Assembly: GCF_963576615.1 (NCBI RefSeq)
Contig: NC_088712.1
Coordinates: 29,727,870 to 29,791,869 of the forward strand
Direction: 5' to 3'
DNA from: Watersipora subatra
Taxonomy: Eukaryota; Bryozoa; Gymnolaemata; Cheilostomatida; Watersiporidae
DNA length: 64,000 nt
Shown here: positions 1 to 64,000 of the stretch, one piece after another
Position numbering within the stretch: the first letter of the stretch is position 1
Layout of the letters: each line of letters begins with the position of its first letter
Program-made: the position numbers and the translations under genes
Notes under the pieces: model-generated
The model's database searches: none
Told to the model about the DNA's origin: nothing
The model's input: only the letters and a program-made list of their open reading frames with translations

Positions 1-154
1 ACTATAAGGTTTTTGCACAGAGATTGTTATATGAAATAATTGTTCATTATATTGGTGGCAGCAGTGGGATAGTGCTATCGAAATACATGATGTAATCGGT
101 AGTAAGTAATACTATTGCTCTATTATACTTTATGGATTATATTCCTTCTTTTAG

Positions 155-341
155 TTGAAGCCCCCAGGTGTGTCAGTGACTCATTCTCTCTCAACTGCTT
201 AACTGACTTTGTGTTGACTGAGCCAAGCAAGTGCTACGAGGAGCAAGTGCTATCGCAATGCTGCCTTTCTTGTTCCAGCCTATTTTATGCCAGACTCGCT
301 GCTGCTGCTGCTGACATGGGTTCCTGTCCCTATGGGAATCA
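155..341 (+). CDS. Gene 1 exon: PLAC-like module 1 and start of module 2
   Basis: The acceptor is tttag at 150-154 and the donor A|GTGAGT follows 341. It enters in phase 1 and leaves in phase 2. It encodes a B-type module (spacing ends QCCLSC), an Ala run, and the first cysteine of an A-type module (SCPYGNQ). Confidence 0.8.
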
Positions 342-3300
342 GTGAGTATCAATTTTCAAATATGACTTTTTAGCCATAACCACATCGTAACCGAACCAAA
401 GTTTTTGAAGCTGCAGCCAGAGTTATATATAGTTTGACCTAACAGTTCAGAACATAACACAGAAAAGTCCCTATTTCTTAAAATTTTGTTATTTTATATT
501 TTATTGTTACACTTTTACACATTCCAAATCTTGATTACATTCATCATTGGTGAGAAAATAACGTGAATATTGGACTCGCTAATAATATGTTGACCAATCA
601 AATGAGTGCTTTGACTACACTTACTCAAACTAAACTGAGCTTGACTGAAGCCAATAATTGCAAGCTTTTTATACTTTGATTATGTCTGCCTGCTGGAACC
701 AAAGCTTTTGTCAATAAAGGTTTTGTGTTGTCGGTTTGCAACATCAGCCATTGGCTATCAGCCATTGTTACATTTTTTTAATTTACTTTTAAAATTGGCT
801 CAAAACTGAGGGTCTCAAGCTCATAAACAGTGGAATTGTTACAAACTTAAAATTTTACACTTGGGCTACAAATATGTACATATATTTACTATATAAGTGT
901 ACTCCAAGTGTTACCTCGAAGGGAAGCTAATGAATGTATTTTGAGATCACCCAGTGAGTGGTATATATAGGCTTTGTCTCTACCCTTGCAGTTTTTACTG
1001 TTTAGGTCATACATGTGCTTTAATCCTCTCAAATTGAAACGACTCCCTTTGTTTTTAAAGCATTGATTATGAATGCGGTTATAGTTTACTATATGGAGTG
1101 CGGCAGTTAGTTTAGAATGTACAGTGAAGCAATTAGTTTAGAATATACAGTAATGCGCTTAGTTTGAGATATACAGTAAGGCAGTTAGTTTAAGATATGC
1201 AGCGAGGCAATTAGTTTAGAATATACAGTAAGGCATTTAGTTTAAGATATACAGTGAGGTATTTAATTAAGAATATTCAGTAAGTCAACTAATCTAGGAT
1301 ATACATATACAGTGAGGCAATTAGTTTAGGATATACAGTAAGGCATTTAGTTTAAGATGTACAGTGAGGTATTTAGTTAAGAATATTCAGTGATTCAATT
1401 ACTCTAGAATATACATGTACAGTGAGGCAATTAGTTTAGGATATACAGCAAGGCACTTTATTGAGGATATGCAGTGAGGCTCTTAGCTTAGGATATACCG
1501 TGAGGCAATGAATTTAGGATATACAGTGAGGTACGTAGTTTAGAATATACAGTGGGGCAATTAGTTTGAGATATACAGTTAAGCGCAATCATATTATAGA
1601 GATGTGGAATGCTTCACTTCACCTCTGATTGACTGCTCCAATGAAGATGCTAGAGCAAGGTGCTGTGATAGATGCGCTGGTGTATCTACAACGCCTCTAC
1701 CAACCACAAGTAAGACTAGGACTCGGCATTTTCTAACTGGGCGTGTTTAGTTTGCCCTCTTGTATGCCGCATATAATTAAACCTTGTTACTAAAGACCAT
1801 TTGACTAAAGCATACCGTAAGTCCTCATGCTCAAGCCGCATGGCTTGTGCTAAAAACAGATGACTCACGAAAGAAAAAATAATCCTCCAACGAGCCGCCT
1901 GCGGTATCTAGCCGCCCTTACCAACAAGCCGCCCTTACCAACAAGCCGCCCTTACCAACAAGCCGCCCTTACCAACAAGCCGCCCTGGCCAACGAGCCGC
2001 CCTTACCAACAAGCCGCCCTTACCAACAAGCCGCATATGCCCACAGGCCGCGGCTAATGACTGAGGTTTTGACGTCCTTGACCCCTTCAGGAGTGAGAGT
2101 GTTGAGACGAGTTTCGCTATACCCCCGTCCTTTTGAATAAGAAAACAGGCTACATCAGTACATGTGAAAAAACTTTTCTTTTACTTCCAAGTTCGAATTA
2201 AAATTCCTAAACCCTTGCATCAAGAACTTACTTGCCATGTCTCAGCTAGATTTTCATTGTGCTGTTAGAGGTCTTCACGTTAATGGAAAGATGCCGGTCA
2301 AGAATGAAAAGGTGTTAATAACCTATGACTGCGGTGAGTTAAACATGAGCGATAAATTCCTCTTTAGTCTAAACTCTAAAGTATTCCATAAACATGACCT
2401 TAAAAATAAACGAGTAGGTCGCCAATACTCTGTACATAAAAGTGTATCATGACTGCGATTCTATGGTTATAGCGCGGAACTGAGCAGAGACCGCATTTAT
2501 CGAGAAGCCGCCCTAAGCCCCACGTAAGTTTTAAAAACTTGGCTTTAGCCATGGCCTATGACCTTGAACCGGAAGCCGCGCCCAACGACAAGCCGCGCGG
2601 GTTGAGCATAAGGACTTACGGTACATTTTAAGTTTTAAAAATTACCTGAAAACTTGATTAAAAAACTTGATTAAACATTAAAAAAAACTTGATTTGTCCT
2701 CTCATTGTCTCCCATAACTGTGCTTCAAGATGCCTTATAAAAAAGAGTATGGTGGTTGCTAGCACAACTGTTCCTCGACCTAGTTCTGAATTTGAATTCA
2801 TTGTAACACCATGAATTATAACTTTTCAGCTATTTCATAGCAATAATTATATGAAGAACTATTTGACATATACATGTATACTTGATATTTAGCTAAGATA
2901 TAGATGATGTATAGCATGTGTTTTTGAATCTCCTACTTGTTTGGGTGTACAACAGGGTACACACTTGAAGCGTTCGAATTCCAATTATATAATTTTCACA
3001 TTTTTAAAAAAATGCTGTAGTTGTTGCCTTGATTGGAATACACAATGGTTTACAATACTCGAGTTAGGTCGGTTTTGTTGACATAATTTGATGAGCGTCT
3101 TCGAAAACCATAGCCTGAGATCTCTAACTTACTTACACCAACTTACAGAAACAAAGCAATACATAATAACCAATTGCAGGAGATTGTAAAACGTGGCTAA
3201 GCATATGGGTTAACTACGGAAACCTAATTCTTGCTTTACAACAAATTTCTTTGGAGTATAATATGTTTTATTAAGTTCATTTGGGCGTCTCCCACAGAGT

Positions 3301-6300
3301 CAGTCGGATATCGCTGAAAGTGGAAGGCAGAAGACAACTCTAAGTCAATTTATATGTGTAGGATAGAGCTGTTCGATGTCTACCTGAACTATGCATTCAA
3401 TTTCAGAGTTGTTTTCTCCTGAAAACTGAATGAAACCGAATCTTCAATTGTTACTTCGGTTTACTCATATTGGCATTATGAACCGCATCGAACCGAGATA
3501 TGTATATTTATTAATAAATAGTAAACTAATAATTAATATTTGCAAAAAAACGTTTAAGTAATGGTGAAAATTTTAATGATAATAATATTAATTAACCAAT
3601 ACAATTTGAAAAATTTTATCCTCTTTAAAATTTAATGAATCAACATCAAATTGATTACGTAATTTAACAACAATTGAATAAATAAATAAAAAAAAATTAC
3701 AATATACTCCGGACAAATACAATCAATGAAGATTAATACCATAATAAGATATTACAAATATAAGTCTCTTAACTACAAAACATCACATGAGTTTATTTGG
3801 CAAGAGTCAAAACTATTGCCGCAATTTGGATGAAAAAAAACTCTAAACTCATTTACTGACCGATCGATGCTCTCACGAAAATTTGCTTAGGAAACTGCTG
3901 CATGGGCATGCGCAAACACTGAATCGAATCATGATGTAAAATTCGGTTCATACGCAGTTGTCTTCTCCTTCTTCGTTATCCAGCACTAGTGTAGGATTAA
4001 GCAAATGCATATCACATATACGAGTCTACAGTAGGTATTTTCTCGATGTTATGTCGCCTGTACATCTGTAAGATATGTTTACGGAACCCTAAAGCATTCA
4101 TAGTTGAGAGACTGATGTTTCCTGATCTACTGACTGAGATCGCAGTACAATGATTCTATTCGCTATAACCTATCGCATTATTTCCTGTAGCTACTACAGA
4201 GCCAACTACAACTAGCACCACCCCGGAGCCCTGTATAGACGATGAAACCGATTTGTGCTTGCAGGCTGTGCAAAACTCTCTCACATTCTGTTATACTGAG
4301 AAAGAAAAATGTTGCGCTACGTGTGAAAGCCGCAAGATTGGCTACCTTCCTGATGAGTGTGCATGGGGTAACCAGGTATGTCTAATGCTATACTAGAGGT
4401 TTGTAGAAGAAAGCTTTATAATAAAATGTAAATATTCGTTGAGTCAAGTTTGGAGCAGTGTGTCTGAACGATAGCATATTAAATAGAAACAGTCAATTTA
4501 CTAGTAAACTACAGTCAAACATGGATAACTCGCCCACGGATAGCTCGAACACATGGTTAACTCGAACGGTTTCTTTTGTCCATTCCAACGTAAGGATAAA
4601 TTGTTTTAGATAACTCGACCTCAACTCTGTTAACTCGAACAGTTTTTGCCCAACGGCTACCGAGACGGTAGTTATCGCTTTAGAAAATCACTTTATTCAA
4701 AGCCATAGAGGTAAACCTCAACTTTTCGTAATTCATAGGCGGCGTTATTACCACCATCGGCAAAATATTTTTGTCAACGACTTTTCTGAAGGTTTGGTGA
4801 AATTTGATTTTTACCAAACATCCACTTAGGAATCGCTCTTCGGAAGCAAGGAAAAGTGAGGTAACCTTTGCATAAACTTGAAGAGAAATCGGCAAAATTG
4901 ATCTTGGTTAAAACGCTCAAAAGAAAAAGATGTCTTTTCCTCTGAGCATTTCAACAACGATCAAATTTTGCCAATTTTAATCTAAAAAATGTCCTGGCAA
5001 TAACTTAGAAAATAATAGAAAAAATCTATACTTTTTGATAAAAAATTTTAAACTTTACATTAGAAGCATTTAATTTGAAACAAGCCATTTATGCTTTTGA
5101 TTTATATTATAGTTTGTATATGTACATGTATCTACTAATAAATAAATGAATACATGGACTTGTGACAGTGCTCTGATAACTTGAACGCTCTGATAACTCG
5201 AACACTCTCGCTCAGTCCCATGAAGTTCAAGTTATCCGTGTTTAACTGTATATGTTGCTAACTTTTACACTGGTGCTCATCATGCTAGTAAGTACAGTTG
5301 ATGATGTAATCATTGCTCATCTTATTAGTGAAAATGCTTCCCTGTCAACCACTGCGTTTTCATGACACGACTGGGTTCGGAGTTGCTTCCACTTTGAATC
5401 ATAGAAATTGTTAAATCCAAACGTATCTGAAGCCATTTTGCTTCGCTAAATTAATGTGAAGGTATTCGCTGTGTGAGTGGATCAACATCATAGAAATGCT
5501 CACTGCTGATGGATTCGAATCGATTATTCTCTGCTAAGCTTTCTCCAACGGAGGTAAAAAAGATTCAGCACACAACCACGCGGGCCTCTGCTACAAAAAA
5601 GTTCTAGTGCTAATCACTACTGTTTCTACTTGACTATTTGCCATTACATTCACAGTCACATGACAATGATGGGTTGCAGGTATGAGGATGACGAAATAAT
5701 TTATTTTGAGTGCAACTAGTTGACTAGTTGAAAAGTGACTGTGACTCGAAAGCGAGTTTGCTTTACTAAATTTTGTTTTGAAGGATACATCGCAAATCTT
5801 GGAACGATCTATAGTGCAACACCAAATTGCTGAAACAGTAGGGTACGAATTCATCAACGGCGAGCATCTCCGAACCCATTCAAGACATGAAAATGAAGTA
5901 AATGACTTGGAGGTCACAAGAGGTGTCCTTTTTGTGCCCTCGGAATTTTTGAGACAAGTGTTCTAGCTCTATGGCCTCTAGTAAAATTTCAAACAATTTT
6001 TTATCAACAGTTGACTACCGGGTGGGCTAAATATTTTTTTACTGTACTTCAGGCTATGTAAAATAATTGTAAACTTGCTGCATTTGATTTGTGACAGAAG
6101 TCAGTTCAGCAAAAATAGAAACTAGTTGACTTTAAAAAAGCAAATTTAAAGAAGATTTTAAAGTTGTTCAGACACAAGTGGCATATGGTGTAAGTCGACA
6201 CAAGGGGCATCTGGTGTAAGTCGACACAAGTGGCATATGGTGTAAGTCGACACAAGTGGCATATGGTGTAAGTCGACGACGGCCTGTATTGTTAATGAGT

Positions 6301-9300
6301 GCAGTATTGTATTGTAACACTTGTAAATATTGGTAAACATGAACTTATCCACAAAATTTAAGTAGATTTTATCAGAAAGTATCAGTATTTTTCTAAAATT
6401 TCCGATAAGTTGTGGTGTTTTGAGGTGAGCTGACTACCAGGATTTTTTAAGAATAATCTCGACAAAACTGCATCACAATTAAAATGGTCAAAATAAAAAT
6501 TCGTGTCAAACTAGCGTCACTAGTATCATGGCTGCCTGTCTCTATTGTTGTTGATAATCAGACATTGTGTTCAGGTTGCAGCGTTATGCTTCTCTATTCT
6601 GTCAGTCTCTTTGTGGCATCATAGCACTTTCGCTTGCGTCTGACCATTTTAATAGTGATCAAGTTTTGCCGATTTTAACCTTGAAACATCGAACATCAAA
6701 AACAATTGTAAATGATAGAAAAACACTTTCTGGTACATTCTGATAAAATCTACTAAAATTCTGTGTAAGCTCCTCTTTAATGGGCAGTTTGTGAGTAAAT
6801 GAGTATGATGAGTAATGAGCAAAAGCTTATATTATCAGCTAACTTAGATGTAAATGTAACTGCAACAAGAGCTTTGCTTATTCAGGCTGAGCTCTGCTCT
6901 GATTATGACAAGTTGGCCTGTGGTTCTGAAACCATAAACAACTCGACATGTTGCGAACTCTGTGGAGATTATGATGTTGATCCTACGGCGCAGCCATGTA
7001 CTGGTGAAGATGATATCAACTTTGACTGTTCTCCGATCGCAATTTCGCCATCTCTCTGCTACAGCAGTGACTACTACAGTCCCTGCTGCCAGACCTGTAA
7101 CAGCGTGCGGATGGACTATTTGCCTTCAGGTCAGTTTGTCACATTCTTTTTTTAGTTCCTCATATTTGTATTTGTATACCTACATAGATTTTTCACTACA
7201 AGTCATGTCGTCTGTCAGTCCTCTGTCAGTCATTTGGCAATCATCTGTCAATCATTTGGCAATCATCTGTCAATCATTTGGCAATCATATGTCAATCATT
7301 TGTTAGTCATCTGTCAATCATTTGTTAGTCATCTGTCAATCATGTGTTAGTCATCTGCCAGTCATCTGCCAATCATCTATCAGTCACCTGTCAGTCATCT
7401 ATCAGTCACCTGTCAGTCATCTATCAGTCATCCGGCAGTTATTTATTAATCAACTACCAATCATCTGTTACCTAAAAATAATTTTCAGGCTGCCAGTATG
7501 GAGACAAGGTAGACTTCTGCGACTCCTCGTCTCTCATCTGTAATTCTTATGGAGACAACGTCTGCTGCGCTTCCTGTTGCGATGACTGCCAGTCTCCTAG
7601 TACAAGCACAAGCACTACCAGTCGTACCACAACAATGCTAACGACAACTGTGTTTAAACCTGCTGGCTGTGAAGATCTCAGTAAGTACCATTTACTTATT
7701 ACAATTAACCTTTCCTATTGACTGATGATACCCAACAAATGATCTCATGGTTATTTCTAGAAAAATAGAAACCAGTGCTCCTCAACTCACAGTATTTCAA
7801 AAGGAGAAAAATAAAAACATTGCTTAATTGAAAGTATAAAACAAATGAAACTGTTTAATGCTAATCTTATGTGGTTTTTATTGGTGTTTAATGCTTATTG
7901 CAAATGTTACATGTTTCATATCATTTTCCAAGCACTGAGCAATTAACTGCTAAGGTTTTCAGAAGCAAACTAAACTCATCCTCAGATGCTGCAGTTGATC
8001 GATCTTGCTAACTAGGCTAGCTAGAAGCTACAAACTAGTTTAAACTGGTTTAAACTAGTTTAAACTGGTTCAGATTGGTTGAAACCATAGAGTTATCTCC
8101 CCCTAGAGTGATAACTACACGAGCGTTTCCGGTGCCAACAAGGAGCGTTTAAGCCACGCCTCTTTTTTGTGCTAGTCAGTCGTTGTGATTGACTAGATCA
8201 ATAACATCAGCCATGAGAAGGGTTAAACAAGGAGCATGAATTTCCAATTAAGATAGTAATTAATGCTCATATTAAAAAAATGATGATTATAGTTTATTAC
8301 TCTAATATATGCTTATTATTTAAAGCAATTCAATTCCTACCAGGATCACTAAACATATTATGGAAATGTTTACTTTTTCATATCCATTTCCATCAATGAT
8401 ATACAGCCCCCCCCACAGCCCGGTACAGCAATGATATACAGCCAATGATATACAGCCCCCTGTATATCCTTGTTTCCATAAACATAAATATTTCCATAAT
8501 TTTAGGGAAATGAATATGGAAATTTTATTTTAGAAATATGGAAGTGTTATTGAAATGGAAATAATATGGAAATGTTATTGAAATGGAAATAATATGGAAA
8601 TGTTATGGAAATGGAAATAATATAGAATTGAAGTAGGGAAATGTTATAGAAATGGAAATGAATTATGGAAATGATATAGAAACACTATGGAAAAGAAGAA
8701 GGGAAATGTTATGGAAATAGAAATAATATGGAAATGAATTATGGAAATGATATAGAAACACTATGGAAAAGAAGAAGGGAAATGTTATGGAAATAGAAAT
8801 AATATGGAAATGAATTATGGAAATGTTATGAAAATGGAAATAATATGGAAATGAATTATGGAAATTTTATGAAATGGAAATGATATGGAAATAAATTATG
8901 GAAATGTTATGGAAATAATATAAAAATGAAGTAAGGAAATGTTATGGACATAGAATTAATATGGAAATAAATTATGGAAATTTTATGAAATGGAAATAAT
9001 ATAGAAATAAATTATGGAAATGTTATGGAAATAGAAATAATATAAAAATGAAGTAAGGAAATGTTATGGAAATGGAATTAATATGGAAATTTTATGGAAA
9101 TGGAAATTGTGACATACACGTAATCCCTGATACCTGCATGACTTGCAAAGGCACTGAATAGATGGTGTTAAGTAAATGAGTTAATGCAATCAGTTACTCA
9201 TAGATAAGATAGATAGTCATACTGGGGTTGTATTACATTAGTGTGATGGGAAGCTAGTCGACTGCCATCAACTATGAGCTGTACTACCCGAGTTGCCCGA

Positions 9301-12300
9301 GTAATAAAAATGTCTTTGGACAGAAAATTTATTTTTATATAACATTTACCATTCTAACTTTTAAACTTCATATAATGAGAAAATATTTTTAAGCAGTTCA
9401 AATGAATTAATAGGAAAAAAAAACAACCGTAAAGGTTTTCAAGATTTTTCAAAAAACTACAACTTTTAAATTTTATATCATGAAAGAAGTTTTTTGTTAA
9501 AATTATTTAGGAAGAAAAATGAAACTCCAAATGTGTTTAAATGTAAATGTAAAATAATTAGCAAGTAATGGCTAAATATAATCTGTTTAGCTATGATTAC
9601 AATAAAAAATTATTTAATAAATAAGGTAATAAAAAATTCTATGTTATTTTTAAATAATTATAATTTAGTACAATTAAGTATAATTTATTTTTATCTAACA
9701 TAACAACATTTGCCACTCTAACTTTCAAACTTTTTGCTTGTTTACATCAAGCAAAGATGTCCACTATCTAGTGGACATCTTTGTTTCAAGCTAGTCTATG
9801 TATTTGATTGATATGTATTGAAATCTAATATTACATGCAAGGGCTGTTTGTGAACTGTGGTGTCAATGAATCACTCTATCACCATACAATGTCAATACTT
9901 TCAGTTGATGGCAGTCGATTAGCTTCTCATCACACCAATGTATTACAACCCCAGTATGACTATCTATCTTATCTATGAGTAACCAATGATATACAGCCCC
10001 ATGTGTGGTGGGCTGTATATCATTGGAGTAACTGATTGCATTGACTCACTTACTTAACACTATCTATTCAGTGACTTTGCAAGGCATTTAGGTATTGAAT
10101 TGCTTTAAATAATAAGCATATTTTAGAGTAATAAACTATAATCATCATTTCTTTAATATGAGCAATAATTTCTATCTTAACTGTGGAAATTCATGATCAT
10201 TCTCATGGCTGATGTTATCGTTCTGTCAATTACTACGATTGACTAGCACAAAAAAGGGGCGTGGCCTAAACGCTCCTTGTTGGCACCGGAAACGCTCGTG
10301 TTGTTGAATGCACAGTTATCACTCTAGGGGGGAGATTACTCTATGGTTGAAACCATGTTTGCGCATAGCAGAGATGCGTCGACATGTACATATAGTTATT
10401 GTTTTGCAGGAAATTGTGATGATGTTATAGCTGACCCTATGAACTGCTACAACTCAGGGGTCAACTCATCTTGCTGCCTCACCTGCTACAACTTAATAAG
10501 GTAGGACCTGCAGATCCAATAAAACTAGTTAGTAAACCAATATTACAACTACTTCAAAACTACCTGATGGCTGGTTAGTAATTTCATTTCAGAAACCTCT
10601 TTAAGAAAATCACTTGTCTCAGCTGAGTTAATTATTTAAATTTTTTTATTTCATTTTTTGCATGTTTACTTATACAAATATTGATTGTTGCAGGCAAGAC
10701 TTACCAGGCTCATGCAGATATGGAGACAAGTTGTCTACCTGTGGAGGAGTAACTTTTGATAATTGCACCGATGCCTCAAATATGGCTAGCGAATTGTGCT
10801 GTGGTACTTGCTATGACCTGCTGGTTAGTGCCGTTCTCTAATAGCTGATGTCAAAAACCTGTGTCATCCACTTTTAACGTGTGTCAGTATGTAGTCTTAA
10901 AGAATTTCTTATTATACCAAAGACCAGCCAACTTTGTTGTTTCAGGACATTTCTTGCAACGCCACAGCAGGAAATCTTATATCTAACTGCTATCAGACTG
11001 TGGCAAGAGCAGGTGCTTGCTACAGCCAAGATGTTCTAGACAAGTGCTGCAGTGCTTGCAAGGCTATTGCTATCTACACACTACCTGGTAAGTTAAACTT
11101 TTTAGAGCCCTACATACAGAACGATTGTAATAACCAAAATGTACTAGATTGTGAATTAAATAGAGTATTTGCCATACCTTATATACACGCAAAGGTACCT
11201 GTTGTTAACTTAGATGTAGGAATGACTGTTGTTACCGTAAGTGTGGGAATGACCGTTGTTAGCACAGACACGCAAGTACCTGTTGTTAACTTAGATGTAA
11301 GAATAATTGTTTCAATATAGATGAAAAAATACCTTTTGTTAACATGGATGTAGGAATGAGTGTTGTTAACAAGGATACAAAATACTTGTAGTTACTATAG
11401 TTATAGGAATAACTGCTGTTAACATGGATGTAAGAACAGGTATTGTTAACATGAATGTAGAAATTACTAATGTTAACTTAGATGTAGGAATGAGTGTTGT
11501 TAACAAGGATGTAGAAATTACTAATGTTAACACGGCTGCAAAATATTGTGGTTAACATAGATGTAGGAATAAGTGCTGTATACATAGATACAGTAGTAAC
11601 AATTATTAGCACAGATTTACAAGTCTGTTTTATTTACCACTCAATGAAGATGCATCATTTTAGAGGATTGCATATTTGGAGACAAGGTGTCTTGGTGTAG
11701 TGACATCAATGATGAGAACTATGATAGAATCTGCAGCGATTTTGATAGCCGTCAGCAGTGCTGCGAGACTTGCAAGGACTACATAGTTATAAGCACAACG
11801 ACTCAGTCTTCTACGTCCCAAAAGCCTACGACTCCGACTACTACAATGACAACGACCACAAGACTTCCTCCTGTAAGTTCTTACATTCGTATGTGCTGAC
11901 AGACCAATATTACCAAGTTATAATGTGAGGTCAGGTTTACTAAAAGAGCTTATTTAACATGTTGAAGAAAAAAATGCACTGGATTGGTAATACATTAAAT
12001 TAGATAGACAAGGTATTGTCTTAGACAGACAGGGTATTGTCTTAGGCAAAGTATTGTGTTAGACAGACAAGGTATTGGTACTAGATGGACAAGGTATTGG
12101 TACTAGATGGACAAGGTATTGTGTTAGACAAACAGGCATTGTGTTAGACAAGGTATTGTATTAGATGGACAAGGTACTTTGTTTGACAGACAAAGTATTG
12201 TGCTAGACAGACGAGGTATTGTTTTAAACAGACAAGGTATTGTCTTGGATACACAAGGCATTGTGCTAGATAGACAAGGTGAGGTATTAGACACTGCATT

Positions 12301-15300
12301 AAATTGTTACTGTATTAGATTGTTACTGTATTAGATTGACAAGGTTTGTGTTAGACAGACAAGGTATTGTGTTAGACAGACAAGGTATTGTGTTAGACAG
12401 ACAAGGTATTGTCTTGGACAGACAAGGCGTTGTGCTAAATAAACAAGGTATCGTGTTAGACAGACCAGGTATTGTCTTGGACAGACAAAGTATTGTGTTA
12501 GACAGACAAGATATTGTATTAGACAGACAAGGTATTGTATTAGACGGACAAGGTATTGTAATAGACGGACAAGGTATTGTGTTAGATGGACAAGGTATTG
12601 TCTTGGACAGACAAGGTATTGTCTTGGACAGACAAGGTATTGTCTTGGACAAACAAGGTATTGTCTTTGACAGACAAGGTATTGTGTTGGACAGACAAGG
12701 TATTGTGTTGGACAGACAAGGTATTGCGTTGGACAGACAAGGTATTGTGTTAGACGGACAAGGTATTGTTTATCAAAAGGACTTTGCACACTTGTTTGTG
12801 TTATTTGTAATAGAATGAGGCATGTCCAGTGGGAGACATAGCAACCAACTGCACTAAAATGACTGAAAATACAGGAAGCTGCTATGACACTTCTGTGGCT
12901 GAAGTTTGCTGCAGGACCTGCTATGAAGCGTGGAGAGATGATTTGCCATACAGCTGTCGATATGGTGACAAGGTATGCAATGAAGCTACTGTTCTACTGA
13001 ATACTGTCATAAAAGTGCTCACTGCTGATGGATTTGAATATATAATACTCAGCTAAGCTCTCCCCAATAGAGGTAAAAAATTTGAGCATGCAACCGTGCG
13101 AATCTCTGCTACGGAAACTTTCTATTGTTCACTACTGCTCCCGCTTGACTTTTTACCTTACATTAACATTTACCTGCCAAGGATGGGTTGATCATAGGAG
13201 GATGATGAAATAATTATTTTTTTCAGTGAAACTAGGTGACTACGCATGAATTTAAAAGTGACTGTAACCTAACAGCGAGTTTACTGTAACAAGCTTTGTT
13301 TTAATGAATACATCACAAATCTTGGAAAGATCTAGATAGTGCAACTCCAAATCATTGAAACGATAGGGTGCAAATTTGTCGGCAGCGTGCAACTCCAAAC
13401 TTATTCGAAACATGGAAACAGTGAATCTAAAGTGCTAAACTGGTTTTGGTAAAATATAATAACTTATTTCAAAAATATAGCCTTTTGACCTAGTCTAGTG
13501 TATCTATGTTATATTTAGGCCTCGTACTGTCTGACGACCTCCACTGATGACGTTGATTATGATTGGTGCACTCAGAATAGAGAAACATGTTGTGCAAGGT
13601 GTGCTCCCTACTTCACAACTACAATTCCTACTACAACCCTTCCAGCTCAGTGTCCTTCAGGCAACAGTCTTGAAAACTGCCATCTCATAGTAAGCAACAC
13701 CTATATTATATAAATGAAGCCTTCGAAATGCTTCCCCACTCGTGATTGTCTATCTTCTGATAGTCAGGTTTTTTGTGAGAGTCACTGCAGATGAAAATGC
13801 TTGCTTTGTTGACTGTCATGACCACATTTAAAGCTGCCTGTCATGGCAATCTAAACTGGGCTTGCAGTGGATGAGGCACATAACTCATCCTTTATTGCTT
13901 ACAAAAATCTAGTTTGTGCTGTAAATTGTAGCAAACATATGAATCACCACCATGAGCTTTTATACAATTTTGTTAAATATATTTTTAGAGCACAAAAATG
14001 CGTTGGAATACAGAGTACAAATACAAAGACATACATAAACATTCAAAAATTAAACTTGTACAAAATTGTAATAGATTTTATTGAAAGTATCGATATTTTT
14101 CCGTAATTTGCATTTGTTTTTATGTTGAGGTGATCTGACTGGTGAGATTGTTGAGGTGATCTGATTGGTGAGATTGTTGAGGTGATCTGATTGGTGAGAT
14201 TGTTGAGGTGATCTGATTGGTGAGATTGTTGAGGTGATCTGATTGGTGAGATTATTGAGGTGATCTGATTGGTGAGATTGTTGAGGTGATCTGATTGGTG
14301 AGATTGTTGAGGTGATCTGATTGGTGAGATTGTTGAGGTGATCTGATTGGTGAGATTGTTGAGGTGATCTGACTGGTGAGATTGTTGAGGTGATCTGATT
14401 GGTGAGATTGTTGAGGTGATCTGACTGGTGAGATTGTTGAGGTGATCTGACTGGTGAGATTGTTGAGGTGATCTGACTGGTGAGATTGTTGAGGTGATCT
14501 GATTGGTAAAACTGTTGAGGTGATCTGACTGGTGAGATTGTTGAGCTGATCTGATTGGTGAGATTGTTGAGGTGATCTGATTGGTGAGATTGTTGAGGTG
14601 ATCTGACTGGTGAGATTGTTGAGGTGATCTGATTGGTGAGATTGTTGAGGTCTTTCTCAAACTAAAAAATTGGTCCAAAATGTATTAGAACTAGCTAAAA
14701 TTGTCAGGAGTCATATTCACATATGCTGGAAAAAAACTTATTATTATTATTATTAGAGATATTACTTAAAATGCATCTGGTAAGCCATTGGGAGCAATTT
14801 TATGACGACCTGGCATGATTTTAGCCTTGACGCAGCGTCACGCAATTTTTCACGCGTTTCACTAAACCCGATTGTTTACTACTCTGAATGTAGACAATAA
14901 AAATAAACCAAACTGGACATGTTTACAATGTGCTAAGTAGCTTACTGCTTCAGTTTCACTAACTCGACAATGAACGGTTCATTTGGCACCCCAAGTTGCG
15001 CTTCGTGTTTGAAATTGTTTATGAAGCCATTCAACTTTGCTAGTGTATTTAAATAGTAAGACGCCAGAAGATAACAGAGTGAACGGTATTTAAATGGTAA
15101 AGGGTCACAAGGTCACAGACCACGTCTTGCAAACTTGGGTAGTCAACTTGCTCTTGTCATCGATGTATCTATTCATCTCGAGTTGCAGACTCCATTTTTG
15201 AGTGAAAAAATTGCTTAATTAATCTGAAGTCTAACAAGTTTATCGATCGGTTTTTCCAAATGTGCTCATTGTACAGGTGATGAATCCATTTGACTGTTAC

Positions 15301-18300
15301 TCACCAGTAAGAGAGGAAGGCTGCTGCGTCCAGTGTACGCAGAATGTCAAACCCAATCTGCCAGATGACTGCAAATATGGAGACAAGGCAGAGTTCTGCC
15401 AAGGTAACAGTCTTACATTAGATTATGGCCAAGTACTTTTACTGCCATGCAGACAAATAAACTGTATTTCTTGTATCTACAAGTTCCATACAGTCTTCTT
15501 AGCATGTTAGCTGGGTAAAGCCGTAAGCTTTTTCTAACGAAGAAAGAGTTCATCTCAAGTCAAAAGCAGCACTTTACTTGCACTTAATGGTTCTCAAGCT
15601 ATAGATGTGAAGGTCTGACCTTTTGGTATAAAGGTCAGACCTTTTGAGTATCCAGACAACTGCCTTGGTGAAATTGCCCTCTTGTAAAATAATTAGTTTA
15701 AAATTTGGTTTTTATTTTTATGTTCAAAGTGCAATAATATTTTAAAACAAATAGAAAAGTTATAATACTTTTTATTTACCAATAGTCCCTACAAAGGTAT
15801 CCAGACAATAAAAGTGTCACCAAGATTCGCATTCCAGAATAGCATGCGTCGCAAAAGACTTTGGAAGCCACCATATTAGCTTTTTTGAGATATATATCAT
15901 ACAGTTTACAGCTTCAGTACATAACGGTATTGTTTAATGCTGTTATAACTCTGAAAACAATAATTTATTAGGCTTTTGGCTTGTTAAGATTTTTATTGCA
16001 TTAAAATATTGCTTTAATATATTTATTAAATAAAACATTGCCATTTTCGAATTTTATTATTTAAGAGAGGGGTAGGGGCGAGCACTTTTTGTTTCACAAA
16101 CATGTAACCTTTATAAATAAGCTTCATTTTATCGAGTTCACTTTTGAAGAACTTCATGATGGTGACTCTCGGGTGTCCGGATTCCGGCCTAGTGACTATT
16201 GGTAAACAAATAATTAATATTTTTTATTATTTAATAAGAGGAAATCTTACCAGAGGCATTGTCCTACGGGGAAGTTGACCTATAATGACCTTTTGTATTC
16301 TAACCAAGGGTCAAAAGGTGAACAAATGTTCTAATAACATAAAATATAGTTAGTCTCATCTTCACCATACTGTTAGTGTTTACTCATTTCTCATTTACTC
16401 AAATTCTACGAGAGGCCATGCAGCTCGAACGCTTGTCTCAAAATATCTGAGGTCACAAGAAGTACACCTCTTGTGAGGCCAATTCGTTGACATGGGAGCA
16501 TTTTACATGTCAATCGTTCTTTTGTGTGCAACTGGTAAGTGGTAAGTGTTAATTAGGGTCACCAGTAGCAACAACTGTACCAGTAATAGTAGCAAATAGC
16601 AGGAGCATCAGAGGCTGGTAAAGGATGCCAGTATTTGAGAAATATACGAATTTGCTTTTCATTCAATAATTGTATGACCCTAAAAGCTCATGAACATGTT
16701 CATATGGTGAGGGTTGTAATTTCAGAGACATTTACATAGTGAGAGACAATCAGTCTTAATATGGTCAAAGCTACTTGCCCTTTTTACTATCTACTTGACC
16801 GTAGAAAGTGAAAAGGTCGGAAGGTAACAGAGTCGAGAGTATTTAGATAGTAAGAGGTTAGAGAGGTACCAGAGTCGAGAGTATTTAGATAGGGCAATCG
16901 AACTTTGATTTCTTGCAGAAATAAGTGTTGATGAATGTGAAAGAAATGGTGAAACTTGTTGTGAAAAGTGTGCCAGCTCCCGAACAACTCCTGCTGCTAC
17001 GAGTTTGCCAGAGACGACTATGATGGTAACAACGGGTAAGACATCTATCTAACATTGCGGTGATATGTAGCTCATTTGAGACCAGGCCTGTATTCACTGG
17101 TTGCAAGTTGTGGCGGCTAATGTTAAGCCACTAGTTATGAACACCTGGGGCTGTGGAGGGGCGGTGTAAGCCCCCAACAGGTTTCTCTCATGTAGGGCCT
17201 CTCATGTGAAGTTTTAAAAAATTTATCGGAAAGTATCAACATTTTTCTATTTTTTGAGATTTGTTTTAGGTGATGTGACTGCTGGGACGTTTTTAGATTT
17301 AAATAGGCAAAACTTGACCGCAGTTAAAACGCTCAGAAAAAGGACATCATTTTCTTTTGAGCGTTTTAACCAGGATCAATTTTGCCAATTTTATTTTAAG
17401 TTCATCCGGAGATTTCCACGCTTTCGATGGGCCATGGCCAAGCGGATGTTTGGTAAAACTTGACATTTTGCAAACCTTTATAAAAGTTGTTAATAAGAAT
17501 ATTTTGCCGCTGATGATAATAATGACGCCTTAGAACTACTAAAAGTTGATGTTTGTCTCTATGGCTTGGAATAAAGTGACATTCTACAGCGGTAAAAACC
17601 GTCTCCACAGCCGTTGGGCAAATAACTGTTCGAGTAAATGATGTTGAGGTCGAGTTATCTGAAGCAATTTATCATTGCGTGGGAACGAACCAAACAAATC
17701 TGTTTGAGTTAACATTGTGTTCGAGATGAAATGTTACATTTTATCCGAGGGCGAGTTATCCGAGGGCGAGTTATTCGAGGGCGAGTTATCCGAGTTTGAC
17801 TCTACTTAGCCGCGGAAAATTCCTAAAAAGTTGGGGCGGCTCAGCCGGCCAGCCGGCCCAAGGAATACGTGCCTGTTTGAGACCACCATGGCAGCAGCCA
17901 CCAATACTCTTCGTAATATTGCCGTGGTATATAGCGCACTTGAGACCACCATGATAGTAGCAATGAGTGAGCCGAGCGTATTGTTATAAGTGACACGTGC
18001 ATATATATAGGGTATTAGTGATGAAGTTTGAACGCATATTGGTATTTAACACTCTCATTGTCTAATTCTCTAACAGATTTGGAGATACGCCAGAAACATT
18101 CGTAATGCTACAGAATCCGTGTCCTTAAAACTTTCTTTATTAACATGATGCATTTATATAGATAAAAACAGCATAGTCCAGCTAGTCCAATCAGAGACAG
18201 CCCATAGTCCAGCTAGTCCAATCAGAGACAGCCCATAGTCTAGCTAGTCCAATAAGAGACAGCCCATAGTCTAGCTAGTCCAATCAGAGACAGCCCATAG

Positions 18301-21300
18301 TCCAGCTAGTCCAATCAGAGACAGCCCATAGTCTAGCTAGTCCAATCAGAGACAGCCCATAGTCTAGCTAGTCCAATCAGAGACAGCCCATAGTCCAGCT
18401 AGTCCAATCAGAGACAGCCCATAGTCTAGCTAGTCCAATCAGAGACAGCCCATAGTCCAGCTAGTTCAATCAGAGACAGCCCATAGTCCAGCTATTCCAA
18501 TCAGAGACAGCCCATAGTCCAGCTAGTCCAATCAGAGACAGCCCATAGTCCAGCTAGTCCAATCAGAGACAGCCCATAGTCCAGCTAGTCCAATCAGAGA
18601 CAGCCCATAGTCCAGCTAGTCCAATCAGAGACAGCCCATAGTCCAGTTAGTCCAATCAGAGACAGCCACTGACCAGAACAAAAATGAGCTCCCATATCTA
18701 CGTTTTATAAACACTATTATTTAATATTTGAATTTACTTTCCAAAATTCTGACATTTATTGTACAACGTGGAGTTATCTATAGCTTTGACTGAGATACTA
18801 GTTTTGATGTGTCTTCTTTCGTATCAGTTACAATCTCTTGCTACAGAACGACAGATCAACAGAGTTTCTGCCAGAATTGGAAGGCAGCTTTTTATCCGGC
18901 CTGTTCCACCTGGTGACATAACCCTTTTCAGCGTATCTTGGACGGTGGCTGAGGTCTGCCAGCAAGGTATGTAATGTTCTCTTGTGTTAACTTTAGACTT
19001 TTTATTACAGATCTAACTTTTGACATTTAAAGACAAATATTATTGAAGTTCTATCAAACTTAGCTGCATTATTTCAAAAGACTGAAAATTATGTTCAGCT
19101 CTGTGTATTAGTATCTAGTGAGTTATCCTCTCTGTATATTAGTATCTAGTGAGTTATCCTCTCTGTATATTAGTGTCTAGTGAGTTATCCTCTTTGTATA
19201 TTAGTATCTAATGAGTTATCCTCTCTGTATATTAGTATCTAGTGAGTTATCCTCTCTGTGTATTAGTATCTAGTGAGTTATCCTCTCTGTATATTAGTAT
19301 CTATTGAGTTATCCTCTCTGTATATTAGTATCTAGTGAGTTATCCTCTCTGTATATTAGTATCTAGTGAGTTATCCTCTCTGTATATTAGTATCTAGTGA
19401 GTTATCCTCTCTGTGTATCTAGTGAGCTCTAACTACTTGTTTATCGTTGTTGATCATTTTATGGCGTTCTAAAACTATTCTACCCATCTTTGTCATTCTT
19501 GTTGATATTTGCTTTGAAAATGGCTCCTAAAAATCTTTTCTCTGAAAATTTTTTATCTAAAAGTACCCTGTCTAAAAATATTTCACCTAAATACGGTCAG
19601 AATCTTCTCTAACAATTTCTTCTCTTGAAATATCGCATCAAAAAATGTTTTCGCTGAAAATATTTTGTCTGAAAATATATCCTTTAGAAATGTCCCTGAA
19701 AAGTCCCTTCTTAAGTTCTCATTGAGAAAACTTAACAAATTGTCTTCTCTGACTATGTCTCCTTTAGAGATTTCTCCTTTGAAGATCAGGTTTTGGAAAA
19801 TTTTTGTCCAAAAGTGTCATTTTAAGAGTTTTTTATCTGAAAATCTTATTTCGGAAAAATGTTTTTTCCATTGACAAAAGTTTCCTTTAAGTATTCAATG
19901 CTGTTTTTGCGGCTGCCAAGAAGTATTGAAGTTACCCTAAGAGCAACTGTTGCAAGATATGCTTACCTAGAAATATGTACGTGTACGCTCTGATGGCAGT
20001 TGAGAGTGAGATGATGGACCGGGACAGCTTGCAGTTCAGGCGTAAGGAAGAGGAGCTCTGCCTAGACATGTCAGAAAGGCTCTGGTCAATGACCCATTGC
20101 TATTTGGAGAGGGCTGACTGCTCCACGGTAACCACCCTAGTGTTTTCTTTCTTTTTCGTTTGGTTTGTGGGAATAAAAACAGAGAAAAGACTGAAAACAA
20201 TTCTCATATGCGCTTTAAAGGTAATGAGGTTGTTACAAAACAAGAAAAAGTACTGTTTTTGTGGAATTTGTAAACCACCTTCCCTAGCTCATCGCACCCG
20301 CTTTGAAAAGTTCAACAAACTTCGAATTCATTCACAGCTAAAAAAAACTCCCCATAACATCTTGCATTTCCCACATGCTAGAAATACACAGGGGACACCA
20401 AGGTATAATCAGTTAGCTCAAACTCAGATTAGCTGCTTCTACATGTTTGTCACTATATGGAGTCGACAACTGCTTACCTGGCAGGATGAGGCGTTGTTCT
20501 ACACCCTTTACATTGTTTACCTGGTAGGATGAGGCGTTGTTCTACACTCTTTACATTCTGGTCGATCGAAGCATGAACTATGAGAACCTTGACTTTGGGG
20601 CCAGCAAATTGACAAGTGAGCTGACTGAGGATGGGACAATAGATGCAGAGGGTATGTAGAGTTTATAGACCATAGATGCAGAGGCTATGCAGAGTTTATA
20701 GACCATAGATGAAGAGGGTACGTAGAGTTTATAGACAATAGATGAAGAGGGTATGTAGAGTTTATAGACCATAGATGAAGAGGGTATGCAGAGTTTTTAG
20801 ACAATAGATGAAGAGAGTATGTAGAGTTTATAGACAAAAAACAATAGATAGAGAGGTATGTAGAGTATATAGAATTTTAGCTAAATGCCCTGCAGTTGCA
20901 CAGGTAATAAAAACAGCTTATAAACATTATATTACCTACGACAGTTTATTCATAAGTTTGATTGTCCGGCTATAGATCTTAAAATCTTGGAACAAAGATT
21001 CCGTACTGAGGAAGATTCGATCTCAGACCCTGCATTTGTTAGTCTGATACCCTACCCACCAGACTACAGAAATCAGATTGCTAGCTTGCCAATATAAGTC
21101 GTTATATGAGAGCAAATACCTAACTGCTTTGCGTACGACGCGGGTCATAGTATAACGTCACAAGAAGTTGTTCGCTCAAATTATTATACGTACTGGCTGA
21201 TAGCGCAGGCTAATAGCGAGCAACTCTCACTACTTCTCATTGTTTATAAGACAAAACACTTTTCTCATGATATGTAGTTTAAAAGTTAGAATGGCAAATG

Positions 21301-24300
21301 TTGTTATATGTTAACATACAAATCAATTTTCTGTTCAAAGACTTTTCTATTACCCGGGCAACGCCGGGTAGCACAGCTATCTATATACATGTATATATAA
21401 GGATAGACAAAAGAGGAGAGTATGTACATTACATAGAATGTAAGGGTAGACAATAGACAAAGAGGGGATGTACAGTATGTATCTATATATATTAATCTCA
21501 AATTGTGTGTGTTCTTCGGTTCGTTCAGCAGTAGCTATTAAAATGAAGAATCCATATCAAAGAAAAGTTGAACTCGGAACCTCCCATTCGCCAGACAAGT
21601 ATCTTACTAATTAAGCTAGCAAAATTAATTAATTCATTGGGCGATTTATGTCGCTATTTGGGTGAAAATATGCTAGTGCTCTCCTTTACGGCGCAACATA
21701 ATGTTATGCTTCCTCTCCTGTGAGAGCAAGTAGTTAGCCCTTATTAGCAAGCTCGCTCAAATTAGCCATAGGCAATGTGCCAGGCTAATGGCAAGTGGCA
21801 GGCAACTGCATCACCTGTCACTGTTTATAAGCTGATTTTTAATACCCATGCAACACTAGACATTTCGCTAGTATAGAATATAAGGATATAGAAATAGAAA
21901 ATAGTGGAAGAAGATACAGTTTATAGAATCTAACACAGCTCTCTTTTCTCCAGTTATTTGCTCTAACTTTCTATATGTTTAGGAATCTGACAAATTGTTC
22001 AAAATGCTACAAACTATGATCAAAGCTAATATGTTGCCAAGTAAGATTCACCTTACTTGACCTTCTCAGAGTAACAAACCTTTACAGTGAAAGTCTATCA
22101 GAAAGTTAATGTTTTAATTGCAGACGTTCTGATCAGAGATGTAGATGAATGCAGCCCACCGAACACTCTGCTTGCTGATGGCTGCAGTAGCCGTGCTGAA
22201 TGCACCAATAGTGAAGGTTGGCATTGACTCTTGTATCTATCATCTTGACTTTCAGTGAAGGATATTGAACCAACAAAATTTTATTTTTTTGACAAAGCCA
22301 TGCGGCTGTATTCAAATGCATTGTTCAAACTTCTTTACATCGATCAGTCTTCTGATTGGTTGATTGAACACAACCAAGAACCATTAATCTGGTTCGGTGG
22401 TGGAGCTGGTGGAACTTGACTTTCAGTTCATGAGGAACAATGGTATGGTTTATATAACAATAATTTACTATATTAGCACAAATTTATACTAAGTTTCCCT
22501 CCATACAGTGATAGTGTAGTTACACCTGGGTGCACCAGTGCCGAGGCACTACGCTGGGTCGACAAGCACATCTTGTTTCTATAGGAAGCTACGGTAGAGA
22601 AATGGTTGCGCGATGCCTTTTTTCAAGGTTGTACATACATGTATATATCACTACATTTGAAGCAGCAGGAAAACATGACCTAGGCGCATTCACAAGTGCA
22701 ACGCAGTTGGTCACTAAGGCAGTTTCCATGACACAAAGATGGCGTATCACATGGGTGTTTAGCTTCCAAACAGTGACACTGCATCATGACAGATTGAGGG
22801 TGACATGGCTGTCTCCAAATGACATTGCAGCGCCATAGGGTGGTGTGTCGCTATGGTATCATGGGTGGTGTGTCGCTATGGTATCATGGGTGGTGTGTCG
22901 CTATGGTATCATGGGTGGTGTGTCGCTATGGTATCGCTGTATGGGAACTTATCAATCATCTAATTTAACTGTATATAACCCACTAAGTTGAGGAAATGCA
23001 TTTTACAGGGCTCTACACTTGCAGCTGTCCTTCAGACATGTTTGGTGATGGTTTCACGTGTCAGTTCAAAATTGACCCAATTATTGGAGCCAGATCATTC
23101 GTTAGGTCTGTCCCACCTGGTTACCAATATCTTTATCAGCTACAACTGACTATCAACTATACAGGAAATACACTACACACCTGCTTCAATGGTCAGTATA
23201 AATAAGGGCTGTCACCTGCAATCCATCAATGGTTGTTAATCATATAAAACAACGTTTTTAATTTTTGCATTTTTTATTAATTACATATAACTAGAAAGGT
23301 AAATGTTTAGCACAAATTTAGTCAAAGTTAAAGTGAAAAATCTGTATCATTCAATCTTGCAAAACGTTTGGCTCTGCAGCTTTAAACTGATTTCTAGTTC
23401 TGTTTTGGGCATCCAATGAGCTCACATGACCGCCTTACGCGATGTTACATGTCACTATGTCACGATACATCACCATATGTCACTACGTGTCACCAAACAG
23501 TTTATGTGTCACTACTTGTCAGTACATGTCACTACATGGCACTAGGCATCGCTTCATATAATAGTCCTATGCGCTCCTACACAACTTAACATATTTTCAT
23601 ACAACTCTACAAGCTGCTGCAGGTGCTCAAATGATAATCAGCTGACCCCTTATACCAGTAGGTCATTGTGATGTTTCTTTAGGTGTGAAGACAGTAGTGT
23701 TACACAGCCCTAACCTAGTTCATTATTTCAAGACAAAATCATGCTAAATTTGCAGGCATGGACTCTCCCACATCTGTGGCTTTCACTGATATGGAATCAC
23801 TCATATGCTCAACCCTTGGTGATGCCCTTCTATCCCTTTACGCTTGCTACGTCGATGACTTTGTCTGCACTAACGTTCTATTTAAAGTGACTGCTCACAT
23901 TATCATAGATGGCTCCATCAACTATGTTGATAATATTGTCACCGTCAGCAGTGTCAGGAATGAGCTGGCAGCATACAACGGTAAGAAGCTCTCTACTGCG
24001 ATAGACCAAAATTATAATTTCTACCATAATTACAAAATTAAAAAGATTAGAAAGTTTTTATCGTCGTTCTCAAGTAACACAATAACTGGTTGGCTAACTT
24101 GTATATGACCCTTAGCTGGAGTGACTTAGCAGGTGATAGTTTGTGGGTTGATTCTGCATGAGCTGACCAAGCAGTTGGACACTTGTTGCCTTGGCATAAA
24201 TAAACTTGCTGCTGCTGTGTTGACATAGGGTTCGCCTGACATTGTTGTAGCCAGACTTTATAGCTAAGTGTAGCCTCAGGTTTAACAGAGCCCACATTCT

Positions 24301-25903
24301 TTCAAATGTTAGGGGGTTCTTTACCCAATAGTTTCTAATTGGATTCCAGTTTGATTTTCTCCAGGAATCACCAATTTATTGTGCCCTTATTTTTCAGGGA
24401 AGATAACTTCTGAACTGGTGCAGGATATAGACGAGTGCTCAAATTCTAATGACCTCCTTATGGATGGTTGTCATGAGTTGGCTACTTGTTACAATAGTCC
24501 TGGACTTTATGCTTGCAGTTGCAACCCTGACTATGCAGGTTGGTAGTTTGCACTTGTAACCCTGGCTATACAGGTTGGTAGTTTGCAGTTGCAACCCTGG
24601 CTATGCAGGATGGTAGTTTGCAGTTGCAACCCTGGCTATGCATGTTGGTAGTTTGCAGTTGCAACAGTGGCAGATGAAAGGAATCGGAGCTTTCATGAGC
24701 TGTATGGGCGCCAGAAAGGTTTAGAGTTTGCTCATTCATATAGTGTAGCTGTTTATGATCTGTAGCGGTATAAATAGTTTAGCTTGCATTTTCTCTTTTT
24801 TACAATAATCAAACCTTTTCAGGAGATGGTTTCACCAACTGCCAGAACAACACTGTCACTCCTGTTCCAATAACTCAGCTGTCTGATTGGTCAATTGCTC
24901 TGATAGTCATTGGTGGTGTCCTGCTGCTTGTCGCCATTGTTGTCGGCCTGATCTGCTGCACTCGCTATGGCAGAAATAGAAACCCAGAGCATCAGCAGCT
25001 TACAGAAGGTTAGCCCTATGGATAAAGCTTTTTTAGTAGATTAAGCTCAGCTGTGTGCTATAGCTAGAGGAGGTATGTACCATGAGCTCAGAGGTGTGAT
25101 ATGGCTAGAGAAGGTATTTACCATGGGCTCAGAGGTGTGCTATAGCTAGAGAAGATATTTACCATGGGCTCAGAGGTGTGCTATAGCTAGAGAAGGTATT
25201 TACCATGGGCTCAGAGGTGTGATATAGCTAGAGAAGGTATTTACCATGGGCTCAGAGGTGTGCTATAGCTAGAGAAGATATGTACCATGGGCTCAGAGGT
25301 GTACTATAGCTAGAGAAAATACAAACCATGGGCTCAGAGGTGTGCTATAGCTAGAGAAGCTATGTACTGTGAGCTTATAAGTATGCTATAGCTAGAAGAG
25401 GTATATACCATGGGCTCACTGGCTTTGTTATAAGCATTAAATAAAGTCTCATCTTCTCAGGAATCTCATCAACCCCATCACTCAATGTAATTATCATTTT
25501 TGTTTCAGTTTACCGCTGTATTTTTTTCAGGTGAAACCACACCTCCTCGTCTCGAATATGGACCCACTAATCCTACATTTTATAACAGCTGGCGTTCCGC
25601 ACATGACCCCAAGTCAGAGTATGCTGAGAGCTACTTTTTTGCTCAGCAGGTAAAATGTATTTTTATGCACGGGCAGCTAGTAAATTAGGTAGTAAAATCG
25701 TTAATTCTGTTTACTGCCGTGTTTATATAGACTGTACAACAACACCTATTACCTCAATGCATATGAATACTACTAGGAACTTCTCTAATAATAGCCATCT
25801 TTGTTTTTTATGGTTGTAGGAAAGGGAGCTACCTGGATATACTCACAAGACATACAATGTAGCTTCAAATGACACAACAACATTCCAGTTTGATGAATCC
25901 TAA
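155..25903 (+). CDS. Gene 1: PLAC-like/SEA-like/EGF type I membrane protein (3' part, 23 exons)
   Basis: This gene is joined from 23 exons: 155-341, 1600-1709, 4191-4375, 6886-7129, 7489-7680, 10410-10500, 10694-10823, 10946-11087, 11664-11872, 12814-12972, 13519-13689, 15277-15403, 16919-17035, 18847-18966, 20000-20127, 20528-20651, 22124-22216, 23009-23191, 23756-23980, 24398-24538, 24823-25008, 25531-25649, 25820-25903. All junctions are GT-AG and in phase, giving 1154 residues and TAA at 25901. Residues 1 to ~687 hold fourteen six-cysteine modules of the form C-x(n)-C-x(n)-C-x(n)-CC-xx-C. About 690-811 and 866-980 are SEA-like domains, ~817-864 and ~984-1035 are cbEGF domains, and ~1049-1071 is a transmembrane helix. 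The tail has an NPTFY motif. The modules resemble the PLAC domain of ADAMTS and papilin proteins; that is inference from spacing. The role is probably an adhesive or mucin-like cell-surface receptor. The start codon and signal peptide lie left of the window. Confidence 0.85.
1085..1575. repeat. Degenerate ~38-bp tandem array
   Basis: Unit based on 'acagtgaggcaattagttta'. Intronic in gene 1, ending just before the acceptor of exon 1600-1709. Confidence 0.7.
1600..1709 (+). CDS. Gene 1 exon: rest of module 2 and Thr-rich linker
   Basis: The acceptor is attatag|AG and the donor A|GTAAG. Read in phase from the previous exon it completes the second six-cysteine module, ending RCCDRC, then starts a Thr/Pro linker (STTPLPTT). 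This exon is too short for a standard ORF scan; phase continuity supports it. Confidence 0.8.
1815..2621. mobile_element. MITE with CCGTAAGTCC ends, TA target duplication
   Basis: The ends are inverted copies (CCGTAAGTCCTCATGCTCAA at left; matching reverse complement at right with one change), flanked by TA at 1813-1814 and 2622-2623. It holds an 18-bp array (1905-2045) based on accaacaagccgccctt and a small ORF at 2237-2452 with a DFHCAVRGLHV start. Confidence 0.75.
2624..4190. other. Intron sequence, AT-rich, nothing coding seen
   Basis: Region before exon 4191-4375. Around 3400-3960 there are several 'accgaa/cggtt' motifs that may mark an old transposon, but no clean ends were found. Confidence 0.4.
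4191..4375 (+). CDS. Gene 1 exon: Thr-rich linker, module 3, start of module 4
   Basis: The acceptor is ttcctgtag and the donor CAG|GTATG. It enters in phase 1 and leaves in phase 0. It encodes a Thr-rich mucin-like linker, a B-type module ending KCCATC, and the start of the next A-type module (CAWGNQ). Confidence 0.85.
4512..5248 (+). mobile_element. pogo/Tigger-like MITE, TA target duplication
   Basis: The left end CAGTCAAACATGGATAACTC pairs with the right end (reverse complement CAGTTAAACACGGATAACTT), flanked by TA on both sides. The interior repeats the phrase 'aactcgaac'. Related copies lie at 17215-17802 and 31640-32240. No transposase is visible. Confidence 0.8.
5485..5985. repeat. 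Dispersed repeat, copy 1
   Basis: Shares about 400 bp with 13005-13440 in the same orientation, beginning 'gctcactgctgatggatt' and including 'acatcgcaaatcttggaa'. The class is not recognised. Confidence 0.65.
6171..6274. repeat. 26-bp array, 4 copies
   Basis: Unit gacacaagtggcatatggtg plus taagtc. Intronic. Confidence 0.85.
6886..7129 (+). CDS. Gene 1 exon: modules 4 and 5
   Basis: The acceptor is ttattcag and the donor G|GTCAGT. It completes module 4 (TCCELC) and encodes all of module 5 (SPCCQTC), then ends with the YLPSG linker that precedes A-type modules. Confidence 0.88.
7205..7445. repeat. 11-bp 'tgtcaatcatt / cagtcatctat' array
   Basis: Lies in the intron between exons 6886-7129 and 7489-7680 and forms most of it. 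Confidence 0.8.
7489..7680 (+). CDS. Gene 1 exon: module 6, Thr/Ser linker, start of module 7
   Basis: The acceptor is attttcag and the donor A|GTAAGT. It encodes CQYGDKVDFC and the rest of an A-type module, which carries extra cysteines after CCASC (CCDDC), then a Ser/Thr linker likely to be O-glycosylated, then the first cysteine of module 7. Confidence 0.88.
8341..9130. mobile_element. Nested insertion holding an ATGGAAAT array
   Basis: Comparing the two arms of the host element shows this 790-bp block is absent from the other arm. It is flanked by TAC on both sides and its ends are weakly inverted (CAGGATCA / TCCCTGA). Most of it is a degenerate array of atggaaatgttatggaaa units. Confidence 0.65.
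9276..9900 (+). mobile_element. Insertion related to the CCCGGCGTTGC-ended family
   Basis: It starts ctgtactacccgagttgccc and continues with the same 'gtctttggacagaaaattt' and 'ccattctaactttcaaact' text as 38885. It sits at the loop of the foldback element. It contains a 32-bp hairpin at 9753-9784. Confidence 0.55.
9983..10026. mobile_element. 44-bp palindromic insertion with AGTAA duplication
   Basis: It starts CCAATGATATACAGCCC and ends with the exact inverse. AGTAA flanks both sides, and the opposite arm of the host element has the uninterrupted ctatgagtaactg. Fragments of the same sequence occur at 8395-8465 and 35650-35670. Confidence 0.7.
10410..10500 (+). CDS. Gene 1 exon: module 7
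   Basis: The acceptor is gttttgcag and the donor AG|GTAGG. It enters in phase 1 and leaves in phase 2. It completes a B-type module ending SCCLTCYN. It lies just downstream of the foldback transposon at 8086-10345. Confidence 0.82.
10694..10823 (+). CDS. Gene 1 exon: module 8
   Basis: The acceptor is gattgttgcag and the donor CTG|GTTAG. It encodes the A-type module beginning LPGSCRYGDK and ending LCCGTCYDLL, and leaves in phase 0. Confidence 0.87.
10946..11087 (+). CDS. Gene 1 exon: module 9
   Basis: The acceptor is ttgtttcag and the donor G|GTAAG. It encodes a B-type module with cysteines at the family spacing, ending KCCSACK, followed by the YTLP linker. A tandem array begins just downstream. 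Confidence 0.88.
11190..11605. repeat. Degenerate ~27-bp array
   Basis: Unit based on 'gttgttaacatggatgtagg'. Fills the intron before exon 11664-11872. Confidence 0.75.
11664..11872 (+). CDS. Gene 1 exon: module 10 and Thr-rich linker
   Basis: The acceptor is cattttag and the donor CCT|GTAAGT. It encodes the A-type module CIFGDKVSWC...QCCETC, then about 30 residues rich in Thr, Ser and Pro, which look like a mucin-type O-glycosylated spacer. Confidence 0.88.
12005..12775. repeat. 21-bp array next to a 3' splice site
   Basis: Unit 'gacagacaaggtattgtgtt' plus one base, about 30 copies. The period is a multiple of three, so it stays open in several frames, none in frame with exon 12814-12972. 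Confidence 0.88.
12814..12972 (+). CDS. Gene 1 exon: module 11 and start of module 12
   Basis: The acceptor is tttgtaatag and the donor AAG|GTATGC; both ends are phase 0. It encodes CPVGDIATNC...VCCRTC and the start of the next A-type module (CRYGDK). A 21-bp minisatellite abuts the intron side of its acceptor. Confidence 0.86.
13005..13440. repeat. Dispersed repeat, copy 2
   Basis: Diverged direct copy of 5485-5985, in the intron after exon 12814-12972. Confidence 0.65.
13519..13689 (+). CDS. Gene 1 exon: module 12, Thr linker, start of module 13
   Basis: The acceptor is tatatttag and the donor ATA|GTAAGC; both ends are phase 0. It completes an A-type module (TCCARC), then a Thr/Pro linker, then the first two cysteines of module 13. 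Confidence 0.86.
14125..14652. repeat. 26-bp array, about 20 copies
   Basis: Unit 'gaggtgatctgattggtgag' plus attgtt, very homogeneous. Intronic. It gives a long spurious ORF on the minus strand. Confidence 0.9.
14653..15276. other. Intron, no gene or clear repeat
   Basis: AT-rich sequence before exon 15277-15403. Nothing further recognised. Confidence 0.4.
15277..15403 (+). CDS. Gene 1 exon: module 13 and start of module 14
   Basis: The acceptor is ttgtacag and the donor G|GTAAC. It completes a B-type module (GCCVQC) and begins the last A-type module (CKYGDKAEFC). Confidence 0.86.
15404..16918. other. Intron, no gene seen
   Basis: Contains a short inverted pair ('aaggtctgacc/ggtcagacctt' at 15610-15640) and a doubled ~50-bp segment at 16795-16895 (gagtcgagagtatttagata) just before the exon. 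Confidence 0.4.
16919..17035 (+). CDS. Gene 1 exon: module 14 and Thr-rich linker
   Basis: The acceptor is tttcttgcag and the donor G|GTAAG, phase 1 at both ends. It ends the final six-cysteine module (TCCEKC), then a Thr-rich spacer leading to the first SEA-like domain. Confidence 0.84.
17215..17802 (-). mobile_element. Truncated copy of the pogo/Tigger-like MITE
   Basis: This is an inverted copy of the 4512-5248 family: it shares the 'cgagttatc' phrases and the 'gccatagagacaaacatcaac' core with 31640-32240. The right end reads GTTTGACTC then TA; the other terminus is not recognisable. Confidence 0.7.
18163..18666. repeat. 31-bp array, about 16 copies
   Basis: Unit 'agtccagctagtccaatcag' plus agacagcccat. 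Intronic, upstream of exon 18847-18966. Confidence 0.9.
18847..18966 (+). CDS. Gene 1 exon: first SEA-like domain, N-terminal part
   Basis: The acceptor is cttgctacag and the donor G|GTATG. It encodes the segment with F-I-R-P-VPPG, which matches FVRSVPPG at the same place in the second copy (23009-23191). Both segments end with a cysteine near the donor. Confidence 0.75.
19098..19425. repeat. 31-bp array, about 10 copies
   Basis: Unit 'ctgtatattagtatctagtg' plus agttatcctct. Intronic. The following 19500-19870 is degenerate 'tctgaaaat' text. Confidence 0.9.
20000..20127 (+). CDS. Gene 1 exon: first SEA-like domain, middle part
   Basis: The acceptor chosen is tgatggcag at 19991-19999 because it restores phase 1 and aligns with the second copy. 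The acceptor at 19970 would be out of phase unless the previous donor moved. It ends DCST|GTAACC. It matches the first half of exon 23756-23980. Confidence 0.65.
20528..20651 (+). CDS. Gene 1 exon: first SEA-like domain, C-terminal part
   Basis: The acceptor is acctggtag (20527). The exon encodes ALFYTLYILVDRSMNYEN..., which aligns with VLFKVTAHIIIDGSINYVDN in the second copy. A near-identical upstream acceptor at 20484 would shift the frame to a stop. The donor at 20651 is itself copied in the following array. Confidence 0.78.
20641..20875. repeat. ~32-bp array made of an exon end plus its 5' splice site
   Basis: Unit 'agatgaagagggtatgtaga' plus gtttatagaccat, about 6 copies. The first copy contains the real exon end and donor at 20651. 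Confidence 0.85.
20945..21375 (-). mobile_element. tRNA-headed SINE joined to a CCCGGGCAACGCCGGG-ended repeat
   Basis: On the minus strand 21070-20995 is tRNA-like (A-box TAGTCTGGTGGGTAGGG; B-box GGTCTGAGATCGAATC), followed by the shared tail CCAAGATTTTAAGATCTATA. The other end carries acccgggcaacgccgggtag. Confidence 0.6.
21480..21890 (-). mobile_element. tRNA-headed SINE-like repeat, copy A
   Basis: The minus strand has TTAATTAGTAAGATACTTG and GGTTCCGAGTTCAAC as A- and B-box-like motifs (about 21620-21560). The whole ~390 bp matches 28738-29118, including 'tgtcgctatttgggtgaaaa'. Confidence 0.65.
22124..22216 (+). CDS. Gene 1 exon: first half of EGF-like domain 1
   Basis: The acceptor is ttaattgcag and the donor G|GTTGG. 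It encodes the calcium-binding EGF start DVDEC with two more cysteines, ending NSE before the G-L-Y-T-C of the next exon. The intron splits the EGF domain between C3 and C4. Confidence 0.85.
22510..22940. repeat. Dispersed repeat related to 34085-34465, ending in a 25-bp array
   Basis: Inverted relative to 34085-34465. Both encode a similar short frame (FQTVTLHHD-R-RVTW here, FQTVTLNHG-R-RVTG there). The last ~95 bp is four copies of a 25-bp unit (gggtggtgtgtcgctatggt and on). Confidence 0.55.
23009..23191 (+). CDS. Gene 1 exon: second half of EGF 1 and start of SEA-like domain 2
   Basis: The acceptor is ttttacag and the donor G|GTCAG. It encodes GLYTCSCP...GDGFTC, completing six EGF cysteines, then the second SEA-like domain beginning with the VPPG motif. 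Confidence 0.88.
23405..23560. repeat. Short 'catgtcactac' repeats
   Basis: Degenerate 9- to 12-bp units in the intron between exons 23009-23191 and 23756-23980. Confidence 0.6.
23756..23980 (+). CDS. Gene 1 exon: SEA-like domain 2, main part
   Basis: The acceptor is aatttgcag and the donor G|GTAAG. One exon covers what takes two exons (20000-20127, 20528-20651) in the first copy. The IIDGSINYVDNI stretch resembles the GSv.v strand of SEA domains; the assignment is tentative. Confidence 0.87.
24398..24538 (+). CDS. Gene 1 exon: first part of EGF-like domain 2
   Basis: The acceptor is atttttcag and the donor GCAG|GTTGG. It encodes DIDEC and the following EGF cysteines up to CSCNPDYAG. The last ~27 bp of the exon, with its donor, recur in the array downstream. 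Confidence 0.88.
24511..24662. repeat. 35-bp array made of an exon end plus its 5' splice site
   Basis: Unit 'tttgcagttgcaaccctggc' plus tatgcaggttggtag. The first copy is the end of exon 24398-24538. Confidence 0.88.
24823..25008 (+). CDS. Gene 1 exon: end of EGF 2 and transmembrane helix
   Basis: The acceptor is ccttttcag and the donor G|GTTAG. It encodes GDGFTNC (last EGF cysteine), a short stalk, about 23 hydrophobic residues (IALIVIGGVLLLVAIVVG and following), then the basic stop-transfer RYGRNR. Confidence 0.9.
25058..25425. repeat. 41-bp array, about 9 copies
   Basis: Unit 'gctatagctagagaaggtat' plus ttaccatgggctcagaggtgt. Intronic, between exons 24823-25008 and 25531-25649. Confidence 0.9.
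25531..25649 (+). CDS. Gene 1 exon: cytoplasmic tail
   Basis: The acceptor is tttttttcag and the donor CAG|GTAAA. It encodes a tail with NPTFY (NPxF/Y-like) and SEYAESYFF, possible tyrosine sorting or phosphorylation sites. Confidence 0.85.
25820..25903 (+). CDS. Gene 1 last coding exon
   Basis: The acceptor is tggttgtag. It reads in phase 0 to TAA at 25901-25903 and ends in FQFDES. No clear PDZ-binding C-terminus is present. Confidence 0.85.
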   Translation, partial: ERELPGYTHKTYNVASNDTTTFQFDES

Positions 25904-26640
25904 TTCTGTGGATCATAGAAAGAGTTAATGAAGACCCATAATTAATATATATGATTGTGACCATATAGGAGGCTTATTTATGTATAGTTTTATACAGTTT
26001 ACAGTTCGCGACGACCAACTGAAGTTTTTTTCTGCTTATATTTTATTCTTGGAATATTTTGTTCACTATTACAGACATATGCTCAGCTCAGTTATATTAA
26101 CATCAACTAATACAGACACATACTCAGTCACACTATACAATCTATACACGAATCTATACAATTTATTACAGAAACATACTAAACTCAGATATATCAACAA
26201 CAACTGATACAGACACATACACAGTTCAGTTGTATCAACAACTAATAGAGACACATACACAGTTCAGTTATATTAACAACAACTAATACAGACACATACA
26301 CAGTTCAGTTATATCAACAGCTAATACAGACACATACACAGTTCAGTTATGTCAACAGCTGATACAGACACATACACAGTTATGTTATATCAACAACTAA
26401 TACAGACATATACACAGTTATGTTATATCAGCAACTGATACAGACATATACACAGTTATATTATATCAACAAGTAATACAGACCTATACACAGTTATGTT
26501 ATATCAGCAACTGATACAGACATATGCACAGTTCAGTTATATCAACAACAACTGACAGACACATACACAGTTATGTTATATCAACAACAGCTGATACAGA
26601 CTCAGTTCAGTTACATTGTATATGAATAGCTACCAATAAA
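25904..26640 (+). other. Gene 1 probable 3' UTR with polyadenylation signal
   Basis: AATAAA at 26635-26640 is the first canonical signal seen after the stop. The UTR would be about 750 nt and holds a ~37 bp degenerate array (26085-26610, unit containing cagacacatacacagtt). Confidence 0.55.
26085..26610. repeat. Degenerate ~37-bp array in the gene 1 3' UTR
   Basis: Unit based on 'atatcaacaactaatacaga' plus cacatacacagttcagtt. Confidence 0.85.
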
Positions 26641-27056
26641 GTACATCAACCTTCCCACTGTTCGCAATATCAAACGTGGTGTTAGAGGCTGCTACCATAA
26701 TTTCTATCAGATTAAACCCTCGTCATTTTATTAATTTAGCTGATGGAAAATTAACAGTGTGCAAAGGCTCAGCATTTATGCTTTAAAATAAAGCGTAAAT
26801 TGAGTTTTTATTTTGAACATGAAAGAAGTGAACTTTTATGTATTTGGAACGTATCTGTGACCATTACTATTCAAGCTGTATACTAGGCAATGAGTTCAGC
26901 ATTTCTCCACGACACTTGTACATGTCAGATAGTAAATTCAAACTTGCTTCATGGCACTATTACATAATTGGCATTTAGTTTGGTCATTTAACTTAAAAAC
27001 AAAAGGAAGGGTAAGTGAGAGAGAACACTTCAACTGGGAACCAATGAGAATGATTC

Positions 27057-27689
27057 CTAGAAGACACGTTTGGCAGCTGTGAGATGCGTTACAGTCGGAC
27101 AAGAGTTAAACTTTGATAAAACTCCCACGGAATGTGCTATGTCAGGTCGAGTTCCAACTGCCAGATATAGGAGACTACCAACTATTGATTGATAAAGCTT
27201 TGCGTCCACTGATTTGCTTCCATCTGATTTGAGCAATTTTTCATCAGTTCCTGCTGGTGTAGACACTGGATTACAACTCTCCATTCCAAATTTACTCAAG
27301 ATTTGCTTAATGAATGGTTGCTGGTTGATACTCAAAGAATCGCTGTTACGTTTTATTGCCATGCCAAGCAGGAAGTGCAGCTCTCCAAAGTCCTTCATTT
27401 CAAATCGCTCAGCCAGTTTCTGTTTGGCCTGTAACAAAGCAGGTTCTGTACTTGCCATTACCGGGAGATCGTCCACATAAACAGCAATTATTGCTTTAGC
27501 ATTGCCATTGTCATGTATATAAATGTACTGGTCGGCTGATGATTGCTTGTAGCCTTGTGATTTTAAGAATTCGTCTAACACAGCATTCCAACATCTAGGC
27601 GCCTGCTTGAGTCCATAAATAGATTTCTTGAGTCTACATACTAGGTGTTCGCTAACAGGTTTTACAAAACCCTCCGGCTGGCGCACCAA
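27057..27689 (-). pseudogene. copia reverse transcriptase fragment
   Basis: About 205 residues of Ty1/copia RNA-dependent DNA polymerase. The catalytic AVYVDDL is intact, followed by FLGMAI/LLG- and GSLLYL-like motifs (GSLLYLAVGTRPDI). It ends by running into non-homologous sequence at 27057. Confidence 0.88.
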
Positions 27690-28014
27690 TGCTTAGCCCC
27701 GTTTTGTTTGTAACAAACATCTCGAACTCTCTAAATTTCTCAAAAACATCTGACTTTTGGCTTACAAAGTACACGAATGCATATCTGTTAAAGTCATCAA
27801 TGAACGAGACAAAAAATTTACTACCTCCTAGAGACTCTGTTTGCATTGGACCGCAAACATCAGTGTGCACCAATTCAAGTGGCCTAGTAGTTTTCACAAT
27901 ACCATGACTTAGAAAAGGCTTTCTTGTCATCTTGCCCTTTATACAGGGCTCACATAAGTCAAAATTCACATTAAATAAGTCAGCACCTATTACTAACCTA
28001 TTTTGGTGGTGCAT
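27690..28014 (-). pseudogene. copia integrase fragment
   Basis: It begins inside the GAG-pre-integrase region (MHHQNRLVIG), has the paired Cys of the zinc site (CEPC) and the first catalytic Asp (HTDVCGP). It stops at FVTNKTG, so the second Asp and the Glu are absent. Confidence 0.85.
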
Positions 28015-28737
28015 TCTTGTAATCCAACTACTTGGAAGCTAGGTTTGGTGGACAACTTGAGGGCATGGTCTTTGTTCAAGGCCCACCAGTGTTGATTAGG
28101 TGTCCGAACTAAGGACTGTGTCAACATGGTTGCTTCGAAGGAATTCTAGGTAGGAATGAACTCAGAATTCTTGTTAGAATTATGAGTTTGTGCGAAACGA
28201 GCAGAAATTTAACTGTCAAGATACCATAACCAACTGAGATACAATAGACAGAGCAAGCATTACATATTGGGTTGTGAAGATATGCAGCACAAGCACAGCT
28301 TAAAGCACATAAAGCAATAAAGCACAGCTTAGATAAACCAATGGATAAGCATGATGAGTTTATATAAACAAGTAACTGTGGGAACTAGACAATGATATAT
28401 CCATCAGGATGAGAGAGAACACTTCAGCTGGGAACCAATAAGGTGTGTAAATGAGTACATTATTCTCATGACCTTCATCCTAGATACTCTTATCGAGAAC
28501 AATGGTTGCATCAACTGTGATAATCAAAATTTTAAAACTGACTATGTTAGGGCTAGCAGCAGAGATCTGCCACATTTCCTTCCCTTCCTTTGCTATGATC
28601 TTGATAACATATATTGTACTGTGCATGTACATAGTTGACATACCCAGCCTTTTAGTCACACCAGAGTAGCGCAATAAGAGAACAAGAAGTTAACTGGCGG
28701 TGTTTTAATATGCGAGTACAGGGCTGGTGCCAATCTC

Positions 28738-29118
28738 TATATATAAATCTCAAAGTCTGTATGAAGTTCAGTTTGTCCAGCTATTAAAATATTGGAATGA
28801 AAAATCTTTATAGCAGAAGAATTCGATTTTGGAACTTCCCGTTCGCCAGGTAAATGCCTTACCAATAATTGATTAAGATTGGATTTCTTGGGCGATATAT
28901 GTCGCTATTTGGGTGAAAATATGCTACTGCTCTCATTTACGGCTCACTGTAACGCTATGCTTTCTCTCCTGTGCGGGCAAGCAGTATTACTAGTAAGCTT
29001 ACTCAAATTAGCCATTGGCAATGTGCCAGGCTAATAGCAAGTGACAGGCGACTACATTACCTCTCACTGCTTGCAAGCTGATTTTTAATACTCACGCAAG
29101 ACCAGGCATTCCGCTAGT
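28738..29118 (-). mobile_element. tRNA-headed SINE-like repeat, copy B
   Basis: This is the same family as 21480-21890, diverged. The tRNA-like head lies at about 28890-28820 and the shared 'tgtccagctattaaaat' motif at about 28775. It lies in the intergenic region. Confidence 0.62.
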
Positions 29119-29344
29119 TTATTACAAAGTGTATGGAAGATGTCTTTACAATAACTAGCCTCTTCTATGTCAACAGATGATTCTTGCTCATCTCTCCCCC
29201 GCCCCTTCCCTCAATCTTCTCTCTCCTCTCTCTCAGTCAGTTAAGGCAACTTAAACTGCTTATAGTTGTGGCTTGCAGAGATTGTTGAACTTTCCCTTTA
29301 TTATGTAGGGCTGCATGTTGAAGTGATTACAGACTTTGCTCAAT

Positions 29345-30024
29345 CACTATGTTTCCATGGTGCGCAGTACTGCGAAGCAGCCCCCTCCGAAGTCGAGGGG
29401 ATTGTACGTTTCCATGCTGCGCAGTGGTTTTCAGCAAATACCGCAAATTAGCCAGAGAAGAGAAATTGTATAAATTGAATCGCCTGATGGAGAAATAGAA
29501 TCGATCACGGATACCGAACGTCATAAACAGTCTTTTTTTATTATTCTGTCGTCATTATACTTTTATTTACAATACACATTCACAAGGTTTTACAAACCTT
29601 AACACACTTTTTACATAGTAATACATTTTTAATAAGTATTTTTAAGTAATATATTATTTAAACGTTAATTTAGGACTTGCCACCTATTTTTCGAAGTGTT
29701 GGCATCGATAACAAAGTCCAGGAAAGTAATCACCTTATCATCCTCGTGAATGCAGACTATAATTAAATTTATGTGAAAGAAGATCGGAAGAATAGTGAAA
29801 AACAAGATTAGCAGAACAACCTTTGTACTAGTTTATTGCCATCGAAAAATCTGTCTCCACGGCATGAGAGCTATGCGCAGCCACTGCGCAGTCGCTGTTT
29901 CCTTGCTGCGAATTTGCACTGGCTTCGCACTGATCAGTGCGCAGTGATTTCAGTGCGAAGACGCCGTTTCCATGATTCGGAGATAGCGCAACTCCGAAGC
30001 ACTGCGCATCATGGAAACATAGTG
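29345..30024. mobile_element. MITE with CACTATGTTTCCATG ends
   Basis: The left CACTATGTTTCCATGGTGCG pairs with the right inverse (one mismatch in the first 20). AAT flanks both sides, a 3-bp duplication as in PIF/Harbinger elements, though the match could be chance. The interior is rich in tgcgcagt and gcgaagc motifs. Confidence 0.72.
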
Positions 30025-30754
30025 AATCTCTTGGCAGGAAAAATATGGCATCCAGCCGACAAAAACAGGTCTAGACATGCTAGCATCTCAATCCTGTTGC
30101 AGCTGCTGGCCGATAGATGGGTTTGTTTATCTTCGCTCTCTAGATGTTGTCACGGTGCATCACTGGTATAACACAGTGCTTTTACAAAGGTTGTTTTCAG
30201 TTCTGTAAGGGAGCCCAAATAACCCTCCCTATTTGTATGAGAGTGGACGGTTCAGTTTAGAGACAATAACATGCAGTGAATATATTATACTATGAACGTA
30301 ACAAAGCGCGGCTAAAAATCTCCATTCAATTGCAAATGTATCTCCGTATGGATATATGCAAGGTTAGATATGCAACTGCATAGACAAAATACATAGATTG
30401 GTGAAGGCATACTTGGTTGTCCGTAAGTAATATCATTATATCAATAATAAAATAATTATGCACCAGAATCTGGACGGGATAAAATGGCAAATAATTTAAA
30501 ATTCTCTACCAATAAAAAAGTAACACTGTGACAAAATAAGCATGATTAATGCAATGCAATAACGTGCAAATCTAGGCATGTTTGCCAAAAGACAATATAC
30601 ATGTTTTACTATGCAATTACTATACAGATCAGAAGAATCCGTATATAAAAAACAATCGCATTTAAGCTAAAGTAAAAATAAGTTGGATTCCCACAAACAG
30701 GAAGACAGGCTAATAGCATTGATGAGTACAGCTAACACGACAGTCTTAGGCCGG

Positions 30755-30858
30755 CTAGGTAGGTGGAGAGGTCTGCAGGTAATTGCCCGGAATCAATCCT
30801 TGTTTGCCCTTTTTACCTTCAATGAAGCCTTGATAGAAGCCATGTCCATCAGCTCTAC
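30755..30858 (-). CDS. Rimbp: RIM-BP last exon: end of SH3-III and stop
   Basis: The acceptor is ctacatttag. It reads DGHGFYQGFIEGKKGKQGLI, then PGNYLQTSPPT and TAG. The domain ends only a few residues before the C-terminus. No AATAAA was found within 500 bp downstream. Confidence 0.9.
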
Positions 30859-33800
30859 CTAAATGTAGTAATCATAGGTAGTGTATCACATTATAGATTA
30901 GATGATATACATACTAGCAATCATAGTTAGAGTATCATACTATAGATTAGATGATATACATACTAGTAATCCTAAGTAGAATATCATACTATAGATTAGA
31001 TGATATACATACCAGTAATCATAGGTAGAGTATCACGTTATAGATTAGATGATATACATATCAGTAATCATAGATAGATATCATGTTATAGATTAGATGA
31101 TATACATACAAGTAATTCTAGGTAGAGTATCATGTTATAGATTAGATGATATATATACTAGTAATCCTAAGTAGAGTATCATACTATAGATTAGATGATA
31201 TACATACCAGTAATCATAGGTAGAGTATCACGTTATAGATTAGATGATATACATATCAGTAATCATAGATAGTTATCATGTTATAGATTAGATGATATAC
31301 ATACAAGTAATCCTAAGTAGAGTATCATACTATAGATTAGATGATATACCCTAGGACACTTATATTTCGCTAGTATTTAGTTTTGTGAGTAGCTCACAGA
31401 GTAAAATTTCGAAGCAACTTAAGTTCGCAGTTCTGATGAGTGCGAAAATATAGTGATGTGAAAATAAATGCAGTGGAACAAACATAATTATATTCCTCAG
31501 GTTCGGTTCATCGATAAAAAAAATTTCAATTTGCGACTAGTTTGTAATTGTGAACCGCAGGTAGAATGGTGTGGGCAAGGTCGATAATGCAATTTGATCG
31601 CTTGCTGCCATTTGTTTCTTGGACTATCAACAGGCCAGTTTTCACTGGGGCAGCTGGCCGGCTGAGCCGCCCCAACTTTTTGGGAATTTTTTACGGTAAG
31701 TAATGTCCAACTCGAAAAACTCGCCCTCAGATAAAATGTAACATTTCATCTCAAACACAAGGTCAACTCAAACGGATTTGTTTGGTCAGTTCCAACGCAA
31801 TGATAAATTCCTTCAGATAACTCGACCTCAACATCCTTTATTCGAAAAGTTATTTGCCCAACGGCCATGGACGCGGTTTTTATCGCTGTAGAATGTCACT
31901 TCATTCCAAGCCATAGAGACAAACATCAACTTCTAGTAGTTCTTAGGCATCATTATTATCATCATCAGAGGCAAAATATTTTTGTTAACGACTTTTATAA
32001 AGGTTTGCAAAAGATTAAGTTTTATCAATCACCCGCTTGGCCATGTCCCATCGAAAGCGTAAAAGCCTCCGAATGAACTTGAAATAAAATCTGCAAAATT
32101 GATCTTTGTTAAAACGCTCAAAAGGAAAAGATGTTTTTTTTCTGAGCGTATTAACTGCGGTCATGTTTTGCTTATGTTAATTTAAAAACGCCTCGTCAGT
32201 CACATCACTTAAAACAAAACAAATCTCAAAAAATTACAAGTTATTGAAGAGGTGTCAGTGGTGAATCCAAACCTTCCCAGAGCCATGCTGCTTGTGTAAT
32301 ACTACGAGTGTCAGTGCATGTGTCTTATTTTCTTTCAACACACGGTGCTCACTGCATTGATTGATGTCTCCAGCAAACGATAACGCTAACTAATGCATGT
32401 GCATTGACATCAAATTCCTATCATTATAAATCATTCCTAATGGGAAAATAATCCTAAATAATTGCAAAATAATAACGTAATAAATTTTGACAGCCAAATT
32501 ATTTTGTCGGTTTATATTTTAACGATGCTATAGTGGTAGTTAAAAACGTTAAAATAAATGTTGTTATAAAATTCAATTATACAGTATCAATGAACAAAGC
32601 TATTTAGTTTCGCTTTTTCGCTCATTTGTTATGATAGTTTAGTGCACATGAAACTTTCGCGAGAGGATGACACTGCGAAAACGCGAAAGTTAGATGCCGC
32701 GAATACATAAGTGTCCTAGGGTACATAGCAGTAATCCTAGGTAGAGTATCACGTTATAGATTAGATGATATACATACAAGTAATTCTAGGTAGAGTATCA
32801 TGTTATAGATTAGATGATATATATACTAGTAATCCTAAGTAGAGTATCATACTATAGATTAGATGATATACATATCAGTAATCATAGATAGATATCATGT
32901 TATAGATCAGATGATATACATACCAGTAATCATAGATAGAGTATCACGTTATAGATTAGATGATATACATATCAGTAATCATAGGTGGAGTATCATGTTA
33001 TAGATTAAATGATATACATACCAGTAATCATAGATAGATATCATGTTATAAATTAGATGATATACAAACCAGTGATCATAGGTAGAGTATCATACTACTT
33101 GATTAGATGATATACATACTAGTGATCATAGGTAGAGTATCATACTATAGATTAGATGATATACATAGCAGCAATCATATGTAGAGTATCACGTTATAGA
33201 TTAGATGATATACATATCAGTAATCATAGATAGATATCATGTTATAGATTAGATAGTATACAGACCAGTGATCATAGGTAGAGTATCATACTATAGATTA
33301 GATGATATACATACTAGTAATCATAGGTAGAATATTATGATATGGATTAGATAATATACATACTGGTAATCATAGGTAGAGTATCATACTATTAGATTAG
33401 ATGATATACATACTAGTGATCATAGGTAGAGTATCATACTATAGATTAGATGATATACATAGCAGCAATCATATGTAGAGTAGCACGTTATAGATTAGAT
33501 GATATACATATCAGTAATCATAGATAAATATCATGTTATAGATTAGATAATATACAGACCAGTGATCATAGATAGAGTATCATACTATAGATTAGATGAT
33601 ATACATACCAGTTATCATAGGTAGAATATCATGATATGGATTAGATAATATACATAGTGGTAATCATACGTAACGCATTATTCTATGGCTAAAGCCCGTG
33701 CTAACATTAACAGACAAAAGCACATAGTTTGAAGAGAAAAGCACTTAACTGGGTTAGTAGCCCTACCTATCACTATCACAGTGTCCCCAGCTCGAAAAGA

Positions 33801-36800
33801 CAACTCTTCTTCAGAGTTCTTGTTAGGTGAACGCGTGGAGGGGTTGTAGTCAAACTGCGCTACCATTCGCTGCTCCATGTTTTTGATTTCCTCTACTAAG
33901 TTGCTAGGCACATAACCCTTGCGTCCATTCAACTACAACATCAAAAATACTCCTGAACAAACTTTCGCTGTACGATACCCCGATAGTGCTCTACAATTAA
34001 CTGTAAAGATTCAAAACAGACAGACAAAAAGTAGTCTGATAAACCAGTAGACATACGATATGTACGTAAATCTAAACAAAGCAGTAGAACTTTACTAAGT
34101 TTCTCCACAGAGACAGCGTAGTGACACACCCCCAAATATTGCTGCAATGACATCATGGCAACAGCCTGTCACTCTCATTCTGCCGTGATTCAGCGTCACT
34201 GTTTGGAAGCAAAACAAGCGTGTGATGCAACATCTTTGTGCCATAAAAACTACCTTAGCGACCAACAAGGTTGCACTTGTGAGTACATGTAGGTCTTGCT
34301 TACAACCTTGACATGAAATACCTAAATACAACCTTGACATAACGCGTTGTACAACCATCGCTTTACTATAGTGTCCTGTGGAACCATGATCTGCTTGTCA
34401 GCCCAGTGTATAGCTTCGGCACCGGGGCACTCAAAAGTCACTACACTTTCGCTGCACAGAAACTTAGTAACTGTAACATGGCTGCATCGACTAGAGAGGC
34501 TCGTAAAGCGCTTGGCTGTTTATAGTAAAGTTGACCTTGTTATGAGCTGACAAAAACAGAAGTGTCATAAAGTGGACAAGGACACAGTTAAACGACCAGA
34601 AAGAATTTTAACTATTCCACGTTGAAGTGCTGGTCTCTCAACCAAATCATCAGATCATAGAAATTTTTGTCATTTTTCTTTAGCAACATTGTTTGCAGTT
34701 TTATAAACTCCCAATTTGTTGCTGAGATATTTGCACAAGTGCTTACAAGCCTAGCCAATATTTGAGCTGCAACAGTACAGAACGTGACAAGGACAAGGTT
34801 ACCTCTCCCAAGTAGAAGCCATCTTCATCAAGCTCTCCGCAAACAGTGATGATATCTCCAGCCTGAAAACCTAGTTCCTCATTTACAGCATCCTTGTTAG
34901 GAGACATGCTCGCTGGCTCGTAGTCATAGACTGCTTTGAAGGATCTTAGACTAGCCCCTGAACGATTAGTTGAACTAGCACTCTGATTTTGACTGACTGG
35001 TGATGTAAGGGCACCTGCACAGAGAGTAACAAATGAAGACATACGAGCAGAGGTCGGTTAACACACCATAAAACCTCCATTTGAGTGTCACCTTTATTTA
35101 AACATCACCTCTTATAGAATGCCACTATAAGAGAAGAGTTGAAAAATGTAGCACCACCTTTTAACAAAATGACACCTAAAGTATGCCGCCACTTTGACAT
35201 TTGTTATGTTTTGTTATGGATCTTCATGAACCCGTAATAGAAAGTTATCAGTAGAAAATTCTCCACAAAATAGTACTAATAATTACTAGATTACATAAAT
35301 AATAATGAGTTCTTCCATTGCTGTTGTCATGGTTGCCCTGGTTTTAGTGTTAGTGTACCTAAAAAAATTGATTATTACAACTAGAAATTCCCGTTATACA
35401 ACCCACTGCCAAAGTGATAATGGAAAAAGAAAGGGTACTGCTGGTTAAAAAATGCAGCATTAGCAGTAAAATGGCACTGCAATGCAATAGGAGAACTGCA
35501 ATGGTAGCTGTAATTTACTGGGTGTTATTATGTACAGCAAACAACAATAATGAAAGGAAAAGATTATATGTTTATATCTCTCCCCTGCAATAGGATAAAT
35601 GCAATATTAGAAGTAAAATGGCAAGCTGCTGTGTAATATACACAGGCTGGGGGGCTGTATATCATTGGTCATAGCAACCAATATCAAGAAGTTGTGATAT
35701 TTATCTAGATTTCTGTATTTATATCCAAAAAATTATGCTTAATTTAAAAATCTAAACAGATTTTAGCTGGTTGTCATAGAAATAGATGCATATCTATAAA
35801 AAAGGTAGGTCTATTACTTAATTTTGCAGACATTAAAAACGGCTTGGCAGAACCGAGATATTTGGCACAGCCGCAGTATCATCATCAACAAAATCTTTAG
35901 AAAAATAATAACAGTAACATATTGCACACCATCGGTCACTATATACTTCGATCTTGTAAATTCGAATGATTATTCTTATAACTATATATTATAATAATCT
36001 TATAAAATCGAATAATTATTCTTACAATTAAATACTGTAGCAATCTTATAAGAATCGTTAGAAAAATATCATCGTTATTTCCTTTACTTTCACTGCATTG
36101 GACATCAGTTGGAATACCAAAGTAATCATTATAAGTGTCCAAAATGTCAAAGTCCGGTAGAATCGGCAAAAAAGAAACGATTACTTTTCAGTACTTTTAC
36201 GTTAATTACAGAAACCTTCGGCAATTGGACAATGCCATAAACTGGTGAAATGTACACGTTTTTCTTGTGAAATGCGCACAACTTAATGGTTCTACTCTCT
36301 GTCGCACGACATTATCGGCGTTTCGTTGGCCAGTCTTAATTTTGATTCAAAAACGCTTGTCAAGTTGTAATGGCGATTTTAGGCCAAATTAATCTGCCTA
36401 TGTATGTATAATCCGATAAGATGGGTAAACTTTAGGATATTAAATCAACTTTTCAAAGACTTAGTGACATATTTAAATAGGTTTTTATGTGTTTTGTATC
36501 ATTATTATAATTAAACGACTCTACACAAAAATGGTTAAATTTTTCGATGTGATTTCGGTACAAGAGTTTGGTCACGGCCATTGACGGATAATTTTTCGGG
36601 AGTTGTGTGCGCATATGCATTTATCATAAAGCTCCCAAACAATCGCTTCGCTCATGTTTGGTCGTGGAATCCTCAGAATTATATTCCGATTCAAAGTCGC
36701 TGAGGCCCATATTTGATCCATTGTCTTCAAACTCGTTCACAAGGCGATTTACAACCTAATCAGAAGCTTTTATCTCATACTTAGACGTACAGTGCACTTC

Positions 36801-39800
36801 CATACAGTGCACTCCCATACAGTGCACTCTCGTACAGTGCACCCCTGTACAGCGCACTCCCGTACAGTGCACTTCCATACAGTGCACTCCCATACAGGGC
36901 ACCCCCATACGGTGCACTCCCATACAGCGCACCCCCGAGTTATGATTACCCTGTTATACGGTTTTTCACCTAACGGTGTGGCGTATGATGTTTTTTCATC
37001 CCCGCCATACAACATTTTGTTCGCGATTCAATATCAACAAAAATCTCTCTCAAAATTAAAATTTGGCAGTCAGTGTGGTAAATATGTGAAAGTAACAAAA
37101 ATGTTGATACGCTATTTGCAGAAATCCCTCCCAATACGCTTGAAAGAGATATGATGCTCACTCTTAGACCAGCGTTATAAGTTATAGTGAAACCGAAATT
37201 AAAAACAGATAGAGGATGAAATTTTACGGACGGTCATCAATTAAACGAATTTGTTCGTAAATTGTTTCAGACTGTAACTCGTTCAGCAGTACAAAAAAAG
37301 TTGAGGTCAGCAAACACTTTGGAAGGTATTGAACAGCCAGAAGATAAAATCGTTCCGTACGAAAGCGACCTGAACGCAGCTGGCCAAGCAAACGATGCAA
37401 AAATTTTTGTTTCAAAAATGTTAATTTCTGTTTCTACATGTATTATAATCATGATTAGTTTATGTTTGCTTTTTATAATTATTTGTTTATTTATATAGAC
37501 TGGACGTAGTACATTGTATTGTTACATTTTATTGCAGATCGTAACCACTAAATAAACTTAAGTTACTGTAGGTAACTATAGTTACTGAAGTTCGCATACT
37601 ATTTTGTTACAAATTTTTAATATGTACAATACATATATAAAACATTGCTTTTTCTACCAGGGGGTGTTTGGACTCTATAATTTCTATGGGTTTTTATATC
37701 CCTCTATATGACATTCTCACCTTATGATGCCAACACTAGAACGAATTAATGTCATATGGCGAGGGTGCACTGTATAAGAAGAAATGGTTTTGGAGAAAGT
37801 GAATTAGCCTTCTTATAAAATGAATTTTAAACTGTAACTGTGGGGTTTTGCACTCGGCCCTGTAGGAGAGTGCAAAATATAGGCGACATAAATTTCGCTT
37901 AGCCCACCTAAAAGGGTTAAACATTTTTCTTCCAACATTTTCGAATAGCTAGTAGAAAAATAAAGCGCAAACCTCTAATAGAATGCCACTATGGAAAAAG
38001 GGTTGAAAAATAGAGCGCCAAACTCTAATAGAATGCCACTATGGGAAAAGGGTTGAAAAATAGAGCGCCAACCTCTAATAGAATGCCACTATGGAAAAAA
38101 GGTTGAAAAATAGAGCGCCAACCTCTAATAGAATGCCACTATGAGAGAAGGGTTAAAAAATAGAGCACTGTAACGCTCAAATTGTGGTTTTACGGTATGC
38201 GTATACATCAAGTTAACGGTGAAATGTGACATGTACAAGCAATGACAAAGGTTTTATTGATGCGCAGAGACAAAAAATGGTTCCATAAAAACATATAAGT
38301 GATAACCAACCTTTTGCTTGGCTAGATGACCTGCTCCGTTTCTCACTAGATTGATGACGATGTCTATTTGATGACTGAGAGACGCTGCCTGATTCATGCC
38401 TGACATGGTGTTGACTATCAGGTTTGACTACACGAGTCTTTTCCTACCAAGTAGCGAGATATTGACCTCTATTGAAAATATTGAAAATATCTATAGAACT
38501 CAACACACATGTTGATGTAGAATTCCTCATGTCTATGCATTTAGGAACATACATATCTACATATATGTCTACGTTGGATTGCTACACAAACGGGAAATAT
38601 ACAGAAATAACAGCATAGTTATAGTGAACATTTGTATTGGTATGCTCGTATATATATAGTATATCTGTATACTTTGTATATATAGATACAGTATATATAC
38701 AGTATATCTATATACTTTATATATATAGATACAGTATATATACAGTATATATATACATATATAGCTACATATATAGATATATTACATAAATCATATCTAG
38801 ATACATATATTTATATATCTAAATACGGTGAGCAGTCATCAAGACAATCAGCAAACTGCAGCACTCATCTATATACACGTATATACTAGCTGTACTACCC
38901 GGCGTTGCACAGGTATTAAAAAAGTCTTTGGACAGAAAATTGATTTGTATTTAACATATAACAACATTTGCCATTCTAACTTTCAAACTACATATCATGA
39001 GAAAAGTGTTTTGTGTAGTTGAAATAAATTAGGAAAGAAAATGAAAACAACTGTAAAGGTTTTCAAACTTTGTCAAACAACTTTTAAATTTCATATCATG
39101 AGGAAAGTGTTTCGTGCAGGTCAAATAAATTAAAAAAATAAAACGACTATAAAAAGGTTTAGATGTAAAAGTGAAATAATTAGCAAGTAATAGCTAAAAT
39201 AAGTCGATATTGCTACGATTACAATAAAAAGATGATTCAGTAATGATACAAATAATACAAACTGAAAAAACAAAATAAAAGTCCTGAATATGTAGAATTA
39301 ATAATAAACAATGAGTGCATAGAAGTGTGTGTATAAAAAAGGTTACTGTTCCAGCAAAAGCTATTCATCTAAACTCTGAATACGACGATACTGGTACCTC
39401 TCGATACCGGTACACATGTAAAAATGAGCTATCGTACTGTCTTTGTCTGACCTAATGGAGAGATAATGTCGAGGCTTTTCCCACGGAAAAAATATATTTG
39501 TCCGCGTGAGAAGAATTGGCCTTGACCCCAGATATAGTAATTGAACTTTACAAAAAATATTTCTAAACAGGGACATCGTAACGCGTGACCGCATTGGTAA
39601 CATAATCAGCATGCTCTGTAGCTGGAGTGACACACGTACCCACACACTTGCTTTGAGAAATATATATATAGATAGTCATGCTACAGACAGTACTGTTTCG
39701 GCTATTGAAGCCTCATCAGTGCAGCTTAGAGCTGACAAGGAAGACAAATCCAATACCCACAAATATATATCTATATAAATTTCTCAAAGTTAGTTTTCTG

Positions 39801-42800
39801 TCATCTGTCCTTCGGTATGTCCAGTTATAGCTATTAAAACCTTGGAATTAAAATCCCCATCCTGATGAATTTGAACTCACGGAGATTGCGTCCGCAAGGT
39901 TTTTTACCACGAGCTCGACCACTGAGCTACGAAAGCCATATTCATCAAACACAATATCGTATACCGTAGCACACGCTAAATGATGTATTATTTGAAACTA
40001 TGAATTCTATGAAATACGATGCCTTTTTGCGTTTTCGTAAAATTTCATTTCCGGCTTTTCGCAAGGTTCAATTGCTAAATCGGTAAAGGCCAACTTTTAC
40101 CGCAAACAATTGTATAATCTTGAGTAGGAATAACCTCTACATTCTCTCTCTGTTCGGTCAGACAAATACAGTACAATATCTCATTTTTACATGTTTACAA
40201 GTATCGAGAGGTACCAGTATCGCCATATTCAAAGTTTTGTTGGATATTTTCTGCTGGAACAGTAACCTTTTTATATATACAGACTTTCATGTACTCATTG
40301 TTTATTTTTTCTTTCAATTTATTTACATAATAAATATAATAATATTAACATATTATTTTGTTCTATTTTTAATGATGATGATTTTTATCAGGAGGTGATC
40401 GCATTAGATAATTACTATGGATTTCTATACCACTCTATTTACGTCTATAGCCTACGATAATTTTCGCATGGCTTCACTGACATGCGAAAATTGGCATGCC
40501 ATTGAAACGAACTAACATCATATAATTCTATAACAAATAATTTTTTATCGTAATCGTAGCAAAACAGACTTACTTTACTATTAGCTAATAATTTCAAACG
40601 GTACAGTTGTTTGACAATCTTGTTTGATAATCTTTACAGTTGTTTTATTTCTTCTCTTTATTTAAACTGCACAAAACACTTTTCTCATGATATAAAGTTT
40701 GAAGGTTAGAATAGTAACTGTTGTTATAAGGTAAATAAAAATAAATTTTTTGTGCAAAGACTTTTATAACCCAGGCAATGCCTGGCATTCGCCTAGTATA
40801 TCTATATAGATTACAGCTGATAGTGCTGCAGATTGCTGATTGGCTTGATGACTGCTCACTATATTAGGGTTTCATGTGCAGTACATTTAGGTGTACACAA
40901 ATATATCACATACTGTTTAATATATATATATACAACGTATACACAATATATATACAGTATATTATAAATATCTAACATACTGTATTATATACGTCTACAG
41001 CCTAATATACTGCATATATAATATACTGTATATATACAATATACTATATAGATGTATACCTACAGGTACATAAACCATAAAATAGTGAGCAGTCAATAAA
41101 TGTAATTAGCATAGTTATATGATGGACATTACAGCGAGGCAAACATAAACATCTCTCAAGTACCTTCTTTGTCAAAGACTTGATCATTTTCTGAATCGAC
41201 TTCTTTTTCAGCGCAGACGAGTTTGATTTTGGACTTGAGACTTGCCCATTTCTAGCTTCCTCAACTGTCACCTTACCTGAACGTTGAAGCAGAAGTTATA
41301 TCAGCTCCAAGAAGAAGGATTATTACTATCGATTTAAGCTTATGACGATGCATTTTGACGCTAGTACGCTATGGAATGACTAACTTATTGGCATACTGCC
41401 AGCGCATATTGACTCTCACCTACAACCATAGACCTATTAACTATACTTGATAAATTTAGGACTGTAATTAGGATGCGTCCTATACACAGTTTTTTACATC
41501 GTTTTTGGGGTTAAATATCGACTGCGTCCTATACATGGTATCGTCCTATACATGGTATCGTCCTATACACGGTATCGTTCTACACGCGGGTATTTACGGT
41601 AATCTCAGATCAAGGCTCAGCCGACTGGTTGTCTTGAGTCATGTCTAGCCCTTCACAATACGTATAGAAAAGTGTACAACATGTCGCTTGTTTTTTACAA
41701 TTTTCCCTAATGCTGTTTGCGAAACACCCAAGACCCAACATTTATATTCATGGCAGACTGCAATCATCAGTGTACCATTTACCAGCGTGTATGCATTTGA
41801 AATCAGTTGTACACCTAGCTATCTGACAATTTAGCCCATAGCATGGGGCAACATTGATAATTCTGCAATATTTTGGAATAGATCAATCAATAGATATTTT
41901 TACTTGCACTTTACATATGAAATATTCAACTTTGTTTCCAAATTTACAGGGTAGAAAATGCATAGTGTATAAGCTTTGTATCTAAAATTTGTAATAAATA
42001 TTTTGTGTACTTTGGTAGTTATGTCAACTTACATGTAGCAGCAAAAATGTCTCTTCATTATTTCAATGTAAACAATGACTCACTTGCCTGACTAGACGGA
42101 AGTGAACAAAGCAATGATGTTGCGTCACAAAGAATGTGGTTATTTATGTAGGACACCGTGGCTATGCATTGCCCAGTCTAGTATAGTTAATAGGTCTATG
42201 GTACAATGTAGCTAATAGGTAGAATACTCACCAGAATGTCTTTTCAGGCTTTTGTTTTCATTAACTGAAGTGCACTCATTCTCACCTGCAGATACAACAT
42301 TTGCCATCAGACAGCGAGGTACCAGTCTCTCCCCACCTACCGTCTCTCTATCCACCCCTTTGCCTGCCTAACTCCAATGCTTTCTCACTCTTCCCCTCTT
42401 ATCTTTTCCCATCTCCCTCCCTCTCGCTCTATCCACTCTCTCTCAACCTTACTTACTCTCTTCCTCCCTCTTTCTCTCTTCCTCTCTTTTCATCCTCACC
42501 CTCTAACCTTCCCCCTCACGCCAATAAATAATATTATGCAAAGGAAAAAATTTACATTTTTTCCAGCATAACATAAATAGAGCAGAAATATATGGAAATA
42601 TGTAACCCGTTACCCCTAACAGATACTCTTTGGCAATGGGATATTCCTTACTCCATAATTTCATTTAAATCATCAACTCGAAGCTCGTATTTTTGTACTT
42701 GGCTGTTATCACTGTTAACGTGTATGACGGTCTCTCTGAGCGAAATATAGCGATGCAAACAGCTTAAATGAGTTACAATACCGAAACCCTGATGACAGTT

Positions 42801-45800
42801 TAGTAACAGCCCTTTACTTCTCACCAGGCAGAGAGAAATTCTGATTAATCAATCTATTTGTCAACAATACATATTGGTTAAGAAGGTTGGTGTGTGTAAA
42901 CACAGAATATATCGACACTATTTGTCGCTGTCCATCCATATATGTAAACAATGAAGGTTAAAGCACATCAATTACATAAATACTGATTTAGCTTATTCGG
43001 GTTCTTCAATATCTTGGCTTTCATATGAGCCATTGTTTGACATGGTGAGACAGACATTGGTTGGTGTTTATAGGATTTCCCCAGAGCTCTACCGCAGAAA
43101 TCTTCGATGGTATAGGATCAAAAATTGTGATGTCACAATTTTCATATTCGGTGTTGTGTGCTCTTACCGTTTATTTTATTGCTTACTGTTTATACAGACG
43201 GTCCCTACTTACGAACTTTCGAGTTACGAAGAACGGTACATACGAACAGGTCAGCCCGTATATCCGCTGCTAATACCGACGTATTGGCGGCAGAAAGAGC
43301 CACTACTCAGAAGCACCACCCAGCATCCACCTTCCTCTGCCCAGTTCGTTGCAGTGCATAAGTGTGTGAACATATCTCCAGTGTGCAAAAAAACATTTTT
43401 ATTTTTACTCTACGTATTGTAAAGGAATTTGCCGGCCTTTACTTGGCATGATCTAGACTAATAAATAAAGAGAAGAGAGTGCGTGTAGTTTCATTCAGCT
43501 TTTTATTAGCGAAGGAAATTTCACTAGCCGAGGAGCATACGGTATGATATCAACATATGATATCAACCATTCCGGCTAACGGCAAACGGTAAGAACACCG
43601 GCTAACAAGGTGAATAAATAGGACCGCTAGCGCGTTAGTATGACAACAATATAAGTGACGATAAGTGATAGTGTTATGATGAGATATCAGATATAACAAT
43701 AGCATAACGAGTGAAACAACGGTATAATAAAAAGGACAAGACATACAATAAATAAGAAATGCAGTGTCATGGCCCGGCGTCCACCACAGTATTCTCTTCA
43801 TCTTATTAAATATTTTTTCAGTACAAACCAATACAGTTTACTTATACAAGCCTTAAACATACTTATATAAACCTTCAATATACTTATATAGGCCTTGAAC
43901 ATAAATTATAATACAAAATATAGCCCTGAAGCAACTTGCGAACAAATTCACCGTACGAACAATCGTTCGGAACGTAACTCGTTCGTAGGTTGGGGACCGT
44001 CTGTATCTATCAACTATGCTAATGACGCTAGTGGCAGGCGAAGGTTGGACAACTCCAGAGAACCAATGAAGATGACAAAGGAATCAGCGTTATTAGCTCT
44101 CCATGTACAGATTATTTTTATGATAAATAACTCAGATTCCAAGCACCATACTATGTTTTTCCGATGATATTATGCACTAGCTATCTCTTTTTATCGTGAT
44201 GTTGAGGGGCACGACTGAGACTAATTAATTTCAAGCATTGCGCGATTTTGCGAAAGTGCGATTGACAAATAGTCCTAAAGCCACGCAACTGCAGGTCACA
44301 ATTTAATCGATGTGATTTCATCACCTTTATCAACGACAGTATATTTATTGAAGCATAATTAATTAACCCAGAACATGTGTTTGTATTGGTTGGCGTTAGC
44401 GTGATCCCCGGGCATTGTTGATTATCTAAAATCCTAGTTTATTATTAGCGCTCTCTGGGTTTAACAGCACTGATTGGCACAGAAAAGCGCAGCCTCAATG
44501 GCAGCAAAAGGGATCGACGACCTAAGGCTAAAATATAATTATGACATCACATTGTGGGAAGCACAACCAAGTGTTTTTTTTATTGCAGATCATACTTTTG
44601 ACACCCTGTTTTTCATAGTTCTATTATTCTTTGTGTATTGAATATAGGCTCATTCGAAAGCCAAGACTCTGATGTAATTATGTAAAAAAATTATGTAATT
44701 TATGTGCTTTGAGTACCCATAAAGGGTAAGTAATATACACGAAGGGTAAGTACCCATCAAGGGTAAGTAATATACACGAAGGGTAAGTACCCATAAAGGG
44801 TAAGTAATATACATGCTAGACAATGACGTTGATCAAAAGCAGCGAATTGTGATGCGTACCAATAGTTGGTGTAGACTCAGAAGTTGACTGGCCTTGATTA
44901 GTGAGAGTGTCCTGCTTGCCCTCCCCATCCAACTCTTCAAATTCTAAGATTATTGGTGAACATTTGTCATCAATGAGACTAGCAGAGCCCAACTTTACTG
45001 GGTACTTAGGAGTTGAGTGCAGCATCTAAACAGTAAAAACATATGAAGGAATTCGTGGTGCAGATGTGGAAGTAATCTGCCTGAAAGGAATTTCAACTGA
45101 TGAGCTATGTACTACTGTAGTGATGAGTTATGTACTACTGTAGTGATGAGCTATGTACTACTGTAGTGATGAGCTATGTACTACTGTAGTGATGAGCTAT
45201 GTACTAGTGTAGTGATGAGTTATGTATTACTGTAGTGATGAGTCATGTACTACTGTAGTGATGAGTTATGTACTACTGTAGTGATGAGTTATGTACTACT
45301 GGAGTGATGAGTTATGTAATACTGTAGTGATGAGTTATGTTCTACTGTAGTGATGAGTCATATACTACTGTAGCGATGAGTTATGTACTACTGTAGTTAT
45401 GAGTTATGTACTACTGTAGTGATGAGTCATGTACTGCTGTAGTGATGAGTCATGTACTACTGTAGTGATGAGTTATGTACTACTGTAGTGATGAGTTATG
45501 TACTATTGTAGTGATGAGTCATATACTACTGTAGTGATGAGTTATGTACTACTGTAGTTATGAGTTATGTACTACTGTAGTGATGAGTTATGTACTACTG
45601 TAGTGATGAGTCATGTACTACTGTAGTGATGAATTATGTACTACTGGAGTGATGAGTTATGTACTACTGTAGTGATGAGTTATGTACTAATGTAGTGATG
45701 AGTTATGTACTACTGTAGTGATGAGTCATGTACTACTGTAGTGATGAGCTATGTACTATTGTAGTGATGAGTTATGTACTACTGTAGTGATGAGTCATGT

Positions 45801-48800
45801 ACTACTGTAGTGATGAGTTATGTACTGCTGCAGTGATGAGTTATGTACTGCTGCAGTGATGAGTTATGCACTGCTGTAGTGATGAGTTATGTACTACTGT
45901 AGTGATGAGTTATGTACTACTGTAGTGATGAGTTATGTACTACTGTAGTGATGAGTTATGTACTACTGGAGTGATGAGTTATGTACTATTGTAGTGATGA
46001 GTTATGTACTACTGTAGTGATGAGTCATATACTACTGTAGCGATGAGTTATGTACTACTGTAGTTATGAGTTATGTACTACTGTAGTGATGAGTTATGTA
46101 CTGCTGCAGTGATGAGTTATGTACTGCTGCAGTGATGAGTTATGTACTACTGTAGTGATGAGTTATGTACTGCTGCAGTGATGAGTTATGCACTGCTGTA
46201 GTGATGAGTTATGTACTACTCTAGTGATGAGTTATGTACTACTGTAGTGATGAGTTATGTACTACTGTAGTGATGAGTTATGTACTACTGGAGTGATGAG
46301 TTATGTACTATTGTAGTGATGAGTTATGTACTACTGTAGTGATGAGTCATATACTACTGTAGCGATGAGTTATGTACTACTGTAGTTATGAGTTATGTAC
46401 TACTGTAGTGATGAGTTATGTACTGCTGCAGTGATGAGTTATGTACTGCTGCAGTGATGAGTTATGTACTACTGTAGTGATGAGTTATGTACTGCTGCAG
46501 TGATGAGTTATGTACTGCTGCAGTGATGAGTTATGTACTGCTGTAGTGATGAGTTATGTACTGCTGTAGTGATGAGTTATGTACTACTGTAGTGATGAGT
46601 TATGTACTACTGTAGTGATGAGTTATGTACTACTGTAGTGATGAGTTATGTACTACTGTAGTGATGAGTCATGTACTACTGCAGTGATGAGTCATGTACT
46701 ACTGCAGTGATGAGTTATGTACTACTGTAGTGATGAGTTATGTACTACTGTAGTGATGAGTCATGTACTACTGCAGTGATGAGTTATGTACTACTGCAGT
46801 GATGAGTTATGTACTGCTGCAGTGATGAGTTATGTACTGCTGCAGTGATGAGTTATGCACTACTGTAGTGATGAATTCAGCATTTAGAGCTCCAAATATA
46901 TAAATATTTTTTGTTGGCTTTTTTTCCTCTTTTCCTGATGTTTTGAGTCATCTGGCTTATATAAGGGTGCGGCTATTCTGTATTCTATTCTTTTTTCTTT
47001 CACCGCTAGGGCGCATCAACCGGAATCTCCGATTAGTGCACTTTTAGCGGTGAAAGAAAAAATGAAACAATGCCTAACGGTACTGTTCCGTTAGGCACTG
47101 GGTTAAAAAGCGTCGATTAATACGGAACAGTGCCTAACGGTACTGTTTCGTATTAACATGCAAAGTTGCTGCCGTGTTAAAAAGCACTGTCATGAGTTTT
47201 GCGGCCTATACAAAAGGTGTAGCCTATATATTGTTTTATTTATCGGTTTTTTGAAAATAAAGCAGATGCGGCTTATTTAGGGGTGCGGTTAATAGTCCGA
47301 AAAGTATAGTACATGGAAGTGCGCATATAAAATAATTTACTGTTTCAGCAAAAGCTCGTTGTATTCAAAGTTTTGATAGACAACACTGGTACCTCTCGAC
47401 ACTGGTACAAACGTAAATACGAGATATCGGACCATCTTTGTCTGACCGAATGAAGAGAATGTAGAGGCAATTCCTACTCCAGATAATAAATTTGTCCATG
47501 TGAAAAATATTGAGCTTTTAAAGATTTACCAAAACCAACAATAGGAATGAAATGATACATTTGAAAATTACAAAATAAAAAAAGGTTTTAGTGAAAAAAA
47601 ATCTTTTAAAAGAATTGGTAAAAAATAACAATAGTAAAAGGTAATATTTATTAATAATAAAAAAGGCCATATTTAGCATGTGCAATCGTGACAAGGATAT
47701 ACCTATATGTAAAAGCATTAGAAATGGTAATAAAAATTTAGCCTAGTGGTTGAGCACGCTTGGTTGCAGGCTTGTCATATAAATGTGGTGAGTTCAAATC
47801 CTCTGCAAAGCGGATTTATTATTGCTAGACTTTAATCGCTGTAACTGGACACAAGGATGAAAACAAACAACACTGAAATTTCCATATAGATTAGTATGAA
47901 TATTATGTATTGGTTGGACTCTCGACTCTTATCTGGCAGACCTAAAGGTAGAAGACGCCAAAAGAACATGAAACACAATATGTTTATTAGATTTTCTATT
48001 CCTAAACCTTCGCCCAATTACATTTCTTCTCACAGGCAGGCCTGCATAGCACAGACCAATTGTATTGCTCATGACTGACAGGCTTACCTCTAACAAAAAC
48101 GATGTCATGTAGGAACAGTGAAGAGATGACCTAGTGGTTACCTGGGCAGAGTTGGAAGGTTTGCTGGTGGCAAGAGTGGAATCATAATTCTTCAAAAAAG
48201 CGGGCTCTTCTAGCTCAGGTTCTATCTGGTTAATATCAAAGTGAGAATGGGTGGAGGAGTGAGTGACTCCTTCCAAAAACTCATCAAACTTCTGAAATAA
48301 ATATAACTAGAACGCTTGAAGCAAGCGTAGCAATGGGTTTGAAACAGGGCTCCAATCTTTTAAATCTTTCTACTAATGGTCCTCTACAATAACATATACC
48401 CTACAGGATGAAATTATTCGCGGAGTTAAATTTCGCGAAAATTGCCTTTTCATGCATATTCGCGGACTAATATATTCGCGGATGAACACATACGCAAATA
48501 AATTAATCCGTGAATGCAGCTAGCAATAGTGTAAAACCTTCACACGCATGTTCCACGTTTTTAGGGCTCTATTAGCTGGGAAATTTATATCGATCATGCT
48601 AAGCTATAAATTTCTAGCTGCATCCAGAGGTTTTGATGAATATTCATCGATTTGGAGTCCTTTGGTGAACCAACAACTTGTGGTGGGTTATGAATTTTTC
48701 AAAACCATTCTCTAAATTAATCATATTGAATTTTACTTTGGTTCTTTGGTAAAACGCAGTATTTATTTCTTCCATCACTACTGCTCCTCATCTTCACACA

Positions 48801-51800
48801 AAACCAGCGTAGTCCAACTCAGCATGTTGTAACAACTTTGAATAATTTTGTAAAGAAGTGTGATGCATTGGCAATGGGCTTAACTCAAAGTCCTGGCAAT
48901 GATTTTAAAAGAATTTGGAACTTAGCCACGTTTACTAACTCTGTTTAGCGGCTAGTTTTTAATTTGAGGTAGTAGTTATTCTCCCTTGTATTAAAAATCA
49001 AACTAATTATTCGCGGATTTTGATAATTCGTTGAATTGCCTGTACGCGAATTGTTAAATCCATCGAATAATGTCATCCTGTAGGGTATAACATATCTAGT
49101 AATAATACTCTATAATAACATACCTAATAATAGTCCTCTATAACAAAATATATAATATATCTAGTAATAATACTCTATAATAACATATATAATATATCTA
49201 GTAATAATACTCTATAATAACATATATAATATACCTAATAATAGTCCTCTATAATAAAATATATAATATATCTATTAATAATACTTTATAATAAAATATA
49301 TAATATATCTAGTAATAATACTCTATAATAACATATATAATATATCTAGTAATAATACTTTATAATAAAATATATAATATATCTAGTAATAATACTCTAT
49401 AATAACAGATTCTCAGATACCTTAAGGAAGCTTGACTCTATTTGCCCATCAGAAAGACCATTGAGATCTTCGATAGAAGGCATGGTGAACTGTATGCTAG
49501 TACTGAGGACTTTGCTGCTAGTGGATGAAGAGTTCAGTGATTGATTGTGGGACTGTGGAGAGGCTGTAACTGTTATGGTATATTCTGTGAGGGGGAGCAG
49601 CCCGGCTATGTCTACCTGCAGTATAAATAGCTAGTATATATGGTACAAACACTGTCGAGGAATATGGTACATACACTGTCAAGGAATATAGTACGTATGC
49701 TGTCAAGGAATATGCTACACATACTGTCAAGGAATATGGTACGTATACTGTCAAGGAATATGGTACACATACTGTCAAGGAATATAGTACGTATGCTGTC
49801 AAGGAATATGGTACACATACTGTCAAGGAATATGGTACACATACTCTCAAGTAATATAGTACATATACTGTCAAGGAATATGGTACATATACTTTCAAGA
49901 AATATGGTACAAACACTGTTGAGGAATATGGCACACATACTGTCAAGGAATATGGTACACATACTGTCACGGAATATGGTACAAACACTGTCAAGGAATA
50001 TGGTATGTATACTGTCAAGGAACATGATACATAGACTGTCAAGGAATATGGTACAAATACTGTCAAGGAATATGGCACACATACTGTCAAGGAATATAGT
50101 ACACATACTCTCAAGGAATATTCTACACATACTGTCAAGGAATATAGTACATATACTGAAGGAGTTGATGTTAGTAGCCAGACTGTAATAGTAGTGAGTT
50201 TTGCTAGTGTCTACCCTCAAGTGACTGTATGAGTGTAGATTGTACAGCAAATGCAAATCACATTTATTCTGAAAACTTACAACAGCTGCTGTGATTAGCG
50301 TAATTATCTGACCACTCAGTAATCTTGTTCATGTTATTTGTAATTGAATGGTATAAAATCACATTCTTTATTATCTCAGACCATGCATACTCTACATATT
50401 TGAGAAAAGGGTTTTGTAGACACTCTGACAATCACCAAAAGCATTCTCATGCAAAACTATATTTATTTGGTATCCATTTTATCCTATCCTCTGATTGATA
50501 ATAAGGGTTGACCAACTAAATATCAACTTGCTAATAATACTCAAAAGACCATCGATTTACTTTCATATAGTTACACGTATACGTATGTACAATAACCGTG
50601 TTGAATATGACCAATTTTATTGACAAATATAATGCTTCTTCACTGGATGTTTATTTATGTTTATAATGTGCATGTCATGCTATGTTACAAAAAACTAGGC
50701 TAAAAAGGCACATACCAGTTGATATTCGACACAATTCATGTGTAGAACATCCTTGGCTTTCCATTGATGTGCATATTCCTCTAATAATCGCTCAACAAAC
50801 TATGAATTAACAACAAATAACGTCTTTATCTCAAGCGGTCCCTAATTACGATCATCAATATAGTTTCACAAACAAGGACTAACCTGGAAGAGTGAAGAAG
50901 AGAGAGTCCGAACCTTCTCGTCGTTGACTGTAACAAAGTGGTGGTGATTTGAGTTGTGAGGTAGGAAAGAGACTCTAGCGGTATCACAGCTGATTGCTAC
51001 TGCACTGAGCTGTGACGGAGGCCGGTTTGGTTCTCCAATCATAATAGTGCAGTGATTGGTGTGTGATTCTCCTGGAAAAATCCATCAACTTTCATTGAAG
51101 CCACAGCAAGAATCACTATTAACAATAAACTTTTATTCTTCAATTTAATTTTTGTTTGTCTCATGGACTAATTTACTTGGAAGGTGATAATAAAATCCAT
51201 ATTTACCTGTATATTTGACTAAACTAGAATTCGAATAGTTCAACAAAATGAATTCTAAATACAGTAAAATCTCCATGCGCAAATTTAAGTCAATTTAGAA
51301 ACTCCTTATGTTAAAACTGTAGGACTATTAACAAATATCTCTTACTAATATATTTATTTTATTTCTCGTGTTCCCTAGCCTAAAAACCTTACATTAACTA
51401 CTTACCAAGTAGCGCAAACAAAATACTAAAAGACAAATACATCATACCGAATGTGAAGAGAGATAAATACATCATACCGAATGTGAAGAAAGATAAATAC
51501 ATCATACCGAATGTGAAGAAAGATAAATACACCATACCGAATGTGAAGAAAGATAAATACATCATACCGAATGTGAAGAAAGATAAATACATCATACCGA
51601 ATGTGAAGAAAGATAAATACATCATACCGAATGTGAAGAAAGATAAATACATCATACCGAATGTGAAGAAAGATAAATACATCATACCGAATGTGAAGAA
51701 AGATAAATACATCATACCGAATGTGAAGAAAGATAAATACATCATACCGAATGTGAAGAAAGATAAATACATCATACCGAATGTGAAGAAAGATAAATAC

Positions 51801-54800
51801 ACCATACCGAATGTGAAGAGAGATGAAAAAACTAATAATACATAAAAATAGTTTCATTACTATATCTGTATTGCTGGCACTAAGCCTGGCCATGCACGGG
51901 ATTATTTTCAACACAAATTGTTTCACGAAAAAAAATCCACGAGTCTGTTTATTGAGGGTGATTGTCTTTAACACATGCGAAGATGGATTTTTGAGTTTCT
52001 GATCATATAGATTGCGGGACATTTATATGGAAAACGAAAGTTTTTAGATTACCAATTAATCCTGTCATTGCTTGAAGAGGTTTGGATTTTATACATTAAA
52101 TAAGAAGTGAGTCCCATTCTTATAACTCTTCCTTCATATGAGAATTTATTAACATTACTCTTATTATAGTAAGCATTATTCTATAACATCAGGATGTGGT
52201 TGAGTGACACAATTGGTGGAGTGTCAGTTTCCCAAACTGTAGTTCAAGAGTTCAAGACCCAAAGAGAGCGATCTTTTATAAACCACTTTAACCACCTACT
52301 ATATAATTTCTTCAAGGTTGATAAACAGGATGCTATCAGAGTAAAAAGAGAGTAAGAATTCGTGAAGAAGAGGATCAAGTAAGGTTTTACCTCAACTCTT
52401 AGTTACACATCAAACCGCCTCAAACACAAAAGAAGAACAGCAAAAGCCTTAAATCCTCACCCAAACTAGTGGTTGCAGTTACGGAGACGCGGTGAGGCTG
52501 CCGAGATGTAACATCTTTGAGCAAAGCCTTGCACTTGGCTGTGCCTGTGAGAGTTTCCCAAAACTTGCCGTCAACGTAGATGCAGTAGTTAAAGACTGGT
52601 ACCTGACCTGCAAGGGGCATACAACTCCTATATTGATATTGACTGGCAGCAGTGCAGCCTTCTTACAGCCAATAAGGCTATTGAAGAGTGCAAGTCGGTC
52701 AAAAAACTGGTAATTAGAATAAAACAATGTTAGAACATAAGACATTTCGACAAACATGGTTTGGGCATTTATTCTGTCAGATCGGCCAAATGGAGCTAAA
52801 AGATTTGTAGACATGTACCATGTAAATCAGTGAAATAGTGTCACACGAGTCAAAGGAATAGTGTCACACGAGTCAGAGGAATAGTGTCACATGAGTCAGA
52901 GGAATAGTGACACACGAGTCAGAGGAATAGTGACACACGAGTCAGAGGAATAGTGTCACATGAGTCAGAGGAATAGTGTCACATGAGTCAGAAGAATAGT
53001 GTCACATGAGTCAGAGGAATAGTGTCACATGGGTCAGAGGAATAGTGTGACATGAGTCAGAGGAACAGTGTCACATTAGCCAGAGGAATAGTGTCACACA
53101 ATTGTTTTGCTATTTTTTGTTCTATAAGATTTAATTAATGAGTGAATCCAACTGTTGAATACACATTAGTTGACATTAGTTGTTTTTTTACAGCAAGACC
53201 GCAGCGGATGATCATGCTGATGAGGGGTATATAAAGAAGAAACATGCATAAATAAAGCTTAAGTGACTAGCAGACGAGACCAACAATAGATCGATAACAT
53301 ATTCTACCACACAGACTCACCACACACACTGATGCCATGTCACATCTAACTGCTCTAAGATGGCAATTGATGAGAAACAAATCACTAGGGTGAAGGTTCT
53401 TGAAAAGTGAAGTAATATAAATATTTCTTTCCTATGAACGCTTTACCCTTGATTAATAGAATTAGTTTTAACCATTTAAAATGTCAAGATTTGAATGAAC
53501 TGCTCGGAATAAAAACAATTTCAAAAAGTATTTTGAAAAACAGAATAAATCATGTAAATAAAATTTTTGCTATTATGTAAAACAAGTAATAATTTCTACA
53601 TGCATAGACCTAGAAGTTGAAGGTCAAGGTTGAAGCTCAATCCTATATTCAGCCATGTAACTTCTGTCATTTTTGAGGTACACAGTCTAGGGAAGCCTTC
53701 CAGTTGGAGGCTAATGTATACAGTTTTACAAAACATGCACTGAATCTAATGATCCAGTGATTTTTGCCTGTGATAGGAGAAAAGAAATAATTTCAGAGTG
53801 GTTTTAAAAAATAAAAAAATAATTCAAAGTGGTTACCTTCAGGACGATTCCAGCCAACAACTAGTCCACTGGAGAACTGTCTCTCTAACTTGAGGCTCAT
53901 TGGATAAGGTGCAGACGGATGTGGTGTGCTAGGTAACCAGTTGCTGTCATTAAAAAGTGTACTACTAAACTCAGACACAACTACTTCTGAATTTTCGGGA
54001 TCTTCTACGGGTTCTGAAGCTACAACGAATCCATAGATGTCAAACTCAAAGAGTGGCTCCAACACATTTGATGGAATGAGCCCGGCCCGCCCATCAAGCA
54101 AATGACCTTCATAAAAACCTTCCTCCGTGAGTCCACCGCTCACGAACACATAATCGCCAGGATTAACAGAGACACCGGCGATGTGCTCAGTAGAGAGAGC
54201 GCTGTCTGCACCCGATCTATCTGATGATTTGATGGGCGAAAGGCTGGCATCACTGAGAGAGGGATCATACGCGTGTCTAGCGACGTATAGGTGATAGCAA
54301 TTGTCCCCGGTGTAAACACTAATCTGTTTCATACTTTCCTCCTCGAGTTGAGCCGTTAAAACAGAGAGTCGAGACTCTAGCTCTGTTTTAGCCAACATAG
54401 AGGCATCCACAGTTTCATTAAGACTCGCCAGTTTCTGCTCATACGCCTGCGTCAAATCTTTTTCTAATGAGATAAGCTGCTCCTTTGCAAGCGCTTCATT
54501 TCTCTGTGACTCCTCAAGGTGCTGCTTGTGTTCGGTAAGGCTGACCTCTAAACTGGTGTGCTTCGCTGACATCTCATTATATGCCCTTTCTATTGATTCA
54601 CAGTCTTTTTGTTTCTGGTTGACAAGGTTAGAGGTTTCTAAGTGTGTGCTTTGCAACGTGTCAAGGTCGCGCACCATTTTGCTAATTTGAACAGTTAGAT
54701 TTTTCTTTTCTGACTCTTTCTGTTCTGTTAGTTTTTGCAGATGTTCTATTTTTTCTGCGAATGTTGTATTTTCACTCGCTAATTTCTCTCGTAAAAACTC

Positions 54801-57800
54801 AGCTGCGGATCTATTGTCTTCTAACGTTTGTTCTCTTTCTTTTAAGGCATGGGACAGTTTAGTTAATTCGGATAACTGCTGCTGGTTTTCTTGTTCAAGT
54901 AATGAAACTTTCAAGTTCAAGTCTTTGGCTACTTGTTCTTCAACTTGACACTCAGTCAACTTCACTTCGAGCTGCTTATTGGCTGACTCCGCCTCTAACA
55001 GCCTGCTTGAAGTCAAGTTGAACTTTTGATTGAGCTGCTCAAATGACTCAAGCTCTTTCGTCTGAGTGCTAATCTCTTGTGAAAGCTCTGCCTGAAGACT
55101 GGAGATTTCACTTTCTGCCAATTTTAGTTTAGCAGCTAATTCTGTGCGTTTACTGTGAGAGTCGTCTACACTATGCAATAGTTTTTTATTCTCTGTACTC
55201 AAATCCTCAATTTCCTTCTGTTTTGTGATTAGGACTGCTTTAAAATCATTTTTCAACACTTCAATCCGTCGTTGTGCTTCCGCCCGATTTTCTTCAAGTT
55301 CTCGACGTTCTTCACTACACTGCTCAAGTTGTGAAGAGAGACGATCAACTTTCATCTCGTGCTCGGCTGTGGTCCTTTGTAAAATTTGGTTTTGCTTCTC
55401 CAATTGTTCTTTGGCTGCGTTCAACTCTTCCTCTAAGGAGAGGGTCCTTAATTTAACCTGCCATCACGCACAAGAACATTAGAATCCTAACAGCAACAAT
55501 CATCGAACAATTCCTAAGTTGTGTTTAACTTTATCACTGCCAAATTATTTTTTTTTCCAGGAAATAATTAAATCGTGGGTATAACCTAATATTTGACAAG
55601 TGTGCGTATAAACTTATATGAACCACTCTAACCACCAATTAATTAGAATAAAACTTCCCACCATCTGTTGCCATAAAAAGGCTGCAAATGTGTTGCAGGA
55701 AGAGTTCACACATTTGTTTTTGGCCATTTTCGTTATGACCAAGAGCGTGTTGTGAATCAGATAAGTTATCAATATTATTATAACTGACTGCATTATTATT
55801 ACTGCTAAAAATAAAATAATACTAGTACTACTGTTCAATAGATAATCAACTCAAGTCTATTGATCTACAATAGTGAAATCTCCGTAGCTATAATGAGTGT
55901 GGTTGCAATAAAAAAATTTACTTTTTGCAAAACGAAACTAAGCTCAGGGTGGGCTATAAACATAATTTCTATTGGCTCAATGCATACAAATGACCATCTC
56001 CTTTTGTTAAGTACATATATGATAGGCTAATTAATTAACTACTCACTAATCAGAAATGTATGAAGTCTACTAAAGCCCCACCACGAGGCTCTTGGTCATA
56101 TGCAAACGTTGTGCCGAGTCCCACTACGTGGCTCGCAAAAGCTAATTCCCAATGACTAGTGTAGAGCAATAAGGCAGTGAAGCATACAAGCCTAGCAATG
56201 AAAAAGAATAGAACATGACCCGCAAAGAATAATGTTCTCAATAATGGAAGAAAAAGACAAAAAGCGCTGACAGGTTATTGCACATGACAGGAAATGACAG
56301 GTACTTAGATACCACTGTCTAATGAAGATCAGTCATGAGCGAATAAGGTTATTGTACATGACAGGAAGTGACAGGTACTTGGATACCACTGAGGATTATA
56401 AGCACCTCTATTGACGGGTGCTCAAGATCAACTGATACTCAAGTATGTTTACACAGACTTGAATTTTAAAATAATTTTTAAATATTCTGATTATTATTGT
56501 GGCTTGAAATAATTCTGACCTGACTTAATGAAATAACAGTAACTTTATATGCAATCTCAATGAGCCAAATAAATTAAAATTTTTGCATTAAAAAGTTAAC
56601 AAGTAAATGCAAACAAGTGCAAGCTAGCTGACTTTTGAGGGTTGCATGAGGCTCATAGAATATAGCTAGCTTGAAGTATATTCGTGTGTTTTACACTGAC
56701 ATATGTTCTACTGACAAGTGTCACACTGGCATGTGTTACATTGACATGTGTTCTACTGACATGTGTTCTACTGACAAGTGTCATACTGGCATGTGTTACA
56801 CTGATGTGTTACATTGACATGTGTTACGCTGGTATATGTTACACTGATATGTCACACAGGCATGTGTCACACTGGCATGTATCCTACTGACATGGGTCAC
56901 ACTGGCATGTATTAACTGGCATGTGTTAACTGGCAAGTGTTAACTGGCGTGTGTTAACTGGCAAGTGTTACACTGGCAAGCGTTACACTAGTGAGTTGCA
57001 CTCCTGTGTTACTCTAGCATGCTTTACGCTAACATGTGTTACACTAGCTTGTGTTTACCCAAGTCTCCTTCATTCACCTTGTGTTTTCAACAGGCTACAT
57101 ACATTATCATTATCATCCTGCTGCTGAAGCAAATCTTCATTTTCCTCTTGCAAGTCATCATTCTTAAGCTCCAATTGTTTTATTTTGGTCTTCAGCTCAT
57201 CTGAAACAAATTGACAGTAACATGCTGAGACTTGGCAACTCACTTGTTGACACTTGTCAACTAACTTGTTGACATGTGGCAACTCACTTGTTGACACTTG
57301 CCAACTAACTTGTTGACATATGGCAACTCACTTGTTGATACTTGTCAACTAACTTGTTGACATGTGGCAACAAACTTGTTGAGAATGTCTATTTCTTTCA
57401 ACTCGACAGTTCAATTATTTCAATGATTATATCATAATCAAACAGCCATAAAGAATTTTATAAAACAAACAATGCTAAAATGGTAACCAAAAGAACAGAC
57501 TCCACCTGTTTGTGATTGCATCACTGGCAGCACTGAGTGATTAAGCTCATGTAACTGACTTTTCAGGCTTTGGTTTTTGTCCAATAACTCATGAATTCTG
57601 TCATTAGATAGAGAGGCTTCGGTCTTGAGCTGGGTTACCATGAGTGATTGATCTTTCAGCTGCAATGAGCAAGACAGCGCAAAATCAAAACTCAGGTAAT
57701 GAAAAATTAGATGGAGTAACTCACTTTACTAACTAGAGATTATCTTAGAACTAATGTTTATGTAGACAACCAAAAATATAATAATTATACATTAATGGGC

Positions 57801-60800
57801 TCATCAGAGATATACAATTGAACCTCCGTGGTAAATAGCAGAGCTACTAAGAAAGTTATAGGAATAGCTACTAGGAGAGCTACTAGGAGAGCTAGTAACA
57901 TTTTATGAAGTAACTAATAGTGATTATTAAAAGTAAATTAAGTTAGTTGATTCCACTGGGTATATTATTATAGCTATCCTGAAATTTGGTTTTTGGGTGA
58001 CCAATTGTGGACCACTAAATTTCAAAGAGGCGGCGAAGTGAACAATTGTTACCATCACTTGGTAGTAATAATGCCTGCTAGCTTGTCTCTGTTAGTCTGG
58101 TCAGTGGCTAAATGATGATGTCTGGAAGTAAAGATTTACTACTTGACCATAAATAGTTGATTTATAATTTATCTGTTTACATAAAGCCATCTTTGTGAGC
58201 TGAGCTCTCGTTAGTTTATCTCTACTAGCCAGTTTTTATAGTTGATCTCTACCCGAAGACTTTTGTTATATGGTTGCTGGTCCTTGCTAATTTGTAGAAT
58301 TTTAACAAAGCAAGCATTTAATTGGTCGTTCTCCTTGTTGTTGACAGTTCATACTGAAACAACTAAAACTAAACTTGAGTGTAGAAAAAAAAATCAGAAA
58401 AAAAGATGTTAGGAAGGTCTATGTTAATATTGAGTACCTGAGTGTTAGAGGAAGGTCTTTGATATTGACTACCTGAGTGTTAGAGGAAAGTCTTTGATAT
58501 TGACTACCTGAGTGTTAGAGGAAAGTTTTATGATATTGAGTACCTGAGTGTTAGAGGAAAGTTTTATGATATTGAGTACCTGAGTGTTAGAGGAATTTCT
58601 TTGATATTGACTACCTGAGTGTTAGAGGAAAGTCTTTGATATTGAGTACCTGAATGTTAGAGGAATGTCTTTGATATTGAGTACCTGAGTGTTAGAGGAA
58701 AGTCTTTTGATATTGAGTACCTGAGCGTTAGAGGAAAGTCTTTGATATTGAGTACCTGAGTGTTAGAGGAAAGTCTTTGATATTGAGTACCTGAGTGTTA
58801 GAGGAAAGTCTTTGATATTGAGTACCTGAGTGTTAGAGGAAGGTCTTTTGATATTGAGTACCTGAGCGTTAGAGGAAAGTCTTTGATATTGAGTACCTGA
58901 GTGTTAAAGGAAAGTCTTTGATATTGAGTACCTGAGTGTTAGAGGAATGTCTTTGGTATTGAGTACCTGAGTGTTAGAGGAAAGTCTTTGATATTGAGTA
59001 CCTGAGTGTTAGATGAATGTCTTTTGATATTGAGTACCTGAGTGTTAGAGGAATGTCTTTTGATATTGAGTACCTGAGTGTTAGAGGAAAGTCTTTTGCT
59101 ATTGAGTACCTGAGTGTTAGAGGAATTTAGACGCTTAGTAAGACTGTCAATATTTGACTCCATCTGCTGGATGGCGACTCTGTCATTCTTTTCTAGTGAT
59201 GAGTTTAGCTGTTTGTTTGCCTCTTTGAGTCGCTCCATTAACTGTTGAGATTCTTTCTTTTCCTGTCGGAGGATGACTATTTCTTCTGTGAGCTTGTCTA
59301 CAGTATCTAAATGGAGACAAAACAAACATTCATCGACTTAAAATGGCATATTCAAATTTATTGAAAGGCGTTTATAAACCTTGGCTACTTTCAATATGCC
59401 TTGCAACAATATTTACAACTACTTGCAAAATAACTATCATCTGCTGGCTGTTTAAAATCTGTTTTAATATTTTCTATGTAAGACAGGGTTATCTAAACAT
59501 TAAACATAGCTTACTTTACACACTAATTATATCCAGACTCATAAAGGAGTTGTTTACCCACAACTGCTCTGTAAATACGCAATCTTTACAGCTGTTACAC
59601 TTACTTTAACAAAATGATAGGCTAATCCTAAACATTATGGTACTCAATCTTATAAAAACAAACTATAGTTTTAAATAGCAACAACCCAATATTGCATTAT
59701 TAAATAAAATATTTATATCATCTAGTTTGCACTAACAAAAAGAAGAGCACTTACAACTTTGCAGGCAAGTTGTGCTTGTTGAAGGAGGTGTGGTAATAGC
59801 AAAATTAAGATATTTTACAAAAAATAAGGGCAGACAAACTTACTTTAATTTCGTTTACGAGAAATTAAACTTAATGTGTTGCGCCTTTGTGTGTGACACA
59901 CAAGAACACAGAGAATGGCACAAGTAGCGCAGCAATCAACACCTATTCAACTAGTCCCAGCAACACTTTCCATTATTTTTCCAACATTTGAAGAACTTTC
60001 CTCGTGATATTCTAACATTTGTCCAAAAATCTTTGTATTACAATTGTGAGAGCTTATTACAATTGTTTTTACAGCTAAACTGATTTGGATTTGCATTAAA
60101 AATAAATCCATAGTGTGTTCCTGCTCACCATATCAAACGATATTATCTCGGTATTGTAGAAATTCAAAAGACAAACAACCTTTTGTTTTGAACAAATTTA
60201 TTTACAAAGAAAAAGACCAGCAAATGCAAAATCTCTGAATTTCAGCTGTACAACATAAAAATATGGAAATAGCTCAATTCATTTCTATACAAAGTATTGC
60301 ATACTCAACAACTAAAATGTGTAGTTATCAGCACATGTGCCAATATCCAACCACACCAAGGGCAGACAAATCTATAGTTGGTTTTAGAGCAAATTCAAGC
60401 ATGAGGAAGTGATTACTGTATGAAGCTGTTGAAATTCTTCTGTTAAGTCTTGTCTAAGCTCAGCAAACCTCGACAGAATGCTCGAGGAAAAGCCTAAAAC
60501 TATTACCTTGTTGAAGACATTCAGCTCAGACCTGATAGTCAGAGTCATGAATAACCAGGCATAAACATGGACCACAACAAGCACATGACTCTACACTGGA
60601 CAAGTCTGCATGAGTGACATGCTACTAAACTAGCGGACCAATCACATTTAGCCTTTAAGTTTCAGTCGACTAATGCTATTGGTGGACTGAAACATAAAAA
60701 GCCAAATGTGATTGGTCCACTTTTAATGATTGTAAAGCAACCTAAATACATAACAGAGTGTAAATGCCTGTGTAGTTAGTAAATGTGGTACCATTATACA

Positions 60801-63565
60801 AAATTATGTTGAGAAAATAACATAAAACAGTCTGTGTTTGTAAGCCAGACCCTCTTTATGCATAAATTTCATAACACAGTAGAAGCCTCTACAACATAAA
60901 TAATCCCTTTCAACAACGCTTCCTTCATAGGGATTTTACATTATAAGAACAGTAAAATACATGTAAATTGCCTAATCCGCTCTAAGATCTTTCCAAATTC
61001 ACCCCTTTGGCCATTAAAAAGAAAAGAAAATAGCCTCAACTTTTTAAATGAATGACTGTACAGTAACTGTAGTATTACTGGTTTTTATCAACAACTTTTC
61101 TCCTTTTTCTTATCACTTTCAATCGGTCCACAGTCCATGAATAGGGTAACTATACGATAGGTTAAGGGGCGCACACCCTTTCAATGTCGATTTAATGTGA
61201 TTATTTAATTTTTTCTAGCCTGCAAGGTCTAGTCAGCGAAAGAAAAATAATAAAAAATAATTTATCGAAAATAAAGTAAAACAAAATATATTCGTACCAT
61301 ACATAATGAAAGCAATGCTTGTCTGACCATCCATCTATCTGTTCCAAGGTTTTGAAGTTAAAAAAATCTGATATTTTTTAACGAGACTACAACTCGTGAC
61401 ATTTAGCTTGCTCGACTGACACTCTAATACCTGCACCAATCAATGGACTACCTTTAAGTATTTCTGAATAATTTTGCAGTTGCTTATCGACACACCAGAG
61501 GATCTTTCATAGCAATTTAGACTGCCACTGTAGAGGGTCCTAGTATGTATAATAGAGACAACCCTATACGCCATTTTTTCTCCTGAATGCGGCAAGAGAG
61601 AAAGCGATATTTTTAAGGCTAATTATGCGATTCTCGTTCTTTAAATTGAATTTGAGAACTTGCACAGACTTGCCACTTTAAGTCATATGGAATTTTGTAA
61701 AGCAAAAGCTTTACATAACTTCTTTATGTTATGTGGAATTTACGTTATAGGAGTGTCTACTGTAATAAGGAGTAACTTAGCGAAAAAACACGGAGTAGCC
61801 ATTTTTTTTACAGAAGACTGCCCACTGAAATACTATAAATAATGCCAATTTTCTGTGACTACTAAAAATAGAAAGAAAACCAATGACAAGATTTATGCTT
61901 CAGCACATCAAGCACTTGAGGGTTCAATTCATTCAAATTCAATTCATTCAAAGCATTCAGGATTCAATTTATTCCATTGAATGCGGTCACACTGAAACAT
62001 GTTTTGCAATGAGATGTAAATAGAGTTAGAGTCAGTTAATAGCCTGTGTTCCTACCAGTTAGATGATCTCTCTCCTTAGTGAGGGTATTATTGCACGCTG
62101 TTAGCTTCACAATTTTCTGATCTTTTGTTTCACACTCGTGTTTGAGCTTGTCTCTCTCTTTCCCTACTCTTCCTAGAGCCAAGGGAGGTAAATTCACAGC
62201 ATTCAAACTTTTGTTAGAAATTGCATTTAACGCAGTGCCTTTTTCGCTTCTGAGAAACAGACACACTATAATAGCTATAACAGAAAACTGCAAGCCATCA
62301 CTCTAAGCTGTTAGGTGCGCGAGATTCTAAAGTTGTCAAGAGTTAACTGTTTACTGCTTAAAATTGATCAATAGCAATTATTTTAAGTTGTCAGGTGTCA
62401 ATTATTGCAAGTTGTCAAGTGTCAATTATTTCAAGTTGTCAGGTGTCAATTGTTGCAAGTTGTCAGGTGCCAATTGTTGCAAGCTGTCAGGTGTCAATTG
62501 TTGCAAGTTGTCAGGTGTCAATTGTTGCAATTTGTCAGGTGTCAATTGTTGCAAGTTGCCAGGTGTCAGGTATGAATAATTTCAAACCAATGGGTATTAC
62601 CAACAATTATTATCAACAAATCCAAACTGACAAGTGCCAGCTGGTGGTATATGAAGTGTCAAGATAAGAGCCAGCAAAACGTGGTTAATGTCAGCCAAGC
62701 AAAACATGAGATGAAACGCATCTCCATATGTCACAAGCTTGATGTGTGTAAATCTTCTGTGTTATATTACACCTATTGTATAAGACATTATTACCTTGCA
62801 ATATACACTATGCATATTATCTTCCACGGATATAATTGCTACATATCAACTGCAGTGTTTAAATTCAATGTGTAAAAATATCTCGATTCTAGACATGCAA
62901 CAAAAATGTATTTCATTTTTATTGCATGCGTGTACTACATTCCTTATGCATTTCATCTCAATTGCTTGTATGTAATGCATTACAACTAACGATGTAAAGA
63001 GGGTATTGCATAAACACACTGCATGAGCACACTGCATGAACACACCGCATAAACACACTGAATAAACACACCGCATACAAATACCGCATAATCATACCAC
63101 ATATAAATACTAAATTTCATGAGTCTGAGGTTCTGATTTGATATTACATATATACTGTACATTGCAAATGATATACATGTATATTGCAGTTCATTAGCAA
63201 TGTAAGCCACAAGGAGTAGTTGTATTATGATAAGGTACATGTGATATACTTCTTGAGTATCTCACGTCCCTACCCCAAACTTGTGCAACTGAATGTATTG
63301 TACACGTGTTGCATATAAAACAGTTGAGCTCTGCAGCGAGACATAAACATAAACATAGACATAGACAAGTGTTTAAGAACATAATAATGAGCGGACAAAC
63401 CTAGCTCTTGTTCTATTTCACCGATTCGACTCCGAAAATCTTCCAACTCTGTTTCTAGTTTTCTTTTCTCTTCCAACAAAACATCATGATTGTCTCTAAG
63501 GGTATCATAGTCTACCTGCATGTTGAACATTAGGGCTCTAGACTCGGAGTCATCCCCTCCTCGAC
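30755..63565 (-). CDS. Rimbp: Gene 2: RIM-binding protein (C-terminal 1353 residues, 18 exons)
   Basis: Exons on the minus strand, 5' to 3': 63565-63401, 62172-62056, 59306-59110, 57659-57506, 57200-57103, 55457-53837, 52607-52461, 51071-50884, 50799-50716, 49615-49421, 48291-48142, 45025-44860, 42285-42232, 41276-41164, 38443-38311, 35014-34803, 33932-33767, 30858-30755. All are GT-AG and phases agree to TAG at 30755-30757. Residues 1 to ~620 are coiled coil, ~630-720 SH3-I, ~755-832 FN3-I, ~838-955 FN3-II, ~1213-1283 SH3-II, ~1287-1350 SH3-III. In known animals RIM-BP links RIM and voltage-gated Ca2+ channels at presynaptic active zones through its SH3 domains. FN3-III is not seen. The N-terminus lies right of the window. 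Confidence 0.92.
30868..31348. repeat. ~48-bp array, left block
   Basis: Unit 'agtaatcataggtagagtat' followed by 'catgttatagattagatgat' and atacatac. Intron before the last RIM-BP exon. Interrupted by the element 31349-32721. Confidence 0.9.
31349..32721. mobile_element. TA-target element with CCCTAGGACACTTAT ends, inserted in a minisatellite
   Basis: It begins CCCTAGGACACTTAT and ends with the inverse, flanked by TA. Either side is the same ~48-bp minisatellite, and removing the element restores a repeat unit (gatgatatacatagcag). A copy of the pogo-like family (31640-32240) is nested inside. Confidence 0.8.
31640..32240 (+). mobile_element. Nested copy of the pogo/Tigger-like repeat
   Basis: Shares long stretches with 17215-17802 (opposite strand) and 4512-5248, including the subfamily end 'gctggccggctgagccgccc'. 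A 69-codon ORF at 31867-32076 is conserved with 17608-17402. Confidence 0.7.
32722..33672. repeat. ~48-bp array, right block
   Basis: Same unit as 30868-31348, about 20 copies; with the left block it makes one array of roughly 30 copies. Confidence 0.9.
33767..33932 (-). CDS. Rimbp: RIM-BP exon: end of SH3-II and first half of SH3-III
   Basis: The acceptor is gatgttgtag and the donor G|GTAGG. LNGRKGYVPSNLVEEI finishes SH3-II; four residues later RMVAQFDYNP begins SH3-III (SPNKNSEEELSFRAGDTVIV). Confidence 0.94.
34085..34465. repeat. Dispersed repeat related to 22510-22940
   Basis: The ends look inverted (cgtagtgacacacccc / agtcactacac). The minus-strand frame is similar to the one in 22510-22940. 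The class is not known; it could be a MITE. Confidence 0.5.
34803..35014 (-). CDS. Rimbp: RIM-BP exon: SH3-II
   Basis: The acceptor is tctgtgcag and the donor GAG|GTAAC. FKAVYDYEP, MSPN, ELGFQAGDIITVCGE and DEDGFYLGE are the RIM-BP SH3 signature, including the acidic RT loop and the DGFY strand. Confidence 0.95.
35015..36789. other. RIM-BP intron, no coding exon seen
   Basis: Contains a copy of the unit 'tatagaatgccactat' at 35112, a 'gggggctgtatatcattgg' fragment at 35648-35670, and small minus-strand ORFs (36169-35939 and about 36760-36630) that may be transposon debris. Confidence 0.4.
36790..37772. mobile_element. TA-target element with CAGTGCAC ends and amplified terminus
   Basis: CAGTGCAC at the left and its inverse at the right are flanked by TA. 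The left end is repeated about ten times as a 15-bp unit (acagtgcactcccat, 36789-36935). The interior has small ORFs with no recognised product. Confidence 0.62.
37967..38165. repeat. ~51-bp array, 4 copies
   Basis: Unit 'aacctctaatagaatgccac' plus tatgggaaaagggttgaaaaatagagcgcc. Intronic; a relative occurs at 35107-35155. Confidence 0.85.
38311..38443 (-). CDS. Rimbp: RIM-BP exon: Ser/Arg/His-rich linker
   Basis: The acceptor is acttggtag and the donor G|GTTGG. It enters in phase 0 and leaves in phase 1. It encodes SQSSNRHRHQSSEKRSRSSS, a basic low-complexity segment before SH3-II. Confidence 0.82.
38640..38830. repeat. AT-rich 'atatatagatacagt' simple repeat
   Basis: Imperfect alternating purine-pyrimidine tract, likely to cruciform or slip. 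Similar text at 40910-41050. Confidence 0.75.
38885..40800. mobile_element. Large inverted-repeat element with CCCGGCGTTGC-type ends
   Basis: About 270 bp at 38885-39240 (ctgtactacccggcgttgca... tcatgagaaaagtgttttg) reappears inverted at about 40560-40800. A second inverted pair lies inside (39345-39500 versus 40118-40275). A tRNA-headed SINE is nested at about 39790-39950. Related ends occur at 9276-9400 and 21250-21375. Confidence 0.65.
39785..39955 (-). mobile_element. tRNA-headed SINE nested in the 38885 element
   Basis: The minus strand reads GTAGCTCAGTGGTCGAGCTC (A-box) and GAGTTCAAATTC (B-box), then the tail CCAAGGTTTTAATAGCTATA. It is a pol III-type head, not a functional tRNA: the arms do not pair well. 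Confidence 0.65.
41164..41276 (-). CDS. Rimbp: RIM-BP exon: basic linker
   Basis: The acceptor is acgttcag and the donor AAG|GTACT. It enters in phase 1 and leaves in phase 0. It encodes a Ser/Lys-rich stretch ending LKKKSIQKMIKSLTKK. Confidence 0.8.
41277..42231. other. RIM-BP intron, no gene seen
   Basis: Contains a small run of 'gtcctatacatggtatc' units at 41520-41590; otherwise no feature. Confidence 0.4.
42232..42285 (-). CDS. Rimbp: RIM-BP 54-bp exon: linker
   Basis: The acceptor is tatctgcag and the donor G|GTGAG, phase 1 at both ends. It encodes ENECTSVNENKSLKRHS. It is short, so support is from splice sites and phase only; it is skippable in frame. Confidence 0.68.
43195..44003. 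mobile_element. pogo/Tigger-like MITE with CAGACGGTCCC ends
   Basis: The left CAGACGGTCCCTACTTACGA and its right inverse (ending GGGACCGTCTG) are flanked by TA. About 50 bp of terminal repeat includes 'cgagttacg'. It lies in a RIM-BP intron. No transposase is seen. Confidence 0.78.
44713..44818. repeat. 'aagggtaagtaatatacacg' array
   Basis: About three copies of a 34- to 36-bp unit just downstream (minus sense) of exon 45025-44860. Each unit contains ggtaagta on the plus strand. Confidence 0.75.
44860..45025 (-). CDS. Rimbp: RIM-BP exon: linker
   Basis: The acceptor is actgtttag and the donor G|GTACG. It enters in phase 0 and leaves in phase 1. It encodes a disordered linker with an acidic patch (LEFEELDGEGKQD). 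The 1.8 kb 23-bp array lies in the intron before it. Confidence 0.82.
45098..46872. repeat. 23-bp array of about 77 copies with higher-order structure
   Basis: Unit 'atgagttatgtactactgta' plus gtg. Variant marks (atgcactgctg at 45865 and 46187; gtcatatactactgtagcg at 46023 and 46345) recur 322 bp apart, which is 14 units. Lies in the intron upstream of exon 45025-44860. Confidence 0.93.
46985..47165. repeat. Cluster of inverted repeats (hairpins)
   Basis: 'tttctttcaccgct' at 46990 pairs with 'agcggtgaaagaaa' at 47047; then GCCTAACG...CGTTAGGC near 47072-47097, repeated in part at 47130. Possible MITE termini. Confidence 0.6.
47735..47865 (+). mobile_element. tRNA-headed SINE fragment
   Basis: A-box-like TAGTGGTTGAGCACGC and B-box GAGTTCAAATCCT are 40 bp apart, followed by 'ctttaatcgctgtaactgg', a version of the shared tail. 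Confidence 0.6.
48142..48291 (-). CDS. Rimbp: RIM-BP exon: linker
   Basis: The acceptor is atttatttcag and the donor CAG|GTAAC; both ends are phase 0. It encodes KFDEFLEGVTHSSTHSHFDI and an acidic stretch, with no recognised fold. FN3-III would be expected near here but is not encoded. Confidence 0.82.
48399..49085. mobile_element. TA-target element with CCCTACAGGATGA ends
   Basis: It begins CCCTACAGGATGAAATTATT and ends with the inverse, flanked by TA, within an array of 'ataacatatctagtaataat' repeats. It shares the CCCTA terminus and TA target with 31349-32721. Confidence 0.78.
49086..49405. repeat. ~36-bp AT-rich array
   Basis: Unit 'ctagtaataatactctataa' plus taacatatataatata. Also found just left of the insertion at 48399. 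Confidence 0.85.
49421..49615 (-). CDS. Rimbp: RIM-BP exon: end of FN3-II and linker
   Basis: The acceptor is tatactgcag and the donor AAG|GTATC; both ends are phase 0. LLPLTEYTITVTASPQ and IQFTMPS are the F and G strands of FN3-II; the rest is a Ser-rich acidic linker. Confidence 0.88.
49635..50158. repeat. 24-bp array, about 21 copies
   Basis: Unit 'tgtcaaggaatatggtacac' plus atac. Intron between exons 50799-50716 and 49615-49421, starting 20 bp from the acceptor. Multiple-of-three period gives long spurious ORFs. Confidence 0.92.
50716..50799 (-). CDS. Rimbp: RIM-BP small exon within FN3-II
   Basis: The acceptor is aattcatag and the donor CTG|GTATGT; both ends are phase 0. It encodes 28 residues (FVERLLEEYAHQWKAKDVLH and on) that look helical and may be a lineage insertion in the FN3-II middle. 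It could be a cassette exon, since removing it keeps the frame. Confidence 0.72.
50884..51071 (-). CDS. Rimbp: RIM-BP exon: start of FN3-II
   Basis: The acceptor is tttttccag and the donor CAG|GTTAG. CTIMIGE is followed by P-S-Q-L-S-A-V and RVSFLPHNSNHHHFVTVNDE, which correspond to the FN3-I/II junction and first strands of FN3-II in RIM-BPs. Confidence 0.88.
51431..51828. repeat. 30-bp array, 13 nearly identical copies
   Basis: Unit 'aagataaatacatcataccg' plus aatgtgaaga. Only a few substitutions across the whole array. Intron of RIM-BP; open in several frames because 30 is divisible by three. Confidence 0.95.
52190..52280 (+). mobile_element. tRNA-like SINE head
   Basis: TGACACAATTGGTGGAGTG and GAGTTCAAGACCC match A- and B-box spacing. 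No tail motif is recognised. Confidence 0.45.
52461..52607 (-). CDS. Rimbp: RIM-BP exon: rest of FN3-I
   Basis: The acceptor is ccccttgcag and the donor G|GTGAGG, phase 1 at both ends. It encodes FNYCIYVDGKFWETLTG and HRVSVTATTSLG, the C-terminal strands of a fibronectin III fold. Confidence 0.9.
52838..53098. repeat. 23-bp array, about 11 copies
   Basis: Unit 'gtgtcacatgagtcagagga' plus ata. Intronic. Confidence 0.9.
53099..53836. other. RIM-BP intron, nothing seen
   Basis: AT-rich sequence between the array and the large exon; no gene or repeat recognised. Confidence 0.4.
53837..55457 (-). CDS. Rimbp: RIM-BP large exon: coiled coil, SH3-I, start of FN3-I
   Basis: This 1621-bp exon has the acceptor cgtgatggcag and the donor G|GTAAC. 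The first ~390 residues are an almost unbroken Glu/Lys/Leu/Gln coiled coil. SH3-I (about 54295-54045) has the core LYVARHAYDP, GDYVFVSGG, EEGFYEGHLLDGRAGLIPSN. The RT-loop region is longer than in RIM-BPs I know. FN3-I begins before the donor with VVGWNRPEG. Confidence 0.94.
55458..57102. other. RIM-BP intron with 'tgacatgtgttacactggca' array
   Basis: 55458-56680 shows no gene; a ~54-bp segment is repeated at 56274 and 56348 (tgacaggtacttrgatacca). From 56690 to 57050 is a degenerate 18- to 20-bp array. Confidence 0.6.
57103..57200 (-). CDS. Rimbp: RIM-BP exon: coiled coil (Gln/Asp-rich end)
   Basis: The acceptor is tttgtttcag. Donor AAT|GTATGT at 57103 is chosen because it gives phase 0, as the next exon needs. 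A second donor at 57078 (AAG|GTGAA) would give phase 1 and read into a stop. Confidence 0.75.
57230..57380. repeat. ~44-bp array
   Basis: Unit 'caactcacttgttgacactt' plus gtcaactaacttgttgacatgtgg, just upstream (minus sense) of the acceptor of exon 57200-57103. Confidence 0.8.
57506..57659 (-). CDS. Rimbp: RIM-BP exon: coiled coil
   Basis: The acceptor is cattgcag and the donor G|GTGGA. It enters in phase 0 and leaves in phase 1. It encodes LKDQSLMVTQLKTEASLSND and following helical residues. Confidence 0.82.
58428..59117. repeat. 35/36-bp array made of an exon end plus its 5' splice site
   Basis: Plus-strand unit 'gatattgagtacctgagtgt' plus tagaggaaagtcttt, about 19 copies. On the minus strand each copy reads CTAACACTCAG|GTACTCAAT, the same as the real donor at 59110. 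Confidence 0.92.
59110..59306 (-). CDS. Rimbp: RIM-BP exon: coiled coil, donor inside a minisatellite
   Basis: The acceptor is ccatttag. The donor CAG|GTACTC at 59110 gives phase 0, needed by the next exon. The same end-plus-donor is repeated in the array at 58428-59117, so further donors exist downstream. Confidence 0.8.
60638..60720. repeat. ~83-bp hairpin
   Basis: 'gaccaatcacattt' at 60640 pairs with 'aaatgtgattggtc' near 60704, and 'gtttcagtc' with 'gactgaaac' inside. It may be a very short MITE. Confidence 0.75.
61300..61450 (-). mobile_element. tRNA-headed SINE fragment
   Basis: The minus strand has ATTGGTGCAGGTATTAGAGTG and CACGAGTTGTAGTC, then a tail containing CTTCAAAACCTTGGAACAG, close to the family tail motif. 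Confidence 0.5.
62056..62172 (-). CDS. Rimbp: RIM-BP exon: coiled coil
   Basis: The acceptor is ggctctag and the donor G|GTAGG, phase 1 at both ends. It encodes KERDKLKHECETKDQKIVKL and continues the coiled coil. Confidence 0.82.
62340..62572. repeat. 24-bp array, about 9 copies
   Basis: Unit 'caattgttgcaagttgtcag' plus gtgt. Intron between exons 63565-63401 and 62172-62056. Confidence 0.9.
62990..63115. repeat. 'gcataaacacac' array
   Basis: Degenerate 10- to 13-bp units, intronic. Confidence 0.7.
63401..63565 (-). CDS. Rimbp: RIM-BP exon: coiled coil
   Basis: The acceptor attttattag precedes 63565 and the donor G|GTTTGT follows 63401. It encodes a heptad-like charged stretch (LEEKRKLETELEDFRSRIGE). 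It is the most 5' exon I can see. Confidence 0.82.
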
Positions 63566-64000
63566 CTAATAAAATAAAACTTGAACGGTTCCACAGTTTT
63601 GAGCACATTACTTCAGAAATGCATTGATTCATCAAAAAATATTGCATACAAATAAGCCTGCAATATGTTGTGTGTTTATTTTACTACTGAGGCATACAAC
63701 CTAAATATACCTAAATATTCACGAAGTGTGCAAGGAAAATGTCAATATAGCATATGAGAAGACAAATCCTTATGGTTGTTTGGCAAGTTAGGTCTTAGTA
63801 ACTTTGAGCAGACTTTTACCAGGTTTCTTACAATCACAGACAAGACAGGAGATTCTTTGCAAAGAAAATGGGGTGATCATGGATGGGGCCAAATAAAGTA
63901 TCTCATCGAGTATAACTATCAATTGTAATATTTACTATAATAAGACCCGTGTCCGTCCTAAGCCGCATTAAGAGCATTAAAAAAGGATTGCCTGGCGTGA
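63566..64000. other. RIM-BP intron to the window edge
   Basis: No further exon with an acceptable splice site and matching phase was found; upstream RIM-BP exons must lie beyond the window. Confidence 0.45.

Follow-up and report, generated by a model that had tools for sequence, protein, structure and literature searches.

Which of twenty nearly identical 5' splice sites ends an exon, and does their multiplication serve the gene that carries them? The question is raised by a gene for a scaffold protein of the synaptic type, RIM-binding protein (RIM-BP), on the minus strand of the 64,000-nt stretch of DNA analyzed here (the window, C5:29727870-29791869 of a 783.7-Mb assembly in 239 contigs), in which a minisatellite begins inside a coiled-coil exon, X3, and continues into the following intron. 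We consider it likely that this is an ordinary minisatellite whose founding unit straddled the boundary between X3 and its intron by chance, and that the exon-proximal donor at 59110 is probably dominant, with the distal donors mostly idle.

The host gene was reconstructed from ten minus-strand exons between 63565 and 48142 that are consistent in phase and join into a single frame without a stop codon. The joined SH3 exons (35014..33767) gave five top matches that are all RIM-binding protein chains, the best of them being 2csi (3.7e-22), and the SH3 part of the large exon matches RIM binding protein 2 (1wie, 2.5e-7). An fn3 domain was also found (1.7e-9), together with a sub-threshold Ig_RIMBP2 match (0.0024). 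The presence of both RIM-BP type SH3 and FN3 domains places the gene among the RIM-binding protein genes; thus, the identity given in a preliminary description of this DNA is borne out by the ten-exon open frame and by best matches to solved RIM-BP SH3 domains, and the assignment is a good one because of the SH3 matches (2csi and 1wie), the fn3 domain and the weaker Ig_RIMBP2 match. Taken together, the RIM-BP, EGF and FN3 domains of this DNA would indicate an animal source. Exon X3 taken alone (59306..59110) has no Pfam match above the curated cut-off. The introns flanking it are 2.7 and 1.45 kb long. Another minisatellite, with 77 copies of a 23-bp unit and 93% matches, was observed at 45098-46874 inside the span of the same gene.

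Table. Positions of the exons, splice sites and minisatellite arrays described in the text (window coordinates).
Feature	Position	Strand	Basis
RIM-BP coiled-coil exon X3, phase-1 acceptor, phase-0 donor	59110..59306	minus	phases fit flanking exons
Exon-proximal donor CAG/GTACTC	59109..59110	minus	phase 0, as the next acceptor; heptad register; 2.2 bits by local matrix
Minisatellite of 35/36-bp units with 20 CAG/GTA junctions	58411/58427..59125	minus	TRF and unit listing
Three 36-bp units; donors 59074/59038/59002 would give in-frame +12/+24/+36 residues	59002..59109	minus	
Sixteen further junctions (58967 to 58438), each leading to a premature stop	58438..59001	minus	16/16 in built mRNAs
Next exon, X4, 154 nt, phase-0 acceptor (57659)	57506..57659	minus	
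Two exons joining into a RIM-BP type SH3 domain	33767..35014	minus	gene identity
EGF-type exon of another gene, final 26 nt inside the second donor-spanning array	24398..24538	plus	
Second donor-spanning minisatellite, 35 bp x 4.4, starting 26 nt within the exon	24513..24665	plus	
Third donor-spanning array, 64 bp x 4.1, Cys-rich modular gene	L033:9448-9707 (window -60552 to -60293)		
Arrays without a junction, edges 2, 2, 3, 6 and 10 nt away	-60817..-60748 (L033), -53938..-53636 (L032), -29351..-28018 (L016), -3922..-3859 (L014), 1102-1589		

For the array at the end of X3, TRF reports a period of 35 bp, 19.8 copies and 94% matches. Each unit consists of the final 16 nt of X3 followed by about 19 nt of intron, so that the unit listing confirms the earlier view of the repeat as an exon end joined to its 5' splice site. 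The array edge is sharp and lies 16 nt within the exon; in the 20 nt upstream of this edge (59125), no likeness to the unit was detected (P = 0.65). On the minus strand, the CAG|GTA junctions follow each other at 59110, 59074, 59038, 59002, 58967, 58932, 58897, 58862, 58826, 58791, 58756, 58721, 58685, 58650, 58615, 58580, 58544, 58508, 58473 and 58438, separated by 19 spacings of either 36 nt (7/19) or 35 nt (12/19).

The CAG|GTA core is unmutated at all 20 junctions. Its extended form is CAG|GTACTC at 17 of them and CAG|GTAGTC at the 15th, 18th and 19th (58615, 58508 and 58473). The exact 20-mer CTAACACTCAGGTACTCAAT is present at 13 junctions, and the remaining seven differ from it by one substitution, three of these being the GTAGTC copies. 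Thus, the exact sequence, which the preliminary description placed in each of about 19 units, is not carried by all of them. The 13 exact copies are the sole matches to CTAACACTCAGGTACTCAAT reported for the assembly, and all of them belong to this single locus. Selection on the array donors was considered on the strength of the six invariant CAGGTA columns over 19 units and was rejected, the result of column shuffling being not significant (P = 0.09). Just distal of the array, at 58369-58425 on the minus strand, an acceptor-like intronic stretch was noted by eye, with CCTAAC resembling a branch point, an extended T tract and an AG.

The consequences of donor choice were followed by building each of the 20 possible mRNAs in turn. 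The reading frame is kept by four donors, 59110, 59074, 59038 and 59002, and the other 16 of the 20 lead to stop codons. As had been predicted in the preliminary description, the 36-bp units adjoining the exon keep the frame, with donors 2 to 4 adding 12, 24 and 36 residues; all of donors 5 to 20 run into stops. The first three spacers translate to VLNSKRLSSNTQ, VLNIKRHSSNTQ and VLNIKRHSSNTQ; the 12-residue peptide foreseen for every skipped donor is therefore encoded by units 2 and 3 but not by unit 1. With a home-made heptad scoring, for which agreement in register would arise by luck in about 1 of 7 cases, the windows listed for the product of donor 59110 (residues 124 to 190) agree on one heptad register on both sides of the junction, which falls at residue 159. 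Inclusion of one, two or three units, 12 residues each, shifts the register and lowers the score at the junction; near the junction the score is 2.5-3.0 with one unit included versus 3.9-4.9 without it. As only the product with none of these units is in register, 59110 is indicated as the true exon end, and a harmless variation of coiled-coil length is disfavored. Judged by phase, frame and heptad register, all of them read from the sequence, donor 59110 is most likely the one mainly used.

Splice-site strength was assessed, as the preliminary description had proposed, by scoring all donors with a splice-site matrix, here derived from 21 local donors called in the window and compared with a background of 7,789 GT sites. 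The presumed real donor, 59110, is weak (2.2 bits, the 79th percentile of the 7,789 GT sites and the second lowest of 23 called donors), and the three distal GTAGTC copies score 5.78. Since these copies outscore 59110, they could draw splicing off the first donor. When the 19 unit ends after 59110 were scored as acceptors, 18 fell between the 61st and 77th percentiles of all AG sites and the remaining one reached the 92nd, compared with 18 of 22 called acceptors above the 87th percentile. In a comparison with 20 shuffled versions, the RNA of the array showed less structure than every one of them (z = +2.5). An RNA fold that hides the distal donors was accordingly rejected as a candidate, there being no sign of it in this comparison.

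Two other donor-spanning arrays were found nearby (Table). In the array of the EGF-type exon, the exon join of which is backed by an EGF_3 match (1.4e-8), donors 24538 and 24573 read CAG|GTTGGT, the corresponding position at 24608 is without GT and that at 24643 is without G at -1. Three intronic units of this array still encode the motif C-x-C-N-P-G-Y; thus, copying went from exon to intron. In the third array, the exon ends at -60526 and four identical strong donors GTTCGG|GTAAGG are observed. The first step is 35 nt in the EGF array and 63 nt in the array at -60526, and reading into the first unit hits a stop codon at once in both, which suggests that unit inclusion is no general device here. 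The gene that carries the third array is a giant Cys-rich modular gene on the plus strand, extending approximately from -75 kb to +16 kb, with 49 exon frames of a recurring domain (CC..C, C-x-Y-G-D); for the two of these exons that were scanned, there was no Pfam match above the cut-off. At 27057-28038 on the minus strand, frames resembling fragments of a Copia-type integrase and reverse transcriptase were noted by eye.

The relation between minisatellites and splice junctions was examined more broadly by adding 80 kb on each side of the window, which gave a contiguous 224 kb. This stretch contains 101 arrays with 19.4% coverage and is richer in minisatellites than ten distant 10-kb samples, in which the cover ranges from 0 to 10.6%. 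Of 45 junctions called in the window, two (donors 59110 and 24538) lie inside arrays, versus 8 to 9 expected if arrays ignored genes. In a first test, on 12 arrays in 13 introns of the window, two arrays were flush with a junction versus 0.07 expected (P = 0.002). The larger test comprised 40 arrays in 46 introns (35 of the Cys-rich gene, 1 of the EGF gene and 10 of RIM-BP). Excluded from it were 13 of 48 steps between Cys-rich frames that had an unclear end or apparently missing exons, one of these steps having an array that would sit 0-7 nt from its acceptor, as well as the RIM-BP introns between 48142 and 35014. Junctions were chosen by matrix score and phase, the phases being assigned by eye, except in the first seven introns, which were treated without phase.

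In the larger test, 8 of 40 arrays lie at most 10 nt from a junction versus 2.1 expected under random intronic placement (P = 0.0008), a count in which some close cases were known before the proximity test was run and three (-60820, -3926 and 1600) depend on a phase-fitting site chosen over a higher-scoring one; without the array at 58411..59125, the count is 7 of 39. Junction-spanning arrays amount to 3 of 40 versus 1.49 expected for founding units placed anywhere (P = 0.19), and they are thus at about the chance level for a minisatellite-rich region. The closeness of the non-spanning arrays to junctions is a moderate excess, and chance may not fully account for the starting points of arrays. 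A donor-like site of at least 5 bits was found in 36 of the 101 array units, versus 19.4 after shuffling, 17 after reversal and 19.9 in matched non-array DNA, where none of 300 samplings reached 36. AGGT occurs in 27 array units versus 17.3 expected (P = 0.01), and it is the 12th of 136 four-mers by excess, after TATA, GTAT and others. With AGGT in 12th place the excess is unspecific, so that a general seeding of minisatellites by donors was rejected and the excess is not counted as evidence of splice-site seeding, although it would be compatible with it. We consider quite unlikely the more general model in which splice junctions are preferred starting points of minisatellites in this genome, introns are extended outward from their exons, and ladders of near-identical donors are common among the genes, which tolerate them via self-correcting, multi-step AG|GT splicing.

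A function of the RIM-BP array can be imagined in several ways. According to the preliminary description, the array could tune the length of the coiled coil; tissues or alleles would then pick among the first four donors and extend the coiled coil by 0, 12, 24 or 36 residues. Such regulation would profit from the first three spacers being open and 36 bp long, an order that has a chance of P = 0.036 given seven 36-bp steps among 19 (weak). The same one to three units, however, shift the heptad register and reduce the score near the junction, near-identical donors would give no obvious handle for choosing among them, and the sister arrays, with first steps of 35 nt and 63 nt, run into stop codons immediately. 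The tuning proposal is not supported by these comparisons, and we regard it as highly improbable. Another possibility is that the array lowers expression by routing a fixed share of the transcripts to decay. This would agree with the 16 of 20 donors that lead to stops, three of which outscore the first donor, but an array placed over a donor by chance would act much alike. Moreover, in the human ABCA7 intron 18 VNTR the second donor, use of which keeps one unit, accounts for 2 +/- 1% of transcripts independently of repeat length (PMC5954066). A dedicated device of this kind is very unlikely.

The unit ends might also have a dual specificity, CTAACACTCAG/GTACTC serving as an acceptor as well, so that a second round of splicing would remove included units and restore the same junction. 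AG|GT is present at all 20 junctions, any unit end joined to X4 would recreate an AG usable by donor 59110, and a tandem array of this type is used in RNA in human UBC (PMC10809524). Set against this are the poor scores of the unit ends as acceptors, 18 of 19 falling below most called acceptors; the objection is tempered by the statement in the UBC paper that dual sites function with weaker motifs (PMC10809524). On balance, we find dual specificity unlikely.

The ordinary minisatellite that we prefer would have originated when a founding unit happened to span the end of exon X3 and the start of its intron. As the sequence shows, tandem duplication has multiplied the donor together with the 16 exon bases before it, giving 19 more copies within the intron; the direction of copying is presumed. 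Since the first copy stays with the exon, production of the correct mRNA is not prevented. Splicing at 59110, the nearest donor, would probably yield most transcripts, since X3 is flanked by long introns, and in human data long introns favor, among donors of near-equal strength, the one closest to the exon (PMC9225289). The same data also show dominance of the stronger site in 86% of events, and before the filter for equal strength the downstream donor leads in all four intron classes (PMC9225289). The remaining 19 donors would be mostly idle. By analogy with ABCA7, a small share of transcripts would probably use the second donor, with VLNSKRLSSNTQ added in frame, and rarer transcripts would reach stop codons and decay; rare in-frame (+12-residue) or null isoforms are thus possible at a low level. 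Longer alleles may also promote skipping of X4, as judged from the same human gene, and since X4 is 154 nt long, its skipping would shift the frame. Because alternative transcripts of ABCA7 often outnumber the canonical one, a predominance of correct mRNA is not assured here. The array is probably a tolerated by-product that makes donor choice slightly leaky.

With 20 near-identical serial donors and two sister arrays, the locus offers a natural experiment on spliceosomal choice among equal 5' splice sites. The same arrays bear on the ways in which minisatellites can extend an intron, beginning at the end of an exon, while the gene stays intact. In the accessible portions of the open-access literature, no description of a donor-spanning array in an invertebrate was found, and no title on the RIM-BP gene was retrieved by queries made without that gene name.

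Several known systems share some of these features. In C. elegans, an intronic minisatellite is linked with genes having several splicing choices (PMC4039745). Internal tandem repeats with units of 30 bp on average distinguish human paralogs, and some of them lie at exon-intron boundaries and can alter splicing (PMC2812944); they are known as differences between paralogs with transcripts, and the available part of that report makes no mention of donors repeated with the units. For the potato RdRp gene, the gain of an intron through tandem duplication has been described under the AGGT model (PMC4974935). Both that case and the present array involve tandem duplication over a splice junction, but in potato an intron is gained, whereas here an existing intron grows. 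In the UBC polyubiquitin gene, tandem AG|GT sites serve as donor, acceptor or neither (PMC10809524), and AG|GT is likewise found at every unit boundary of the array at 58411..59125 (20/20). The UBC units, however, are coding 228-nt monomers, whereas those of the present array are short, belong mostly to the intron and have ends that score poorly as acceptors.

The closest parallel is human ABCA7, in which the same arrangement has already been published with RNA data; the present array is another case, in RIM-BP. The ABCA7 VNTR has a 25-bp repeat that flanks exon 18, includes its donor and has a unit starting with GT, and it ranges from about 12 to 427 units (PMC5954066). Skipping of exon 19 increases with VNTR length and is high in brain, and the alternative transcripts together, mostly due to this skipping, exceed the canonical transcript in 90% of frontal cortex samples (PMC5954066). 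The arrangement in ABCA7 has been tied to Alzheimer's disease risk (PMC5954066). Like the ABCA7 repeat, the RIM-BP array would include the donor of its exon, and a putative donor, CAG|GTA, is present in 20 of 20 units. It belongs to another gene and another animal, and it differs in that its 35/36-bp unit also contains 16 nt of exon. The frame differs as well: the first three steps of the present array are in frame, whereas inclusion of a single ABCA7 unit would shift the frame.
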